54,345 nt of DNA from a virus. The notes beneath the pieces were generated by a model, which saw only the letters and a program-made list of their open reading frames with translations, did not search any database and was not told the DNA's origin. Made by a program: the position numbers and the translations under genes. Location: IMG/VR virus record IMGVR_UViG_3300020401_001611, positions 1-54,345 of that record; one strand, given 5' to 3'. Positions within the stretch are counted from its first letter, which is position 1. Each line of letters begins with the position of its first letter. Below, one piece after another: positions 1 to 54,345 of this stretch.

Positions 1-214
1 CTTTACAAGGATAGTTTCCAAAGTATCCGCTATCCATATAATAAAATTCTATGTTATCTCGCCAACATCTATCAATAAGTTTTCGCTTCCCCATACTTCT
101 TATAACTATTGGTCCTTTACCAAAATCATAATCATAATCATGAATAGGTAATTTTGCACCATTTGCAAACATATTGATATATTCGTCAGTAAGATTTTTA
201 CTTAAACATATCAT
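1..214 (-). CDS. Hypothetical protein, partial (3' end beyond window)
   Basis: An open frame runs from an ATG at 214 to the window edge, giving 71 codons with no stop. The start overlaps the last codons of the upstream glycosyltransferase (…TATGATATG…), the same tight coupling seen throughout this operon. The visible part contains a basic stretch (RSMGKRKLIDRCWRDN) followed by an aromatic segment (EFYYMDSGYFGN). I do not recognise the family with certainty. Its position at the end of a glycan cassette suggests a surface-polysaccharide or glycosyltransferase-associated role, which is inference only. The C-terminal part is missing, so no domain can be assigned. Confidence 0.6.
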   Translation of the reverse strand, partial: MICLSKNLTDEYINMFANGAKLPIHDYDYDFGKGPIVIRSMGKRKLIDRCWRDNIEFYYMDSGYFGNYPCK

Positions 215-869
215 ACAGTTCATCTTTCCATAACTGTGCAAATTCAGTGTCTCTATAGTTTTCAAACCAAGGACCACCTTCTGTGTAGTGTATTAGTTTA
301 GGCTTTTCAATATCATCGTATACGCCAACAAGGTAATTCCATGTATGATCTAGTTCACCAATTTCTTTATCCTTTAGCCAACTAAACCTGTGCAAATACG
401 CTCCATTTATTTCAGGATTATTTACAAAATCTTGTGTAACTTTTCTATTGCTTTTGTGACCACAATTCCATAGTACTACACTACTCCAATTTTTTCTAGG
501 ATATATAGTTTGTTTTTGGCCATCCATTTTAGTTGTTTCTTTTACTTTATAATCATGTTGTACGCACATTACTGCATACTTGTCATCTGCTTGATCAAAC
601 AATTCTTTAATATCAGTAGTAAGAATCATATCACAATCCATGAATAATGCCCAACCGTCAAAGTTTGTAAGTTCTGGAATAAGGAACCGTGTAAATGTAA
701 ATTCTGTTGATGCAAGTTTATCTATTGGTCTAGTATACCATCCTGCATCTCTAAGTTCTTGTTGTTTTAATGGACGTACATCTGCATTAGGTTGTTTAGA
801 AACAATACTATGTTTACATACTTGATACGCAATATCTTCTCTGGTGTCATATCCTACAAATACTTTCAT
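198..869 (-). CDS. GT8-like (GT-A fold) glycosyltransferase
   Basis: The 223-residue product probably transfers a sugar from a nucleotide-sugar donor in the cytoplasm. It starts MKVFVGYDTRE, a GT-A type first strand. A metal-binding DxD sits at about residues 78-80 (FMDCDM), and a late HYTEGGPW segment (about 194-201) matches the HxxGxxKPW-type motif of GT8 enzymes. It is short for the family but has all core elements. The start ATG overlaps the stop of the zf-CHCC gene (ATGA). Neighbours are a nucleotidyltransferase-cupin, a pyruvyltransferase and a methyltransferase, so it fits a phage-encoded glycan-modification cassette. Donor and acceptor cannot be told from sequence. Confidence 0.75.
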   Translation of the reverse strand: MKVFVGYDTREDIAYQVCKHSIVSKQPNADVRPLKQQELRDAGWYTRPIDKLASTEFTFTRFLIPELTNFDGWALFMDCDMILTTDIKELFDQADDKYAVMCVQHDYKVKETTKMDGQKQTIYPRKNWSSVVLWNCGHKSNRKVTQDFVNNPEINGAYLHRFSWLKDKEIGELDHTWNYLVGVYDDIEKPKLIHYTEGGPWFENYRDTEFAQLWKDELYDMFK

Positions 870-1039
870 TTTTCTTCTTCCTTCTTTTTTGCAAATTTTA
901 TATCACAGTAACCGCACACTACAAATCCTTCATCTGGTACAGTATAGTATACTTTTGGGTGATCCATATCTTCACCCATGCACCATACTCTTTCTTTGTC
1001 TGTATATATAATAGTATCTGGATATGCTGATTCTGTCAT
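866..1039 (-). CDS. Small zinc-finger protein, zf-CHCC (NDUFS6-like)
   Basis: This is a 57-residue gene packed between two longer ones, with ATGA overlaps at both ends (start ATG 1037-1039, stop 866-868). The translation has C20, H27-P28, C42 and C45 in the arrangement C-x6-H-P-x13-C-x2-C, ending GYCDIKF and a Lys/Glu tail. That matches the zf-CHCC family, known from the mitochondrial complex I subunit NDUFS6 and from short alphaproteobacterial proteins. Family knowledge says the four residues bind zinc. The role in a phage is unknown. The perfect overlaps and intact metal ligands argue that it is a real gene despite its size. Confidence 0.8.
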   Translation of the reverse strand: MTESAYPDTIIYTDKERVWCMGEDMDHPKVYYTVPDEGFVVCGYCDIKFAKKKEEEK

Positions 1040-1806
1040 TTTCTTTCTATATCTTCTTCAATACAGTTTTCACCGTATTGTATTTCAACTAATTTTAATG
1101 GTACATCATGTTCATTGGTTAATTGGTGCCAGGTATTGACAGGTATATGTAGACTTTTGTGTTGTTCGTATACTCCGTATAATTCTACATCAGATGAAAC
1201 GTTTAAAGTATAGACTGTAGCAGTTCCTTCTGCAACAAACCAATGTTCACTACGTTTATCGTGCCGTTGCATAGACAATTTTCCACCAGGCGGTACTGCT
1301 AACTCTTTCACCTTTGTATGTTTATCATATTCATGTATCACTCTATAATACCCCCATGACCTTTCTGTTTTGGGTGCTTTCCATTCATCTAACAACCAAC
1401 TACTACTATTAAGTTTGTCTGTGCCACCTATACCAAATGCAAATTCAACATTATTCATACCGCCATAGGTTTTATATTCTGGTGTGGTTGTGTTTGTTCT
1501 ATCTCCACCATTAGCAAAAATAATTTTAATTTTTCCATGTGTTGCCATTGTTTTGTAGATAGCTCCGCAAGCACTGCCGTCACTGTCATCAAAACTTATT
1601 ACTTTATCAACTACATCAAGTGATTCTATTACAGCACATCTATCCAAATAAGGCATAAAAGGCCTGCCTTTTTTATTAGTTAACCATTCGTCAGAATTGA
1701 CTCCAACGTGTAATTCGTCACCTAATTTTTTTGCTGATTTAAAATATTCTATGTGGCCGCGGTGTAAGGGATCAAAACCGCCTGTGACAAGTACGATTGT
1801 TTTCAT
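1036..1806 (-). CDS. Cytidylyltransferase-like domain fused to a cupin
   Basis: The 256-residue protein has two domains. Residues 1 to about 145 are a nucleotidyltransferase of the TagD/HldE-C type, with the active-site HxGH as H15-R-G-H18 and VGVNSDEWL downstream. Residues about 150-256 form a cupin with an RHDKRSEHWFVAEG metal-binding motif and HIPVNTWHQL, as in mannose-6-phosphate isomerase type II or WbuC-like cupins. It would activate a sugar or polyol phosphate to a nucleotide derivative and may isomerise or bind a sugar. A late-promoter octamer lies 5 bases upstream of the ATG. The fusion is unusual. The HxGH domain resembles the C-terminal half of the HldE at 44448-45599, so an ADP-heptose-like product is also possible. 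Confidence 0.75.
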   Translation of the reverse strand: MKTIVLVTGGFDPLHRGHIEYFKSAKKLGDELHVGVNSDEWLTNKKGRPFMPYLDRCAVIESLDVVDKVISFDDSDGSACGAIYKTMATHGKIKIIFANGGDRTNTTTPEYKTYGGMNNVEFAFGIGGTDKLNSSSWLLDEWKAPKTERSWGYYRVIHEYDKHTKVKELAVPPGGKLSMQRHDKRSEHWFVAEGTATVYTLNVSSDVELYGVYEQHKSLHIPVNTWHQLTNEHDVPLKLVEIQYGENCIEEDIERK

Positions 1807-1811
1807 ACTGA

Positions 1812-1819
1812 TATTTATA
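1812..1819 (-). promoter_or_regulatory. T4-type late promoter (TATAAATA)
   Basis: Reading the minus strand gives TATAAATA, the exact T4 late-promoter octamer recognised by gp55-type sigma factors. It is 5 bases upstream of the ATG at 1806 and follows the stop of the pyruvyltransferase gene. It would drive the nucleotidyltransferase-cupin, zf-CHCC and GT8 genes late in infection. The spacing puts the predicted transcript start at or next to the start codon. Confidence 0.6.
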
Positions 1820-1824
1820 TGCTA

Positions 1825-2586
1825 TTATAATTGTGATAAGAACATCTGATAAAATTTGTTATTATATTCTCTACACTCTTCTAAAAAGCCATCTAACCTA
1901 TTATTTACTGTTTGATATTTGTCGTTAATTGTATTTAAAAAATGTGGCTGATATTTCATATGGTCAAATTTTACACTCCAACTAGCAACTTGTACATTTT
2001 TACCTAATAGTTGTCCCCAATATGCTCCATGATAACTATCTGTAACTATAGTATTTGCACTACCAAGAAATTCTATTACATCAGAAAACTTAGAAGTATT
2101 ATTTTTCATTACAGGAAAGTTTTCGTTGTTAAGGAATTTTGTTTTGTAAGCATGTGTAAAATAAACTACCTCGTGTCTTTCGTTGTATTTTTTATCAAAA
2201 GATTTATGCATACAAGATACGCACGGAAGGTAATAATTATAATATCCTTCTATATAATCTCTAATGCCTATTAAATTACAATCCTCTATCCATTTAGGAT
2301 AATAAACATCAACAACTTTGTTGACATGTTTGACACCAAAATTATGTCCAATGCCCCATAATGTTGTTGTAAAAGGTTGCTTGTCTATAAGCATTTTTAT
2401 GTGTTTGCTAAACTTTTTATGTATTAATCCGCCGCCCCCTACAATTAGGTGTTTGTCTGATAAGTCTGTTTTGTTGTATAATATTTCTTCAGAACTACAA
2501 TCTATATCAAAATACCTACTTGGGTTGCAGAAGTAGTCTCCTACATTATTTTTTACTTTTCTGTGTGCTTCAATTATTTTGGACAT
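1825..2586 (-). CDS. Polysaccharide pyruvyltransferase family protein
   Basis: The 253-residue product has the hallmarks of the polysaccharide pyruvyltransferase family (CsaB/WcaK-like, GT-B-related). There is an N-terminal VGGGGLIHKKF loop at about 49-58, a central IGIRD segment, and a C-terminal TDSYHGAYWGQLLGK motif at about 182-196, matching the family S/D-x-x-H-x-x-x-x-A region. Members transfer pyruvate from PEP to sugars, or act as related sugar transferases. The start ATG lies 12 bases inside the end of the FkbM gene. The length is shorter than the usual 300-350 residues, with the missing part mostly at the N terminus. It probably decorates a surface or virion glycan. Confidence 0.75.
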   Translation of the reverse strand: MSKIIEAHRKVKNNVGDYFCNPSRYFDIDCSSEEILYNKTDLSDKHLIVGGGGLIHKKFSKHIKMLIDKQPFTTTLWGIGHNFGVKHVNKVVDVYYPKWIEDCNLIGIRDYIEGYYNYYLPCVSCMHKSFDKKYNERHEVVYFTHAYKTKFLNNENFPVMKNNTSKFSDVIEFLGSANTIVTDSYHGAYWGQLLGKNVQVASWSVKFDHMKYQPHFLNTINDKYQTVNNRLDGFLEECREYNNKFYQMFLSQL

Positions 2587-3290
2587 GCTATAAAATTATG
2601 GTAAAAACTAGAATCAGATGCAGTATGATTCAGCAACTTTTCTTTTGTACAAGTATTAAAATCTAAATCAATTATTTTATAATTTGTTTTGTCAAAAAAA
2701 TCGTATATATCTCCACTATTATAATTATAGTTTATCATATGTACATCTGCACATTCAAAGTATATAATTGGTTTATTTTTAGTAATAGTATCTATACAAC
2801 CTAATAATGTTTTTAATTCATTACCTTCTACATCAATTTTTATTAAGCCAACATTTTTAAAATTATAACTATCAAGTGTTCTTACTTCAACGGTTATGGT
2901 GTGGTATGTACCGTTTTGTCTTTGTTTTGTTAAGCCGCTCCAACCGCCTAGTTCTAAATCAATATGGAAATCTAATTGTCCTATTTCATCGCTCAGAGCA
3001 ACCTGATGAACATGCTGTGTGGCTTTTTTAAATTTAGGTTTGATTATACTTACAATTTTGGGTGTTGGTTCAAATAAATGTGCTTCGCTGTCAGGAAAAA
3101 ACTTAGCAATGTTTTTATACCAATTTCCTTTTCTTGCACCGATATCTATAATCATTTTTTGTGGTTTTAATTTTTTCTGCAAATAAGGAAATATAGCATT
3201 GTCTTCTTTACGTTTGTATTGCATGTAGACTTTTCCAATTTGCTTTTGCAACTTTGGGTATACTATCTCCTTTATACCATAGGTTGCCAT
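2574..3290 (-). CDS. FkbM-family SAM-dependent methyltransferase
   Basis: The 238-residue protein has a Rossmann methyltransferase core. SAM motif I is MIIDIGARKGNW (about 46-57), an acidic loop follows at HLFEP (71-75), and the FkbM signature LIKIDVEGNE lies near 149-158. FkbM enzymes O-methylate sugars and natural products. The annotated ATG at 3290 overlaps the upstream oxygenase gene by 83 bases. An internal ATG at 3224 (Met23) would shorten the overlap to 17 bases and still keep the whole catalytic domain, so the start is uncertain. It sits in the glycan cassette between an oxygenase and a pyruvyltransferase. Confidence 0.8.
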   Translation of the reverse strand: MATYGIKEIVYPKLQKQIGKVYMQYKRKEDNAIFPYLQKKLKPQKMIIDIGARKGNWYKNIAKFFPDSEAHLFEPTPKIVSIIKPKFKKATQHVHQVALSDEIGQLDFHIDLELGGWSGLTKQRQNGTYHTITVEVRTLDSYNFKNVGLIKIDVEGNELKTLLGCIDTITKNKPIIYFECADVHMINYNYNSGDIYDFFDKTNYKIIDLDFNTCTKEKLLNHTASDSSFYHNFIACPK

Positions 3291-4065
3291 ATACCTGTGT
3301 GCGTTGTAATTTAGTATGATCGTAATCTAATTTAACAGCATGTAATGTATTGTAATCAGGAGCAAACATTGTTATTGAATTATTTTTTGAATGCTCAAAA
3401 GATGTTTTAGCCCAATCCCACGGTACCCAACATGTATCTTTGGATGTGTTTGTTTTCCATTCTTCAAATATCCATTTTCTGTCATCTTGGAAATCCATAA
3501 AATGCGTATGTAAACCTAAGTCTTCAGCTTCGTCGTGTGTGTTAATATTAATCATATAGGTTGCACACTTACGTCTAATATCTGGGTGCGGACTAATTTC
3601 ATATCCGCTAACATATTTTTGTATTGCTGTATCTACACCAGTTTCGCCTGTCTTTTTGAATTTCTTTTTTATACATTTGTGCCATGCTTGACTGTTAAAG
3701 AAATCTACAAGTTCCTCTAATATTTTATCTTCATAGTATTTTAATCTAAATGCCACTCCATAACCTTCTAGTAAATCTTGATTAGCAACACCCTTTCCTA
3801 CATCTTTATTGTTATACCATTCGATATAACTTTTTACACTAGTTGTGCATCCTGGAAAAGGTTGAGGTTTGTATTTGAATTCGTCAGTAAGTCTACTACA
3901 CATTTCTTCAGTGGACTTAAATTCTGGCACTCTAATTTGTTTGCAATTTGTAATTCTTGAAAAATGGTCTTCTGTAAAAAAATCTTCTACATATATAAAC
4001 TTGAATGGTTGTTCTGTAAAATCAGCAGAATAGATTTTTTCTATTAGGTATGTAAAATCTTCCAT
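3208..4065 (-). CDS. 2OG-Fe(II) oxygenase-like protein
   Basis: From the ATG at 4065 this is 285 residues. The frame is open to a TTG at 4071, but the ATG has a good ribosome site (GGGAAGGA) at normal spacing. A double-stranded beta-helix oxygenase pattern is visible: a metal-binding HPD at about 160-162, a distal His near 242 (NTLHAV), and an Arg near 255 (QRTQVYG) positioned to bind 2-oxoglutarate. The N-terminal third is unique. It would hydroxylate a sugar, lipid or protein using O2 and 2-oxoglutarate. It leads the glycan cassette and has its own late promoter. Confidence 0.65.
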   Translation of the reverse strand: MEDFTYLIEKIYSADFTEQPFKFIYVEDFFTEDHFSRITNCKQIRVPEFKSTEEMCSRLTDEFKYKPQPFPGCTTSVKSYIEWYNNKDVGKGVANQDLLEGYGVAFRLKYYEDKILEELVDFFNSQAWHKCIKKKFKKTGETGVDTAIQKYVSGYEISPHPDIRRKCATYMININTHDEAEDLGLHTHFMDFQDDRKWIFEEWKTNTSKDTCWVPWDWAKTSFEHSKNNSITMFAPDYNTLHAVKLDYDHTKLQRTQVYGNLWYKGDSIPKVAKANWKSLHAIQT

Positions 4066-4083
4066 TGGCAATCCTTCCCTTTG

Positions 4084-4091
4084 TATTTATA
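4084..4091 (-). promoter_or_regulatory. T4-type late promoter (TATAAATA)
   Basis: The minus strand reads CTATAAATAC 18 bases upstream of the oxygenase ATG at 4065, with the GGGAAGGA ribosome site in between. It overlaps the last codons of the UvsY-like gene. It separates the recombination genes upstream from the late glycan cassette downstream. Confidence 0.65.
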
Positions 4092-4542
4092 GTGTTGCAT
4101 CTTCCATACCAGCAACACGTAATTTTACTACATTGGTTATTTGCCATTGTTTTTGATCAAGAGCCTTCAATACTCCTAACCATGTATTTCTTAATAATGC
4201 AAATTCGTTTATTATTTTTTCGTAGTCAACTACGTCTGCCTCGCCGTCAACGTATTTTTCTACGTCACGGCTTGACAGAGCTCGTTGATAATTTTCTAAA
4301 TATTTTTTAAAATAAGAACTTCGAAGACGCCTTAGTTCAATATTTAAATAGTTTAGTATAGCTTCAATTTCTTGCAATTGATTAAATCTATGTTCAACAA
4401 TACCAGGCATTTCTGCCGCCGCACGTTCAACATTTCCTTTGAGTTTAACTTCAACACGAGCTTGTATAAGTTCGCTTTCAAAGTATTTTACTGCATCAGG
4501 AATCTTAGATACATCACGAGATATTTCGCTATACCAACCCAT
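4087..4542 (-). CDS. uvsY: UvsY-like recombination mediator (putative)
   Basis: The 151-residue, largely helical, charged protein lies two genes downstream of UvsX. The C-terminal half (a KYLENYQRAL helix, then an ALDQKQWQITNVVKLR segment and a G-x-E near the end) resembles the arrangement of T4 UvsY, which ends with a similar hydrophobic helix and FEAG. T4 UvsY is 137 residues and loads UvsX onto gp32-covered single-stranded DNA. The assignment rests on context, size and weak motif resemblance. It could instead be an unrelated conserved phage protein. The start forms a TAATG coupling with the upstream 78-residue gene. Confidence 0.5.
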   Translation of the reverse strand: MGWYSEISRDVSKIPDAVKYFESELIQARVEVKLKGNVERAAAEMPGIVEHRFNQLQEIEAILNYLNIELRRLRSSYFKKYLENYQRALSSRDVEKYVDGEADVVDYEKIINEFALLRNTWLGVLKALDQKQWQITNVVKLRVAGMEDATL

Positions 4543-4778
4543 TAGTCTTCATCGTCCCAAGGATCGTCTTCTTCGTAATTTTCTGCATCAATATCTAGAA
4601 AATAATTTATAGCACCATCTAAAGTATGGTCAGTACCTAAGCATTGCGTAAGTGTATGATCATCAACGCCATAGTCTGCTAATAAATCAACATACCTTTC
4701 TGCCGCAATCTCTATATTTTTTTTATCGGTGTACTCTTTAAATAGTGTCCAAATATCAACGATTTGACTTTCGTCCAT
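4542..4778 (-). CDS. Small acidic hypothetical protein
   Basis: The 78-residue protein is strongly acidic at its C terminus (DAENYEEDDPWDDED). It is translationally coupled to its neighbours: 3 bases lie between it and the UvsX stop, and a TAATG overlap follows. No domain is recognised. The position between UvsX and the UvsY-like gene suggests a role in recombination or replication. Acidic tails in this setting can mimic DNA or contact ssDNA-binding proteins, but that is inference. Confidence 0.7.
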   Translation of the reverse strand: MDESQIVDIWTLFKEYTDKKNIEIAAERYVDLLADYGVDDHTLTQCLGTDHTLDGAINYFLDIDAENYEEDDPWDDED

Positions 4779-4781
4779 AGT

Positions 4782-5858
4782 TTACTCCTCGATTATTTCT
4801 TCGACTAGTTCTTCAACATCATCATCTGCGGTATTTACCACAGGCGAAATTTTTTCGCTGTATTCAGACATAATCAAATCGAGTTTTTCTCCTACCCATT
4901 GTTTACGATAGTCAAGATGTTCATTACCTGCTAAGTCAACATATTTTAGTCTGTTACCTTGTTTTACAAGTAATCCTTGTTTTTCAAACATGTCAACAAG
5001 TCCACTATAAGGATCCATTCCAGTTTCATATGGAATCTTGACTTGCACACCTTCAAACGGCTTTGCATATCTAGTTTTCATAACCTTACAACCAGCACGA
5101 ATACCACGTACATCACTTACTTTATTACCATCCTCATCTTCTTTTAGTTTCAACTTTTTCATTGCAACTACAATACTTGATGCATAGATAAAGCCTTGAC
5201 CACCTGAAATTTTATCATCTGGATCAAACATATCTTGCGATGCATATGTGTGGTTAGTACATACAAGTCCTACGTTGTGTGAACCTATCATGTTAACTGT
5301 ATTACGTACGAGTGCAGTCAATTGTTTAGGCTTACGACCCATATCGCCTTTCATGTCGCCTTTATTAAACTGATCAATGTCAGTAGGTGTAAGCAACATA
5401 CCTAAGCTATCAATAACAAACAAAACCTTAGGACGATCTTCTTCTGCCATAGATCTATAATCATCCATAAATGTTGAAATAGTTTTTGCAACATCATCTA
5501 TCATTGACATGTTCAATTTCAGTAGCTTATCTTCTGATGTATCAACTTCAAGTGCGTGTAACCATGATTCATCAAGTGCATTCTCTGAGTCAATAAGAAC
5601 TACAAAGATACCTTGTTCTTGTGCGGCTTTTACAATATTACCTGCACAAATGTAACTTTTACCTGCACCACTTTCGCCTGCAAATACTGTTACCTTACCT
5701 AGTGGAACACCTTTGTTAAAGTCTCCTGATACTAGATAGTTGAGTGCATAATTGCCTGTTGAAATCCAGTCAGTTGGATCGTTAAATCCTGCACTCATTC
5801 CTGTAATGGATTTTGTTAATTGCGTCCGAAACTTACTCGGATCAAATGCCTTTGCCAT
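4782..5858 (-). CDS. uvsX: UvsX, RecA-like recombinase
   Basis: The 358-residue strand-exchange ATPase forms filaments on ssDNA in phage recombination-dependent replication and repair. Walker A is GESGAGKS at 61-68, and Walker B is VLFVIDS at about 145-151. The CTNHTYAS segment and an ISGGQGF loop correspond to RecA-type L1/L2 regions. The acidic C terminus (DDDVEELVEEIIEE) resembles that of T4 UvsX. The length is close to T4 UvsX (about 390). The gene follows gp32 across a strong hairpin and has an AAGGAG ribosome site. It is cotranscribed with the 78-residue gene and the UvsY-like gene. Confidence 0.95.
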   Translation of the reverse strand: MAKAFDPSKFRTQLTKSITGMSAGFNDPTDWISTGNYALNYLVSGDFNKGVPLGKVTVFAGESGAGKSYICAGNIVKAAQEQGIFVVLIDSENALDESWLHALEVDTSEDKLLKLNMSMIDDVAKTISTFMDDYRSMAEEDRPKVLFVIDSLGMLLTPTDIDQFNKGDMKGDMGRKPKQLTALVRNTVNMIGSHNVGLVCTNHTYASQDMFDPDDKISGGQGFIYASSIVVAMKKLKLKEDEDGNKVSDVRGIRAGCKVMKTRYAKPFEGVQVKIPYETGMDPYSGLVDMFEKQGLLVKQGNRLKYVDLAGNEHLDYRKQWVGEKLDLIMSEYSEKISPVVNTADDDVEELVEEIIEE

Positions 5859-5879
5859 AGTATCTCCTTGTTAGCCTAG

Positions 5880-5901
5880 TATGGGGGATTTCTCCCCCAT
5901 A
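5880..5901 (-). terminator. Stable 9-bp hairpin with GAAA tetraloop between gp32 and uvsX
   Basis: The minus strand reads TATGGGGGA-GAAA-TCCCCCATA, a perfect 9-bp stem with five consecutive G-C pairs and a GNRA-class loop. No U-tract follows, so it is more likely a partial attenuator or mRNA-stabilising processing element than a full terminator. It would let gp32 message accumulate above uvsX message. Confidence 0.7.
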
Positions 5902-5905
5902 GAAT

Positions 5906-6907
5906 TTATTGATTTTGTCTTGCTCTGATCATTGCAAGAATGTCAGATCCGTCAGCATTTGCACCTTCTGCTTTAGCAGGTTCCTCTGCTTTAGGAGCAG
6001 GTGCAGGTTCAGGCTTTGGGTCTACAGTAGCCTCCTTAGCAGGTGCTTCTGCCTTTGGTGCTGTCATTGACGTTGCAGTACCGTTCGATGATGCTGTATT
6101 AGGATCACCTGTACGTGCTTGCATTCCTGCAGGACGGAAGTAGTTGCTCCATTTATCTGCATCATATGCTTCGCCATCTACTGATGCTTCAAACATCTCT
6201 TGCATTACCTTAAGTTCGACTTCAGTTGGCTTCTTAGGAAGGAAGTCAGAAAGGTTAAACAAGCCGTGTGTGTTTATAGCTTGCATTTCGGCATCATCTA
6301 GTGGACGTTCTCTTCTAGCCCAATTACTTGTGCTATAGTCTGCGTATCCACCTTTTGAAGTTTTGTTAAGACGGAAGTCTACACCAGCAGTATAATCTGT
6401 TGGCAATTCTTCCATATCAGGATCCATAAGAGCCTGCTTGATAATTTGGAAAATTTGTGGTCCAATTATAAAACGTCTAATTGGATTTTCTGGAGTCTCG
6501 TCATCTGAAAGTGGATTTTCAGTAACAAAGCCTTGGAAAATATAACTTCTCTTTTTCCAATATTTTCGACCCATATCTTCAAGACTTGGATCTTTAAACC
6601 AACCTCTAACTTCATTTAGAATATTACAAGTTTCACCATACATTTCCATACATGGTATCTGTACTTGTACAGGTCTACTTGCAGTGTCACCTTTTACACC
6701 TGCAAACGGAAGTTTGATCATCAAACGTTCTTTCCAGAAAAACGTATTGTCTTGATCTCCGTCAGGAAGGAAACGCATTGTTGCAGTTTGTCCTTCTTGC
6801 ATATTCCAAAATGGGTAGATTGGGTTTGGACCGCTTGGTCCTTGTGAACCACCTGAGCGTGATTCCTGTTCTTTAAGTTTAGCTCTAATTTCTGCTAATG
6901 ATGCCAT
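5906..6907 (-). CDS. 32: gp32 single-stranded DNA-binding protein
   Basis: The 333-residue protein coats ssDNA at the phage replication fork. The N terminus (MASLAEIRAKLKEQE) matches the T4-like gp32 cooperative-binding helix. The core has the family pattern PFWNMQEGQTATMRFLPDG and a central OB-fold. Residues about 265-315 form an Ala/Pro/Glu linker leading to a short C-terminal segment for partner binding. Only two Cys (86 and 94) are visible where T4 gp32 has its His-Cys3 zinc site, so zinc binding looks reduced or lost. A sigma70-type promoter and an AGGAGG ribosome site lie upstream. Confidence 0.93.
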   Translation of the reverse strand: MASLAEIRAKLKEQESRSGGSQGPSGPNPIYPFWNMQEGQTATMRFLPDGDQDNTFFWKERLMIKLPFAGVKGDTASRPVQVQIPCMEMYGETCNILNEVRGWFKDPSLEDMGRKYWKKRSYIFQGFVTENPLSDDETPENPIRRFIIGPQIFQIIKQALMDPDMEELPTDYTAGVDFRLNKTSKGGYADYSTSNWARRERPLDDAEMQAINTHGLFNLSDFLPKKPTEVELKVMQEMFEASVDGEAYDADKWSNYFRPAGMQARTGDPNTASSNGTATSMTAPKAEAPAKEATVDPKPEPAPAPKAEEPAKAEGANADGSDILAMIRARQNQ

Positions 6908-6967
6908 AGTTTTTGCCTCCTATAATTTGCCTATTGCATTGTGCCTAATTGTACAGCACTATATTGT

Positions 6968-6996
6968 ACTATACAGTCTTATTTAGCAAAGGTCAA
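6968..6996 (-). promoter_or_regulatory. Sigma70-type promoter for gp32-uvsX operon
   Basis: On the minus strand, TTGACC (6991-6996), a 17-base spacer and TATAGT (6968-6973) form a near-consensus sigma70 promoter. It reads into gp32 (start 6907), leaving a 5' leader of about 55 bases. Replication genes are normally early or middle genes in T4-like phages, so host-type recognition fits. Confidence 0.8.
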
Positions 6997-7011
6997 CCTT
7001 TTTTTGCTAAA
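6982..7011. repeat. Inverted repeat overlapping the gp32 promoter -35 box
   Basis: TTTAGCAAAGGT (6982-6993) pairs with ACC-TTT-GCTAAA (6996-7011). The stem is 12 bp and interrupted only by four extra T residues in one arm. The centre falls on the -35 hexamer of the gp32 promoter. It may be an operator, or a bidirectional terminator after the gene at 7034. The TTTGCTAAATA half also occurs upstream of the tail sheath gene. Confidence 0.55.
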
Positions 7012-7033
7012 TTCTTGAAATAATTGTATTTTT

Positions 7034-9286
7034 TTATAAGCCAGCTAATCTCATAATATCTTGTGCTTCTTTTGTGGTCTTATTCTTTTCTGCCTTGCTA
7101 TATTTGTCTTTTAGTCTACCTAGTTCTTCCTGGCTAGCTCCATCACGACCTGCTTGAGCTGCTTTTTTCATATATTCTTCGCCGTGCTTCTTAACACCTG
7201 TATAATACTGTAAGCCTGATTCTTCCATTTCTTCGTCTTGTGCTACTGTTGGCTCCATTACAGTACCAGTAGGTTGTTCGTCTGTAATTACAGGTTCTTG
7301 AGGTGTAGTATATTGTTCATATGTAGCCATTATGCGTTCTATAAATGACTTCGCAGGATTTATATATTCTTCACCATAATCCTTTTCTATTGCAGTAAGG
7401 ACTGCTGTTTCACCTTTAGGAAACTGTCCTGTTTCTCTATCAAATAATGACAATACAAATTCAGTCACTGGAATCTTCTTACCATCTACATCCATTTCGT
7501 CATCATCTTTGTCTCTAGCAATTTTAAGTGCTTTGGTAAATTTATTTCCTTCTTTTACACCATATGTTATGCATGGATCTTGTCCACAACCACAATTTTT
7601 CTTTTGCTTACCTTCGTTTGCTTTTTTATTTTTTGGCTTTTCATGTGTCCAACCTTTGGCTGCTAGGTCTTTATGATCTTTTTCAACCTTTGCCATTTTG
7701 CCTTTTCCTGTCTTTGGATCATACATCATGTGCGGTTCAAATTTTTCATCATCTTTTTTATCTTCGTTCATGCCTCTTTCTAAGCCGTCTGGTACTCCGT
7801 TTCCGTTTTTATCTCTCCACCATGACCCTGATTCATCATGACAATCATGTTTGCAATCACAATCTGGTTTAGATTCGTGCATTTGACAGCCGCAATCTTT
7901 ACAGTGATATTTTTGATAACCAACCATATACTTTTCTTGTAATGTTTCTTCAGCAAATTGTCCCATTAGTGATTCGAAAGCATCTTCTATATTCTGTTCA
8001 TCTACTGTACCAGCTCTAGTCATAAAGCCTGAATTTAATTCTTTACCGATCCTGTTAACTTCTACATCCATATCGCCAGTATCTGCATTATTTTTTCTTA
8101 TTAGGTTATACAAACAAACTCTAGGATCGTTAAGACATCCGCTTTCAACCTTCTTTATTGTTGCATCATCATAACCATGTGATCCCAAAACAGTTCTTAA
8201 TATATGAAGATCTTGTTCGTAATCTTTCATCCTATCTTGCTGTCCTTGTTTGAAGTCGGCAACTTTTCCTTTTATATAATCCATTATGCCGCCTTCTGCT
8301 ACATCTTCAGGTCCTAAATTTTTTGCTTTAGTTGCTTCGCTCACCAAATTATATATGTAAGGAAAAACATCTTTTAATTCTTCATTAAATTGTTTGATTG
8401 TTAATTGATCGATCCAATTTTCTGCTACATCGTTAGGCACATCTTCTATGATTGGTTTTACATATGATTCAAATGCTTTTGTGTAATATGCAGGTTTCTG
8501 TAATGACTCTATTGTTTTTTTGACTGAAGTAATTCTATCTAACACAACTGGCATGTAATCTTTTAGGCTTTCGGCCATTACTGTTGAACGACCCATGTAA
8601 GACTTAAACTTGCGGAGTTTGCTTAATTCTTCACTTAGTCCAATTATATGTGTTCCAAAATCATCAAAAGGTTTGCCGCCTTCAGCAACATGTCTTGCCA
8701 TTGCTCTAGCGCCTGTTAAGTGTTTGTAAGGATACAAAAATCTTTCACCGTCTGCATTTTCTATATAAATTTTTCCTATATTTCTAATGCGTCCATTTGC
8801 AATTTCTTTGTTAACACTTTCAGTGTGTTTTATAACTATCTTTGCATTATCTACTTTTTGATAGCTAATTTTGTTACTCCCGTATAGTTTTGATTCAGCC
8901 ATTGTATTGTCTCCGCGGTTTTGTGCCAAAAATTGATAATCTCTACGATCTAAATTAGACTTGTTTATGTTTCTTGTATCAAATGTCATTAATCTTTTTT
9001 TGCTAAATTGTCTTAATTCTTTCAAAAAATTGTACCATTTTTCTTTAGTAATTTCGTCTTGCTCTGCGACAAAATTGTCACTGTACATTACTTCAATTGA
9101 TTCCTCATTTAAACTTACGCTTACTTTTCCAAGATTAACTTCCGCCTCTTTGAAATCAAAATCAAAAAATCTTGCTTCGTTAGGCTTATTAGTGACTTTA
9201 CCTTCAGCGTCACCTATAGTAACACTGGGAAATCTTCCACGTATCTTATTAAATAATTCTTCTGCTATTAGATCTAAATTTTTCAT
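7034..9286 (-). CDS. Large structural/unknown protein with zinc- and calcium-type motifs
   Basis: This 750-residue protein is of unknown function. The N-terminal half is charged and mostly helical. The middle has a Cys/His cluster (HCKDCGCQMHES, then DCDCKHDCHD) that looks like a zinc-ribbon or knuckle. It is followed directly by DKNGNGVPDGLE, a thrombospondin-3/dockerin-type calcium loop, and later by NCGCGQDPC. The C terminus is Lys/Glu-rich. Its position next to terminase and a late promoter suggests a virion or head-associated protein. No ribosome site is visible before the ATG, and the late-promoter octamer ends only 7 bases upstream. I do not recognise a named family. Confidence 0.75.
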   Translation of the reverse strand: MKNLDLIAEELFNKIRGRFPSVTIGDAEGKVTNKPNEARFFDFDFKEAEVNLGKVSVSLNEESIEVMYSDNFVAEQDEITKEKWYNFLKELRQFSKKRLMTFDTRNINKSNLDRRDYQFLAQNRGDNTMAESKLYGSNKISYQKVDNAKIVIKHTESVNKEIANGRIRNIGKIYIENADGERFLYPYKHLTGARAMARHVAEGGKPFDDFGTHIIGLSEELSKLRKFKSYMGRSTVMAESLKDYMPVVLDRITSVKKTIESLQKPAYYTKAFESYVKPIIEDVPNDVAENWIDQLTIKQFNEELKDVFPYIYNLVSEATKAKNLGPEDVAEGGIMDYIKGKVADFKQGQQDRMKDYEQDLHILRTVLGSHGYDDATIKKVESGCLNDPRVCLYNLIRKNNADTGDMDVEVNRIGKELNSGFMTRAGTVDEQNIEDAFESLMGQFAEETLQEKYMVGYQKYHCKDCGCQMHESKPDCDCKHDCHDESGSWWRDKNGNGVPDGLERGMNEDKKDDEKFEPHMMYDPKTGKGKMAKVEKDHKDLAAKGWTHEKPKNKKANEGKQKKNCGCGQDPCITYGVKEGNKFTKALKIARDKDDDEMDVDGKKIPVTEFVLSLFDRETGQFPKGETAVLTAIEKDYGEEYINPAKSFIERIMATYEQYTTPQEPVITDEQPTGTVMEPTVAQDEEMEESGLQYYTGVKKHGEEYMKKAAQAGRDGASQEELGRLKDKYSKAEKNKTTKEAQDIMRLAGL

Positions 9287-9293
9287 GACATAG

Positions 9294-9301
9294 TATTTAT
9301 C
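9294..9301 (-). promoter_or_regulatory. Late promoter (GATAAATA) close to start codon
   Basis: The minus strand reads TGATAAATAC, ending 7 bases before the ATG at 9286 and overlapping the terminase stop codon. With T4 late-promoter geometry the transcript would begin at or just before the start codon, leaving no room for a Shine-Dalgarno site. Confidence 0.6.
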
Positions 9302-10880
9302 AATAGTTGGTACTTATGAAGATAGGCATCGGCGCTTCATAATCTTCAATATCTTCTGTTTGATTAAAGGTATTATATATTCTAGGATCCCAATCTTTCA
9401 ATACAGACATCATTCTTATAGCTAATAATGTAGCACTAATAAGGTCGTCTGTCTGTCCTAACTTTGCATTATAACTTGAACCAGTAGCTACATAATTTTT
9501 TAATTCGGATATCATTGGTTTAGAATGAATGCACATTTTATCATTTTCTATCATTGTTTTTAATCTACTACAAGCTGTGATCTTTGTGCTATGTGTTGTA
9601 TTGAAGCCTTTACGGAATTTACGTACATGTCCTTTTCTAATAGGTTCACTTACAAATAATCCTTTTATGTTATCTTCGCCAAAATCATTAATTACAATAA
9701 GTGCAGCCTCACCTATACCGTTGTTTTCAACACTCCAATAAATTCCATTTTCGTTACCAATTTCGTTTGCAATGTAATTACAGATATCAGCTAATACTCT
9801 AATTTGTCCTGGTATAGCAGTTGTATTATGTTGCCATTCAGCAACTTGTTCATAGCTAGGTAATTCAAACACTTGTATAGCGGCATAGTCACCTCCTGTT
9901 CCCATGCTTGGGTCTAAGGCAACAGCATATGTATAATCTTTATTAGGCGCTTTGTACCAACGTGTTTGACCCATATTTATTGTTGGATTGTTTCCTTCTA
10001 ATGTTGCAAGTTTTATTGCACTAATTAATGTTTCGTCGAATACCAAAAACTCGCAACCATATTCTCGTCTAAATCTTTCCTCTCCAATTCGCCCCATTTC
10101 TTCGTCTTTCCATTTTTCATCTCTATCAGGATGCTCGTCCCAACTACATGTAAAACTATGGAATCCGTTACGTCCTACTGCCTGTTCGTTTCCGTGTTCG
10201 TCAAATTTATCTTCTGCTTGTTTCCAAATATTTGCGAATGTATCTTCATCTGAGTTAGGCGTACTTGTAAGAATTGCACGACCACCTGTAGCAAGTGTCG
10301 GAGATATTGATGTCCAAAATTCATCTGCAATAGTAGGTTGCACAAATGCAAACTCGTCACAATACAATAAAGAAATACTCATACCACGCCCTGTATTGCC
10401 TGTTGTAGTGGCACTTACAATACGAGAACCATTTTCAAATTCTATACTACCTTTGTTGTAATTTACAACACCTGCTCTTATATGATCTGGACACATTTCA
10501 TACCCATATCTAATGCGTTGCATTATTTCTTGGGCGCCTGTGTATTTGTGTGCCGCTATAAGTATCGTTTGATCAGGATTAAACATTGCATACCATAATA
10601 GGTATATTGCGGCACATGTTGTTTTGCCTGTCTGTCTAGGCAACATATTGATATTAAATCTATGATTGTGGTAACTACCTAATAAACGTACTTGATATTC
10701 GTATGGGTCAAAAAGAAGTTTACCTTGTACTGGGTGTTGTATATATGCAAAGTGTTTTGCAAAATACAAATATCCTAAATCCCTATCCATGCATTTTGCC
10801 AAATCTTGGATTTGTTCTTCTGTAAACGTTTCTTTTTTATTTGCTTTTTTGGTTAAAACACCATCTAAACTTTTGCTCAT
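9300..10880 (-). CDS. 17: gp17 terminase large subunit
   Basis: The 526-residue DNA-packaging motor and headful nuclease is complete. The ATPase domain has Walker A PRQTGKTT (81-88) and Walker B LLYCDE with D175-E176. TTTGNTGRG and an STPNSDED motif C region follow. The C-terminal RNase H-like nuclease has acidic residues D323 (ALDPSMGTGGD), E385 (SVENNG) and D478/D479 (GQTDDL), the metal triad pattern of T4 gp17. It is a little shorter than T4 gp17 (610 residues). Unlike T4, its small-subunit partner is about 6.6 kb upstream instead of adjacent. Confidence 0.96.
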   Translation of the reverse strand: MSKSLDGVLTKKANKKETFTEEQIQDLAKCMDRDLGYLYFAKHFAYIQHPVQGKLLFDPYEYQVRLLGSYHNHRFNINMLPRQTGKTTCAAIYLLWYAMFNPDQTILIAAHKYTGAQEIMQRIRYGYEMCPDHIRAGVVNYNKGSIEFENGSRIVSATTTGNTGRGMSISLLYCDEFAFVQPTIADEFWTSISPTLATGGRAILTSTPNSDEDTFANIWKQAEDKFDEHGNEQAVGRNGFHSFTCSWDEHPDRDEKWKDEEMGRIGEERFRREYGCEFLVFDETLISAIKLATLEGNNPTINMGQTRWYKAPNKDYTYAVALDPSMGTGGDYAAIQVFELPSYEQVAEWQHNTTAIPGQIRVLADICNYIANEIGNENGIYWSVENNGIGEAALIVINDFGEDNIKGLFVSEPIRKGHVRKFRKGFNTTHSTKITACSRLKTMIENDKMCIHSKPMISELKNYVATGSSYNAKLGQTDDLISATLLAIRMMSVLKDWDPRIYNTFNQTEDIEDYEAPMPIFISTNY

Positions 10881-10885
10881 GTATA

Positions 10886-10893
10886 TATTTAAC
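10886..10893 (-). promoter_or_regulatory. Variant late promoter (GTTAAATA) 5 bases before gp17
   Basis: The minus strand reads GGTTAAATA-TATAC-ATG. It differs from the standard octamer by one base. It has the same 5-base spacing to the start codon as the promoters of the genes starting at 20132 and 26068. Confidence 0.45.
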
Positions 10894-10917
10894 CAAAAAA
10901 TAAGGGATTATTTTAAT

Positions 10918-11439
10918 TTACGAGTATTCAACACCTGCGTAAAAAGGTATATTTCTGCTACTAATTAGGCTAGATCCCGGCAAGAATGTCAAGTTCATAA
11001 TACAAGCACAAGCAATTATATTGCCTCCTAGTTCTTGTACAATATCTATTGCGGCATTCATAGTACCACCTGTAGCCATTAAATCATCTATGATGATTAC
11101 TCTGTCATCTTTTGATATTGCATCTGATTTGATTTCTAAGGTTGCTGTGTTATATTCTAGTTGATATTCTTTTGATTTTGTAGGCGGAGGTAGTTTTCCT
11201 TTTTTTCTCGCTAGTACTAACGGATTACGTGTTCTGTGTGCAAAAATACTAGCAAAAATAAATCCTCTAGCATCTAAACCAACAATCTTATCTACAGGAC
11301 AATATTTTAATAGCTTGTCATAAAGAAAATTATTTGCTTCTGCAAACCCCTGGGGACTTTGACATAAACTTGCTGTGCATTTAAAGTCTATGCCCTCTTT
11401 AGGAAAATCTTTATAACTTGTTATATACTCTTTTATCAT
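10918..11439 (-). CDS. apt: Adenine phosphoribosyltransferase
   Basis: The 173-residue enzyme makes AMP and pyrophosphate from adenine and PRPP, a purine-salvage step in the cytoplasm. The PRPP-binding motif VIIIDDLMATGGT spans about 115-127. The N-terminal DFPKEGIDFK and the GLDARGFIF segment are typical of APT. I chose the ATG at 11439, which makes a TAATG coupling with the oxygenase stop. The frame stays open to a GTG at 11463. It follows a BMP-family binding protein gene, whose homologues often bind nucleosides, so the two may work together in purine capture. Confidence 0.92.
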   Translation of the reverse strand: MIKEYITSYKDFPKEGIDFKCTASLCQSPQGFAEANNFLYDKLLKYCPVDKIVGLDARGFIFASIFAHRTRNPLVLARKKGKLPPPTKSKEYQLEYNTATLEIKSDAISKDDRVIIIDDLMATGGTMNAAIDIVQELGGNIIACACIMNLTFLPGSSLISSRNIPFYAGVEYS

Positions 11440-12299
11440 TAGTAACTCTGTGCAAGTCTCCACATCAGATATTCCTTGCTTTCAATTGGTTCATACTTAT
11501 CAGGTTCTTTAGTCAAATTCTTAACTATAGTACCAGGTTGCGGGTCAACAAAGTGTGGCATACTGAAACGCTCTTGATCAATGTGTGTATTTACTACTCT
11601 ATGCTTTGTACTTTTAAAATAATCATTTGTCCAACGTTGTAATAAGTCACCTATGTTTACAACGACACCGTCGTCAGCGTATGGAACAGAATGCCATGTG
11701 CCTTCAAGGTCCTGTACTTCAAGTCCTGGTACGTCATTGATTTGCCAAAGTAATGTAATAGTACCATAATCACTGTGTTCTCCGATCCTCATTTGTTTGT
11801 CTAACAATGGACCTGTGTATGCAGGATAGTGTAATATTCTTGTTGTGTTGAACATATGTTTATGTGCATCTACAAGAGTTGTACCTGTGTTCAATATTAC
11901 ATCAAACATACTTAAAATACGTAATGTTAGTTTGTCTGCAATACTAATACTATCTAATGCACTTTGTTTGAACGTTGGTAATTCTGTAGGCCATAATTCA
12001 TCAGGCATTCTAGTATTATTGTAATTGTATGATTCTTTAATATCTTTTGGTGCTGTAGGATCTACATTTTCATGTCCTACCATACTGTATCCTAAGTTTG
12101 TTTCGTTATTATAGGGATATTTTTGTTTTGTTTCCATAGGCAAAGCAAAAAAGTCTTGCATACTTTGTTGCCACATTTTCATTTTAGTTGCTTCTGGAAT
12201 ATCAAGTGCATTTGTAAAAACTGCAAATCCTACAGTAGTATATGCTTCTTCAATTTTTTTTAGGCTATTTACGCCCATTAAATCTATAATTGGTATCAT
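11439..12299 (-). CDS. 2OG-Fe(II) dioxygenase, isopenicillin-N-synthase-like
   Basis: The 286-residue member of the IPNS/gibberellin-oxidase type has an N-terminal DIOX_N-like region (VGFAVFTNALD, DFFALP) and a C-terminal beta-helix. Iron ligands are H175-x-D177 and H233, and the 2-oxoglutarate site is R244-x-S246. Substrates in this family are small molecules. None can be named here. It is coupled to apt and lies downstream of the BMP gene and a hairpin, forming a three-gene cargo block between the two terminase subunits. The enzyme looks intact and of full family length, more like a bacterial gene than a reduced phage domain. Confidence 0.88.
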   Translation of the reverse strand: MIPIIDLMGVNSLKKIEEAYTTVGFAVFTNALDIPEATKMKMWQQSMQDFFALPMETKQKYPYNNETNLGYSMVGHENVDPTAPKDIKESYNYNNTRMPDELWPTELPTFKQSALDSISIADKLTLRILSMFDVILNTGTTLVDAHKHMFNTTRILHYPAYTGPLLDKQMRIGEHSDYGTITLLWQINDVPGLEVQDLEGTWHSVPYADDGVVVNIGDLLQRWTNDYFKSTKHRVVNTHIDQERFSMPHFVDPQPGTIVKNLTKEPDKYEPIESKEYLMWRLAQSY

Positions 12300-12317
12300 T
12301 ATTCTATTCCTGAGTTG

Positions 12318-12343
12318 ACAAGTGGCCCTTGCGAGCCACTTGT
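12318..12343 (-). terminator. Hairpin after the BMP gene (terminator-like)
   Basis: ACAAGTGGC (12318-12326) and GCCACTTGT (12335-12343) form a perfect 9-bp stem around an 8-base loop. It lies right after the BMP gene stop and before the oxygenase ATG. No clear U-tract follows on the minus strand, so it may attenuate or stabilise mRNA more than terminate it. Confidence 0.6.
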
Positions 12344-12350
12344 ATATAAG

Positions 12351-13445
12351 TTAGTTAGGTAATAGTGCGTCAATACCTTCAACATAGTAATTCATGCTGT
12401 CTAGATGTGCTCTATCAGCAATTTCACCATCTTTTAGTCTAAGTTCACCTTTGTTGTCTTTGATTGGACCTGTAAATGCAAAGTATTCACCTGCTGTAAT
12501 AGCGGCTTTAATTTCTTCAGCTTTTGCTTTTACATCATCTGGCATGTTAGTGAACGGTGCCATACCAACTGAACCATCATTCATATGTCCAAAGTAACAA
12601 CCTTCAACAGGGTCACATTCTGGCTTCCATGTGCCGTCTAGTACTTGCCCAACTTTTCTTACATAGTAAGGCCCCCAGTTATCAATAGTTGCTGTCAATT
12701 GTGCCTTAGGAGCAAATCTGTATTGATCACTTGCTTGACCAAACCCAATAAGTCCTTGTTGTTCTGCAACCTGTAAAGGAGCAGGTGAGTCTGTGTGTTG
12801 TGCAATAACATCACAACCTTGGCTAAACAACGCTTTAGCGGCATCTGCTTCTTTACCTGGATCGTACCATGTCATAACCCATACAACATCAATGTCAACT
12901 TTAGGATTCATTTTCTTTGCACCCATATAAAATGTGTTAATTTCCCTAATTACTTCAGGAATTGGATAGGCTGCAACATAACAAATTTTATTAGTCTTAG
13001 TCATCATACCTGCAATAATACCTTGTACATGTCTTGCTTGGTATAATCTTAAACCATAGTTAGCAAAGTTTGTGTCATTACTTTTGTAACCTGTAGCATG
13101 TTCGAATTTGATATTTGGAAACTCTTCTGCTACTTTACGCATTGAATCCATATATCCAAAACTTGTTGCAAAAATAATGTCAGCACCTTGCATTGCCATT
13201 TGACGCATTACACGTTCTGCATCTGGACCATACTTCACACTTTCAACAAAGAATGTTTCAACTTTGTCACCGTATGCTTCTTCAACTTGTTGACGACCAA
13301 TGTCGTGTCTGTAAGTCCAACCGTGGTCACCTGTTGGTCCTACGTATATAAAGCCAACTTTGACTTTGTCTTTTGCCTCACCAGCGAATGCTGGAGACAT
13401 AATTGCGATAACTGTCGCAAAAAGGGCAGTTAAAAATAGTTTCAT
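12351..13445 (-). CDS. BMP-family ABC-transporter substrate-binding protein
   Basis: The 364-residue secreted protein has a signal peptide (about 1-21: basic start, hydrophobic TALFATVIAIM, AFA cleavage site). No lipobox Cys is seen, so it would be a soluble periplasmic protein. The mature part is a type-1 periplasmic fold of the BMP/PnrA (Med) family: VGFIYVGPTGDHGWTY, then GADIIFATSFGYMD, VVWVMTWYDPGKEADAA and QHTDSP. Known members bind nucleosides or related compounds for ABC uptake. No permease or ATPase gene is present, so it would have to feed a host transporter. It is full-length and hairpin-flanked, which marks it as a host-derived metabolic gene. Confidence 0.93.
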   Translation of the reverse strand: MKLFLTALFATVIAIMSPAFAGEAKDKVKVGFIYVGPTGDHGWTYRHDIGRQQVEEAYGDKVETFFVESVKYGPDAERVMRQMAMQGADIIFATSFGYMDSMRKVAEEFPNIKFEHATGYKSNDTNFANYGLRLYQARHVQGIIAGMMTKTNKICYVAAYPIPEVIREINTFYMGAKKMNPKVDIDVVWVMTWYDPGKEADAAKALFSQGCDVIAQHTDSPAPLQVAEQQGLIGFGQASDQYRFAPKAQLTATIDNWGPYYVRKVGQVLDGTWKPECDPVEGCYFGHMNDGSVGMAPFTNMPDDVKAKAEEIKAAITAGEYFAFTGPIKDNKGELRLKDGEIADRAHLDSMNYYVEGIDALLPN

Positions 13446-13556
13446 GTTTTATCTCCTCTTAGGTTGTGGGTGTTCTCTAACTACAAAATGCTTCACCCAA
13501 ATGGTACAAAATAGATTGATGTCAAGTTAGATTGACACTTGACAATGGTATTTATT
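13446..13556 (-). promoter_or_regulatory. BMP gene leader: late promoter, operator-like repeat, 5' hairpin
   Basis: Three elements lie in this 111-base region. An AATAAATA late octamer is at 13549-13556. A perfect inverted repeat, TGTCAAGT (13520-13527) with ACTTGACA (13537-13544), includes a TTGACA -35-like hexamer. A TGGGTG/CACCCA stem (13467-13472 with 13494-13499) lies in the leader. An AGAGGAG ribosome site precedes the ATG. The repeat could be an operator or the terminator-like end of the upstream gene. No known riboswitch is recognised. Confidence 0.5.
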
Positions 13557-13899
13557 ACAGGTACTCATTATAGTACCCGATATCGAACCTTAGATCAAAT
13601 AGCATGCGTTTGTCTTGCTGAATAATGACTGGAACAGGTGCACCGTTTGGACCATTGTTAGGATCGCTCCACAATATTTCAAATTCACCTGTGTCTAGTT
13701 TTTTATGAAGTTTTTTTAAGCGTCTTCTATTATAATTTTTACAAATATAAACTATAGCTTGATTTTTTCCTAATGGCTCAAGTTCACCGGACCAATCAAC
13801 AAATTTTATTTCGCCTTTTTTTAGAGCGGCTCCACTCCATGGACATACAGGTTTAATGTGTTCAAAATATTTCTTCCAATCAACTTCCGTAGATGACAT
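13555..13899 (-). CDS. Hypothetical protein
   Basis: The 114-residue protein has no recognised domain. It has an N-terminal segment with a CPWSG motif, a basic centre (YNRRRLKKLHKK), a Pro/Gly/Asn turn (DPNNGPNGAPVP) and an aromatic C terminus. The start overlaps the SGNH-like gene by 20 bases, so translation is probably coupled. It precedes the BMP gene in the same direction. The pattern suggests a small DNA- or protein-binding beta/alpha protein, but nothing in it fixes a function. Confidence 0.65.
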   Translation of the reverse strand: MSSTEVDWKKYFEHIKPVCPWSGAALKKGEIKFVDWSGELEPLGKNQAIVYICKNYNRRRLKKLHKKLDTGEFEILWSDPNNGPNGAPVPVIIQQDKRMLFDLRFDIGYYNEYL

Positions 13900-14542
13900 C
13901 CTTAATCCATTTTGCTTCTTTGGTTACACCGTATATATCTAAATGCTCCCCTTTATCAAAACAATGTGATTTGTAATCAGTAATATTTTCTTGTGTAGTT
14001 GGCATATCTATAAACTTAAATTGTTTATTATGTCCAAAAATAAAATCAGCTTTTGATTTCAAATATTCTCCTATGCAGATAGATTGCGTATGTTCAAAAT
14101 CAGGATGTATATGCTCCGTCCATAATTGCCAAAATTTATATGATTTTTTTATATCCCAAAAGTTGCTCTGATGATGCGGGAAAAATCCATTTGGACTCAT
14201 AATATAAATTCTTCTCATATTCTCCATACTCCATGCATGGTAGTTAGGAGATCTTTCTTCTAATTTCATTATAAAAGATTTATGAATAGATGAATATCTA
14301 CAACCTGCTGTAAGTTTTACAATATTATAATCATAGAGATGTGAGAACTTATTAAAGAAAAACATTATAGCTTGGTTGCTTAATCCGCCTCTTCCGTAAT
14401 TATGTATAGTATCGTTTGGGAGTATTTTGCTAAGTTCTTCAGGCCAACTAACGTATGCAGTCTCTTTTTTGCGTTTTTTGCCGCGGTTTTTTATACCGCC
14501 CATTCCCGCAGTCCAACTACAACCATATGTGGCAATCTTCAT
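13880..14542 (-). CDS. SGNH/GDSL-like hydrolase domain protein
   Basis: The 220-residue protein starts with a GCSWTAG block (7-13) that matches the nucleophile elbow of SGNH hydrolases (Ser9). A NYGRGGLSNQAI segment resembles block II, and an Asp/His pair lies near the C terminus (DKGEHLDIYG). SGNH enzymes deacetylate or esterify sugars and lipids. The catalytic set is not textbook, so it could be a non-catalytic relative. A second SGNH-like gene is present at 41402-42208. The gene follows the repeat protein directly. Confidence 0.6.
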   Translation of the reverse strand: MKIATYGCSWTAGMGGIKNRGKKRKKETAYVSWPEELSKILPNDTIHNYGRGGLSNQAIMFFFNKFSHLYDYNIVKLTAGCRYSSIHKSFIMKLEERSPNYHAWSMENMRRIYIMSPNGFFPHHQSNFWDIKKSYKFWQLWTEHIHPDFEHTQSICIGEYLKSKADFIFGHNKQFKFIDMPTTQENITDYKSHCFDKGEHLDIYGVTKEAKWIKDVIYGS

Positions 14543-14551
14543 TTGCCGATT

Positions 14552-16942
14552 TTAACCTCTAGATTTTTTCTTGCCGCGTGAAGCCTCTTCCATACCACGG
14601 TTTTTCTTCTTGCCGCGTGATGCTTCTTCCATTCCACGATTTTTCTTTTTGCCACGTGATGCTTCTTCCATGCCACGGTTTTTCTTCTTACCTCGTGATG
14701 CTTCTTCCATACCACGGTTTTTCTTCTTACCTCGTGATCCTTCTTCCATACCACGGTTTTTCTTTTTGCCACGTGATCCTTCTTCCATACCACGGTTTTT
14801 CTTTTTGCCACGTGATCCTTCTTCCATGCCTCTATTCTTTTTTCCGCGGTTCTTTTTGCTTTCATCAAACTTTTCGTTTAATGCGGCCCACAGTTGTTCT
14901 CTTATACTAGATTCTACTGTTTGATGAACTGCTGGATCTTTTGCACGTATAGCACCTTTAGGTTTTTCTCTGTTTATTCCTCCGGATAAATCTTTTGTCA
15001 TAGTATGATGATCAGCATATGTTTCTTCTGGTGAATTATCCCATTCTTCATCTACTGCTTCTTCTCCCATTCCACACGGTGAATCTCCCATAGGTGGTTC
15101 TGGCATATCAGGTTCTGCATGCATATGAGGAATATTTGATTCCATACCAGCATTTTTCAATATAGCAATTAGTTCTGCAACTTCTGCTGAACTAGAACCA
15201 TTCATTGAAATATTCATTGATGCTTCTTTCACTTGTTTTTTCATGTTGGTCTCCTTTTCTGCAACTTGTACACCGCGTTCCTTAGCATCTGCATTCGCAT
15301 CTGGAGCACCGCTTTGCTGTGTATTAGCTTTAGGTGCACCTATTATTTTTGCACCTTTATTATTTTTTATGAATATATCTAAAGCCTGTGGCTGTCCGTA
15401 CCCTCTAATGACAGTTCCGTCTGTTTGTGGGATTTCAACGAAAGGCTTAGGATATTTTTTCTTCATATCTTTTACATTGAAGTTTGTTGATTGTCCAGTT
15501 GATTGAATATGGACTTCTTTACTTACCTTAGGTGCTGTTGGAGCATTTCCTAAGTCATCTCCGTCTCTTGTGTCTGTATTTATATCTGGACCTTTTCCGC
15601 CGAATGCATCTAACCCCGGCTCTTTAGCTGTAGCTTGAGGATCATTTGCATATGTTGCGTCACCTTGCTTTTGTGCATCATCTGCTGCCGCTTGATTCTG
15701 TGCCGCTATATCATCTGCTGGGCCATCTACACCCTGTTGTGGAATGTTAAGGGCTTTTTCCATACGCTTGATTAAGTCGCCGAATTCTTGTTGTACTTTA
15801 GGATCTCTTTTTGCAGATGCACGTATTTGGTCTAAATATTTTTGTAGTTGTGCTAACTGTGGAGGATCTAATTTTTCTGCTATTGCACGGTTTTCAACTA
15901 TAAATCTATAGTGAGTCATGCCTTGAACACTTTCTGCCGCCATTTTTAACAACTTTTCAATTTCAGGAGCAATAACTTGTCTAATTCTTAATCTACTAGG
16001 AACTTGTTCTGTACCTTGATCTGTTGCTTGTGGATCATCTGCGAAATTTGCATTTCCTGCATCCATTGCTTTATCTGCGGCTGCTTGATTAGTTGCATCT
16101 TGTTTTGCTGTAGCATCTGCATCTTTTGGTTTTTGTCCTTGTAATAATTCTTGAATCTTTTTCATAGTATTTGGACCAGCTTGTCCATCTACAGTTAATC
16201 CGTTAGCTTTTTGAAAAGCGGCAACTGCATTATAAGTTCCTTGGCCGTATTTGCCATCTATACCATTTGGATCGTGACCTAATCTACCTAAAGCTGTTTG
16301 CAAATCTTTAACAGCAGGCATTGCTTGTTTGCCACCATCATTATATGCTTTCATTAAGTTAGCTGTCTTCAAATCTAATTTTCCAGCAAGGTTAGATCCA
16401 GCATCACCTTTGCTTGTATCTATTTCTGGACCCGCTCCACCAAAGGCATCTAGACCTGGATCTGCATCAGTAGCTTGATCTGCTTGGTCCATTCCTTGTG
16501 CAACACCACCTTCTTGATCAGTAGCAGTACCTGGATCTTCTTCACTACCTACAGCATCAACTGACCCATCGTTTTGAGGTGCTCCGCCTTCACCGCCTCC
16601 TTGTGCATTTGCTCCCGTTGCTTGATCTGCTTGGTCGATTCCTTGTGCAACACCACCTTCTTGGTCAGTAGGCTTAAATTTTCCTGTTCCAGCAATAGCG
16701 TCTTTTTGATCTTTAGTAAGTGCTTTTTGTTCTGCACCACTTGTTGCCTCGTCTGCGGCTTTAATTTCTGCAGGACTCATATCGCCACGTAATTCACCAG
16801 CTATTTGATCTGCTCTAGCATCATCAATACCTAAAACTTTTTGTACAGTGCTTGTTACCCAATCAACAAATCCTTCATCTAATTCTTTAGTATCTTTTCC
16901 AAAAGCATCTGCAATTTTGATATGTTTTTTGATGTCTGTCAT
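14552..16942 (-). CDS. Peptidoglycan-binding-domain protein with tandem basic repeats
   Basis: The 796-residue protein starts at the ATG 16942, which has a GGTGGA site; a GTG at 16951 is less likely. A PG_binding_1-like domain lies near residues 200-270, with DLQTALGRLGHDPNGIDG and AVAAFQKANGLTVDG. Long acidic Gln/Asp/Ala linkers repeat TDQEGGVAQG and PGLDAFGG units. A helical segment lies at about 315-410. The C terminus is seven 13-residue units of the form GMEE(G/A)SRGKKKNR, giving a strongly basic tail. It is encoded in the head/packaging block. A virion-internal or DNA-binding role for the tail, and a cell-wall role for the PG domain, are inference. Confidence 0.8.
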   Translation of the reverse strand: MTDIKKHIKIADAFGKDTKELDEGFVDWVTSTVQKVLGIDDARADQIAGELRGDMSPAEIKAADEATSGAEQKALTKDQKDAIAGTGKFKPTDQEGGVAQGIDQADQATGANAQGGGEGGAPQNDGSVDAVGSEEDPGTATDQEGGVAQGMDQADQATDADPGLDAFGGAGPEIDTSKGDAGSNLAGKLDLKTANLMKAYNDGGKQAMPAVKDLQTALGRLGHDPNGIDGKYGQGTYNAVAAFQKANGLTVDGQAGPNTMKKIQELLQGQKPKDADATAKQDATNQAAADKAMDAGNANFADDPQATDQGTEQVPSRLRIRQVIAPEIEKLLKMAAESVQGMTHYRFIVENRAIAEKLDPPQLAQLQKYLDQIRASAKRDPKVQQEFGDLIKRMEKALNIPQQGVDGPADDIAAQNQAAADDAQKQGDATYANDPQATAKEPGLDAFGGKGPDINTDTRDGDDLGNAPTAPKVSKEVHIQSTGQSTNFNVKDMKKKYPKPFVEIPQTDGTVIRGYGQPQALDIFIKNNKGAKIIGAPKANTQQSGAPDANADAKERGVQVAEKETNMKKQVKEASMNISMNGSSSAEVAELIAILKNAGMESNIPHMHAEPDMPEPPMGDSPCGMGEEAVDEEWDNSPEETYADHHTMTKDLSGGINREKPKGAIRAKDPAVHQTVESSIREQLWAALNEKFDESKKNRGKKNRGMEEGSRGKKKNRGMEEGSRGKKKNRGMEEGSRGKKKNRGMEEASRGKKKNRGMEEASRGKKKNRGMEEASRGKKKNRGMEEASRGKKKSRG
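14558..14830 (-). repeat. Seven tandem 39-bp coding repeats
   Basis: Seven near-identical 39-bp units encode GMEE(G/A)SRGKKKNR. Three units near the N-terminal side carry Gly and four carry Ala at the variable position. The unit length is a multiple of three, so copy-number change keeps the frame. The final unit has Ser in place of Asn. The repeats also leave open frames on the opposite strand, which are shadows. Confidence 0.95.
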
Positions 16943-16943
16943 A

Positions 16944-17501
16944 TTATCCACCTACTACTGCTTTAGTATTGATATCATCACTGATATCTGCACTCTCGCC
17001 TTTTGGTGCACCTTCCATTGGATCTATTTCTCTTTCTTTACGAGCTGTTTCTAACTCTTTCAATAAATCCATTACTCTTGCTCCAGCAACATCTTGCTGT
17101 GCTGATTCACCACCCATGTCTTCTGTATTCAATATTGATTCATAAGGTTCATCTGTCTTTTCAGATTGTTGTCTTTCAATAGGATCATGTTCGCCACGAA
17201 CTGTTAGATGACTATGTGATATATCACAACAATTTACAAGATAATGTTCAAGTATATGTGCTGTTGTAGGATATTTTAATTCTACTTCGTAATGGGTAAC
17301 TTCACAATTTTGTAATTGCGGGAAATCCATTGGTTTCTCTTGAATTGGTGTCCTTTTTCCTGCACTAAGTTTTAGTAATTCATATTTGTTCAAGTTTCGT
17401 TCCATCTTATCGACAAAACCTTCAGGTAAGTCTCCTGCTACCCTTACAAAAAATTTATATGTCTTTTCAGACTCTGTTAAAAATGATTTAAATGTTTTCA
17501 T
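16944..17501 (-). CDS. Probable internal head protein with capsid-targeting-like N terminus
   Basis: The 185-residue protein starts MKTFKSFLTESEK. This resembles the capsid-targeting sequence of T4 internal proteins (MKTYQEFIAEA type), which is cleaved by the prohead protease. The rest has an alpha/beta domain (about 15-110, with CCDISHSHLTVRGEHD) and an acidic, flexible C terminus. A similar alpha/beta region occurs in other T4-like marine phages as an unnamed head gene, as far as I recall. It has an AGGAAAA ribosome site and lies between gp16 and the repeat protein, within the head and packaging genes. Confidence 0.6.
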   Translation of the reverse strand: MKTFKSFLTESEKTYKFFVRVAGDLPEGFVDKMERNLNKYELLKLSAGKRTPIQEKPMDFPQLQNCEVTHYEVELKYPTTAHILEHYLVNCCDISHSHLTVRGEHDPIERQQSEKTDEPYESILNTEDMGGESAQQDVAGARVMDLLKELETARKEREIDPMEGAPKGESADISDDINTKAVVGG

Positions 17502-17520
17502 GGCGTTTTCCTATTATAAA

Positions 17521-18009
17521 CTATTTATCCATACTTTTTAATTTTTCCAATAAACTATTTCTATCTGTGACAACATATCCGTCACCATTTACTACATCTC
17601 CGCCTATAGGCGTATCTTGATCCAATTTTTCCTTCTTTAGTTGCAGTTCAATCATCTTTAATTTTTTATCCATTTTAGCAACTTTGGCATCAAGAGACGT
17701 TTTAAGCATCGATCCAGCCACTTCAAAAACCCTTCCACTGTATCTACTCTCCACATTCATGCCTAAATCCATTAGGTCTTCATAACTTTGTAATGCTCTG
17801 TCAGCTATGTCGTTAAGCTCATTATCAGCTTTGTCGCCCAAACCTTTAACACTTGGTAATGCACTTGCAATTTTATCAAATTCTGCAATATCTCTCAAAG
17901 TTTCTTTTTGTTCTACAACTGCAGAATTTGCCTTGTCTTGGTTCTTTGCGTCTTTGATCATTTCTTTGCTATCAGGCAGGTTTAAAAGTTCTTCTAGTTT
18001 TTTCGTCAT
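17521..18009 (-). CDS. 16: gp16 terminase small subunit (probable)
   Basis: The 162-residue, mostly helical protein matches T4 gp16 (164 residues) in size and plan. A central ELNDIADRALQSYEDLMDLG helix corresponds to the T4 DDYGVVRRNMHFQQQML region. The SRYSGRVFEVAGSMLKTS and KMDKKLKMIELQLKKE helices would form the coiled-coil oligomerisation core. The small subunit binds viral DNA and stimulates the gp17 ATPase. It is separated from gp17 by seven genes. A late promoter lies upstream, before the gp4 stop. Confidence 0.7.
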   Translation of the reverse strand: MTKKLEELLNLPDSKEMIKDAKNQDKANSAVVEQKETLRDIAEFDKIASALPSVKGLGDKADNELNDIADRALQSYEDLMDLGMNVESRYSGRVFEVAGSMLKTSLDAKVAKMDKKLKMIELQLKKEKLDQDTPIGGDVVNGDGYVVTDRNSLLEKLKSMDK

Positions 18010-18034
18010 AGTATGTAACCTTTATTTACACATG

Positions 18035-18042
18035 TATTTATC
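18035..18042 (-). promoter_or_regulatory. Late promoter (GATAAATA) before gp16
   Basis: The minus strand reads ACGATAAATACATG. The octamer ends 25 bases upstream of the gp16 ATG (18009) and adjoins the gp4 stop codon. The spacing leaves room for a short leader with an AAAGG ribosome site. Confidence 0.65.
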
Positions 18043-18043
18043 G

Positions 18044-18478
18044 TTACCTACGACCGTTGTGAAAAATATCATCTTCTGTTACTATGCGAAATGTTATGTT
18101 ATTTTGCTTACAGTAGGCATAAGCCGCTTCCCATTTGGCTTGATTTACTATCCAAGACGCTTGATTTACTCTACTTCTTCCTAATTTTTCTCTATATGCT
18201 TGGTTTGAAGGTTTTACTTCTATTAATTCAACCTTTTGCTTGCCCCCTCTATCAGCATATGCAATAAAAAAGTCTGGAACGTATATTGTTTGTTTACCTG
18301 TTAACGGATTTCTATAAGGTATTTTTACTGCTTCACTAGCCCATTTAGCCACAGCAGGATGAGAATCACAAAAGTTCATAAAGGCAAATTCCCAACTACT
18401 TCTATAGGTAGGTACTTTAGTGCCAATATATTTTTCTGGAAATTTACAGTTAAATTTACCTTGAGCAAATCTAGCCAT
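18044..18478 (-). CDS. 4: gp4 head completion protein (PD-(D/E)XK fold)
   Basis: The 144-residue protein matches T4 gp4 (also called gp50), which is needed to complete heads after packaging and resembles an endonuclease. The N terminus (MARFAQGKF…KYIG) and TYRSSWEFAFMNFCD follow the T4 pattern. The nuclease-type residues are E30, D69 (VPDFF) and E87-x-K89 (LIEVKP). The catalytic pattern is intact, so DNA trimming at the portal is plausible. The gene lies between gp16 and a small structural gene. Confidence 0.88.
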   Translation of the reverse strand: MARFAQGKFNCKFPEKYIGTKVPTYRSSWEFAFMNFCDSHPAVAKWASEAVKIPYRNPLTGKQTIYVPDFFIAYADRGGKQKVELIEVKPSNQAYREKLGRSRVNQASWIVNQAKWEAAYAYCKQNNITFRIVTEDDIFHNGRR

Positions 18479-18481
18479 TTT

Positions 18482-18844
18482 TTATACCACTACATTACGC
18501 TTTTCTAGTGTATTGTCATTGTTGGTTACTTTGAATCCTAATGTGCTTGTGTTAAGTCTATTATAATTTAAAACTTCTGTAACAACTGTGCTAAGTTGTA
18601 TGTTATCTAATCCTTTTAATGTGTCTAGTAATTCAAATATTTTTACTTGATCAATTTTTGCTTGATTCAATAATGTAGTTGTAGTGCTTATAGCGGCATT
18701 TTTTTCAAAACCTCTTTTCTCAAAAAACCCAACCACTGCATCTACTTCATTTGATGGAAAAGATAATTTTTCATTAAAATAATTATCAAAAAAATCTGTT
18801 ACTCTTTTATCATTAGTTTGTGCTTGTTGTGGTAGACTACTCAT
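18482..18844 (-). CDS. Conserved hypothetical T4-like virion-region protein
   Basis: The 120-residue protein is predicted mainly helical. It has VDAVVGFFEKRGFEKNAA, LLNQAKIDQVKIFELLDTLKG and LSTVVTEVLNYNR segments, a pattern I recall from small proteins next to tail or head-completion genes in marine T4-like phages. No function is established that I can name. It is packed 1 base from the tube-like gene and 3 bases from gp4, so it belongs to the same late structural operon. Confidence 0.75.
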   Translation of the reverse strand: MSSLPQQAQTNDKRVTDFFDNYFNEKLSFPSNEVDAVVGFFEKRGFEKNAAISTTTTLLNQAKIDQVKIFELLDTLKGLDNIQLSTVVTEVLNYNRLNTSTLGFKVTNNDNTLEKRNVVV

Positions 18845-18845
18845 T

Positions 18846-20132
18846 TTATGTTCCTGTTACTGCTTTTTCTAATGCTGCCATTTCGACAGGATTGCTTTTT
18901 ATCGCTTGATAGGCGGCTTTGCCTTGTGCTACAGAACCACCTGTTATACCTTGATAATTTTTTACATACTGTTGTTGCATTGCACTATCTAATGCCGCTG
19001 GATTATTTTTGAGTAAAGATTTTCCTTTTGTAAAAGCTCCTACGGCTGCTACTCCAGCCGCGGCTATCAATAAATCTTTACTTCCACCTTTACCTCCATT
19101 TTTAGGAAATAGCGTTTGAGCAACTCCATTAACATTTGTGCCTGTTGCCGCACCTAATGCCCCAGTAATAAGACCAAACCCTTCTTGTCTCAATCCTTCT
19201 TTGCTTAATCCTCTGATATTACCAATTAAGTTTGCACCCATTAACACCGCTAGTAACGGATTTTCATATGCCTCTCCACTAGCAATAAAATCATATAAAC
19301 TAAATGCACCTTCTATTGCTGAACCAAGTGTTCCTCCGCCTCCACCTGCTAATGATATTGGACTTGGTGTTGTGTCGTAATGATCTTGACCGAAACCTGT
19401 AGGCGAACCATTAGCACCGGCACGTACAGCACCACTTTCATAAAATACAGCTTCATATGCTACACTTATTCTATTTTCTAATGTACCTGACAAATCTGAA
19501 TTATTTACATCATCATGACTCCATTCTGAAAGTATTGGATTAACAAGAGTAAATGTAACATACTCTCCCCGTGCCATTGTGCTTATTCTAATTTCCTTAA
19601 AGAAAGGAACACCAGGATTATATACATCCATACCATACTTATATTTGTTCATTTCAGTACCAAGGTATGTATTGTGAGGTTTTACTGCATATGCTCTACC
19701 ATTATTGATACGCTGATTGCCATCAGCAAAATAATATCTATAATACGCTTGCATTAGTGCTGTAGTTAGTCCTTGATTATCATCGTGAAATGTTATATTT
19801 ACAGGATTATATTGTATACCAGTTTGAACATTTTTAATTCTATTATATTTCTTTTTTTGTTCAACATTAGCACTATAACTAGGTAAATCTGCAGACTTAA
19901 CAAGCATGCCTATTTCGTTAAGAGGTCCTCCTTGAAACAGTTTTGGTATCAAACTTGCACCTTCTGGAGTAACCACAAATTGCACATGATAATTAAATTT
20001 ACTTCTAGGAGCAAGTCGCATGTTACTGTCAACATACAATCTTGAAGCATGTTGCCAGTCTCCTAAATTGCCTTTAGGTGATAATGCGCCTGACGCAATC
20101 GAATCTAGTAATGAATTAAATTTATTTGCCAT
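18846..20132 (-). CDS. Tail-tube-related structural protein (gp19/gp54-like) with C-terminal extension
   Basis: In this 428-residue protein, the first 230 or so residues resemble the contractile-tail tube fold: FNYHVQFVVTPEG, a VKSADLPSYSANVEQKKKYNR segment and VNITFHDDNQGLTTALMQAYYRYY, as in T4 gp19, gp54 and gp48. The rest is Gly/Ala-rich with a hydrophobic stretch (LLIAAAGVAAVGAF), possibly membrane-interacting or an internal extension. It follows the true tube gene, so a tube-initiator, cap or baseplate-junction role is likely. T4 gp54 is 320 residues. The start codon sits 5 bases from a late promoter. Confidence 0.65.
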   Translation of the reverse strand: MANKFNSLLDSIASGALSPKGNLGDWQHASRLYVDSNMRLAPRSKFNYHVQFVVTPEGASLIPKLFQGGPLNEIGMLVKSADLPSYSANVEQKKKYNRIKNVQTGIQYNPVNITFHDDNQGLTTALMQAYYRYYFADGNQRINNGRAYAVKPHNTYLGTEMNKYKYGMDVYNPGVPFFKEIRISTMARGEYVTFTLVNPILSEWSHDDVNNSDLSGTLENRISVAYEAVFYESGAVRAGANGSPTGFGQDHYDTTPSPISLAGGGGGTLGSAIEGAFSLYDFIASGEAYENPLLAVLMGANLIGNIRGLSKEGLRQEGFGLITGALGAATGTNVNGVAQTLFPKNGGKGGSKDLLIAAAGVAAVGAFTKGKSLLKNNPAALDSAMQQQYVKNYQGITGGSVAQGKAAYQAIKSNPVEMAALEKAVTGT

Positions 20133-20137
20133 ACTAA

Positions 20138-20145
20138 TATTTATC
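20138..20145 (-). promoter_or_regulatory. Late promoter (GATAAATA) 5 bases before ATG
   Basis: The minus strand reads AGATAAATA-TTAGT-ATG. No Shine-Dalgarno site fits between the octamer and the start at 20132. It lies downstream of the terminator that ends the gp18-gp19 transcript. Confidence 0.65.
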
Positions 20146-20170
20146 TATGTAAATTAAGTGTATATATAAA

Positions 20171-20198
20171 AGAAAAAGGGGAGCGTAAAAAGCTCCCC
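20171..20198 (-). terminator. Intrinsic terminator after tail tube gene
   Basis: The minus strand reads GGGGAGC-TTTTTAC-GCTCCCC-TTTTTCT. This is a perfect 7-bp GC-rich stem followed by a T-tract, a classic rho-independent terminator located 27 bases after the gp19 stop. Confidence 0.9.
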
Positions 20199-20224
20199 TA
20201 TAATTAGACTAAATGGATTTTTTA

Positions 20225-20854
20225 TTAGGCTCCGCCACCTGTTACTGCTGTATTTACTGTACGTCCAACTGCTGTACCAATACCTGTTCCTTGTGGTGAT
20301 TGGATTGCGTTGTCATATCTAATACTTAATGTAACACTGACAGGGTCTGTAGAGTTTGAATATGCTAAAGTATTGTAATTAGCACTTTCACAATAACATC
20401 CGTATAATTCAAATGTTTCTAAAACAGTTGGTACATTAGCACCATTACCGCCATCTAAGATTTCAATACGTGTAACGAATTTATAATCCTGTCCTGATGC
20501 CGCACTTGACTGTTCAAAAAAGTCAAATTGTTTCTGAAGTTGTTCGCCAACTAGTTTTTGGACATTGTTGTTTACATCTTCACGTAAGTTTAATGTAATT
20601 GGTTCCCAAGTATGTTTACCTGCTAGGTATACTCTTGAGTTGTAAACATCAAGTGTCATTTGTTCAAAACTTACATTTGGTCTAGTTACATCAATAACTT
20701 GCTTTGTAAGTTCTGTAGTTGGTGTGCTTATGCCAAAATTTTCTAGCGATACCCTAAAACGGTATTGCAATTTTGGCATTAAAAGTCCCTGATTACTTGC
20801 GGAATCTCCACTAGCTAACGGGACTGTAATTTTTGATAATGTTGAAATTGCCAT
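20225..20854 (-). CDS. 19: gp19 tail tube protein
   Basis: The 209-residue protein is near the T4 gp19 size (163) with small insertions. Family signs include an N-terminal MPKLQYRFRVSLENFG strand, DVTRPNVSFEQMTLDVYNSRVYLAG, and HTWEPITLNLREDVNNN. A central GCYCESANYNTLAYSNSTDPVSVTLSIRYDNA strand pair follows the typical tube plan. It polymerises into the inner tube through which DNA passes. The gene follows the sheath gene as in T4, has its own late promoter with an AGGAG site, and is followed by an intrinsic terminator. Confidence 0.92.
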   Translation of the reverse strand: MAISTLSKITVPLASGDSASNQGLLMPKLQYRFRVSLENFGISTPTTELTKQVIDVTRPNVSFEQMTLDVYNSRVYLAGKHTWEPITLNLREDVNNNVQKLVGEQLQKQFDFFEQSSAASGQDYKFVTRIEILDGGNGANVPTVLETFELYGCYCESANYNTLAYSNSTDPVSVTLSIRYDNAIQSPQGTGIGTAVGRTVNTAVTGGGA

Positions 20855-20875
20855 TTAGTCTGCTCCTATTAATAG

Positions 20876-20883
20876 TATTTATC
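20876..20883 (-). promoter_or_regulatory. Late promoter (GATAAATA) before gp19
   Basis: The minus strand reads CTGATAAATACTATTAATAGGAG. The octamer lies 21 bases upstream of the gp19 ATG (20854) and leaves a short leader with a strong AGGAG ribosome site. It sits just upstream of the sheath stop codon. Confidence 0.75.
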
Positions 20884-20886
20884 AGA

Positions 20887-23800
20887 TTAAAGTCCTGATA
20901 TTTCTCCAGTATTTTTAAGTCTTAGAGGTATGTAAATAAACTCTACTGCCTTAACAGGTTCGATAGCAATATCTAAATATAATTCATTTTTATCAATTCT
21001 GCTAGGTGTATTATTTGACTCGTCACATACTACTAAGTAATCATACAAGCCTCTTTGTCCTACTAATTCTAGTAGTAAACTTTCAGCCGCTTGTTTTATT
21101 TCGTCCCTAGTAATTTTATCGTTCGGTTCAAATATGTAAGGTTTAGCAAGTGTGTTTAACTGACTTCTCAAATATATAACAAGTCTTGCTACATTTATTC
21201 TATCCAATGCACTTGCGCCTCTTGCACGAGTTTTCTGCCCAAAGTTTACAAGTCCTGCACCTGTAATAAATGTAATTGGGTTAACATTGTTTGAGTATAA
21301 AGTATCTCTTTGTCCCTCATTCAATGCAACACTTACAAATTCGCCTTCACTGTTTACAAATCCAGTTGAACTAGCATTAGTTATACCACCACGTCTTGTA
21401 CCTGCTGGTGCAAACCATGGAAACGATACTTGATCGCTAAGTGCAATCGTTCTAAGCATCATATGTGAAGCAGGAACTACAACATTATTGCCAAAGTTAT
21501 CACTTGTAAAGCCTGCTGGATAAAATACTCCTAAGTATTCATCTCTGCTAACTAACCCGTCATCGTTATCTTCAACTGCTGTGTTAACATTTGTTGCCCA
21601 TTCATTTAATGAAGTTGCATCTGGTGTTAATCTAAACGGAGAATCACCTACTATGAATGCAGTTAATCCTCTATCAAAGTTTAAGCTGATCATTTCTCCT
21701 ATAAGTTCCGGATATCCAGGTGTAGCCATAACATTAAACAATCTTGATTCATCATCTCTAATGTCATCATTGCTATTTACTACTGCCTGTAACGCTTGTA
21801 CTACAACTTTACGCTGTGCTTTGCGTCCAAAACTACCTGAACCATCTGCTTGATTTCCGGACTCTGTTACCCATCTATGTGGATAATAGTTTTCCATTGA
21901 AACATCACCTTGACGTTTATTAACAGATGTAGTATCTATGTAATTACGCTCAAATCTTTTTACGTTGAATCCACTTCTACGTAGATTCCAAAGCAACATA
22001 CCTTTTGGATATAATGCTGGATCTGGTGCATCTGGATCTAAATAGTTACTTGCAAGTAACTCAGGAATAGTACCGCTTGGTGCAACTGTTGTTGTTCCAC
22101 CGCCTGTACCATAACGTGCATCTGCAAACAGTATACCGTTTTCAGTTGTTTGATCACTTGAATCTAATGGTGATCCCCATTTTTGGGCTGTCGTTCCAGA
22201 AATGTTTACATTATATCTATATATTGTTGGATAGTTTTCCAAATCTGCTGTTGATATCCATAAATCGCCTGTTACTAGAGCACTTCCATCGCTTTGTTGC
22301 GTAGGCATACTAGCTGAAACAATTGGACCTGCTGGATCAGCATTAGGATATGCTGTAGAGTCACCATAACCTACCCAAGTTGTGCCATTATGCCATAACA
22401 TGTCAACTTCGTCAACAATACTGTTATACCAAAGTTGCCCTTGGCTTGCTAAACTAGTCACTGCATTTGCACTTGCTGTGTAGGATAAAATTCTCCAATT
22501 TGTTGCTTGAAACTGTTTAGGACTTGTTGCATTTGTTGTACCATCTACAAATGCTAAATTAGCAGTTGATGTTGGATCATTTGCATCAAACGGTTTAAAT
22601 CCTATTGCATTTAAAATGCCATCTGTATCAACAAATTTAATTTCACCACCTTGTGAATGTGAAATTACAATTCTATTTGAAGCATCTACTGTTGCACTTA
22701 CATTCTGTGAAGCTGCAGATGTTATTGCTGATGCAATTAATACTGAGTCACCTGTTGCACTACCAGTAGTTGTGACTGATGCTGTTACAGGTGCACTAAA
22801 TGCTGAGCTTCCTTTGTTTGTAGAAGCGATTGTAAATGTAAATGTACCTGCTCCTGGTGAAGTACCTGTTATTGCATTACTTGTAATTGTTGTAGCACCA
22901 CTAGCTTGTCTGCGGTAAATTGTAAAGTTTGCTAACGGCTGTGTATCATTTGCAACATTTGTTTTTGCATACAAATCACCAATAGCTAAATTTGCTCCGC
23001 CACCTGTGCTATCTAACCAGTATATTGCAGATGCATTATTGTCATAGAAAGGAGCAGCAACTTCGTCCCACAATAATGTTGTAGAATTCCAAAGTTTTAC
23101 ATCTAATTTCGCCCCACCGTTCGGTAATGTAGTTTTAAACCATATGCTACCTGAAGGACGAGGATATGTGTCACCGCTTTTCCATTCTGGCACACTAGTA
23201 TGTGCTGAAATTTGTAATGCTGGTGGATAATAAGTTCCTGCACTGATTCCTAGCTCTTCTAGTCTTGTTGCATCACCACCAATTACTATCGGACCGCCTA
23301 ATGTGGAATCGTCCGCACCCGAACTTGCTCCTGTGCTGTAAATTTCTAAAAATCCATCTACTACGTCTGCTGATATCTCACCACCCAAGCCTATGCCTGA
23401 GTTAATAGCAGTAGCAATTTGACTTACAGTGTTTCCACCTACTGATACAACTGAGCCGTTAATTGTAATATCTGCTGTTCCTGCAAATGAAGGATTAGCT
23501 TTAGAGCCTTTTACTGTAGCCCAACTCTTTGTCCATGCGTTGCTTCCAACTTCAACCCATGTTCCACTTGCATTTTTATACCACAACTTATTCATGGTAG
23601 TCACAGCAACAATTACATAATCGCCAATTGCACCAATACTTGATAAAGGAGTATAATTTCCTGCATCATAATCTACAACTTCGTTTTGTTTGTAAATTAC
23701 AGTCGGTACTTTTGTAGTAAATGTTTGACCGCCTGTTGTATTAATTGCATTGCTGTTCCACTGTTGTATTCCGTAATTTGAACCGTCAGTATCAAACCAG

Positions 23801-24204
23801 TATGTACCTGCTAATGGATTCGCTGCTGGTGCATCAGCTGTTGGTTCTAATTCTCCTAGATCAATGTCTGCTCTTACTACATATGCTCTATTGCTTACAC
23901 CTAATAATGAATAAGCAGCCTGTAAACCATATTCGTTAAGTTCGCCAGCATGTATTGGATTATTATTAGTATCTGTTTTAAATATCGGATCACCAAATGT
24001 GTCCGCTAAATCTCTTTGCGATGTAAGTAAGAAAGGTTTACCTGCATTCGCTTTCAATGTACCTTGGGCTGTTCCTGTGCCGGCAGCATTTTGCTTATTG
24101 CTTGCTGATGCAACAAAAACCATAGGTACTGTACCTGGCTCAGCTGGGGTATAAAAACTTTCGTCTATAACGCTGACCTGTACTCCTGGTGATGTTAAAG
24201 CCAT
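20887..24204 (-). CDS. 18: gp18 contractile tail sheath protein, much enlarged
   Basis: At 1105 residues this is far longer than T4 gp18 (659). The N terminus (MALTSPGVQVSVIDES…) and the C-terminal domain (GQKTRARGASALDRINVARL, then LAKPYIFEPND and VEFIYIPLRLKNTGEISG) are canonical sheath sequence and carry the contraction core. Between about residues 130 and 690 are surface insertions with a recurring small motif: TYWFDTDGSNYGIQQWN, SGSIWFKTT, GQLWYNSIVDEVDMLWHN and TGDLWIS. Similar motifs occur in gp14, gp15 and the fibres of this phage. The insertions would decorate the outside of the sheath. Confidence 0.93.
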   Translation of the reverse strand: MALTSPGVQVSVIDESFYTPAEPGTVPMVFVASASNKQNAAGTGTAQGTLKANAGKPFLLTSQRDLADTFGDPIFKTDTNNNPIHAGELNEYGLQAAYSLLGVSNRAYVVRADIDLGELEPTADAPAANPLAGTYWFDTDGSNYGIQQWNSNAINTTGGQTFTTKVPTVIYKQNEVVDYDAGNYTPLSSIGAIGDYVIVAVTTMNKLWYKNASGTWVEVGSNAWTKSWATVKGSKANPSFAGTADITINGSVVSVGGNTVSQIATAINSGIGLGGEISADVVDGFLEIYSTGASSGADDSTLGGPIVIGGDATRLEELGISAGTYYPPALQISAHTSVPEWKSGDTYPRPSGSIWFKTTLPNGGAKLDVKLWNSTTLLWDEVAAPFYDNNASAIYWLDSTGGGANLAIGDLYAKTNVANDTQPLANFTIYRRQASGATTITSNAITGTSPGAGTFTFTIASTNKGSSAFSAPVTASVTTTGSATGDSVLIASAITSAASQNVSATVDASNRIVISHSQGGEIKFVDTDGILNAIGFKPFDANDPTSTANLAFVDGTTNATSPKQFQATNWRILSYTASANAVTSLASQGQLWYNSIVDEVDMLWHNGTTWVGYGDSTAYPNADPAGPIVSASMPTQQSDGSALVTGDLWISTADLENYPTIYRYNVNISGTTAQKWGSPLDSSDQTTENGILFADARYGTGGGTTTVAPSGTIPELLASNYLDPDAPDPALYPKGMLLWNLRRSGFNVKRFERNYIDTTSVNKRQGDVSMENYYPHRWVTESGNQADGSGSFGRKAQRKVVVQALQAVVNSNDDIRDDESRLFNVMATPGYPELIGEMISLNFDRGLTAFIVGDSPFRLTPDATSLNEWATNVNTAVEDNDDGLVSRDEYLGVFYPAGFTSDNFGNNVVVPASHMMLRTIALSDQVSFPWFAPAGTRRGGITNASSTGFVNSEGEFVSVALNEGQRDTLYSNNVNPITFITGAGLVNFGQKTRARGASALDRINVARLVIYLRSQLNTLAKPYIFEPNDKITRDEIKQAAESLLLELVGQRGLYDYLVVCDESNNTPSRIDKNELYLDIAIEPVKAVEFIYIPLRLKNTGEISGL

Positions 24205-24238
24205 ATTATTTCTCCTGTTGGAATCTTTTTGCTATTAC

Positions 24239-24246
24239 TATTTAGC
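24239..24246 (-). promoter_or_regulatory. Variant late promoter (GCTAAATA) before gp18
   Basis: The minus strand reads TTTGCTAAATAGT 34 bases upstream of the sheath ATG, with an AGGAGAA ribosome site downstream. The same TTTGCTAAATA string occurs in the gp32 promoter region, suggesting a shared control element or promoter variant. Confidence 0.45.
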
Positions 24247-24313
24247 AAACAAAATAGAAAAGGTGTGTGTTTATACCATTAAAAAGGCACCAAAAAGGTG
24301 AGGTAAATACATT

Positions 24314-24649
24314 ATGAGACCTTTATGTAAATGTGGACAAAGACCTGCGGCTGTAAACTATAAAAAAGGAAAGAAAACATATTATAGAAAATTATGTGAG
24401 AGGTGTTTACGCAATGGCATAAATCATGGCATACCTAAATGGAAACAAAGAGGTTATATAAAAAAAGATGAATGTGAAAAATGTGGATATAAAAGTAAAC
24501 ATGCGGAGCAATTTAATGTTTACCACATTGACGGCGACTTGAATAATTGTAGTGTAATGAATCTAAAAACTATCTGTGCCAACTGCCAACGTATTATGCA
24601 GAAGCAAGGCGTGAAATGGAAGCAAGGTGATCTTGTACCTGATTTTTAA
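24314..24649 (+). CDS. HNH endonuclease
   Basis: The 111-residue protein lies on the strand opposite its neighbours. It has an N-terminal CxC…CxxC zinc pair (PLCKCG, CERC) and a second CEKCG…CANC pair framing an HNH core: VYHIDGDLNN with the His-Asn residues, then NLKTICANCQR. It is a compact free-standing nuclease of the type that acts as a homing endonuclease or packaging helper in T4-like phages. Its last 56 bases overlap the 3' end of the dNMP kinase gene tail to tail. The 109 bases before it hold a GGTGAGG ribosome site and small CACC/GGTG hairpins. Confidence 0.8.
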   Translation: MRPLCKCGQRPAAVNYKKGKKTYYRKLCERCLRNGINHGIPKWKQRGYIKKDECEKCGYKSKHAEQFNVYHIDGDLNNCSVMNLKTICANCQRIMQKQGVKWKQGDLVPDF

Positions 24650-25205
24650 GATCTTCCATAGTGCCGTTATTTCCTATGATGCTATCAAATTTTACATTTG
24701 CCCATCGCCATTCAGATTCATGAACATCTTTAGGTTCAACACCAATATCTTGATACATTCTAAACCACACAGGATCTGCACCTCTTTTCACATGCCAAAC
24801 CTGACCATTTAATGAATGTATCATATCTGCTTCATTAGGAAAACGAACATCTGGTATCACATAGTCTTTTGTGTTATCATGCATTAATTGTTGTTTTACA
24901 AGACTAACCCATATTCCATCAAAAAATCCATCTCTCATACAATCTGTTCCAAACAGTTGTAATACTAATCTTGGTGTAATAGGTTTTCCTACTTCTTTAG
25001 TCCAAAATTTATCTGGCTCTTCTCTCCAGGCTCTGCTGTCATCTGTGTCCCCTTCAAGGTTATTCCTGTCCCAATTAAAAACAGAAGCAACGCCATCTTT
25101 TAATTTATCTGCAAAACTAATTTTTGTGAAGTTGTGTTCTTCTACTAATATATCCGCGGCTGATCCTTTACCGCTACCTATAAGTCCACAAATACCTATT
25201 ATCAT
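24594..25205 (-). CDS. 1: Deoxynucleoside monophosphate kinase (T4 gp1-like)
   Basis: The 203-residue enzyme phosphorylates dNMPs, including modified ones in T4, to feed phage DNA synthesis. The P-loop GLIGSGKGS spans 7-15. ISFADKLKDGV and LQLFGTDCMR are typical of gp1-type kinases, and VIPDVRFPNEAD is the nucleotide-binding region. It is shorter than T4 gp1 (241). A perfect consensus sigma70 promoter lies directly upstream, so it is probably an early gene although it lies within late structural genes. Confidence 0.9.
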   Translation of the reverse strand: MIIGICGLIGSGKGSAADILVEEHNFTKISFADKLKDGVASVFNWDRNNLEGDTDDSRAWREEPDKFWTKEVGKPITPRLVLQLFGTDCMRDGFFDGIWVSLVKQQLMHDNTKDYVIPDVRFPNEADMIHSLNGQVWHVKRGADPVWFRMYQDIGVEPKDVHESEWRWANVKFDSIIGNNGTMEDLKNQVQDHLASISRLASA

Positions 25206-25228
25206 ATAAAATCCTCTAGTATTTGTAT

Positions 25229-25257
25229 ATTATAGACTATAAATGTAGTAATGTCAA
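25229..25257 (-). promoter_or_regulatory. Perfect consensus sigma70 promoter for dNMP kinase
   Basis: On the minus strand, TTGACA (25252-25257), a 17-base spacer and TATAAT (25229-25234) match the bacterial consensus at all 12 positions. The ATG is 24 bases beyond the -10 box, with an AGAGGA ribosome site. It lies in the short gap between gp13 and gene 1. Confidence 0.92.
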
Positions 25258-25264
25258 GAAAAAA

Positions 25265-26014
25265 TTATCCTATTGAAAATCCGTATCCAACGCCGCCAGA
25301 TACTTGAGTAGATACATCAGATTCTAGTTTTTCCATTTCTTGTTGAGCTTCACTTTTTAAACTTTGACCGTTTAGACTTGTACCACCTTGTGGTCCTGCA
25401 ATAGTAGCAAATTTTTCTCTAGCTTCGCCTAACATATATTTGCAACTTGCAAGTGTGTAATCTTTTATCCATTGCTGTGCAAGATAATCATTCATTAGAT
25501 TTTCATCTGGACGATAATTATAACAATACATCAATAAAGTTTCTTCGGCTCTAGGCCTTTGAAGTAAAGTTAATTTTTTAGTTTGTGTATTCCATTTAAA
25601 CTCTATAAATGAACCAAACATCCTTCCTACAAGTTCTTGATATTGACTAAACATATCATATGTTGCTAAGCCACCTAGATTAGAACTTGATAACAAGTAT
25701 GCGTTTGTATATGCTAAATTGAAAGGTTCAAAAATTGTGCCACCATCGCCGCCACCTGACCTTGAACCAATTGAACGTCTAAATATTCTTCTAACTTCTA
25801 CTATTTCATTTGGCAATGTATATTCATTTTGATCTATAATTGTTGGCATAAAAAAGTATGATTCTTCTACTGAGTTATCAGATCTCTGTCTGAATTTTGT
25901 CAACGCCTTAGTCAAAGCAGTTTCATAATGAACAGGATCTAGTTCAACATCAACCATTCCTCCGCCTAGCATTGTATGAACATAATCAAATATATCTTGT
26001 TTTTGTAAAGCCAT
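25265..26014 (-). CDS. 13: gp13 neck protein
   Basis: The 249-residue protein is near the size of marine T4-like gp13 proteins (T4 309). It begins with a helical DIFDYVHTMLGGGMVDVELDP. Beta strands with YTLPNEIVEVRRIFRRS follow, then QWIKDYTLASCKYMLGEAREKF, a helical signature I associate with gp13. The C terminus is Gly-rich. The protein forms the neck joining head and tail. It is transcribed away from gp14, unlike T4 where 13 and 14 are adjacent in one direction. A late promoter and a CGGAGAC ribosome site precede it. Confidence 0.82.
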   Translation of the reverse strand: MALQKQDIFDYVHTMLGGGMVDVELDPVHYETALTKALTKFRQRSDNSVEESYFFMPTIIDQNEYTLPNEIVEVRRIFRRSIGSRSGGGDGGTIFEPFNLAYTNAYLLSSSNLGGLATYDMFSQYQELVGRMFGSFIEFKWNTQTKKLTLLQRPRAEETLLMYCYNYRPDENLMNDYLAQQWIKDYTLASCKYMLGEAREKFATIAGPQGGTSLNGQSLKSEAQQEMEKLESDVSTQVSGGVGYGFSIG

Positions 26015-26030
26015 TTTGTAGTCTCCGTAG

Positions 26031-26062
26031 TATTTATCGTATTAGTCTACTATCGATAAATA
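26031..26062. promoter_or_regulatory. Divergent pair of late promoters between gp13 and gp14
   Basis: Two GATAAATA octamers point away from each other: one on the minus strand at 26031-26038 for gp13, one on the plus strand at 26055-26062 for gp14. Only 16 bases separate them. The plus-strand copy is 5 bases before the ATG at 26068, while the minus-strand copy has a leader with a ribosome site. Confidence 0.75.
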
Positions 26063-26067
26063 TGTAT

Positions 26068-27204
26068 ATGCCAAGATTAAGTTTATATAGACCAGAAAAA
26101 GGAAATGATTATACATTTATAGACAAACAGGTCTATGAGATGTTCACTGTAGGCGGTACTGACATTAATGTACATAAGTTCCTTGGTGCAGAAAATCCTG
26201 ACGAAAGCAATGCTACCGCAGATCAACCTAGATATGACGCTGTAAAAGAAACCAACATACAAGATTTACTATTTTTAGAAAATAGGGATAGAAAATATGA
26301 TCCAGATGTATATACTATGCGTGGTATTTACAATGTCCAGGATATTGACTTTAATTTAAGTCAATTTGGTTTATTTTTAAGCAATGATACTTTGTTTCTA
26401 ACTATTCATATCAATAGTAGTGTCAAAACTCTAGGACGTAAAATAATTGCAGGAGATGTAATTGAATTACCGCATCTCAAAGACGAATATGCATTGAATG
26501 ATTTAAGTTATGCGTTAAAACGTTTTTATGTAGTTGAAGATGTAAATCGAGCTGCAGAAGGATTCTCGCAAACTTGGTATCCTCATCTATATAGACTAAA
26601 ATTAAAACAAATAGTAGATTCACAAGAATTCAAAGAAATACTTGATTTGCCTGCAGAAGAAGGACAAGACGGAGCAAACACTTTACGGAATATGTTAAGC
26701 ACATATGAAAAAGAAATGCAAATAAACAATGCAGTAGTGCAACAAGCAGAAGCTGATGCGGCAAAATCTGGGTATGATACAAGTCATTACTACAGTTTAC
26801 AATTAAACAGTGATGGCAACACTGAATTAGTTGATACAGATGCAGACAATATACCTGACACTATGCAGACTGCTAATAAATCAGGTTATAATGGATATTT
26901 GCTAGGAGACGGAATACCTACTAATGGTGCAAATTTTGGTCATGGAATTGGCTTTCCAACTAATAAAGCAGTTGGAGATTACTTTTTACGAACGGATTTT
27001 AGTCCAAACAGATTATTTAGATATGACGGAGCAAGGTGGGTAAAACAAGAAGATAATGTGCGTATGACAATGACTCAAACAGACACAAGAAGCACACAAA
27101 AAGGTACGTTTATAAATAACACTAACTCTGCAACAATTTCAGGAGAAAATGTAATAGAAAGACAAAGCCTAAGTGATGCTTTGAGACCAAAGGCAGATGA
27201 ATAA
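26068..27204 (+). CDS. 14: gp14 neck protein with C-terminal extension
   Basis: From the ATG at 26068 the product is 378 residues (an in-frame ATG at 26062 overlaps the promoter). The first 190 or so residues follow the gp14 neck plan: EKGNDYTFIDKQVYEMFTVGG, then FGLFLSNDTLFLTIHINS, AGDVIELPHLKDEYALND and ALKRFYVVEDVNRAAEG. The rest is an extension not found in T4 gp14 (256 residues). It has a VDTDADNIPDTM calcium-type loop and a GDYFLRTDFSPNRLFRYDG-x-RWV motif that recurs in gp15 and the sheath. It closes the packaged head with gp13 and binds the tail. It is coupled to the next gene through TAATG. Confidence 0.78.
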   Translation: MPRLSLYRPEKGNDYTFIDKQVYEMFTVGGTDINVHKFLGAENPDESNATADQPRYDAVKETNIQDLLFLENRDRKYDPDVYTMRGIYNVQDIDFNLSQFGLFLSNDTLFLTIHINSSVKTLGRKIIAGDVIELPHLKDEYALNDLSYALKRFYVVEDVNRAAEGFSQTWYPHLYRLKLKQIVDSQEFKEILDLPAEEGQDGANTLRNMLSTYEKEMQINNAVVQQAEADAAKSGYDTSHYYSLQLNSDGNTELVDTDADNIPDTMQTANKSGYNGYLLGDGIPTNGANFGHGIGFPTNKAVGDYFLRTDFSPNRLFRYDGARWVKQEDNVRMTMTQTDTRSTQKGTFINNTNSATISGENVIERQSLSDALRPKADE

Positions 27205-28283
27205 TGAGATTTGAAGAATTTTATGAAATAAGAAGTGAGAAAGATAGGGTAGAAAAAGAAATATACCTAAATACTCCTGTTGAACATATTTGTAATGGAT
27301 TAATAAGAGCAGGTGTAAAAAGAAAAGATGGGGGATTTAAATACCCAGCTAGAGCAAGGAATATGAAGAAAAATGCTTTAGATGCAATCAAAAGGTATAG
27401 AAATCGCAATCCACAATTAGCTTCAGCAATTCAAGCATGTCTGCAAAAAAATGGTTATGGTAAATTAGGACAAGGAGATCTAAAAGGATTTGCAGGCGAT
27501 GGTGGATATAGTGACTATGCAAAAGGAAAAGGTACAGGCACAGGTGTAGGAACCGGCACAGGTAATAATATATTTGGTAAAGGTACCGGTGATGGCGATA
27601 TACCTGGGTATACTCCAGGAGATGGTACTGCTGTTGTTGGTGCAAACTCAGGAAAAGGCAACGCAGATTCTGGTACAAGCACTACAGGTAAAGGTAATTC
27701 TGATACAGGAACTGAAAGTTATGCTACTGAGTCAGGTAAACTGAACAGCTACTTGCAAAATGAAGATTGGGAAGGTGCGTTAAATTACCTTGATGGCAAC
27801 CCTGGGTTTGAAGATTATATTGGGCCTAGTTTTAGGAAAGATATAGAGGGCACCATAGATGCTATAGAAGCCAAGAAAAAAGCACTTGCCGCGGCTGAAA
27901 AGGCGGCACTTGAACAACAAATTGCAGATGAACAAAAAGCTGAAGAAGCTCGTATAGCGGCAGAGAATGAAAGAATAGCTAACGAAAAAGCCGCTAAAAA
28001 AGCTGAAGAAGAAAGGCTTGCAAAAGAAGAAGCACTTAAGAAAGCAGAAGAAGCTAGGATTGCTAAGGAAAAAGCAGAAAAAGCAAGACTTGAAGCTGAA
28101 GCAGAAAAGAAACGTATAGAAGCAGAACGATTAGAAAAAGAAAGAAAAGAAAAAGAAGAAGAAGCAAATAGAATCAAAAAAGATACAGAACAAAATCCTA
28201 ATATCACAGCAAAACCTGATGACAAAGAGAAACCAGTTAAGCCAGACGATATTGATGATTTTGACTGGGAGGATTTACAATGA
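27204..28283 (+). CDS. Coiled-coil/long-helix protein of unknown function
   Basis: The 359-residue protein has three parts. An N-terminal basic domain (about 1-95) contains VEHICNGLIRAGVKR and KKNALDAIKRYRNRNPQ. A Gly/Thr-rich flexible linker (about 95-175) comes next. From about 200 to 320 there is a dense Glu/Lys/Ala/Arg run of repeating EEARIAxE and KAEEARIAKEKAE units, typical of TolA-like coiled coils or single alpha-helices. The tail is acidic. It lies between gp14 and gp15, so it is likely a late structural or assembly protein. The rod could act as a spacer or ruler. Confidence 0.75.
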   Translation: MRFEEFYEIRSEKDRVEKEIYLNTPVEHICNGLIRAGVKRKDGGFKYPARARNMKKNALDAIKRYRNRNPQLASAIQACLQKNGYGKLGQGDLKGFAGDGGYSDYAKGKGTGTGVGTGTGNNIFGKGTGDGDIPGYTPGDGTAVVGANSGKGNADSGTSTTGKGNSDTGTESYATESGKLNSYLQNEDWEGALNYLDGNPGFEDYIGPSFRKDIEGTIDAIEAKKKALAAAEKAALEQQIADEQKAEEARIAAENERIANEKAAKKAEEERLAKEEALKKAEEARIAKEKAEKARLEAEAEKKRIEAERLEKERKEKEEEANRIKKDTEQNPNITAKPDDKEKPVKPDDIDDFDWEDLQ

Positions 28284-29086
28284 GATGGCAAGAATTAAAA
28301 ATTGCATTACGTGAAGCAGACGAAAGAATTATTATTGCAGTTGAATTTAAAAGCGGAAAAAAGATAACAATACGTAATGTCCCTAAGGATCTTACAACTA
28401 GGCCAGATTTTGATTCTAGAGTAATGAAAGCCGCAAAAAAAGCAAAACCAAATGAAGTATATTTAGATTGGAATGTTGTTGGAGCAACAGAAGCAGACAA
28501 AATAGATCAGGTTGAAAAAGATAAAATATCTGGTAAAGATCAAAAGGATGCAGATCAAGGAGAATTTAAGCCTACTGATATAGAAAAACAAGCAATGAAA
28601 AATGTGTTAGATTTGCATAGATTAGTAATGAATACTATGGAAAAAACTGTATTGCGTGGATTAAAAATTAGAGATACAGATGATCCTAAATTTAAAGACG
28701 GATGGTATCATGAGACAAGGGCAAAGGATCCTGTTTTTCCTAATGATGTTTCTTTTAGTTTTCCTCAGACAGATCCCGACATAACAGGAAAAACAATTAC
28801 AATAGACGACATAAAAGATGCATTAATGATTGATCTTAAAATTAACACAAATAATCCAGGACGTGATGAATTTGGTTATCAAGAGCATGAAGGCTTTCCA
28901 AAATCAATGGGCGATTTTGATGATATGAAACAGATGATTATAGATGCAGTAGGTGCAAGAGACCATATTACAACTGTTGGTCCTGCACAACCAAAACAAG
29001 TTCCAAATGAACCTATGAAAATTACAATAGCGGCAAAAAGTTTTTATTACAGAAGAGCAATAGTTCCTAAAATGGATAATGATTAA
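28280..29086 (+). CDS. Hypothetical protein in neck/tail operon
   Basis: The 268-residue protein begins MRWQELKIALREADERI and has a small beta domain (about 18-55: VEFKSGKKITIRNVPKDL), a Lys/Asp-rich linker, and an alpha/beta middle with a DVSFSFPQTDPD segment. Overlaps with both neighbours (4 bases upstream, 1 base downstream) show it is a real gene of the operon. No family is recognised. The context between the coiled-coil protein and gp15 suggests a head-tail connector or assembly role. Confidence 0.7.
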   Translation: MRWQELKIALREADERIIIAVEFKSGKKITIRNVPKDLTTRPDFDSRVMKAAKKAKPNEVYLDWNVVGATEADKIDQVEKDKISGKDQKDADQGEFKPTDIEKQAMKNVLDLHRLVMNTMEKTVLRGLKIRDTDDPKFKDGWYHETRAKDPVFPNDVSFSFPQTDPDITGKTITIDDIKDALMIDLKINTNNPGRDEFGYQEHEGFPKSMGDFDDMKQMIIDAVGARDHITTVGPAQPKQVPNEPMKITIAAKSFYYRRAIVPKMDND

Positions 29087-30564
29087 TGCAACATTTTTAC
29101 GACGGACAAATTAGAAGGTATATCACCCAGATTGTAAGGATGATGAGTAATTTTTCTTACAAAGATGGTAAGGGCAATCTTACCCAAGTGCCTGTCATGT
29201 ACGGTGACTTAACAAGACAAGTTGCAAATATTATTAGAGAGAACTCTGAAAATAAAATACCAAGTGCTCCTAGGATGGCTGTATACATTACTGGTCTTGC
29301 TATGGACACTGCACGATTAGCAGATAGTAGTTACGTCAACAAAGTCAATATAAGAGAACAAGCCTACGATGCAACTGGCAAAGAGTATCTTAACAAAGAA
29401 GGAAAAAACTATACAGTAGAAAGACTAATGCCTACGCCTTATACACTTACAGTAAATGTAGATGTATGGAGTAGTAATACTGATCAAAAATTACAAATAT
29501 TAGAACAAATACTAATGCTGTTCAATCCTAGCTTAGAAATACAAACTACAGACAATTATGTAGACTGGACTAGTCTAAGTGTTGTAAATCTTGAAAATTT
29601 AACATTTAGCAGTCGTAGTGTCCCAGTAGGAGTTGACAGTGAAATAGATGTTGCAACTTTAACATTCAATACGCCTATTTTTATTAGTCCTCCTGTTAAA
29701 GTAAAACGTTTAGGAGTAATTACACAAGTTATAACAAGTATCTTTAATGAAAGTAAGGGTAGTATAGATTTAGATTTATCACGTCCTGCAAACCAAGCAT
29801 ACGACGATAAACCTAAGCCAGAAAATGCTACAAGGACTAGATTAGCTATTGCAAATACAGGACAAATAAGATCAGAAATTGCTGCGGAAGGGGTAGTTAA
29901 ATTAGATGTAGATTCAATTATTAACACAAGTCATGATAATTATTCATTGCTTGTAATGAGCAATACAGCAAAGCTAGTAAAGGCTGGTGTTGTAGGCGCA
30001 GAAACTTGGACAGGATATATTAAGTCATTACCTTTTGATTTCAATGCAGGAGTAACAAATTTACATCTTAGAAGAGATGGTTTAGATAATGAAATTGTAG
30101 GCACAGTCACTATAAATCCGTTAGATGAATTTGAATTGTCAATAAATTTTGATACAGATACAATACCTGCTGATACAATAATGCATGGTCCGTCAGGTGA
30201 TAGAAACAAAATAGATTATATTATTAATCCTTACAAAACTAATCCAACAGCAATAAAAGGCAGTAATGCTAGAATATTAATATTAGATGCAATTAACACA
30301 AGTGAAAATGTTAATGAAGCAACTTACGACGGTCCTGATGCATGGAAAAATGCAGACGGCACTGAATTTGTTGCAGGAGCAAACGACATTGTCGAATGGG
30401 ACGGTTCTAAGTGGCATATAGTATTTGATGCTAGTGAAGATGATAGTACTGTGGTTTTTACTACTAATCTTAATACAGGCAAACAATACAAATATGTCAA
30501 CGATGAATGGATACTATCATATGATGGAGAATATCCAGTTGGCACCTGGTATCTAAACTTTTAA
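29086..30564 (+). CDS. 15: gp15 tail sheath stabilizer/completion protein, extended
   Basis: The 492-residue protein has a T4-like gp15 core in its first 215 residues: FYDGQIRRYITQIVRMMSN, then VPVMYGDLTRQVANI, LMPTPYTLTVNVDVW, LQILEQILMLFNPSLEIQ and ATLTFNTPIFISPPVKVKR. T4 gp15 is 272 residues and caps the tail so it can join the head. The C-terminal part here is extra and carries two W-rich motifs, DIVEWDGSKWHI and YKYVNDEWI, similar to those in gp14, gp18 and the fibres. It is downstream of and coupled to the 268-residue gene. Confidence 0.9.
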   Translation: MQHFYDGQIRRYITQIVRMMSNFSYKDGKGNLTQVPVMYGDLTRQVANIIRENSENKIPSAPRMAVYITGLAMDTARLADSSYVNKVNIREQAYDATGKEYLNKEGKNYTVERLMPTPYTLTVNVDVWSSNTDQKLQILEQILMLFNPSLEIQTTDNYVDWTSLSVVNLENLTFSSRSVPVGVDSEIDVATLTFNTPIFISPPVKVKRLGVITQVITSIFNESKGSIDLDLSRPANQAYDDKPKPENATRTRLAIANTGQIRSEIAAEGVVKLDVDSIINTSHDNYSLLVMSNTAKLVKAGVVGAETWTGYIKSLPFDFNAGVTNLHLRRDGLDNEIVGTVTINPLDEFELSINFDTDTIPADTIMHGPSGDRNKIDYIINPYKTNPTAIKGSNARILILDAINTSENVNEATYDGPDAWKNADGTEFVAGANDIVEWDGSKWHIVFDASEDDSTVVFTTNLNTGKQYKYVNDEWILSYDGEYPVGTWYLNF

Positions 30565-30577
30565 GATAATTAATTGT

Positions 30578-31012
30578 ATGAAGAGTAAATCCATTATCTG
30601 TAGTGGTGCATTAGTATATGCACGTTCTACAAAACGTTTCTTATTATTATATAGAACACAAGGTCGTGCAAAAGACGTTTGGGGATTAGTAGGTGGAACT
30701 AATGAAGAGGCAGAAACTCCTTGGGAAGGTTTGCGTAGAGAAATATTTGAAGAGATAGGCGAGATAGATATAATCAAAACTGTGCCACTTGAAACATTTA
30801 TTTCTAACGATAGCAAATTCCAATTTCATACATATTTGTGTGTAGTTGATAAAGAATTTATACCTGCACTTAACGGAGAGCATAGCGGATATGCCTGGAT
30901 CACATTTAAGAGTTGGCCTAAACCTTTGCACAATGGATTGAAAAATACACTTAGTAATAAAGTAAATGTTACTAAATTAGAAACAGTATTTAAGGTAATG
31001 GATTTATTATGA
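30578..31012 (+). CDS. Nudix hydrolase
   Basis: The 144-residue enzyme has an intact Nudix box from G40 to E62 (GTNEEAE-x7-REIFEEIGE), matching G-x5-E-x7-REUXEEXGU exactly. It hydrolyses a nucleoside diphosphate linked to another group. The real substrate is unknown, and candidates include damaged nucleotides, ADP-sugars, NAD or capped RNA ends. Given the phage-encoded ADP-heptose pathway, a nucleotide-sugar is one option. It overlaps the cupin gene by 4 bases and follows gp15 by 13 bases. Confidence 0.9.
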   Translation: MKSKSIICSGALVYARSTKRFLLLYRTQGRAKDVWGLVGGTNEEAETPWEGLRREIFEEIGEIDIIKTVPLETFISNDSKFQFHTYLCVVDKEFIPALNGEHSGYAWITFKSWPKPLHNGLKNTLSNKVNVTKLETVFKVMDLL

Positions 31013-31368
31013 GCGAAAATGTAGAAAAAAGTAATTTTGGATATGAAGCATTATGGGCTAAAACTGAAAACTATGTTTCAAAAATACTTGTATTTGATAG
31101 TGTAGGCGCAGGATTACCTATGCATTTTCATAAGCAAACAGAAAAAACATGGTTTGTAAACACAGGTAATTTTAAAATTGCTTGGATAGATACAAGTAAC
31201 GGAATGCTATATGAAAAAGAAGTTAAAGAAGGAAGTGTATTTCATGTGCCTCCTTGTATGCCAGTTGGTTTAGAAAGTATGGTAGATGGAGGTAGTATTA
31301 CTCAAACAAGTAACAGAGATCCAAAAGGTGACTTCTATCAACTAAGGCCTGTACCAAAGGAAGAATAA
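31009..31368 (+). CDS. Cupin-domain protein
   Basis: The 119-residue single cupin has motif 1 as LPMHFHKQTEKTWFVNTG (HxH…E type) and motif 2 as GSVFHVPPCMPVGLES. The metal site looks intact. Cupins of this size act as sugar-phosphate isomerases, epimerases or dioxygenases, or as binding modules, and the sequence does not decide which. It is coupled to the Nudix and the 85-residue genes (ATG overlap at each end). It is one of three cupin domains in the window. Confidence 0.8.
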   Translation: MSENVEKSNFGYEALWAKTENYVSKILVFDSVGAGLPMHFHKQTEKTWFVNTGNFKIAWIDTSNGMLYEKEVKEGSVFHVPPCMPVGLESMVDGGSITQTSNRDPKGDFYQLRPVPKEE

Positions 31369-31625
31369 TGCTTAGTATTGATAATTCTCAAAGATACCAT
31401 GAAGAGATACAAGATTTTCAAAGTAGAATATCAAAAATTGCAATACAAAAAAATAAAAAACATGCCCAAGAATTATTGCAAGAGTTAAAGGATCAAGTGG
31501 CAATAATTAATGAAGGTCATGCTCCTAATAATGACGGTAATATAGACCCGCATACTTTAAGACAAAATGTGCTTGAACTAACAATGATTAGAACAAAATT
31601 AAAAAGTTTTTTACAAGGTGCTTAA
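31368..31625 (+). CDS. Small helical hypothetical protein
   Basis: The 85-residue protein is mostly amphipathic helix (YHEEIQDFQSRISKIAIQKN, QELLQELKDQVAII, ELTMIRTKLKSFLQG) with a short NDGNIDPHTL turn. It could form a coiled coil. No family is recognised. It ends the plus-strand operon and overlaps the minus-strand fibre gene by 15 bases tail to tail, leaving no room for a terminator between the opposing operons. Confidence 0.7.
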   Translation: MLSIDNSQRYHEEIQDFQSRISKIAIQKNKKHAQELLQELKDQVAIINEGHAPNNDGNIDPHTLRQNVLELTMIRTKLKSFLQGA

Positions 31626-32462
31626 TCTTTTAATTGTAATAGCTCCAACCATAGCTGTATGTGATTGACATTGATATCTATAGTTTGGTGGACTTGCTAG
31701 TGTTTCCGGTACTCTCCAATATAATACTCCGCTGGATTGCCCTTGTGCATTTGTATCAGTGAGGATCGTGCCGTTTGTTGCTACATGCACTAAACCAGAT
31801 GTTATATTAGTACCAGTGCTGTCTTGTATTTGGAATGGATGTCCGCCTATGTTTGTTAAATCAAATGCTATAGTTGTTCCACTTATTACATAAATGGTAG
31901 GATTATTTCCGCTGTAATGACTGTTAAACGTGTAAGCATCCGCATTTACATTATCTACTCTTAGCGTAGCAATAGCATGTTCATAAAAACTTGCAGGTGT
32001 TAAGCCTGTTGGTACATCTCCTAGATCTGTGAAGTTAGATGCACCTCCACCTCCACCGCCGCCTGTTGCGTCTGTGCCATTTGCCCATTCTCCTGCACTA
32101 TATTTTAACACTTCACCGTCTTGAGGGTTAGAAATATTTACGTCAGATAATTCGTTTAATGATGTGGCACCTCCGCCACCACCTCCACCACCGGATCCTG
32201 TGTAAGCTATTTCTACCATTGAACCAGTTACTGAAGTTGAAATATCTGTACCACCAGATATTGTAAGTGTATCTGTAGGACTCGATGCGGCTACACTCCC
32301 TGTATCGCCTGCTATTGTACTAAAAGTATTTTGAGTACCTACTCCGCCACCGCCTCCTACAGAGCTTAATATCGCCCATGCACTGCCAGTCCATGTCCAA
32401 GTAATATTTCCTACAACATGTGTGTCGTTAACTGCTGGTGTGTTTGGAAAATCTATTGCCAT
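31611..32462 (-). CDS. Tail-fibre-like protein with C-terminal cupredoxin-like domain
   Basis: The 283-residue protein has an N-terminal TWTWTGSAWAI motif typical of fibre proteins, several Gly runs (residues about 35-40, 91-98 and 134-140), and FTDLGDVP / LNELSDV repeats. Residues about 190-280 look like a cupredoxin fold, with H208 in IGGHPFQI and C265-x2-H268-x2-M271 in YRYQCQSHTAMVGAI. That is the ligand set and loop spacing of amicyanin-type blue copper proteins. Whether it binds copper is unknown. It shares this plan with the gene at 38348-39868. Confidence 0.78.
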   Translation of the reverse strand: MAIDFPNTPAVNDTHVVGNITWTWTGSAWAILSSVGGGGGVGTQNTFSTIAGDTGSVAASSPTDTLTISGGTDISTSVTGSMVEIAYTGSGGGGGGGGATSLNELSDVNISNPQDGEVLKYSAGEWANGTDATGGGGGGGASNFTDLGDVPTGLTPASFYEHAIATLRVDNVNADAYTFNSHYSGNNPTIYVISGTTIAFDLTNIGGHPFQIQDSTGTNITSGLVHVATNGTILTDTNAQGQSSGVLYWRVPETLASPPNYRYQCQSHTAMVGAITIKRLSTL

Positions 32463-32477
32463 AATAACCTCTCATTG

Positions 32478-32485
32478 TATTTATT
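32478..32485 (-). promoter_or_regulatory. Late promoter (AATAAATA) before the fibre gene
   Basis: The minus strand reads TTAATAAATACAATGAGAGG, 15 bases upstream of the ATG at 32462, with a GAGAGG ribosome site between. It overlaps the stop codon of the 1424-residue gene. Confidence 0.65.
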
Positions 32486-35400
32486 AATGTATGTATATCC
32501 TGCAACGTGCAGTACCTCCTTGCGTATTAAGGGCTGTTGTTCGTGTAAACACGTAGCTATCAGTAATGTGTATTGCATTGTAATGATACAAGTCTACATT
32601 TACATTTGGTATATACGTAACATTTCCAGGATGAGGAACAGTGTTTACTAATGAGCCATTAGCCGCATTGTATATTCTCAATGTGTTATTATCTTGGCCG
32701 TAGACATCTTGCCATAAAACTGCTATGTATCCATCTGAATTTCCAGATATTTGACCTCCATAGAATTTAGAGCCACCGCCGCCAGAAATACCCGGACTAA
32801 ACACAGGTCTGTTGATAGTTCCTCTTAATCCTCCTGTTGATAGTTGAAAACATCTTACTCTGCCTGCATCTGTGTTTCCACTATAATCGTCTCCTCCAGA
32901 TGCCACAGCATAATAGTTGCCAGCTAGTGCAACACCTTTTCCAAATTCAAAATTAGCCCAATTAGTAGTAGATCCTGCGTAAGTTTGTCCGCCGTGATAT
33001 CTATATCCATTACCGTTAGCATTAAAAGCTAATTGAGCTGTCCCTGTATTCTGGTATGTGTTAGAGCCTGATGTATAATCTCTCTCATAACTTCCATATA
33101 ATATATATGTACCATCTGTATCAACAGTACTACCTGCTTCAAAATTTTGGTATTGCTGTAAAGTAGTACTAGCTAATGATTCCCATTGAGCTACTGGTGT
33201 TGAAAGATCTGAAGTACCATTTGAGCTTAATTGCATATACCTTACAGTGCCTGAATTGGACATGTTATTATATCCATAAACTAGATAATCTCCGCCTACT
33301 CTAAATCTTTTCTCACTTTGTGTGTTTGGATTACCTGTATCTGCTGTTCCTAATCTTGCAGTTTTATGTAGACTGTAAGTTGACCAATTGTTAGTAGATT
33401 TATAAACGAAGATTCTTGGATCATAATAACTTACTCCATTATACTTAAAATTAGAACCTGCAACAGCAAGATAATATGTGCTTCCTACTTTAGATAAACC
33501 TACACCCGATCCAAACATTATGGTTCTTTCACTGACATATGCAGAACCTGTTAGGGGATTTTCGATAACGTGTAATAACGCTTTTGTTTGTCTATTGTAA
33601 ATGTGTACTTGTCCATGAGCCGCTTCATAGCTCCCAGCACTAGTTGGCCTTGGTGAAAGATAACTTCCTACAACTACAAAATCGTCATCTCCGCCTAAGA
33701 CAGCTCCCCAACCTGCACCAGGTCTAGCACCACCTACTTGATCGTCATACGCAGGTTGCTGAATGTATCCATCAAGGCTTTGTCCTGGAACTCTTGGCGT
33801 TAAACTTGTATCATTAATAGTTGCAGTAGCAGATCTACTATTAGTAGGATTACCGTTTGAATCTGTAGGATTTAAAGTTACGGTCATAGTTTCTGTACCT
33901 TCAGTTGTCAAGTCTGCTAGGATTGTAGTTTTTGTCCCAGCATAAGGTGGTCCTTCGTATGTACTTCCTCCTATTAGATTTAATATTCCATACGTGTTAT
34001 CAAAATCTGTCGATGATCCTGAACTACTTGAAACTGTATATGCAACTGATATTGCTTTATCTGTATTGTTTGTATAATCTACTGAAATAGTTACTTGTTC
34101 GCCTTCATTGTAGTTTGACTTATCTAAACTTATGCTATTGTAAATAGTAGCAGGATAATTATCTGTTATTGTTACATTAGGACTTTGTAAATCTTCTGTA
34201 TCATTACCTATGCTGTCAGTTGACGCTAATTGTATTTTAAATATTTCTGTGCCTTCAGTGACCCAGTCGCCTGTGGCTTGCATACTTACTGTTGCTGTTC
34301 CATCACTGCCTATAGTAAAAAGCGTATCTCTGTTTATAAAATCGTCAGCAGTCACAGTGCCTTGAACATTTACAAAACTATATCCTACTGTTGTACCTTG
34401 AGGAACATCTGAAGTTGATAATGTAAATGTTACAGTTGCATCGTTCAAAGTACTAGGATATTCTTGTATTTCTGCATCATTCCTTATTATTGAGTCGTAT
34501 GTTCCACTTACTGCCGCTTCGTTAGCTGTTCTTGTGCTTGGAAATTGTCTACTTGTACCTGGATATATAATCCTTACACTGCCAACTCCACCACGTTGTC
34601 CATTACCTTGCGAAGGATTTCCAGTGTAAGATGTACCACTACCTCCTCCACCTAATGCACCACCAATACCATTTTGTCCTACTTCACCTCCAGATCCACC
34701 ATTACCATCTTGGTTGTAACTTCCACCTACACCATTAGATCCTTGGCCTTTATTTTGTATTCCTCCGCCGCCAGTCTGTCCAGGGCTTGTAGAACACGCA
34801 CCACCACCGCCCCCACCGCCGCCTGAACCGTTTTCACCAGCACTAAAATTATTGCCGCCTCTTGCATCACCACCATCACCACTATATCCTGCGGCGCCAC
34901 CACCGCCTCCGCCACGTGAATAGCTTTGTCCTGGACCGCCAGCGCCACCAGTGTATCTAGTTCCTGTACCAATAGCTCCGCCGCCATCACCGCCTACATT
35001 GCTTGCTGAACCGCCATAGCCTCCGTTGACAGAGCAAAGATCAGTTGATCCTCTTCGTACACTGCTTATTCCGCCGTCGGTACCATTTTGACCTCTTGAT
35101 CCTGCTGCACCAGCTCGTCCTGCTTTAATTGTTAATGTTTCTCCTGGAGTGACGGAAACGTTGTTAGCATATGCTAGGCCGCCGCCTCCACCGCCACCAC
35201 CGGCGTATCCGTATGAATTTGCACAACCTGCTCCACCACCTCCTCCGCCAATACATACAATACTAATACTTGTTACATCTGTAGGCACTGTCCAACTAGT
35301 ACCGAGATCACTTGTAGTAAGTCCAAACCATTCGGCTTGTCCTATTACTGGACTAAGTGAAATATCACCTATTGTTACTGTGGGAGATTCAAGTCCACCT

Positions 35401-36758
35401 GTTGCTGTTCCATTACTATCTGTAGCTGATAATACACATTTGAATGACTCTGCACCTTCTGTAATTTCGTCCTCAGCAAGTGTTACTGTAAAATCTTGTG
35501 ATTGTGTAATAGGATTACTAGCACCTGTCCATGTTACTGTGCGAGTTAAACTTGCAGGAGCAAAATCGTTTGCCGCTACTGTACCTGTAACTCCTGTGAG
35601 TATAACGTCTATGGTGGTATTTTGAGCTATGTTTCTACCTGTAATTCTAAACGTACTGGCGGCGCCTTCGTTGACACTGCTTGAACTTTGTAGCGTCAAG
35701 CTACTGTAAGTTGGTGTTGTATCTATACTACTGTCAACAATAGTTACACTTACATCATCTGCACCATTATCAAGAGATAGTGTAAATGTTTCATTACCCT
35801 CACCTAGTGATTCGTCAGCAGTAACAGTTACATTTAGACTTGCGGCATTGCTACTGACTGTAAACGTACCTGTAAGAGAGGCACCATTAATATCTGCACT
35901 TGATACTCCTGTTATTGTATAACCTACTCCAACACCATCTTGTACATCAGTTGTTGTAAGATTAACAGTAAAACTTTCACCTTCATTTACACTTGCCCTA
36001 CTTGCACTAACAGCATATGTAGGATCTAAACTAGTATCATTAATTGTTACTGTAATAGTATCTTCACCGTTATCAAGTTCAAGACTAAATGTTTCTGCAC
36101 CTTCTGTTGTTGCATCTGCTGTTACGTTAAAAGTTACATCGTCTGTTGTGCCAGTTACAAAATTACCAGTCAAACTAGCACCGCCGATATCAGCACTGGA
36201 TACTCCTGTAATTGTGTAAGGCACTGTGGTGCCGCCTGCAACATTTGCAGTTACTAACGAGATAGTAAAACTTTCACCTTCATTTGCACTGTTTGTAGTT
36301 CTGTTAAGTACATATGTTGGATCACCTGGTGTTTGGCTTGTATCAGTTATAAAAAAAATTTGGGCAAAGCTCGAACTGGAGTTTAAACCATTAGGAAAAG
36401 TAAAATCATAAGTGAACTGAATAGCACCCTGTTCGCTACTGACTTCTGTGGTTAAATCTTCAAGTATATCAAAATCAAGTGTTGCTTTATATGTTCCGTT
36501 ATCTAAAAAGATTGGTATTGTTCCTGTCAACGGAATACTTATATCTGATGCACCATTTGTTAGTCCTGTAATTGCATAATCTATTGTGTCACCTACTTCT
36601 ACAGTTCCGGTAGCAGTAATTTCAAAAGAAACTGATTGTCCTTCAGCGATACTTGCGCCGGGTGCAGGGCCACTAGTTTGAGATATAGCAGGAGCAACAA
36701 ATGTTTCTCCTGCACTTCTTCCTTTATTAATTCCTGCTAATTGTGTCAGACGTGGCAT
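32484..36758 (-). CDS. Giant adhesin/tail fibre: Calx-beta repeats, Gly-rich domain, propeller-like C terminus
   Basis: The 1424-residue protein has about four Calx-beta-like repeats at residues 30-480, with signatures such as ASVNEGESFTVNLTT and EGAETFSLELDNGED. A Gly-rich segment follows (about 500-730: GGGGGGAGCANSYGYAGGGG and similar). Two more Calx-beta-like repeats run to about 1010, then a C-terminal region with VVGSYLSPRP, VHIYNRQTKALL and YYAVASGGDD repeats typical of FG-GAP/beta-propellers. Calx-beta domains often bind calcium in adhesins. The whole is a multi-domain receptor-binding candidate. An AGGAAG ribosome site precedes the ATG, 1 base from the subtilase stop. Confidence 0.85.
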   Translation of the reverse strand: MPRLTQLAGINKGRSAGETFVAPAISQTSGPAPGASIAEGQSVSFEITATGTVEVGDTIDYAITGLTNGASDISIPLTGTIPIFLDNGTYKATLDFDILEDLTTEVSSEQGAIQFTYDFTFPNGLNSSSSFAQIFFITDTSQTPGDPTYVLNRTTNSANEGESFTISLVTANVAGGTTVPYTITGVSSADIGGASLTGNFVTGTTDDVTFNVTADATTEGAETFSLELDNGEDTITVTINDTSLDPTYAVSASRASVNEGESFTVNLTTTDVQDGVGVGYTITGVSSADINGASLTGTFTVSSNAASLNVTVTADESLGEGNETFTLSLDNGADDVSVTIVDSSIDTTPTYSSLTLQSSSSVNEGAASTFRITGRNIAQNTTIDVILTGVTGTVAANDFAPASLTRTVTWTGASNPITQSQDFTVTLAEDEITEGAESFKCVLSATDSNGTATGGLESPTVTIGDISLSPVIGQAEWFGLTTSDLGTSWTVPTDVTSISIVCIGGGGGGAGCANSYGYAGGGGGGGGLAYANNVSVTPGETLTIKAGRAGAAGSRGQNGTDGGISSVRRGSTDLCSVNGGYGGSASNVGGDGGGAIGTGTRYTGGAGGPGQSYSRGGGGGGAAGYSGDGGDARGGNNFSAGENGSGGGGGGGGACSTSPGQTGGGGIQNKGQGSNGVGGSYNQDGNGGSGGEVGQNGIGGALGGGGSGTSYTGNPSQGNGQRGGVGSVRIIYPGTSRQFPSTRTANEAAVSGTYDSIIRNDAEIQEYPSTLNDATVTFTLSTSDVPQGTTVGYSFVNVQGTVTADDFINRDTLFTIGSDGTATVSMQATGDWVTEGTEIFKIQLASTDSIGNDTEDLQSPNVTITDNYPATIYNSISLDKSNYNEGEQVTISVDYTNNTDKAISVAYTVSSSSGSSTDFDNTYGILNLIGGSTYEGPPYAGTKTTILADLTTEGTETMTVTLNPTDSNGNPTNSRSATATINDTSLTPRVPGQSLDGYIQQPAYDDQVGGARPGAGWGAVLGGDDDFVVVGSYLSPRPTSAGSYEAAHGQVHIYNRQTKALLHVIENPLTGSAYVSERTIMFGSGVGLSKVGSTYYLAVAGSNFKYNGVSYYDPRIFVYKSTNNWSTYSLHKTARLGTADTGNPNTQSEKRFRVGGDYLVYGYNNMSNSGTVRYMQLSSNGTSDLSTPVAQWESLASTTLQQYQNFEAGSTVDTDGTYILYGSYERDYTSGSNTYQNTGTAQLAFNANGNGYRYHGGQTYAGSTTNWANFEFGKGVALAGNYYAVASGGDDYSGNTDAGRVRCFQLSTGGLRGTINRPVFSPGISGGGGSKFYGGQISGNSDGYIAVLWQDVYGQDNNTLRIYNAANGSLVNTVPHPGNVTYIPNVNVDLYHYNAIHITDSYVFTRTTALNTQGGTARCRIYIH

Positions 36759-36759
36759 G

Positions 36760-38355
36760 TTAACTTCCTATTGATATATTCGAAGGACCAGTAAGTGTCC
36801 ACGGATTTTCTTGGCTGTATTTTGTGTATAAAAACTGTGTTGATTGTCCTAGTAGACTATTTTCAGTATCGTCATAATCTGTATCTGATCCTGTTGTGTC
36901 CATAACACCTTTACTATCTGCTAATATCCTTTGTTTTAGTTGTTCAGGAGAAAGGTCAGGAAATACTTGTAAGTAAAGACAACATATTCCTGCTACTTGA
37001 GGAGATGCCATTGATGTGCCACTAATACTCATTTGCTTAAAATTACTATCTCCAAAATATTCAATAGGAGAAAATTTTGCACTGTTATAATCGTTACTTG
37101 TTGCACTCATTATATCACTGCCTGGTGCCCAAATATTACATCCTGGACCTCTACTTGAAAACACACTAGGTTTATCGTTATCTGATCCGTTGACTGCACT
37201 ATCTACACTTGCTACCATAAATGCTCTAGTACTATAAGGAGAGCTTCCTTGATGATAACTAACGTTTCCGCTAAAGTTCACTGTGTTTGCGTAATCACTT
37301 CCGGAACCAGTGTCTATTTTATTATAATTATTACCTGCGGCAATGCATACATGTATTCCTGCATCAATCATATCTTCTATTTCAGCATCAACACTTGCTA
37401 CCCGAATACTTAATCGAGCCGCAACTGGTACACCACCTGATGTTATCCTCATAATAGGCACACCTGTAGCTTGCTCTAAACTTGCTCTATCACTATAATC
37501 CACACCGTATGTCCAAGCAGTTCCTCTATAAACACCATCTGTAGGATCACCAGTTCTAGTTGTGCCGTATCCCCAACTCATGTTTACCACAGTCGGCCTA
37601 TTAGCATCTGCACCTGCTTTGTTGTTGTGCCATATTCTTATAGTATCAAAAGCATTAGCTATACTGATTCCGTTGTTTGGATCACCTGTGCCTTCTAATC
37701 CTGCTAGTTTTTGACTATATACTCTTGCATTTTTTGCCCATCCAAAAGTTTTGCCTACTGCTGTACCTGCACAGTGAGTACCGTGGCCGTCATAATCTGT
37801 GTAAAAGTTATCGTCTTGTGTTTCGCCTGTAATACCACTACCAGATAACCAATCTATCTGTTGCACTCTACTTACACCATTTGCATCTTGAAACTCTGGA
37901 TGATCAGGTTGTATACCGCTATCCTGTACTACAAAATCTATTCCCGTGCCGTCTAGGGGGTATGTATAATCACCAGTAAGTATTGTATCACTTCCAAACG
38001 GATCGTTATGTACTTCTATACATCTACGCAATGCCCAATTACCGTGTGTGTTATTTGTGCTTGATCCTCTATACCAAATTCCAGTCTGCCTAGCATTAAG
38101 CCCAATTTCTATATCTGTTCTTTGATCTGCAGGTATTTCAACTGCAAGAACACGTTCATCTTTTGAAAGTTCTTCTGCTTCTTCATCAGTGAGCATCCAA
38201 TGAGTCATACGTTTTGATCCCCATCTTGGGTTAGCAACTTCTACTGATCTATTAGGAATTGGTCCTGTGCCTGTTTCAGCGGCAAGTTCGGCGTCAAATG
38301 ATTCTAAATCTATGCCTCTATGTACAACAACCACATATTCTTTTTCATTAGCCAT
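36760..38355 (-). CDS. Subtilisin-like serine protease (S8 family)
   Basis: The 531-residue subtilase has the full catalytic set: D145 (VVQDSGI), H191 (GHGTHCAG), oxyanion N342 (IAAGNN) and S448 (SGTSMASP). The N-terminal 85 residues look like an inhibitor/chaperone prodomain (HWMLTDEEAEELSKDERVLA). There is no signal peptide, so it acts in the infected cell or as a virion part. It overlaps the upstream fibre gene by 8 bases and precedes the giant adhesin. It could process fibres during assembly or digest host surface proteins on entry. Confidence 0.93.
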   Translation of the reverse strand: MANEKEYVVVVHRGIDLESFDAELAAETGTGPIPNRSVEVANPRWGSKRMTHWMLTDEEAEELSKDERVLAVEIPADQRTDIEIGLNARQTGIWYRGSSTNNTHGNWALRRCIEVHNDPFGSDTILTGDYTYPLDGTGIDFVVQDSGIQPDHPEFQDANGVSRVQQIDWLSGSGITGETQDDNFYTDYDGHGTHCAGTAVGKTFGWAKNARVYSQKLAGLEGTGDPNNGISIANAFDTIRIWHNNKAGADANRPTVVNMSWGYGTTRTGDPTDGVYRGTAWTYGVDYSDRASLEQATGVPIMRITSGGVPVAARLSIRVASVDAEIEDMIDAGIHVCIAAGNNYNKIDTGSGSDYANTVNFSGNVSYHQGSSPYSTRAFMVASVDSAVNGSDNDKPSVFSSRGPGCNIWAPGSDIMSATSNDYNSAKFSPIEYFGDSNFKQMSISGTSMASPQVAGICCLYLQVFPDLSPEQLKQRILADSKGVMDTTGSDTDYDDTENSLLGQSTQFLYTKYSQENPWTLTGPSNISIGS

Positions 38356-39868
38356 ATGTTGTTAAACTCCCTAATACATTCCATGAACCGCCTGTACGTA
38401 CAAGTGTAAAGACAACAACATCTGTTTGGTTTGCATTAGGTGTAGGTGCAGATGCATCTTCCCAGTTTATAGTTTGAACGCCTCCGTCTATTTGAACAGC
38501 ATTAGGAAGATATGGTGATGCACCTTGATTTAGTATCAATGCAACCGAAATAGTTCTATCAGTAGTTGTTGGCACATTTGTAAAGTTTGCTGTAAAGTTT
38601 GCGGCAATGCTTGTATGGTTCCAAACACTACCTAAGTTTAAACTGTGATCAACTGTTGAAGTTGCGCCAGTAAGTGTGTTAACTATCTCGCTAGATCTAG
38701 CTATTCCAGAAAGAAATACGCCATCTGTAGCAGATAGTGTTAAACTTGTAGAACTTGTAAAGTTAGTAACACCTACACCATTTGTAATTACACTAGGTGC
38801 AGTTAAACTTGTTGTTGCAGTGATTTCGTCAAATGTAACATCATCTGTGGTATTAAGACTTTGATCATATGCAGATCCTCCTCCACCATCTTCAAATGTA
38901 AAATTGCCAGCGCCATCTGTAGTCAGAACTTGGTTTGCAGTTCCGTCTGAAATACCTAAATCAGTAAGAGTTGCTGGTATAGTAGGTTTGTTTTGTATGT
39001 CGTTCCAGTCACCTGTGTTAGCAACTGTAGCAAAAGTAGGTGTTCCTAATAAATCAGAATATAATCCACTAAACACGTTACCTGCAACAGGTTGTACCCA
39101 TTGTTGACTATCACCGTCATCAACATATACATACAAATAACCAGTTGCACTGTTATACCAAAGTGCTCCTGCACTAGGTTCTGTGGGTGCCGAATCACTT
39201 GCTGTAATACTTGCTCCGCCGGAGCCTGTACCTGATCCTGGCATACCTACTGTTATTTCTCCGCCCATTCCTGTGTGTCTAGTACAGTAATAGTAAAGAG
39301 TATTTGGTGTATTTGTTGTGATTGTTATTTGTATTGCCCTAGTTGTAGAGCTTGTAAAATCATCTAGGTATTTTTCCCTAGTTACTTCTGCGTCATCTAA
39401 AAGATATACAACACCTTCAGTATATTGGACGCCTCCACCTAATGTGCCGTTTTCTTGCACACTAAATTCTAACGGATGCTGATTTAGAGTACCACCTTGT
39501 GGATTAGGATAAAACAAATTGGTATAATTTGATTGATCAAATCTATATGTGTATCCTACTACAAAAGTTAATGCAGGTGCATAGTTTGAAAAATCATTGT
39601 TAAAATAATATTTGTTTCCTACGCCATCGTTACCTACAAATGTATTGTATTTTACTGTAGCAACTTCTAAATTAGCAGTGTTTATCCTTAATCTTTCTTC
39701 GCTGAGAACTTCAAAACCACCTCGTTGTAACCCATTGTATACACGAAGCGTTTTTGTTTCCTTCTCGTAGAAAAGCTCGCCACTGGCTCCTGTATTCCTG
39801 TCCAAAAAGTCAGTTGGACGAGGTACTAATCTAATCCTATCGAATACGGGAGCTACTGGTATTGCCAT
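38348..39868 (-). CDS. Tail-fibre protein with cupredoxin-like domain
   Basis: The 506-residue protein opens with a fibre-type head (FDRIRLVPRPTDFLDRNTG, ELFYEKETKTLRVYNG). Residues about 80-210 look like a cupredoxin fold with H131 (NQHPLEF) and C195-x2-H198-x2-M201 (YYYCTRHTGMGGEI). Next come fibre repeats: GALWYNSATGYLYVYVDDGD, then a LTDLGISDGTANQVLTTDG unit typical of phage fibres. The C terminus is a beta-rich domain that may trimerise. Marine T4-like phages often carry such modules. Copper binding is predicted by motif only. The start has an AAGGAT ribosome site. Confidence 0.82.
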   Translation of the reverse strand: MAIPVAPVFDRIRLVPRPTDFLDRNTGASGELFYEKETKTLRVYNGLQRGGFEVLSEERLRINTANLEVATVKYNTFVGNDGVGNKYYFNNDFSNYAPALTFVVGYTYRFDQSNYTNLFYPNPQGGTLNQHPLEFSVQENGTLGGGVQYTEGVVYLLDDAEVTREKYLDDFTSSTTRAIQITITTNTPNTLYYYCTRHTGMGGEITVGMPGSGTGSGGASITASDSAPTEPSAGALWYNSATGYLYVYVDDGDSQQWVQPVAGNVFSGLYSDLLGTPTFATVANTGDWNDIQNKPTIPATLTDLGISDGTANQVLTTDGAGNFTFEDGGGGSAYDQSLNTTDDVTFDEITATTSLTAPSVITNGVGVTNFTSSTSLTLSATDGVFLSGIARSSEIVNTLTGATSTVDHSLNLGSVWNHTSIAANFTANFTNVPTTTDRTISVALILNQGASPYLPNAVQIDGGVQTINWEDASAPTPNANQTDVVVFTLVRTGGSWNVLGSLTTYG

Positions 39869-39878
39869 AGGTTAATCC

Positions 39879-40211
39879 TTAACCTAAAATGCCGTGTGCA
39901 GTGAAAGCTCTAAGTGGTCCTGGCTCGAATCTATGTTCTGCTTCAGTGTTAGTTGACAGAGTGGTGCTACCTTCTGGTCTTGCCGGATCTATAGATTTTG
40001 TATATCTGTCAGCAATCATCTCATCTGTTTGGTCGATTTCGTAACCTATTTCTACCACAACTGCGCCTGCGTGTTCGGCGGCAAATACGTTTGCTTTTTC
40101 TTGATCTGGGAATTTTCTAATTTCTTCGTAACCGTCACCATCAGGATCCCATGTGTGATAAAGCATAACGTTGTCCACTGTTGGATGCGGTTTTTTTACT
40201 GCATATGGCAT
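39879..40211 (-). CDS. Hypothetical protein with WDPDGDG calcium-like loop
   Basis: From the ATG at 40211 (AGGAG site 8 bases upstream; a TTG at 40229 is in frame but less likely) the product is 110 residues. It has HTWDPDGDGYEEIR, which resembles an EF-hand or dockerin calcium loop, and a C-terminal FEPGPLRAFTAHGILG segment. No family is recognised. It follows the GmhB gene and precedes the fibre genes, so it may be a small virion-fibre accessory protein. Confidence 0.65.
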   Translation of the reverse strand: MPYAVKKPHPTVDNVMLYHTWDPDGDGYEEIRKFPDQEKANVFAAEHAGAVVVEIGYEIDQTDEMIADRYTKSIDPARPEGSTTLSTNTEAEHRFEPGPLRAFTAHGILG

Positions 40212-40225
40212 ATATTTTTCTCCTA

Positions 40226-40837
40226 TCAAAGCTGGTTTGCAAAATCAGCTAAATCGTCAAATACATAGGTTTTCTTTTTGATATCCTTGTATGTATACTT
40301 ATTTAGCTGTTTTTCAGTCTCACGTCCATAACCGGTTCTAACCAGAACAGGTCTTGCACCTACTTTGACTGCGGCACGTAAATCGCTCATTTTATCACCA
40401 ACAAAAAATCCTTGGCTCCATTTGATATCTTTGTGTTCTTTGGCGCATCTTTTAAACATGCCTGCATTAGGCTTTGCATACATATCATTTTTTTGACTAC
40501 TTTCGCTATAATATATTGCATCAATACTAGGACAACCTGCTTGCCCTAACAAATTAAGCATATGATCATGAACACTATCAACATCTTCAGCAGACATTAT
40601 ACCTTTTTGTATACCGCCTTGATTTGTTATAATTACTATTCTATGCCCTAGTTGTCTAATCTTTGCCACAGCTTCTAAGCTACCTTCAATTGGCTTAAAT
40701 TCGTTTGGTGATGTAACATATCTACATCCATCCTGATTTCCTAAATCTTGATTAATTACTCCATCTCTATCTAAACCTATTACGCATTTTGTAGGAATTA
40801 CTGGAGTTGCATTTGCGACTTTATACTTATCTATCAT
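40226..40837 (-). CDS. gmhB: GmhB-like D,D-heptose 1,7-bisphosphate phosphatase (HAD-IIIA)
   Basis: The 203-residue HAD phosphatase has D23-x-D25 (GLDRDGVINQD), the IITNQGGIQKG loop and the VGDKMSDLRAA acidic motif, matching GmhB/HisB-type enzymes of about 190 residues. GmhB removes the C7 phosphate from D-glycero-D-manno-heptose 1,7-bisphosphate, the step between the two HldE reactions. A histidinol phosphatase is a possible alternative by fold, but HldE and HldD are encoded in the same operon, which favours heptose. It overlaps the oxygenase gene upstream by 11 bases. Confidence 0.88.
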   Translation of the reverse strand: MIDKYKVANATPVIPTKCVIGLDRDGVINQDLGNQDGCRYVTSPNEFKPIEGSLEAVAKIRQLGHRIVIITNQGGIQKGIMSAEDVDSVHDHMLNLLGQAGCPSIDAIYYSESSQKNDMYAKPNAGMFKRCAKEHKDIKWSQGFFVGDKMSDLRAAVKVGARPVLVRTGYGRETEKQLNKYTYKDIKKKTYVFDDLADFANQL

Positions 40838-41405
40838 ATGTATACCAGCCTGTAATTATATATTTTTCTCCTTTGTAAATAGGATTTCCTCTATGTGGAT
40901 ACATGTAACTGGTAGGAAAAATAACTAGTTTTCCAGCTTCAGGTTTTAATTTTACACCTTGATATAAAAATTCTGTTTCGCCGCCTTCTTCTACATCATT
41001 AAGATATAGCATATAATTCATTACCCTTGAACAAGACCCTATATCTGCTGCCTCTGCATGCCAAGCATGATAACCTTGGTGTGGCTTTGATTTTTGTATG
41101 CTCATACCTTTTGGACTATGCTGTTCACTATTTTTTAGCATTTGATATTTTTCCATATAGGATTTTGTGTATACTTCATGCAATCTTTGATAAAAGTAAT
41201 CACACAATTTGAAATCATAATGATATTGATTTTGTGTATGTGCCCAATCAAAAACAATACGTTCGTCTTGATTAACGTCGAGATTATCTTGTTTATATGT
41301 AACTGCATTTCGTGCCATTACTTCAAAATGTTTTATTATTTCGTCGCAATAATCCTTTTCGTATGCAAGAGGATATTCTTCTATTCCGTTGTAATCGTCT
41401 TTCAT
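40827..41405 (-). CDS. 2OG-Fe(II) oxygenase, prolyl-4-hydroxylase-like
   Basis: The 192-residue protein has the P4H-type beta-helix: H116-x-E118 (WHAEAAD), distal H171 (YMYPHRGNP) and K181 (KGEKYIITGWY), the Lys that binds 2-oxoglutarate in this subfamily. Glu replaces the usual Asp in the HxD pair. GGETEFLYQG and EAGKLVIFPTSY are typical. Substrates in the family are prolines, other residues or sugars. It is embedded in the heptose operon with 4- and 11-base overlaps. Confidence 0.85.
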   Translation of the reverse strand: MKDDYNGIEEYPLAYEKDYCDEIIKHFEVMARNAVTYKQDNLDVNQDERIVFDWAHTQNQYHYDFKLCDYFYQRLHEVYTKSYMEKYQMLKNSEQHSPKGMSIQKSKPHQGYHAWHAEAADIGSCSRVMNYMLYLNDVEEGGETEFLYQGVKLKPEAGKLVIFPTSYMYPHRGNPIYKGEKYIITGWYTYDR

Positions 41406-42208
41406 TGTGTTTCCTTTATATATGGTATATATTCTTTTGCGATCTTTTCATGTGTAGGAGTATCGTAATGCTCGGAATCAACCATACCTATGTCATGTCC
41501 TTTATTTTTTAGATAGGTAATAGCATCGATATTTGCAATCTGTGTTGCTTTTAAGTTTGTTAAGTAGTTATCTGTTTGCTGTGGTATAAAACATTTTGAA
41601 TTAATATTGAATAAATGCATTTTTTTCTCGTTATACAAGCAAAGTGCATCGCAAGCTAATATATCTTTAAAATAATCATACTGCTCAAGATGTGTGTTTG
41701 AATAATGCCACATCTGCATGTACATATGACTGCTTCTACGAACATCAGGTTCGCTTACAAAAGGTTTTGTGTTACGCAAGTATGGTGTTTGTTCAAAATC
41801 TTCACGCTTAGGTTTTAAGTAATACTCTACATACTTTTCTTGATAAAACCCTAGTGCATATCTTTTTATTAAATCTCCTTCTGACGGAGCTTCTTCAATA
41901 AAAAAGTCTATAGGAAAAATACTTCTTTCATCTAGATCAGGATTGATAGCTACAGGAAATCTGCCCCAATATGTGCTTTGCACAAAAACTTCGTCAATGT
42001 CGTTAAACTTTTGTAAAGCAAAACTTAAGAACCTTGGCCATAGTGCATTGCCTGCTCCTGCACTTGCCATAATTACTACAGGCTTATTGTTTTGTTTTGC
42101 ATATATTTCTGCATAGTTATTGTCTTGCCAGGGATAACATCCATGGTTATCTCCAGGATCTAGAAATCCCATAGTATGACTACAACCTATAAACAGAGAT
42201 CTAGACAA
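41402..42208 (-). CDS. SGNH-hydrolase-like protein, TTG start
   Basis: The frame is open from a TTG at 42229, but an AAGGAG ribosome site lies inside that region, 9 bases before a second TTG at 42208, which I take as the start (268 residues). The N terminus then reads MSRSLFIGCSHTMG, with Ser10 in an SGNH block I. The C terminus has VDSEHYDTPTHEKIA, a D-x-x-H pair typical of block V. SGNH enzymes act as O-acetyl esterases or transferases on glycans. It overlaps the cupin gene by 8 bases. The function in the heptose operon is unassigned. Confidence 0.65.
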   Translation of the reverse strand: MSRSLFIGCSHTMGFLDPGDNHGCYPWQDNNYAEIYAKQNNKPVVIMASAGAGNALWPRFLSFALQKFNDIDEVFVQSTYWGRFPVAINPDLDERSIFPIDFFIEEAPSEGDLIKRYALGFYQEKYVEYYLKPKREDFEQTPYLRNTKPFVSEPDVRRSSHMYMQMWHYSNTHLEQYDYFKDILACDALCLYNEKKMHLFNINSKCFIPQQTDNYLTNLKATQIANIDAITYLKNKGHDIGMVDSEHYDTPTHEKIAKEYIPYIKETQ

Positions 42209-42563
42209 CTTGACTATCTCCTTTTTCAACTCTATAATTATCTTCTATACTATCTGGGGTACTAACTTCTATAATCGTACCTTGTTCTAAACAAAGTAAT
42301 TGGTGAGGAAGCATTGGAGGATTATGCCATGTATCTCCCTTTTCTAAAGGTTCTGCATCAACGTCTGCGGTTTTTGTATCAATTGTTTTTACGACAAATT
42401 TTCCGCTTAATACATACCATGTTTCGTCTTTATCTTTGTGCATGTGCATGCTAAATTTTGCACCTGTGTTAAAATTTAACAATTTTCCACAATATAAATC
42501 ATTAGTAGCAAATATTGTTTCGCTACCCCAACCTTTTTCAACTGTACCTTTTAATCTACTCAT
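42201..42563 (-). CDS. Cupin (mannose-6-phosphate isomerase type II-like)
   Basis: The 120-residue cupin has KGWGSETIF, motif 1 FSMHMHKDKDETWYVLSG and motif 2 KGDTWHNPPMLPHQLLC, the pattern of the C-terminal cupin of ManC or type II PMI and of phage-encoded sugar cupins. It could isomerise or epimerise a sugar phosphate, or bind a sugar. Translation is coupled to the oxygenase upstream (8-base overlap) and to the SGNH gene downstream. It is related in type to the cupin half of the fusion at 1036-1806. Confidence 0.82.
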   Translation of the reverse strand: MSRLKGTVEKGWGSETIFATNDLYCGKLLNFNTGAKFSMHMHKDKDETWYVLSGKFVVKTIDTKTADVDAEPLEKGDTWHNPPMLPHQLLCLEQGTIIEVSTPDSIEDNYRVEKGDSQVV

Positions 42564-43158
42564 TTGCTTCCTTTATACTAAAATTTGCCGCTATTGTTAT
42601 TCTACGTTTTTCTGATCTCATTGGTAACACATAATGTGTTAGCCAACTAGGAAATAATATCAATGTTCCATTTTCTAATTTAGGCATAATATGTTGATAC
42701 TGCCACTTATCAAATATTCTATTTAACCCGCTGTATTTTACAGTAGCAAAATTAGGACATTCAAAAACTAAATCTCCACCTTCTGTATCTTTATCTAATT
42801 CCATAATATATATTGCACTTAAAGACCTTCCGGGAAATGCGTGTTCGTGACTTTCTTGAAAATCGCCTTTGCTGTACATGTTTACCCAGAACTCATCACT
42901 ATGTATCATAAAAGGCATTGTAGGTTGTAAGGATTGTAGATGTTCGTCTACATAAGGTTTAATTGCTTCAAACCAAGTGTTCCACGGAAATTTATCGTTA
43001 CTTTTATTCCGTATACTACTTTTGCAATCTCCGTATGTCCATGGACTATCAAAATTATTATCGTCATTTAACATAGGTAAAAATTGTTCATAAACCTCTT
43101 GATGATTTTCAATTACAGTTGAATAAATCCAAGTTGGCCAAATAGCATCAGTTGTCAT
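42556..43158 (-). CDS. 2OG-Fe(II) oxygenase (PF13759-like)
   Basis: The 200-residue protein starts at the ATG overlapping the preceding stop (ATGA, 43158). A TTG at 43167 is also in frame. It has NMYSKGDFQESHEHAFPG with H104-x-H106, then RSLSAIYIM, ILFPSWLTHYVLP with H175, and an Arg near 185. This is the pattern of the putative 2OG oxygenases common in marine T4-like phages. The substrate is unknown. It is the middle of a run of oxygenases in the heptose operon. Confidence 0.85.
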   Translation of the reverse strand: MTTDAIWPTWIYSTVIENHQEVYEQFLPMLNDDNNFDSPWTYGDCKSSIRNKSNDKFPWNTWFEAIKPYVDEHLQSLQPTMPFMIHSDEFWVNMYSKGDFQESHEHAFPGRSLSAIYIMELDKDTEGGDLVFECPNFATVKYSGLNRIFDKWQYQHIMPKLENGTLILFPSWLTHYVLPMRSEKRRITIAANFSIKEANE

Positions 43159-43673
43159 TCTCCCCAACCTCCTGCTGGTTGTTCTCGCACATCAAAGAAG
43201 AAAACTTGTGTAAGTCTGCCGCTTTCTGGTGTATTTCCAAATCCAGATAGCAAACTTCTGTGTAATAAATCACCTCTATACAATACAAGTCTGTTGTAAA
43301 CATTTCCTATTGCATCAACAAGTTCAAATTCTCCTTGTTTATCTTCCTTGAATATTCCAGTGCCTGCTTCAATAGGAGCATTTGGTGTAAGGTATAATAT
43401 TCCTGCCCACATAGACGGATCTTTATGTACCCACGTTTCAGCACCTTCGTAACATAATTGATAGCAAAAACTATCCATTAAGAATTGTGTTATTTTTACA
43501 CCCATGATATCTTCAAATCTTGTTTTGCAATACATTTGAAAATCATCATCTGTTGCATGGGATCTCTTGCCTGGAAATTCTCCACTAGTAGGAAAATCAA
43601 GTTTTATAACTTGTTCTCTAACAAGATCTGGTTTTGGTAAAAAATTATCTACTATAAAAAGACTTGTACTCAT
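43155..43673 (-). CDS. 2OG-Fe(II) oxygenase (DUF6445-like)
   Basis: The 172-residue protein has H83-x-D85 (WVHKDPSMWAGILYLTP), distal H138 (GDLLHRSLLSGFG) and R153 (SGRLTQVFFFDV), an intact facial triad plus a 2-oxoglutarate Arg. The WAGILYLTPNAP and GTGIF segments are those of the DUF6445 group as I recall it. A small-molecule or protein substrate is possible. It overlaps both HldD and the next oxygenase by 4 bases each. Confidence 0.82.
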   Translation of the reverse strand: MSTSLFIVDNFLPKPDLVREQVIKLDFPTSGEFPGKRSHATDDDFQMYCKTRFEDIMGVKITQFLMDSFCYQLCYEGAETWVHKDPSMWAGILYLTPNAPIEAGTGIFKEDKQGEFELVDAIGNVYNRLVLYRGDLLHRSLLSGFGNTPESGRLTQVFFFDVREQPAGGWGE

Positions 43674-44473
43674 TTTAAATATTCCTCTATAGTTTGAAAC
43701 CTAAATTTTAACACAGTATTAAGTTTTTCTAAATTTGCACAAGTATAACTTTGATACTGATGTTTTAAGTTTTCAGGCATAGGTATATATTTTATTTTTG
43801 CATTATATTTTTTTGCAATTAAATCTGCTACTTGTTTAAAACTTACAGCTTTACCTGTACCAATATTATATATGCCTTTTTCTTTTATGTCAAACATTTT
43901 TTCATGTATTTTGCATATATCAGACACACATATAAAATCTCTTTTATAGTTTTCACTGTCTGTAAAAATTGTAATTTCGCCTTCTTCTTGTGCTTGTTTA
44001 GTAAACTTTGTTATAGGACTTGCTTGATTGCCTTTGTGTTCTTCATGAGGCCCGTATACATTAAAGTAACGGAATCCTTGAAATATAATTTTTGGGTGTA
44101 TACCTGTCACCCATCTATCAAATAAATATTTGCTCCAAGCATAAGGACTTTTAGGATCACTAGGTCCATCTTCTTTGAAATGTGTTGTGTTACCATACAC
44201 ACTTGCACTTGATGCATATTGCATGTTTACATTATATTGATTACATTGATTAAACAACCATTTTGAAAATTCATAATTGTGTAATATTACTTTATCTACG
44301 TCTGTTTCAGTAGTTGAACTTATTGCACCTAGATGTATTACCCAATCATAATCCTTTACAAGAGGTAAATTTTCTGGATGGAAGTCATAGCCAGCTACTT
44401 CGTGTTTTGTTTCTAAGTAGGACATAATATTTTGTCCTATAAACCCTTTATGACCTGTTATCAATATTCTCAT
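43670..44473 (-). CDS. hldD: HldD-like ADP-heptose 6-epimerase (SDR)
   Basis: The 267-residue extended SDR converts ADP-D-glycero-D-manno-heptose to the L-glycero form. The NAD(P) motif is G7-x2-G10-x2-G13, the catalytic pair is Y111-x3-K115 with SSASVYG at 88-94, and GAISSTTETD and FNVYGPHEEHKGNQAS are strongly HldD-like. It is shorter than E. coli HldD (310) but complete in motifs. It overlaps HldE by 26 bases, so the two are tightly coupled. Other sugar epimerases share the fold, but the HKG-x2-AS segment favours HldD. Confidence 0.9.
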   Translation of the reverse strand: MRILITGHKGFIGQNIMSYLETKHEVAGYDFHPENLPLVKDYDWVIHLGAISSTTETDVDKVILHNYEFSKWLFNQCNQYNVNMQYASSASVYGNTTHFKEDGPSDPKSPYAWSKYLFDRWVTGIHPKIIFQGFRYFNVYGPHEEHKGNQASPITKFTKQAQEEGEITIFTDSENYKRDFICVSDICKIHEKMFDIKEKGIYNIGTGKAVSFKQVADLIAKKYNAKIKYIPMPENLKHQYQSYTCANLEKLNTVLKFRFQTIEEYLK

Positions 44474-45599
44474 CTATTATCCTTGTAGTGCTATGCCCTT
44501 CAACTGTAGGAAAAATTACTACTTCTGCTAATTCGTTACCTACTACAGTTTTGACTGTATAATCTCCACCTTTGACAATAATATCTGGTTCTAATTTGGT
44601 AATAGCTTCCAAAGGTGTATCTTCTTCAAACACAATCACATCATCAACAAAACCTAGTTCTAATAGGCTTTCCTTGCGGGTGTCTTCTCCGTTAATGGGT
44701 CTTAAATTGCCTTTTAAGCGTTTGACACTACTATCGCTGTTAATACCCACTATAAGTCTATTTCCAAGCGTTTTTGCGTGTCTAAGAAGCTTCAAATGGC
44801 CAATATGTAATATATCAAACACACCATTAGTAAACACTACAGTATGTTCTACATCTTCACGTTTTAAGATATACGTACCTGCATGTTTTACACTTTCAGT
44901 TGATCCTTTTACAGCAACCTCTAAGCATTTTTTATGTGTATAACCTTTTGTTAATCCATAAACAAATCCAGCGATAAAACAGTCACCTGCTCCAGTAACA
45001 TCAGATACTTCAACAGTTTCTACAGGTACTGTATATTCTTTATCTTCAATTGTAGCATTCACACTGTGTCCTGCATCGGTTGTAATAATGTTACCTTTCC
45101 ATTCATTAAAATTAAATTTATAAAATTCACTATTGTTAGGTTTCACTAACCAAGCACCTTCGTAATCATCTGCAAAACGTTTTGGGTCAACAATTATTTT
45201 ACAATCAAATTTATTAATATGTTTTATAATTTTTTTAGAATTATCTAAAGTGCCTTTGTTGTAATCACTTAAAACAACAATATTATAAGCAGAAAAGTCT
45301 GCCTGTTTTATTCTTTGTAATACAGCGTCACCGTCTGCATTTTTATCTTCGTCAATGCGTGTTATATAATGTCCGTCACAAATAATTCTAGTTTTTATAC
45401 TATGGTCTTCTAGTGTGTCATACATTTCTACATCTACACCTAGGCTTTTCAAATTATCATATACTAATGCCGCACCTCCCATAGTAGTTTTTTCTTGTGT
45501 AAACGTAACAACTGGTACAGGTGCTTCCGGACTAATTCTTTTGCTAGTACCGTAAATATACTTGTCTTTTATAATATCACCTATTACAAGAACTTTCAT
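44448..45599 (-). CDS. hldE: HldE-like bifunctional heptose-7-phosphate kinase / heptose-1-phosphate adenylyltransferase
   Basis: This 383-residue fusion is shorter than E. coli HldE (477). Residues 1-248 are a PfkB-type kinase with TTMGGAALVYDNLKSLG (38-54), the anion-hole GAGD at 203-206 and SPEAPVPV (23-30). Residues 252-383 are the adenylyltransferase with HIGH at 265-268, VGINSDSSVKRLKG and the GHSTTRII end. It would phosphorylate D-glycero-D-manno-heptose 7-phosphate at C1 and later add AMP. The shortened kinase seems to lose peripheral parts, not the active site. It overlaps the next oxygenase gene by 4 bases. Confidence 0.93.
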   Translation of the reverse strand: MKVLVIGDIIKDKYIYGTSKRISPEAPVPVVTFTQEKTTMGGAALVYDNLKSLGVDVEMYDTLEDHSIKTRIICDGHYITRIDEDKNADGDAVLQRIKQADFSAYNIVVLSDYNKGTLDNSKKIIKHINKFDCKIIVDPKRFADDYEGAWLVKPNNSEFYKFNFNEWKGNIITTDAGHSVNATIEDKEYTVPVETVEVSDVTGAGDCFIAGFVYGLTKGYTHKKCLEVAVKGSTESVKHAGTYILKREDVEHTVVFTNGVFDILHIGHLKLLRHAKTLGNRLIVGINSDSSVKRLKGNLRPINGEDTRKESLLELGFVDDVIVFEEDTPLEAITKLEPDIIVKGGDYTVKTVVGNELAEVVIFPTVEGHSTTRIIDENIDNRS

Positions 45600-46123
45600 G
45601 AAAAATTATAATCCATATAAATATTTCCTGATACTGTAGATCCTTCATTGCCTGGCATAACAAAATGTTCAATCATACTAGGAAAAATTACAATATCTCC
45701 TTTTTTACATTCTGGCCTAAAATCTAAAGGAAATCTTGGATGGCCTCCGGATCCTATTTGATTTTGAATCAGTCTATAATTAGGATTCATAAAGACAGTT
45801 TTACCCTGTGGCACACTTTCATAAATTATAAAACTCCATTGACAGTTTGGATGAATGTGAATATCTTGCCAATCTTTTTGAGTGTAAGTGTTCCTCCATA
45901 TTTCTCCGAATCTTGGATTTTGGCCTATCAAATCTTGTGGCATTAGATCCAAAATTATAGATTGTAAATATTCAAAAGTTTCGGGTTCAATATCATGTTC
46001 TTTGCCAAAACTAGATTCAACTTCACTTAACCAAATTTTTTCAGTAGCCTTGTGGGTTATTTTTATTTTATCTAAATCTACCTTGCCAATAAAAAAAGGT
46101 ATTGCCCACATGTCATAATGCAT
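45596..46123 (-). CDS. 2OG-Fe(II) oxygenase-like (PF13759-like), atypical ligands
   Basis: The 175-residue protein has RNTYTQKDWQDIHIHPN (H89, H91, N93), then QWSFIIY and GDIVIFPSMIEHFVMPG with H153. The expected late Arg is not obvious: the strand reads STVSGNIYMDY. The fold is clear, but the metal and cofactor contacts differ from the oxygenase at 42556, so it may be a diverged or specialised enzyme. It is translationally coupled on both sides (TAATG and TCATGA). Confidence 0.78.
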   Translation of the reverse strand: MHYDMWAIPFFIGKVDLDKIKITHKATEKIWLSEVESSFGKEHDIEPETFEYLQSIILDLMPQDLIGQNPRFGEIWRNTYTQKDWQDIHIHPNCQWSFIIYESVPQGKTVFMNPNYRLIQNQIGSGGHPRFPLDFRPECKKGDIVIFPSMIEHFVMPGNEGSTVSGNIYMDYNFS

Positions 46124-46770
46124 TAAGTTCTCCAGGGTTGATTATTCTTAGGAGGTAGTGGTTGAGCTCTCATTGTTTTGTATACAAGTGTTGCACGTAG
46201 TCCCTTATAAGAATCGTTTGGTGGTAATCCATGATGTGGAATTTTACCTTTGAATAAGAAAATGCGTCCAGGCTTTGGATAAACTTTCTTCCATTCACCA
46301 TCTAATTTAATAATAGTTTCTCCACCCCATTCTTCTTTCCATTCTCTATTTACATAATAGATCCAACTAATACCATTATCACATTGACAGTCTGTATGTT
46401 CAACAGTGTTATGAATCCATTGTTGACCGTTAACTAGTATTTCTCCTATTTCTAATTCAAAAGGAATCATCTGTGCTACTGCATTGTATATCATGTTCCA
46501 GCTAGAGTCGTGTGCATTTGGACTGTTTGGTGGATAAATTTGTTGTTTAAACGCAGGAACTTCCGGCCAATCTGGAATAGCACCTACATCAGTTCTTGGA
46601 TCTTCAGGATAGTTACTAGTATGTCCGTAAAACCAACTGTATGTGTTAAAAACTTGATCGTGTACATGTTCTATTACATATTGTGGAAATAAGTCATCTA
46701 TTACTATCATTTGATCTTCGGCTAGATCAAATTCTGATAAATCTTTTGCTTCTTTACCATTAATTAACAT
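46123..46770 (-). CDS. 2OG-Fe(II) oxygenase (P4H-like)
   Basis: The 215-residue protein has an N-terminal IDDLFPQYVIEHVHDQVF strand-helix and a C-terminal beta-helix with H125-x-D127 (VEHTDCQCDN), GGETIIKLDGEW, KPGRIFLFKGKIPHHGLPP (H179 or H180) and R192 (GLRATLVYKT). All the metal and cofactor residues are present. It is the first oxygenase after the carbamoyltransferase gene, overlapping it by 11 bases. The presence of several full-length oxygenases suggests multi-step hydroxylation of an unknown acceptor. Confidence 0.87.
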   Translation of the reverse strand: MLINGKEAKDLSEFDLAEDQMIVIDDLFPQYVIEHVHDQVFNTYSWFYGHTSNYPEDPRTDVGAIPDWPEVPAFKQQIYPPNSPNAHDSSWNMIYNAVAQMIPFELEIGEILVNGQQWIHNTVEHTDCQCDNGISWIYYVNREWKEEWGGETIIKLDGEWKKVYPKPGRIFLFKGKIPHHGLPPNDSYKGLRATLVYKTMRAQPLPPKNNQPWRT

Positions 46771-48565
46771 TTTCTACCTTTGCTAAAATATTGTGTTCTG
46801 CTATATACAAATATTCAATATCACTATTAGCAAGAGTTCTAAATGCATCATCTAAAGTTTCTACAAGCGGTTCTCCGCCTAAATTAAATGATGTATTGAA
46901 TATAATCGGAACACCTGTTTGTTTATAGAATTCATTTATGTAATCGTAGTATAATGGATTCTGTTCTCTTGTTACTGTTTGAATGCGACATGTACCATCT
47001 ACGTGTATTATACTTGGTATTTTTTCTTCTACACCAGGTTGACAGTTCATTGCATACATCATATGGGGTGAATCTTTCATTCCACGCATATCAAACCATT
47101 CTTCTGCATGTTCTGCTAGTATTGTACCAGCAAACGGACGGAAGTATTCTCTACGTTTTACTTTATTCACATGATCCTTGCCATTAGGGTCTGTTGGATC
47201 ATACATAAGACTCCTATTTCCTAAAGCTCTTGGTCCTGCTTCTGAACGTCCTTGGAACATTGCAATAATATTCTTGTTACACATTAATTTTACTACATCT
47301 TCTATTTCTACTTTTTCTAATGTAGCACCATATGTATCTGCTAAGTGTCCTATTTCTTTGTCGTCATAACTGTAACGTAAACCTAAATATAAACTTTCAC
47401 CAAATGGCATAACTTCTTTATTCTGTGATGTTTGATGATATGCAATGTATGCCGCACCAATTGCTGTTCCAGCATCACTTGATATTGGTTCAACATATAA
47501 ATTAATATCCATGTTTTTTAGTGTATCTAAGTAATAGTAGTTAGCAACACAATTAAGTCCATACCCTCCACTTAAAACAATATTTTTGTTACCTGTACGC
47601 TGTACAGCGTTTAAAATAAGTTCTAGAACTTGTTCTTGGCTTTCTGTCTGAACTGCATATGCTAGGTCTCTTCTGTTGTCTAAATCAACTAGTTCTTTTT
47701 GCGGGGTGTTATCTGGTGTTGTTAATTCATTAAAAAAGTTTTCATTTACTAACGCGGCATTAGGATATGTAGGTTTAATAAGATTTGCATTTGCCACTGT
47801 CCATTTACCGCCTGCATTTTGATATATAGGTGGAATTTTTTTGTTAGGTTTACCATAAGGAGAAAGTCCCATAGTCTTACCTGCTTCAATAGCTGTAAAT
47901 CCACAGTACTGTGTCACAGCTTCATATGCTTTTACAATGCCTGCTCCGTCATCAATAATAACATCATGTGTCCCTTCTTCATCAAACTTTTCGCTTGTCA
48001 TTTCCGACACATGTGCCGCTCTAAATGGTCCGTTGCCACCTAGGTGTTTCCAAATAGTTTTTATATTGTATGGATATTCGCATGTAAATATACTTTCTAA
48101 TTCGTATAGCATATTGTCCAGTCCATCCATTTGTGCAGGCATGAATGTACCAGCACCGTCAACAATTACTGCTGTAGCTGTTTCAAATCCACTTCTATAA
48201 AATGCACAAGCCGCATGTAACTTATGATGTATATGGCTAAGATCGACTACTTGAGGATGATTCAATACATCTATACTGGGGCTGTTATCAATTAATCCAA
48301 GTTTACGTGCAAGTCCTGTATAAACATCGTCACCAGTAAAGTCAACTTTACCTGCTGTTTCTTCAAGTGGCTGAGTGTGTGCAATAACTAAAAAGTCAAT
48401 TTTATCTGTATAATTTAAAATTTTTACCATACTTGCATATGGTCCGCCATCATATTTTTGCCTACTTAATCTTTCTTCTTCGATTGCAAATACAATTTTG
48501 CCGTCCTTAAGTAAGCAGACGCCTCCGTTATGACCTCTTGTTATTGCCGCAATCCATTGACTCAT
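46760..48565 (-). CDS. O-carbamoyltransferase, NodU/CmcH family
   Basis: The 601-residue enzyme transfers a carbamoyl group from carbamoyl phosphate (via carbamoyl-AMP) to a hydroxyl. The N-terminal ASKHA-type half has AAITRGHNGGVCLLKDGK and HIHHKLHAACAF, and the YrdC/TobZ-like C-terminal half has GRSEAGPRALGNRSL and REYFRPFAGTIL. The length is normal for the family. Family members carbamoylate sugars in Nod factors, antibiotics and, in P. aeruginosa (WapO), LPS heptose. It follows the GT9-like gene with a TAATG coupling, which makes carbamoyl-heptose the most likely product here. Confidence 0.95.
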   Translation of the reverse strand: MSQWIAAITRGHNGGVCLLKDGKIVFAIEEERLSRQKYDGGPYASMVKILNYTDKIDFLVIAHTQPLEETAGKVDFTGDDVYTGLARKLGLIDNSPSIDVLNHPQVVDLSHIHHKLHAACAFYRSGFETATAVIVDGAGTFMPAQMDGLDNMLYELESIFTCEYPYNIKTIWKHLGGNGPFRAAHVSEMTSEKFDEEGTHDVIIDDGAGIVKAYEAVTQYCGFTAIEAGKTMGLSPYGKPNKKIPPIYQNAGGKWTVANANLIKPTYPNAALVNENFFNELTTPDNTPQKELVDLDNRRDLAYAVQTESQEQVLELILNAVQRTGNKNIVLSGGYGLNCVANYYYLDTLKNMDINLYVEPISSDAGTAIGAAYIAYHQTSQNKEVMPFGESLYLGLRYSYDDKEIGHLADTYGATLEKVEIEDVVKLMCNKNIIAMFQGRSEAGPRALGNRSLMYDPTDPNGKDHVNKVKRREYFRPFAGTILAEHAEEWFDMRGMKDSPHMMYAMNCQPGVEEKIPSIIHVDGTCRIQTVTREQNPLYYDYINEFYKQTGVPIIFNTSFNLGGEPLVETLDDAFRTLANSDIEYLYIAEHNILAKVENVN

Positions 48566-49587
48566 TATTTTTTATCTCCGGATAAATTACTATTACCTGG
48601 TATCAACTTAGACATTTGTTTTTTTGTGTCTGGAGTTTTACTAACACTGCTTTTTCCTAAAACTTTTCTTACACTGTTACATATTTCTTCTATTTGTGTT
48701 TCTGTAAGTTCCATAACTTCATCGTTATGTCTGTCTTGTTCTTCTTCCATTGTCAAACGTATAGGTGCGTATAATCTTTTTCCTTCACCTACGTCAATAA
48801 TATCAAACTTAGGATCATCAGGATATGAAATATTGATAGGGTATGTGCTTCCTGTTACAATAGTTGCTGTGCCGCCTAATGCTTTTACCATATGTTGTCC
48901 TAAACTGTCACACCCTAAAAAATGATCAGCTACATCAATAATGCTTGACCAAATTCTTAATTCTGGAATTTGAGGTTGTGCAACAGGATACTTTGTGTTT
49001 TCACTTTCTTCTAAAGGTACAGGTATTTCACTCATTATAATAACGCCATACTCTTTTTTTAGAATATTAATTATATCAACAATATTGTTTAGCTGGAAAC
49101 TTCTGCTTGTAGGATCAATTATAAAATCGCCGTGTGTTTCTGTAGATCTTCCAAAAGGTTGAACAACTAAAACTTTGTCTTTTCCAGTTTTTTGTTTTAC
49201 TTCATCTACTATTGTTGCCGCAGTCACCATTTCCTGTTTGTTTATATAGATATTTGGTTTGTCTAATTTGCGAACACCTTCTCCATTTATTTCAATATCA
49301 AATGCTTGTGCAAGATCACATTTTTGATTGTAGTATTCCCATATTCTATATGGTTCTGGTGAAATACAATTCCTATGTTTTATATGTTCTTCAAATAATC
49401 CTTTGTGCCAATGGTCATATGCTCTGTTATGAAGGGTAGGATGTCCTTTGTAAAAATCCATACCTGCTTCACAAACAATTATAAAGTCATCATTGGGATT
49501 TTCTTTTTGGTATAGCTCAAATGCAGGAATAGAACAGATAACTCTGCCTGCTCCTCCGTTAATAAAAAATGCAGTAGATCTTGTCAA
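48565..49587 (-). CDS. GT9/heptosyltransferase-like glycosyltransferase, TTG start
   Basis: The 340-residue protein begins with a TTG codon at 49587 (AAGGAG site 7 bases upstream; no nearer ATG fits). GT-B type features are an N-terminal FINGGAGRVICSIPAFE, then VLVVQPFGRSTE at about 139-150, and a C-terminal GCDSLGQHMVKALGG at about 225-239, matching the D-S-x-x-x-H site of GT9 heptosyltransferases. The C-terminal tail is charged and variable. With HldE and HldD in the operon, it would use ADP-heptose. The acceptor (LPS or protein) is not visible from sequence. Confidence 0.78.
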   Translation of the reverse strand: MTRSTAFFINGGAGRVICSIPAFELYQKENPNDDFIIVCEAGMDFYKGHPTLHNRAYDHWHKGLFEEHIKHRNCISPEPYRIWEYYNQKCDLAQAFDIEINGEGVRKLDKPNIYINKQEMVTAATIVDEVKQKTGKDKVLVVQPFGRSTETHGDFIIDPTSRSFQLNNIVDIINILKKEYGVIIMSEIPVPLEESENTKYPVAQPQIPELRIWSSIIDVADHFLGCDSLGQHMVKALGGTATIVTGSTYPINISYPDDPKFDIIDVGEGKRLYAPIRLTMEEEQDRHNDEVMELTETQIEEICNSVRKVLGKSSVSKTPDTKKQMSKLIPGNSNLSGDKK

Positions 49588-49608
49588 AATAAACTCCTTA
49601 TAGTGTTA

Positions 49609-49637
49609 AGTATAACACAAGATATTTGATAATGCAA
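49609..49637 (-). promoter_or_regulatory. Sigma70-type extended -10 promoter for the heptose operon
   Basis: On the minus strand, TTGCAT (49632-49637), a 17-base spacer and TATACT (49609-49614) form a good sigma70 promoter. A TGT directly before the -10 box (TGn extension) strengthens it. It directs the operon starting at 49587, 21 bases downstream. Confidence 0.8.
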
Positions 49638-49639
49638 GA

Positions 49640-49647
49640 TATTTATT
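49640..49647 (-). promoter_or_regulatory. Late promoter octamer (AATAAATA) beside the sigma70 promoter
   Basis: The minus strand reads CCAATAAATATC, just upstream of the sigma70 -35 box. With both signals, the heptose operon could be expressed early and late. The octamer is a chance risk in AT-rich DNA but fits its intergenic position. Confidence 0.5.
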
Positions 49648-49670
49648 GGTAAATTTTTAGGAAAGGAGTA

Positions 49671-49695
49671 AAAGCGAGAGACTTACCCTCGCTTT
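49671..49695 (-). terminator. Intrinsic terminator after the tail-fibre operon
   Basis: The minus strand reads AAAGCGAG (49695-49688), a 9-base loop, CTCGCTTT (49678-49671), then TACTCCTTT. This is an 8-bp stem with a T-rich tail, 5 bases after the stop of the chaperone-like gene. It separates the fibre operon from the heptose operon. Confidence 0.85.
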
Positions 49696-49699
49696 AACA

Positions 49700-50428
49700 T
49701 TACATAATAATTGATGTTGTATCTGGATCTATCATTCCTGTTTCTGGATCTGCACCAACTTGTATTGGTTCCATGTAATAAGCAAACAATGGTGGAATGC
49801 CATTTGATTGCATTGTATTAGGCCAGTCACGCAGTCTCTGTCTATAATCTTTCCAAGCATTTTTTAGATCAGTTGGCATGTCATCAACAATTTCTGCATC
49901 ACTGTTTTTTAACAATGAATCTCTTTTTGCTCTTACATCATCCCATGTAAGATCTCTCTCAACGTCTATCCCCATAACAGTATCTCTAGGTTCTCTAGTA
50001 GGTAAAGTAGGTGTACCATCTTCGGCAAACGTAATCTTTTCTCTATCTATAAATTGATAAGGAAGCACAGGTGTTTGATATGTAAATTTTGCATATCCTG
50101 TTATATCTTTTGCTCCTGTTGGCGTTGCTTCTCCAGTATGATCCTCTTCCATTTCGTCAATAATAGGTCCTCTAAGTTGACATAATACTGGATTTTTAAT
50201 GCAGTCTATTTCTACGTATCTACAATCCTCTGGCACTGGTCTGCCGTCATTTTTTTCTATTTCAGTAATAGGTCCTAATTCTTCTTTGCCCGTTGCATTG
50301 TTTACAATGAAGAAAAGTTTGTCTGGACCGTCATATGTAGCTGTCCGCGTTTTTCCATCAGTAAACGTATGATCAACACACAATTCATTCGGTATATCGT
50401 ATGTATATTCAAATTGTACCATTGGCAT
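49700..50428 (-). CDS. Tail-fibre assembly chaperone-like protein
   Basis: The 242-residue protein ends with a helical segment WDDVRAKRDSLLKNSDAEI…LKNAWKDYRQRLRDWPN that matches the tail-fibre assembly/chaperone signature (RD-x-L…W-x-x-YRQ-x-LRD-x-P). The N-terminal part is beta-rich with a GPDKLFFIVNNATG strand. It probably helps fold or attach the fibres encoded upstream. It is the last gene before the terminator and has its own late promoter and AAGGAG site. Confidence 0.78.
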   Translation of the reverse strand: MPMVQFEYTYDIPNELCVDHTFTDGKTRTATYDGPDKLFFIVNNATGKEELGPITEIEKNDGRPVPEDCRYVEIDCIKNPVLCQLRGPIIDEMEEDHTGEATPTGAKDITGYAKFTYQTPVLPYQFIDREKITFAEDGTPTLPTREPRDTVMGIDVERDLTWDDVRAKRDSLLKNSDAEIVDDMPTDLKNAWKDYRQRLRDWPNTMQSNGIPPLFAYYMEPIQVGADPETGMIDPDTTSIIM

Positions 50429-50449
50429 AATGTTTTCTCCTTGTTAATA

Positions 50450-50457
50450 TATTTATT
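50450..50457 (-). promoter_or_regulatory. Late promoter (AATAAATA) before the chaperone-like gene
   Basis: The minus strand reads AAATAAATATATTAACAAGGAG, 21 bases upstream of the ATG at 50428. It overlaps the stop of the Cys-rich gene upstream and leaves a short leader with AAGGAG. Confidence 0.65.
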
Positions 50458-51266
50458 TAAAAGTACGTTAGTTTTACTAGTCCTGGACCGCCGGTTCCAC
50501 CCTGTCCACAACATCTACCACAATAGTTTGATGTTGCTGATTGTCCGCCCATTCCATAGGGTACAATCCAACAACCGCATCTAATCCAACATACGTTTGA
50601 ATTTTGTTCTGCATATCCTGTGTTTAATCTTACTGCACCTGTTGAATGCCCAATATGCTTCCAACAGTGGCAAGCCCATCCCGGATACATAAATGCTGAC
50701 TGTCCTTGGAAGTTACCACCGTGTGTATAACCTACATAATCTCCACTTGAACTTGTACCGTTACATCCTGGTCTAACACAGTATGGCATAGTACTATGAC
50801 ACTGATCAGTCCATGCAGTGTTTGCACAGCCTAATTGCCCGCCACATGCACAGACACATAATCCATATCCACAAACAAAAGAACTACAGCCGTTACATCC
50901 AAAACATTCTCTACTCAAGCATCTATAAACGCCTGCGGCACACATTCTATATGTGCATCCAGCATTAGTCTGTACGTGCTTGCTTGTGTAAGCACCACCC
51001 CCTGGTGGTTTTGTATGATGACATCTGTTACATGAACATGCACCATTTCCGTTACCGCCTGCACCCCATAGTTCAAATGTTGCATTTCTAGTATTTGACG
51101 GCATAGTAAACAAACAACAGCATCCTGCAGAACATCTACAAGGATTACCGTATGTCCATTTTACACACCAATTATCCCGTACACCGTTGACAAAATTATT
51201 TGAATCAACAGCACCATCAACAATTTGACTGCTTGTAACTTTTTTGTAACTTCTATAATTTGCCAT
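50457..51266 (-). CDS. Cys-rich virion/fibre protein, paralogue 1
   Basis: The 269-residue protein has about 31 Cys. It shares a scaffold with two neighbours: YKKVTSSQIVDGAV, CRCSAGCCC (43-51), FELWGAGGNGNGACSCNRCHH, YRCLSRECFGCNGC, CWIRCGCWIVPYGMGGQ and YCGRCCGQGGTGG. The GAGGNG core is a phage Gly-rich fibre domain in which many Gly are replaced by Cys. Cys pairs and His suggest metal binding or dense disulphides. It is a fibre or virion surface protein by context. No signal peptide is present. Confidence 0.82.
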   Translation of the reverse strand: MANYRSYKKVTSSQIVDGAVDSNNFVNGVRDNWCVKWTYGNPCRCSAGCCCLFTMPSNTRNATFELWGAGGNGNGACSCNRCHHTKPPGGGAYTSKHVQTNAGCTYRMCAAGVYRCLSRECFGCNGCSSFVCGYGLCVCACGGQLGCANTAWTDQCHSTMPYCVRPGCNGTSSSGDYVGYTHGGNFQGQSAFMYPGWACHCWKHIGHSTGAVRLNTGYAEQNSNVCWIRCGCWIVPYGMGGQSATSNYCGRCCGQGGTGGPGLVKLTYF

Positions 51267-51274
51267 ATTTTATC

Positions 51275-52054
51275 CTAAATATAAGTAATCCTAACTAAGC
51301 CGCCGCCTCCGGTGCCTCCTTGACCGCAACAACGTCCGCAGTATGTGTTCATTGCACTCTGTCCACCTGTTCCGTATGGTACACTCCAACAACCACAACG
51401 TACCCAACATTGTCTAATACCTTGACTAGATATAGCTCCTATGATAGGTGCAACACCTTGATGAATTTCTTGTGGGTGACAATGACAGTATGTGCCTGCT
51501 GTACTAAATGCAGGATTTTGTGATACTACATACATATCTCCGTTGTTATGGGTAGGACATCTACAATATGCATTTGTTCCAAAACAGCCATTTGACCATG
51601 CTGTGTTAGCTTCTGATCTATAGCCTCCGCATGCACAGAATCCTGATAAATTATAACCGTTCATGTATGTTGTACAACCGTTACAACCTGTGCATTCACG
51701 GCTTAAACATCTGTACACCCCTGCCGCACATACACTGTATGTACAACCCGGTGCAGTAGCAATGGTTTTTGTGTTATGACTTCCTCCCATAGCAGCCTTG
51801 AAATGATGACATCTATTACATGAGCAAGCACCAGCTCCGTTGCCTCCTGCTCCCCATAATTCAATTGTCATTCTACATACACCTGTTGGAACTGTCCAAT
51901 TACAGCAACAACCAGATGAACATCTGCATGGAATACCATGGAACCATTTTACACCAAAATTATTCAACGTATTTGAATTGATGTCATTATCGGTTAACGT
52001 ACCATTTACGAATTGATCACCGTGTACTTTCTTATAACTTGCATATGTAGCCAT
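51275..52054 (-). CDS. Cys-rich virion/fibre protein, paralogue 2
   Basis: The 259-residue protein has about 28 Cys and many His. It opens MATYASYKKVHGDQFVNGTL, then CRCSSGCCC, IELWGAGGNGAGACSCNRCHH, CNGCTTYMNGYNL and CWVRCGCWSVPYGTGGQ. It is the most divergent of the three in the middle, with fewer CxC pairs around the central FCACGG region. An AAGGAA ribosome site precedes the ATG. It has the same likely fibre or decoration role. The variation between paralogues looks suited to host-range or surface-binding changes, which is inference. Confidence 0.82.
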   Translation of the reverse strand: MATYASYKKVHGDQFVNGTLTDNDINSNTLNNFGVKWFHGIPCRCSSGCCCNWTVPTGVCRMTIELWGAGGNGAGACSCNRCHHFKAAMGGSHNTKTIATAPGCTYSVCAAGVYRCLSRECTGCNGCTTYMNGYNLSGFCACGGYRSEANTAWSNGCFGTNAYCRCPTHNNGDMYVVSQNPAFSTAGTYCHCHPQEIHQGVAPIIGAISSQGIRQCWVRCGCWSVPYGTGGQSAMNTYCGRCCGQGGTGGGGLVRITYI

Positions 52055-52064
52055 TAATTATTCC

Positions 52065-52847
52065 TTACGTAAATGTTAATTTTACAACTCCTGGTCCACC
52101 TGTACCACCTTGTCCACAACAACGTCCACAGTATGAATTCATAGCACCTTGTCCACCGTGTCCTGGAGGTGCAATCCAACAACCACAGCGTATCCAACAC
52201 ACAGATTGAGATGTTGCAACATTTCCTCCTAGGAAAGGAGCCGCTGTTGGTCTTACATACTGATGGTGACAATGACAGTTAAATATTCCGCTAAAATGCC
52301 CAGTGTGACTCATAATATGAAAATCACCTCTACCTGTGCTGCATCCTGGTGCAATACAACAGGTCCAACAACTCATACAATAATGTGTCCAATCTGTATT
52401 TGCATTTGCACAACGTCCGCCAACTGTACAAAGTTGACATGCATTGTATCCGCAAACATAAGATATACAACCATTACATGATGAGCAGTTTCTACTTAGG
52501 CAACGATATACCCCACCTGCACACATTCTGTATTGGCATCCAGGTGTAGTTGAAACCATTTTTGAATTGTAAGAACCGCCACCAGCACCTTGGAAATGGT
52601 GACATCTGTTACATGAGCATGCACCTTGGCCATTGCCTCCTGCCGCCCAAAGTTCAAAATAAACACGTCTAGTACATGCAGGTACTGTCCATAAACAACA
52701 ACATCCTGCAGAACAACGACAAGCGTTGCCTATTAACCATTTAGTGCATAATCTATGTCTTACATCGGTACCAAGTTTATCTTCAGTAACAGTGCCGTCA
52801 ATAATTTGTTCGTTTGTGACTTTTTTATAACTTTCATATGTGGCCAT
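52065..52847 (-). CDS. Cys-rich virion/fibre protein, paralogue 3
   Basis: The 260-residue protein has about 33 Cys, the highest of the three (about 13 percent). It has YKKVTNEQIIDGTVTEDKLG, CRCSAGCCC, FELWAAGGNGQGACSCNRCHH, a dense HYCMSCWTCC stretch, CHCHHQY and CWIRCGCWIAPPGHGGQ. The Cys-x-Cys and Cys-His clusters suggest metal co-ordination. It is the first of the three paralogues in transcription order, following the fibre gene at 52860 with an AGGAG site. Confidence 0.82.
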   Translation of the reverse strand: MATYESYKKVTNEQIIDGTVTEDKLGTDVRHRLCTKWLIGNACRCSAGCCCLWTVPACTRRVYFELWAAGGNGQGACSCNRCHHFQGAGGGSYNSKMVSTTPGCQYRMCAGGVYRCLSRNCSSCNGCISYVCGYNACQLCTVGGRCANANTDWTHYCMSCWTCCIAPGCSTGRGDFHIMSHTGHFSGIFNCHCHHQYVRPTAAPFLGGNVATSQSVCWIRCGCWIAPPGHGGQGAMNSYCGRCCGQGGTGGPGVVKLTFT

Positions 52848-52859
52848 TCAAAACTCCTA

Positions 52860-53561
52860 TTAGATTGTAAAGATTCGCCATCCGTATGTGTCATTGTTAA
52901 ACACTAATTCAAAAGCCGCGTCCTCTGTTGTGACTGTTAAGTCACTTGCATCACTGTTAATTAATTTACCATTCCTTGCAACAGTCATGTTTGAACCGCT
53001 TACTAAGAAAAATCTTACTCTATCACCTCTTGCTGGCGCACTAGGTAATGTAACTGTATAGTTTCCTTGTACCCAATTTGTTTGCCAACTTAATGTTGTT
53101 CTACTTGTTGATACTGTAACATCTTGGAATCCGCCCACTGTCCAACTTGTGCCGTTGTACCATTCTAAATGTCCATAATCAGTGTTAAAACGCACCATGC
53201 CTTCTGTCGGAGAACCAGGTCGCTGTGCTGTTGTACCACTTGGTATAGTCATATGAGTTGAATTTGCCGCTGTCAGATATTGTGTTGTTAAATGTCCTGT
53301 GGAATTTATATTACCACCCGAATAAATGTTATTTGCTACACCAATACCTCCACTAAACACTGCTCCACCTGTTGCAGTAGTTGTAGAGTTATCAGTATTT
53401 TGTACTAATAGTTGAGGATTACTAGGTATTATAACATCACCTGAACCATTTGGTTCAATTGTAATATTTTCATTCGGAACAAGGCTTGATATTTTATTAT
53501 CAATACTTACCAATCTTGCAAGTAGCGGTCTTCCTACTGTTCCTGTGTTAATTCTACGCAT
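52860..53561 (-). CDS. Tail-fibre protein
   Basis: The 233-residue protein has an N-terminal RRINTGTVGRPLLARLV segment, a beta-repeat region (GGAVFSGGIGVANNIYSGGN), the fibre motif TTAQRPGSPTEGMVRFN followed by GHLEWYNGTSWTVGG, and a C-terminal beta-rich domain. These are standard phage fibre elements. It has an AGGAG ribosome site and lies in the fibre operon. The short length suggests a distal or side-fibre piece, not a full long fibre. Confidence 0.8.
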   Translation of the reverse strand: MRRINTGTVGRPLLARLVSIDNKISSLVPNENITIEPNGSGDVIIPSNPQLLVQNTDNSTTTATGGAVFSGGIGVANNIYSGGNINSTGHLTTQYLTAANSTHMTIPSGTTAQRPGSPTEGMVRFNTDYGHLEWYNGTSWTVGGFQDVTVSTSRTTLSWQTNWVQGNYTVTLPSAPARGDRVRFFLVSGSNMTVARNGKLINSDASDLTVTTEDAAFELVFNNDTYGWRIFTI

Positions 53562-53571
53562 AGTTGCTCCT

Positions 53572-53892
53572 TTATGTAGTTGCTGTTTCTATACCATACA
53601 CTACAACATTTACATCAGTACTGTTTGAATAACAAACAATATTCTTTGTCGCATCGAGTACGATACCGCCTCTTTCTAAACTACCGTTTCCTAATAGTTC
53701 AGTATCATATTCTAAATATTCAGCGTTAGTTGGTGTGCCTGTAGCAGACACAGCAAGTCTAATATCACGTGATGCACTGTTCCTGTTTGTAATGTTCACA
53801 GTTACTACTGAAAACGTATCTGCAGGCACAGTATATACAGTTGCATTTGCTGCTGCTGCTAAATCTGCTGTTCCTAATATTCCAGTTGCCAT
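53572..53892 (-). CDS. Small beta-rich structural protein
   Basis: The 106-residue protein starts MATGILGTADLAAAANATVYTVP and continues SVVTVNITNRNSASRDIRL and EYDTELLGNGSLERGG. The pattern resembles short beta-sandwich proteins conserved in marine T4-like phages next to fibre genes. Function is unknown. It may be a fibre or capsid decoration. It has a CGGAGAA ribosome site and sits between two fibre genes. Confidence 0.72.
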   Translation of the reverse strand: MATGILGTADLAAAANATVYTVPADTFSVVTVNITNRNSASRDIRLAVSATGTPTNAEYLEYDTELLGNGSLERGGIVLDATKNIVCYSNSTDVNVVVYGIETATT

Positions 53893-53907
53893 TTTATTTT
53901 TCTCCGT

Positions 53908-54345
53908 TTATCTTAAAAAGTAATTAAAAGCCATTGGTAAACCAAGTACACTCTTGCTGAAGTTTACATTTGCTTTTATATTTATCAGTTCTCCACTAAC
54001 CGTTGTAATTTGGTTGGTGTTTATAAAAATGTCACCAGCTGTAACACTGTTGACGTTAAGAGTGGCACCACCGCCACCAATTTGTGCTTCAATGTATGCT
54101 TTAACTGCTCGCTGTGTTGGAACAACACTATCGCTGTTAGCAGTAAAGAATGGGTCTGTTGAGAACTCTGTAACTGAAGCACTGTTACCACCTAGTGTAA
54201 CCTCACCAAGTGTAAGTTCTTGTAGTCCTGCAATGTTAAATGCTTCTGCATTCAATGTTGCAACACCTGTTGCTTGTTCAATACTAAACAAGTCTCCAAC
54301 TCTAAAGTTACCATCTTGGTCAGTTGCGGTAAAGAACACTCTACC
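53908..54345 (-). CDS. Tail-fibre protein, partial (5' end beyond window)
   Basis: The frame is open to the window edge and reads GRVFFTATDQDGNFRVGD, a fibre motif common in marine T4-like phages, so the visible 145 codons are the C-terminal part of a longer gene. It includes DPFFTANSDSVVPTQRAVKAYI, a second widespread fibre signature, and ends VNFSKSVLGLPMAFNYFLR. A GTG at 54339 is in frame but is not the likely start. It heads the fibre operon in this window. Confidence 0.85.
   Translation of the reverse strand, partial: GRVFFTATDQDGNFRVGDLFSIEQATGVATLNAEAFNIAGLQELTLGEVTLGGNSASVTEFSTDPFFTANSDSVVPTQRAVKAYIEAQIGGGGATLNVNSVTAGDIFINTNQITTVSGELINIKANVNFSKSVLGLPMAFNYFLR

Follow-up and report, generated by a model that had tools for sequence, protein, structure and literature searches.

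The virions of mycobacteriophages are glycosylated, and these phages encode glycosyltransferases acting on virion proteins; to our knowledge, neither heptose nor a carbamoyl group nor a Cys-rich substrate is involved there. For a sugar attached to cysteine sulphur, a precedent is given by the glycocin S-glycosyltransferases of the SunS type, which belong to another fold family, use another donor and modify a peptide rather than a fibre. A third group is formed by the BAHT heptosyltransferases, like TibC and AAH, which use ADP-heptose and target an adhesin encoded nearby (TibA and AIDA-I). The S-SSM6a gene cluster was read as secondary-metabolite or capsule decoration in the passage of Iyer et al. 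2021 (PMC7824862) that deals with it. Among open-licence papers, none was found that joins phage, ADP-heptose and fibre glycosylation.

The stretch analysed here, referred to as the window, is a virus record of 54,345 bases, which is apparently a myovirus fragment (sheath, UvsX, UvsY and gp32 are present). The nearest relatives of its large terminase were identified in PA5oct-type jumbo phages, with 54% identity. On the minus strand, positions 40226-49587 are occupied by an operon in which neighbouring genes overlap or almost abut. A previous sequence-only reading had assigned to this operon GmhB, HldE, HldD, a GT9-like protein and a NodU-type carbamoyltransferase, with fibre genes on either side. 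Every named gene was found, on the minus strand and overlapping or nearly so; three Cys/Gly-rich paralogues and a tail-assembly chaperone lie upstream, and tail or fibre genes lie downstream. In addition, the operon contains five oxygenase-type genes (four 2OG-Fe(II) oxygenases and one DUF6445 gene), a cupin and an SGNH-like gene, none of which had been included in that reading; the same holds for the extreme Cys content of the adjoining fibres, with 28-33 Cys per approximately 260 aa. The features are as follows, all on the minus strand:

52065..52847, minus: Cys/Gly-rich tail-fibre paralogue 1, proposed substrate; 260 aa, 33 Cys; weak Gly_rich_2 Pfam match
51275..52054, minus: Cys/Gly-rich tail-fibre paralogue 2, proposed substrate; 259 aa, 28 Cys
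50457..51266, minus: Cys/Gly-rich tail-fibre paralogue 3, proposed substrate; 269 aa, 31 Cys; AF2 model
49700..50428, minus: tail-fibre assembly chaperone-like protein (Phage_tail_APC); PF16778, E 2.8e-11
48565..49587, minus: GT9-fold glycosyltransferase, proposed fibre heptosyltransferase; PHROG 8954; AF2 fold; Arg15 at the position of the GT9 catalytic Asp
46760..48565, minus: NodU/TobZ-type carbamoyltransferase; PF16861, E 1.6e-59, and PF02543
46123..46770, minus: 2OG-Fe(II) oxygenase; PF13640, E 1.2e-7
45596..46123, minus: 2OG-Fe(II) oxygenase; PF13759, E 6.9e-10
44448..45599, minus: HldE, fused heptose-7-P kinase and heptose-1-P adenylyltransferase; 383 aa; profile and motifs
43670..44473, minus: HldD, ADP-heptose 6-epimerase; profile; YxxxK and HKG motifs retained
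43155..43673, minus: DUF6445 protein, presumably oxygenase-like; PF20043, E 4.9e-10
42556..43167, minus: 2OG-Fe(II) oxygenase; PF13759, E 8.6e-15
42201..42563, minus: PMI-type cupin, candidate GmhA replacement; PF01050 and PF07883 above cut-off
41402..42229, minus: SGNH/GDSL-like protein; class suggested by a GCSHT motif
40827..41405, minus: 2OG-Fe(II) oxygenase; PF13640, E 3.3e-14
40226..40837, minus: GmhB, heptose-1,7-bisphosphate 7-phosphatase; profile and HAD motifs; lacks the zinc loop seen in the E. coli protein
39879..40229, minus: small conserved protein closing the operon; retained in close relatives

The SGNH-like protein gave no match in Pfam, PHROG or NCBIfam. Four module proteins were negative in PADLOC, and a role as a defence system was rejected on this basis.

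On balance, we consider it probable that this late operon serves to decorate the phage's own tail fibres with heptose or carbamoyl-heptose, possibly S-linked to cysteine. In the proposed pathway, either the PMI-type cupin or a GmhA of the host would isomerise sedoheptulose-7-P, giving D,D-manno-heptose-7-P. From homology and motifs, the HldE kinase, GmhB, the HldE adenylyltransferase and HldD are predicted to produce ADP-heptose. The GT9-fold enzyme would move the heptose onto the adjoining Cys-rich fibres in the infected cell, as suggested by a complete genetic linkage; the NodU-type enzyme would carbamoylate the sugar, and the 2OG oxygenases, or halogenases in relatives, may introduce further changes.

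By homology, the genes of a predicted ADP-heptose pathway are present in the window. Against the HldE model, whose curated cut-off is 521, the HldE of the window scored 272 bits; it contains the motifs DVTGAGD and HxGH, and with 383 aa it is compact compared to the 477 aa of the E. coli protein. For HldD, 240 bits were obtained (cut-off 275), and the SDR fold, YxxxK and the HldD-specific lysine of HKG are all present. GmhB reached 138 bits (cut-off 178) and shows DxDGxIN and the later HAD motifs, which place it in the GmhB/HisB-N group. Thus, all three proteins score below the curated equivalog cut-offs with their catalytic motifs intact, and profiles, motifs and fold together back the previous proposal of ADP-heptose synthesis combined with a heptosyltransferase-fold enzyme and a carbamoyltransferase.

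GmhA, the SIS-domain phosphoheptose isomerase, had been named as the missing member. It is absent from the window and was identified in none of 17 related records, in a search in which the S. elongatus control likewise gave no score. Since these records include relatives of the window and four complete cyanophage genomes, the absence is not just an effect of the fragment, and a GmhA hidden elsewhere in the genome was rejected. The cyanophage protein annotated as "phosphoheptose isomerase" (GC306) was also rejected as GmhA, being a short HAD protein. For the T4-GC 306 proteins (L003:26708-27043, L006:20021-20365 and equivalents), this label is likely an error spread via PHROG 1238. All 41 loci with HldE and HldD contain the cupin; 21 of them carry GmhB alone, 16 the short HAD instead, one both and three neither. 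The short HAD probably replaces GmhB, because the two are mutually exclusive in 37 of the 38 HldE-HldD-cupin loci holding at least one of them. Where HldE is not located near the GT9-like gene, it was mostly found 8-15 kb away, adjoining HldD and the cupin, and for most of these loci a true absence of HldE was rejected. An exception is L015, in which HldE is present with neither HldD nor a cupin within the stretch fetched.

The metal ligands of the PMI-type cupin (H40, H42, E47 and H87, forming an HxH...E...H site) are invariant, and its profile matches D-lyxose/D-mannose and L-ribose isomerases (2Y0O, 7NZO, 5AVP), among other cupins. The GmhA reaction has its six-carbon counterpart in the conversion of fructose-6-P to mannose-6-P, and for this reason the cupin is put forward as a tentative candidate for the replacement of GmhA, to which we give somewhat less than an even chance. 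A role as a Cys dioxygenase acting on the fibres is disfavoured, since the cupin tracks the HldE genes even in phages without the GT9-like gene; the protein L006:20346-20702 (T4-GC 307, PHROG 7851), labelled "cysteine dioxygenase", is a PMI-like cupin following the HldE genes.

Further sugar genes were identified outside the operon. At the left end of the window (198-4071), a second cluster comprises a GT8-like transferase, a cupin fusion, an FkbM methyltransferase and two unassigned genes. The fusion (1036-1806) joins an HldE-C-like nucleotidyltransferase part to a PMI cupin, which lends weak added support to the cupin as GmhA replacement. Nucleotidyltransferase-type proteins of approximately 260 aa akin to it were identified in four relatives (G001, G005, G009 and G011). 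A second cupin, with a metal motif partly missing, is encoded on the plus strand at 31009-31368 and adjoins a NUDIX gene at 30578-31012.

For the GT9-like protein of the window, no Pfam match was obtained, PF01075 included, and PHROG 8954 was the only assignment; a PDB sequence search with the GT9-like or the fibre alignment gave nothing useful. The sequence-only reading had suggested comparing its predicted structure with heptosyltransferases. An AF2 model built from 38 homologues (pLDDT 89) was used; ranks 1-30 of its PDB matches are occupied exclusively by GT9 heptosyltransferases and TibC, with a probability of 1.00. At the top stand the GT9 protein 3TOV, TibC and the LPS enzymes WaaF and WaaC (E 1e-9 to 7e-8; next 7.6e-6). 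HHalign of the family against a set of GT9 homologues gave 96-98% probability over residues 7-260; this set was required, as WaaC as a single sequence gave no match. The Vibrio SBP1 homologue reaches 25.4 bits with PF01075, above the cut-off of 22. A match to an NCBIfam acyltransferase (E 1.9e-4) is partial, far below cut-off and at odds with the fold, and was rejected.

WaaC Asp13, which we take to be the catalytic residue, aligns with Arg15 of the GT9-like protein. This arginine is invariant in 99 of 99 sequences including the schitoviruses, as are Arg162 and His232, and the catalytic Asp of GT9 (WaaC Asp13, TibC Asp110) is absent from all 99. As modelled, the family represents a clade of GT9 fold whose active site has changed, and its sugar and acceptor could depart from the GT9 norms; a thiol acceptor would suit the loss of the GT9 catalytic base. 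The GT9 fold itself does not discriminate between an LPS and a protein target.

The module is not peculiar to the phage of the window. Homologues of the GT9-like gene occur in the cultured Kyanoviridae P-SSM2, P-SSM5, S-SSM7, S-CAM1, S-CAM3 and Sf-FS3 and in at least 524 confirmed viral stretches; cultured cyanophages sequenced since P-SSM2 carry the module. The gene order is fibres, chaperone, GT9-like gene, carbamoyltransferase and then the heptose genes; in 79 of 87 loci, no more than 2.5 kb separate the GT9-like gene from the chaperone upstream. Among ten long relatives, psbA was identified in G002 only; it is also present in four cultured cyanophages. Bacterial and archaeal MAGs (genome_contigs L091-L097) contain the GT9-like gene with the same fibre cassette, and these are probably misbinned phage contigs.

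The linkage to Cys-rich fibres was counted in those 78 loci in which 3 kb or more of sequence precedes the GT9-like gene, Cys-rich being defined as at least 7% Cys. A Cys-rich fibre-type ORF is present within 7 kb upstream in all 78 loci, which are related to one another and do not represent 78 independent events. Of the 206 Cys-rich ORFs of these loci, not one is located outside this region, and six complete or near-complete cyanophages lacking the GT9-like gene contain no Cys-rich ORF among 681 with a length of 150 aa or more. For fibre paralogue 3, the best PDB match of an AF2 model of moderate quality (pLDDT 73) is the fibre of cyanophage Pam3 (7YPX, E 6.8e-6).

The heptose might instead be added, perhaps carbamoylated, to the host surface, where it would remodel the LPS and block superinfection or alter receptors. 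This would suit the origin of HldE, HldD and GmhB in LPS-core synthesis and the fold that the transferase shares with WaaC and WaaF. In addition, the cyanophages S-T4, Sf-CH8, P-TIM68 and S-SM2 have no GT9-like gene but carry the heptose genes next to ordinary glycosyltransferases, and the precursor can thus have other uses. However, the transferase is strictly tied to genes for tail fibres and not to other LPS genes, and the LPS of marine Synechococcus WH8102 and CC9311 contains neither heptose nor KDO (PMC4515613). Sf-FS3, which infects WH8102, nevertheless carries the module. The Vibrio and Aeromonas hosts are expected to make heptose, and their schitoviruses are without sugar-supply genes in the regions read. 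Remodelling of host LPS is thus considered quite unlikely. The sequence-only reading had left the choice between LPS and fibres open; its fibre alternative is favoured by the 78/78 linkage, the unrelated phages and the controls lacking the GT9-like gene, and its LPS alternative is disfavoured. Nothing in the analysis backs the parallel it had drawn to carbamoylated heptose (WapO) in Pseudomonas LPS.

The carbamoyltransferase contains both the Carbam_trans_N and the Carbam_trans_C domain, has 7XB6, TobZ and GdmN as PDB relatives and has the GT9-like gene upstream of it in each of 86 loci; its acceptor would be the heptose. A 2OG or DUF6445 gene is present in 68 of 78 loci. Tryptophan-halogenase-type genes lie near 41 of 78, for example L053:16708-18186, L020:13525-15036 and L042:11295-12770, which would fit a cluster making a halogenated, carbamoylated small molecule or a capsule decoration, as was read for S-SSM6a in the passage cited above. 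However, that passage of PMC7824862 is silent on the GT9-like gene and the Cys-rich fibres, the halogenases are not always present, in contrast to the near-constant GT9, carbamoyltransferase and fibres, and the schitoviruses retain only GT9 and fibres in the regions read. We regard such a product as very unlikely. In the relative L031 (16046-20082), two radical SAM proteins, one of them with SPASM, and a possible amidinotransferase-like gene adjoin the transferase, which suggests a still richer modification island.

In the schitoviruses Aeromonas HJ05 and Vibrio SBP1 and D505, a distant GT9-like gene directly adjoins unrelated Cys-rich tail proteins; HldE, HldD and the carbamoyltransferase were not identified in the regions read of the three phages. 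The adjoining protein has 13 Cys in 100 aa in HJ05 and 41 Cys in SBP1, and in both phages it is the ORF with the densest Cys stretch of the genome, although a few shorter or antisense ORFs come close. Homologues of the SBP1 protein in VBP47, 1.261.O, 1.037.O, 11E33.1 and 9g have Cys at none of 61 aligned positions, 40 of which are polar or charged and some of which are counted more than once. No GT9-like gene was found in VBP47, 1.261.O, 1.037.O and 9g, which were searched whole. Between two phages with the GT9-like gene, 11 of 14 Cys within the first 264 residues are common to both.

Alternatively, the fibres might be disulphide- or metal-stabilised adhesins, with the GT9-like enzyme modifying Ser, Thr or hydroxylated residues or just co-travelling in the cassette; this shares its target with fibre decoration but competes with it as to which residue is the acceptor and what causes the linkage. 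Within the fibre family of the window, many positions with Cys are conserved, disulphides are a frequent cause of Cys richness, and hydroxylated acceptors could be provided by the 2OG oxygenases. However, Cys richness recurs in unrelated fibres beside GT9-like genes, homologous domains retain their sequence without Cys, and the window fibres hold 31, 28 and 33 Cys, so that these are not always pairable. Overall, this alternative appears rather unlikely.

For decoration of the fibres by the transferase, the schitoviruses provide independent support of a link between transferase, Cys and fibre. The cysteines track the enzyme and not the fold. On these grounds the fibres are favoured as the substrate, with cysteine as the foremost candidate for the acceptor. 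Overall, there is strong circumstantial evidence for the fibres as target. Against fibre decoration stand the loss of the catalytic Asp, the relatedness of the loci, the absence of GmhA everywhere and L015 without HldD and cupin; the linkage could also mirror the transfer of a whole fibre cassette, which the schitovirus cases weaken. A more specific version, in which the clade consists of cysteine S-heptosyltransferases, phages provide their fibres with surface cysteines bearing S-linked heptose, the sugar is carbamoylated in marine T4-like phages and the cupin replaces GmhA in some of them for heptose-less hosts, is conceivable but doubtful.

If fibre decoration is true, it would represent a virus-encoded protein glycosylation with its own sugar supply, possibly via cysteine and tied to host recognition; a cysteine-linked heptose on fibres would be a new type of virus protein modification. 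It would also account for a gene block in the best-studied ocean phages which since P-SSM2 has been left as hypothetical or as sugar metabolism, and it corrects the standing annotations "phosphoheptose isomerase" and "cysteine dioxygenase". The predictions are testable in cultured phages and in E. coli.

Compared to the known systems, the transferase of the window shares with the BAHT proteins a GT-B/GT9-like fold, TibC being among the closest solved structures, along with the proposed donor and a nearby target. In contrast to BAHT, it has no N-terminal beta-barrel, the Rossmann strand starting at residue 5 of the model; no BAHT model of NCBIfam matched, which also speaks against a four-Cys iron finger, and the catalytic Asp (Asp110 in TibC) is replaced by Arg. 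The substrates differ as well, with the Cys-rich fibres proposed here and beta-helical autotransporters modified on Ser in BAHT. With WaaC and WaaF of GT9, it has in common the fold, the D....H nucleotide-sugar loop and the alignment over residues 7-260, whereas it contains Arg15 for Asp13 and is linked to tail fibres and not to LPS genes. The same module in the same gene order is present in the P-SSM2/S-SSM7 cluster (T4-GC 302-308) and in the S-SSM6a cluster, the order in P-SSM2/S-SSM7 being GT9-like gene, carbamoyltransferase, HldE halves, HAD, cupin and HldD. Clusters of this type contain two separate HldE parts and a short HAD, whereas the window encodes a fused HldE and a true GmhB.
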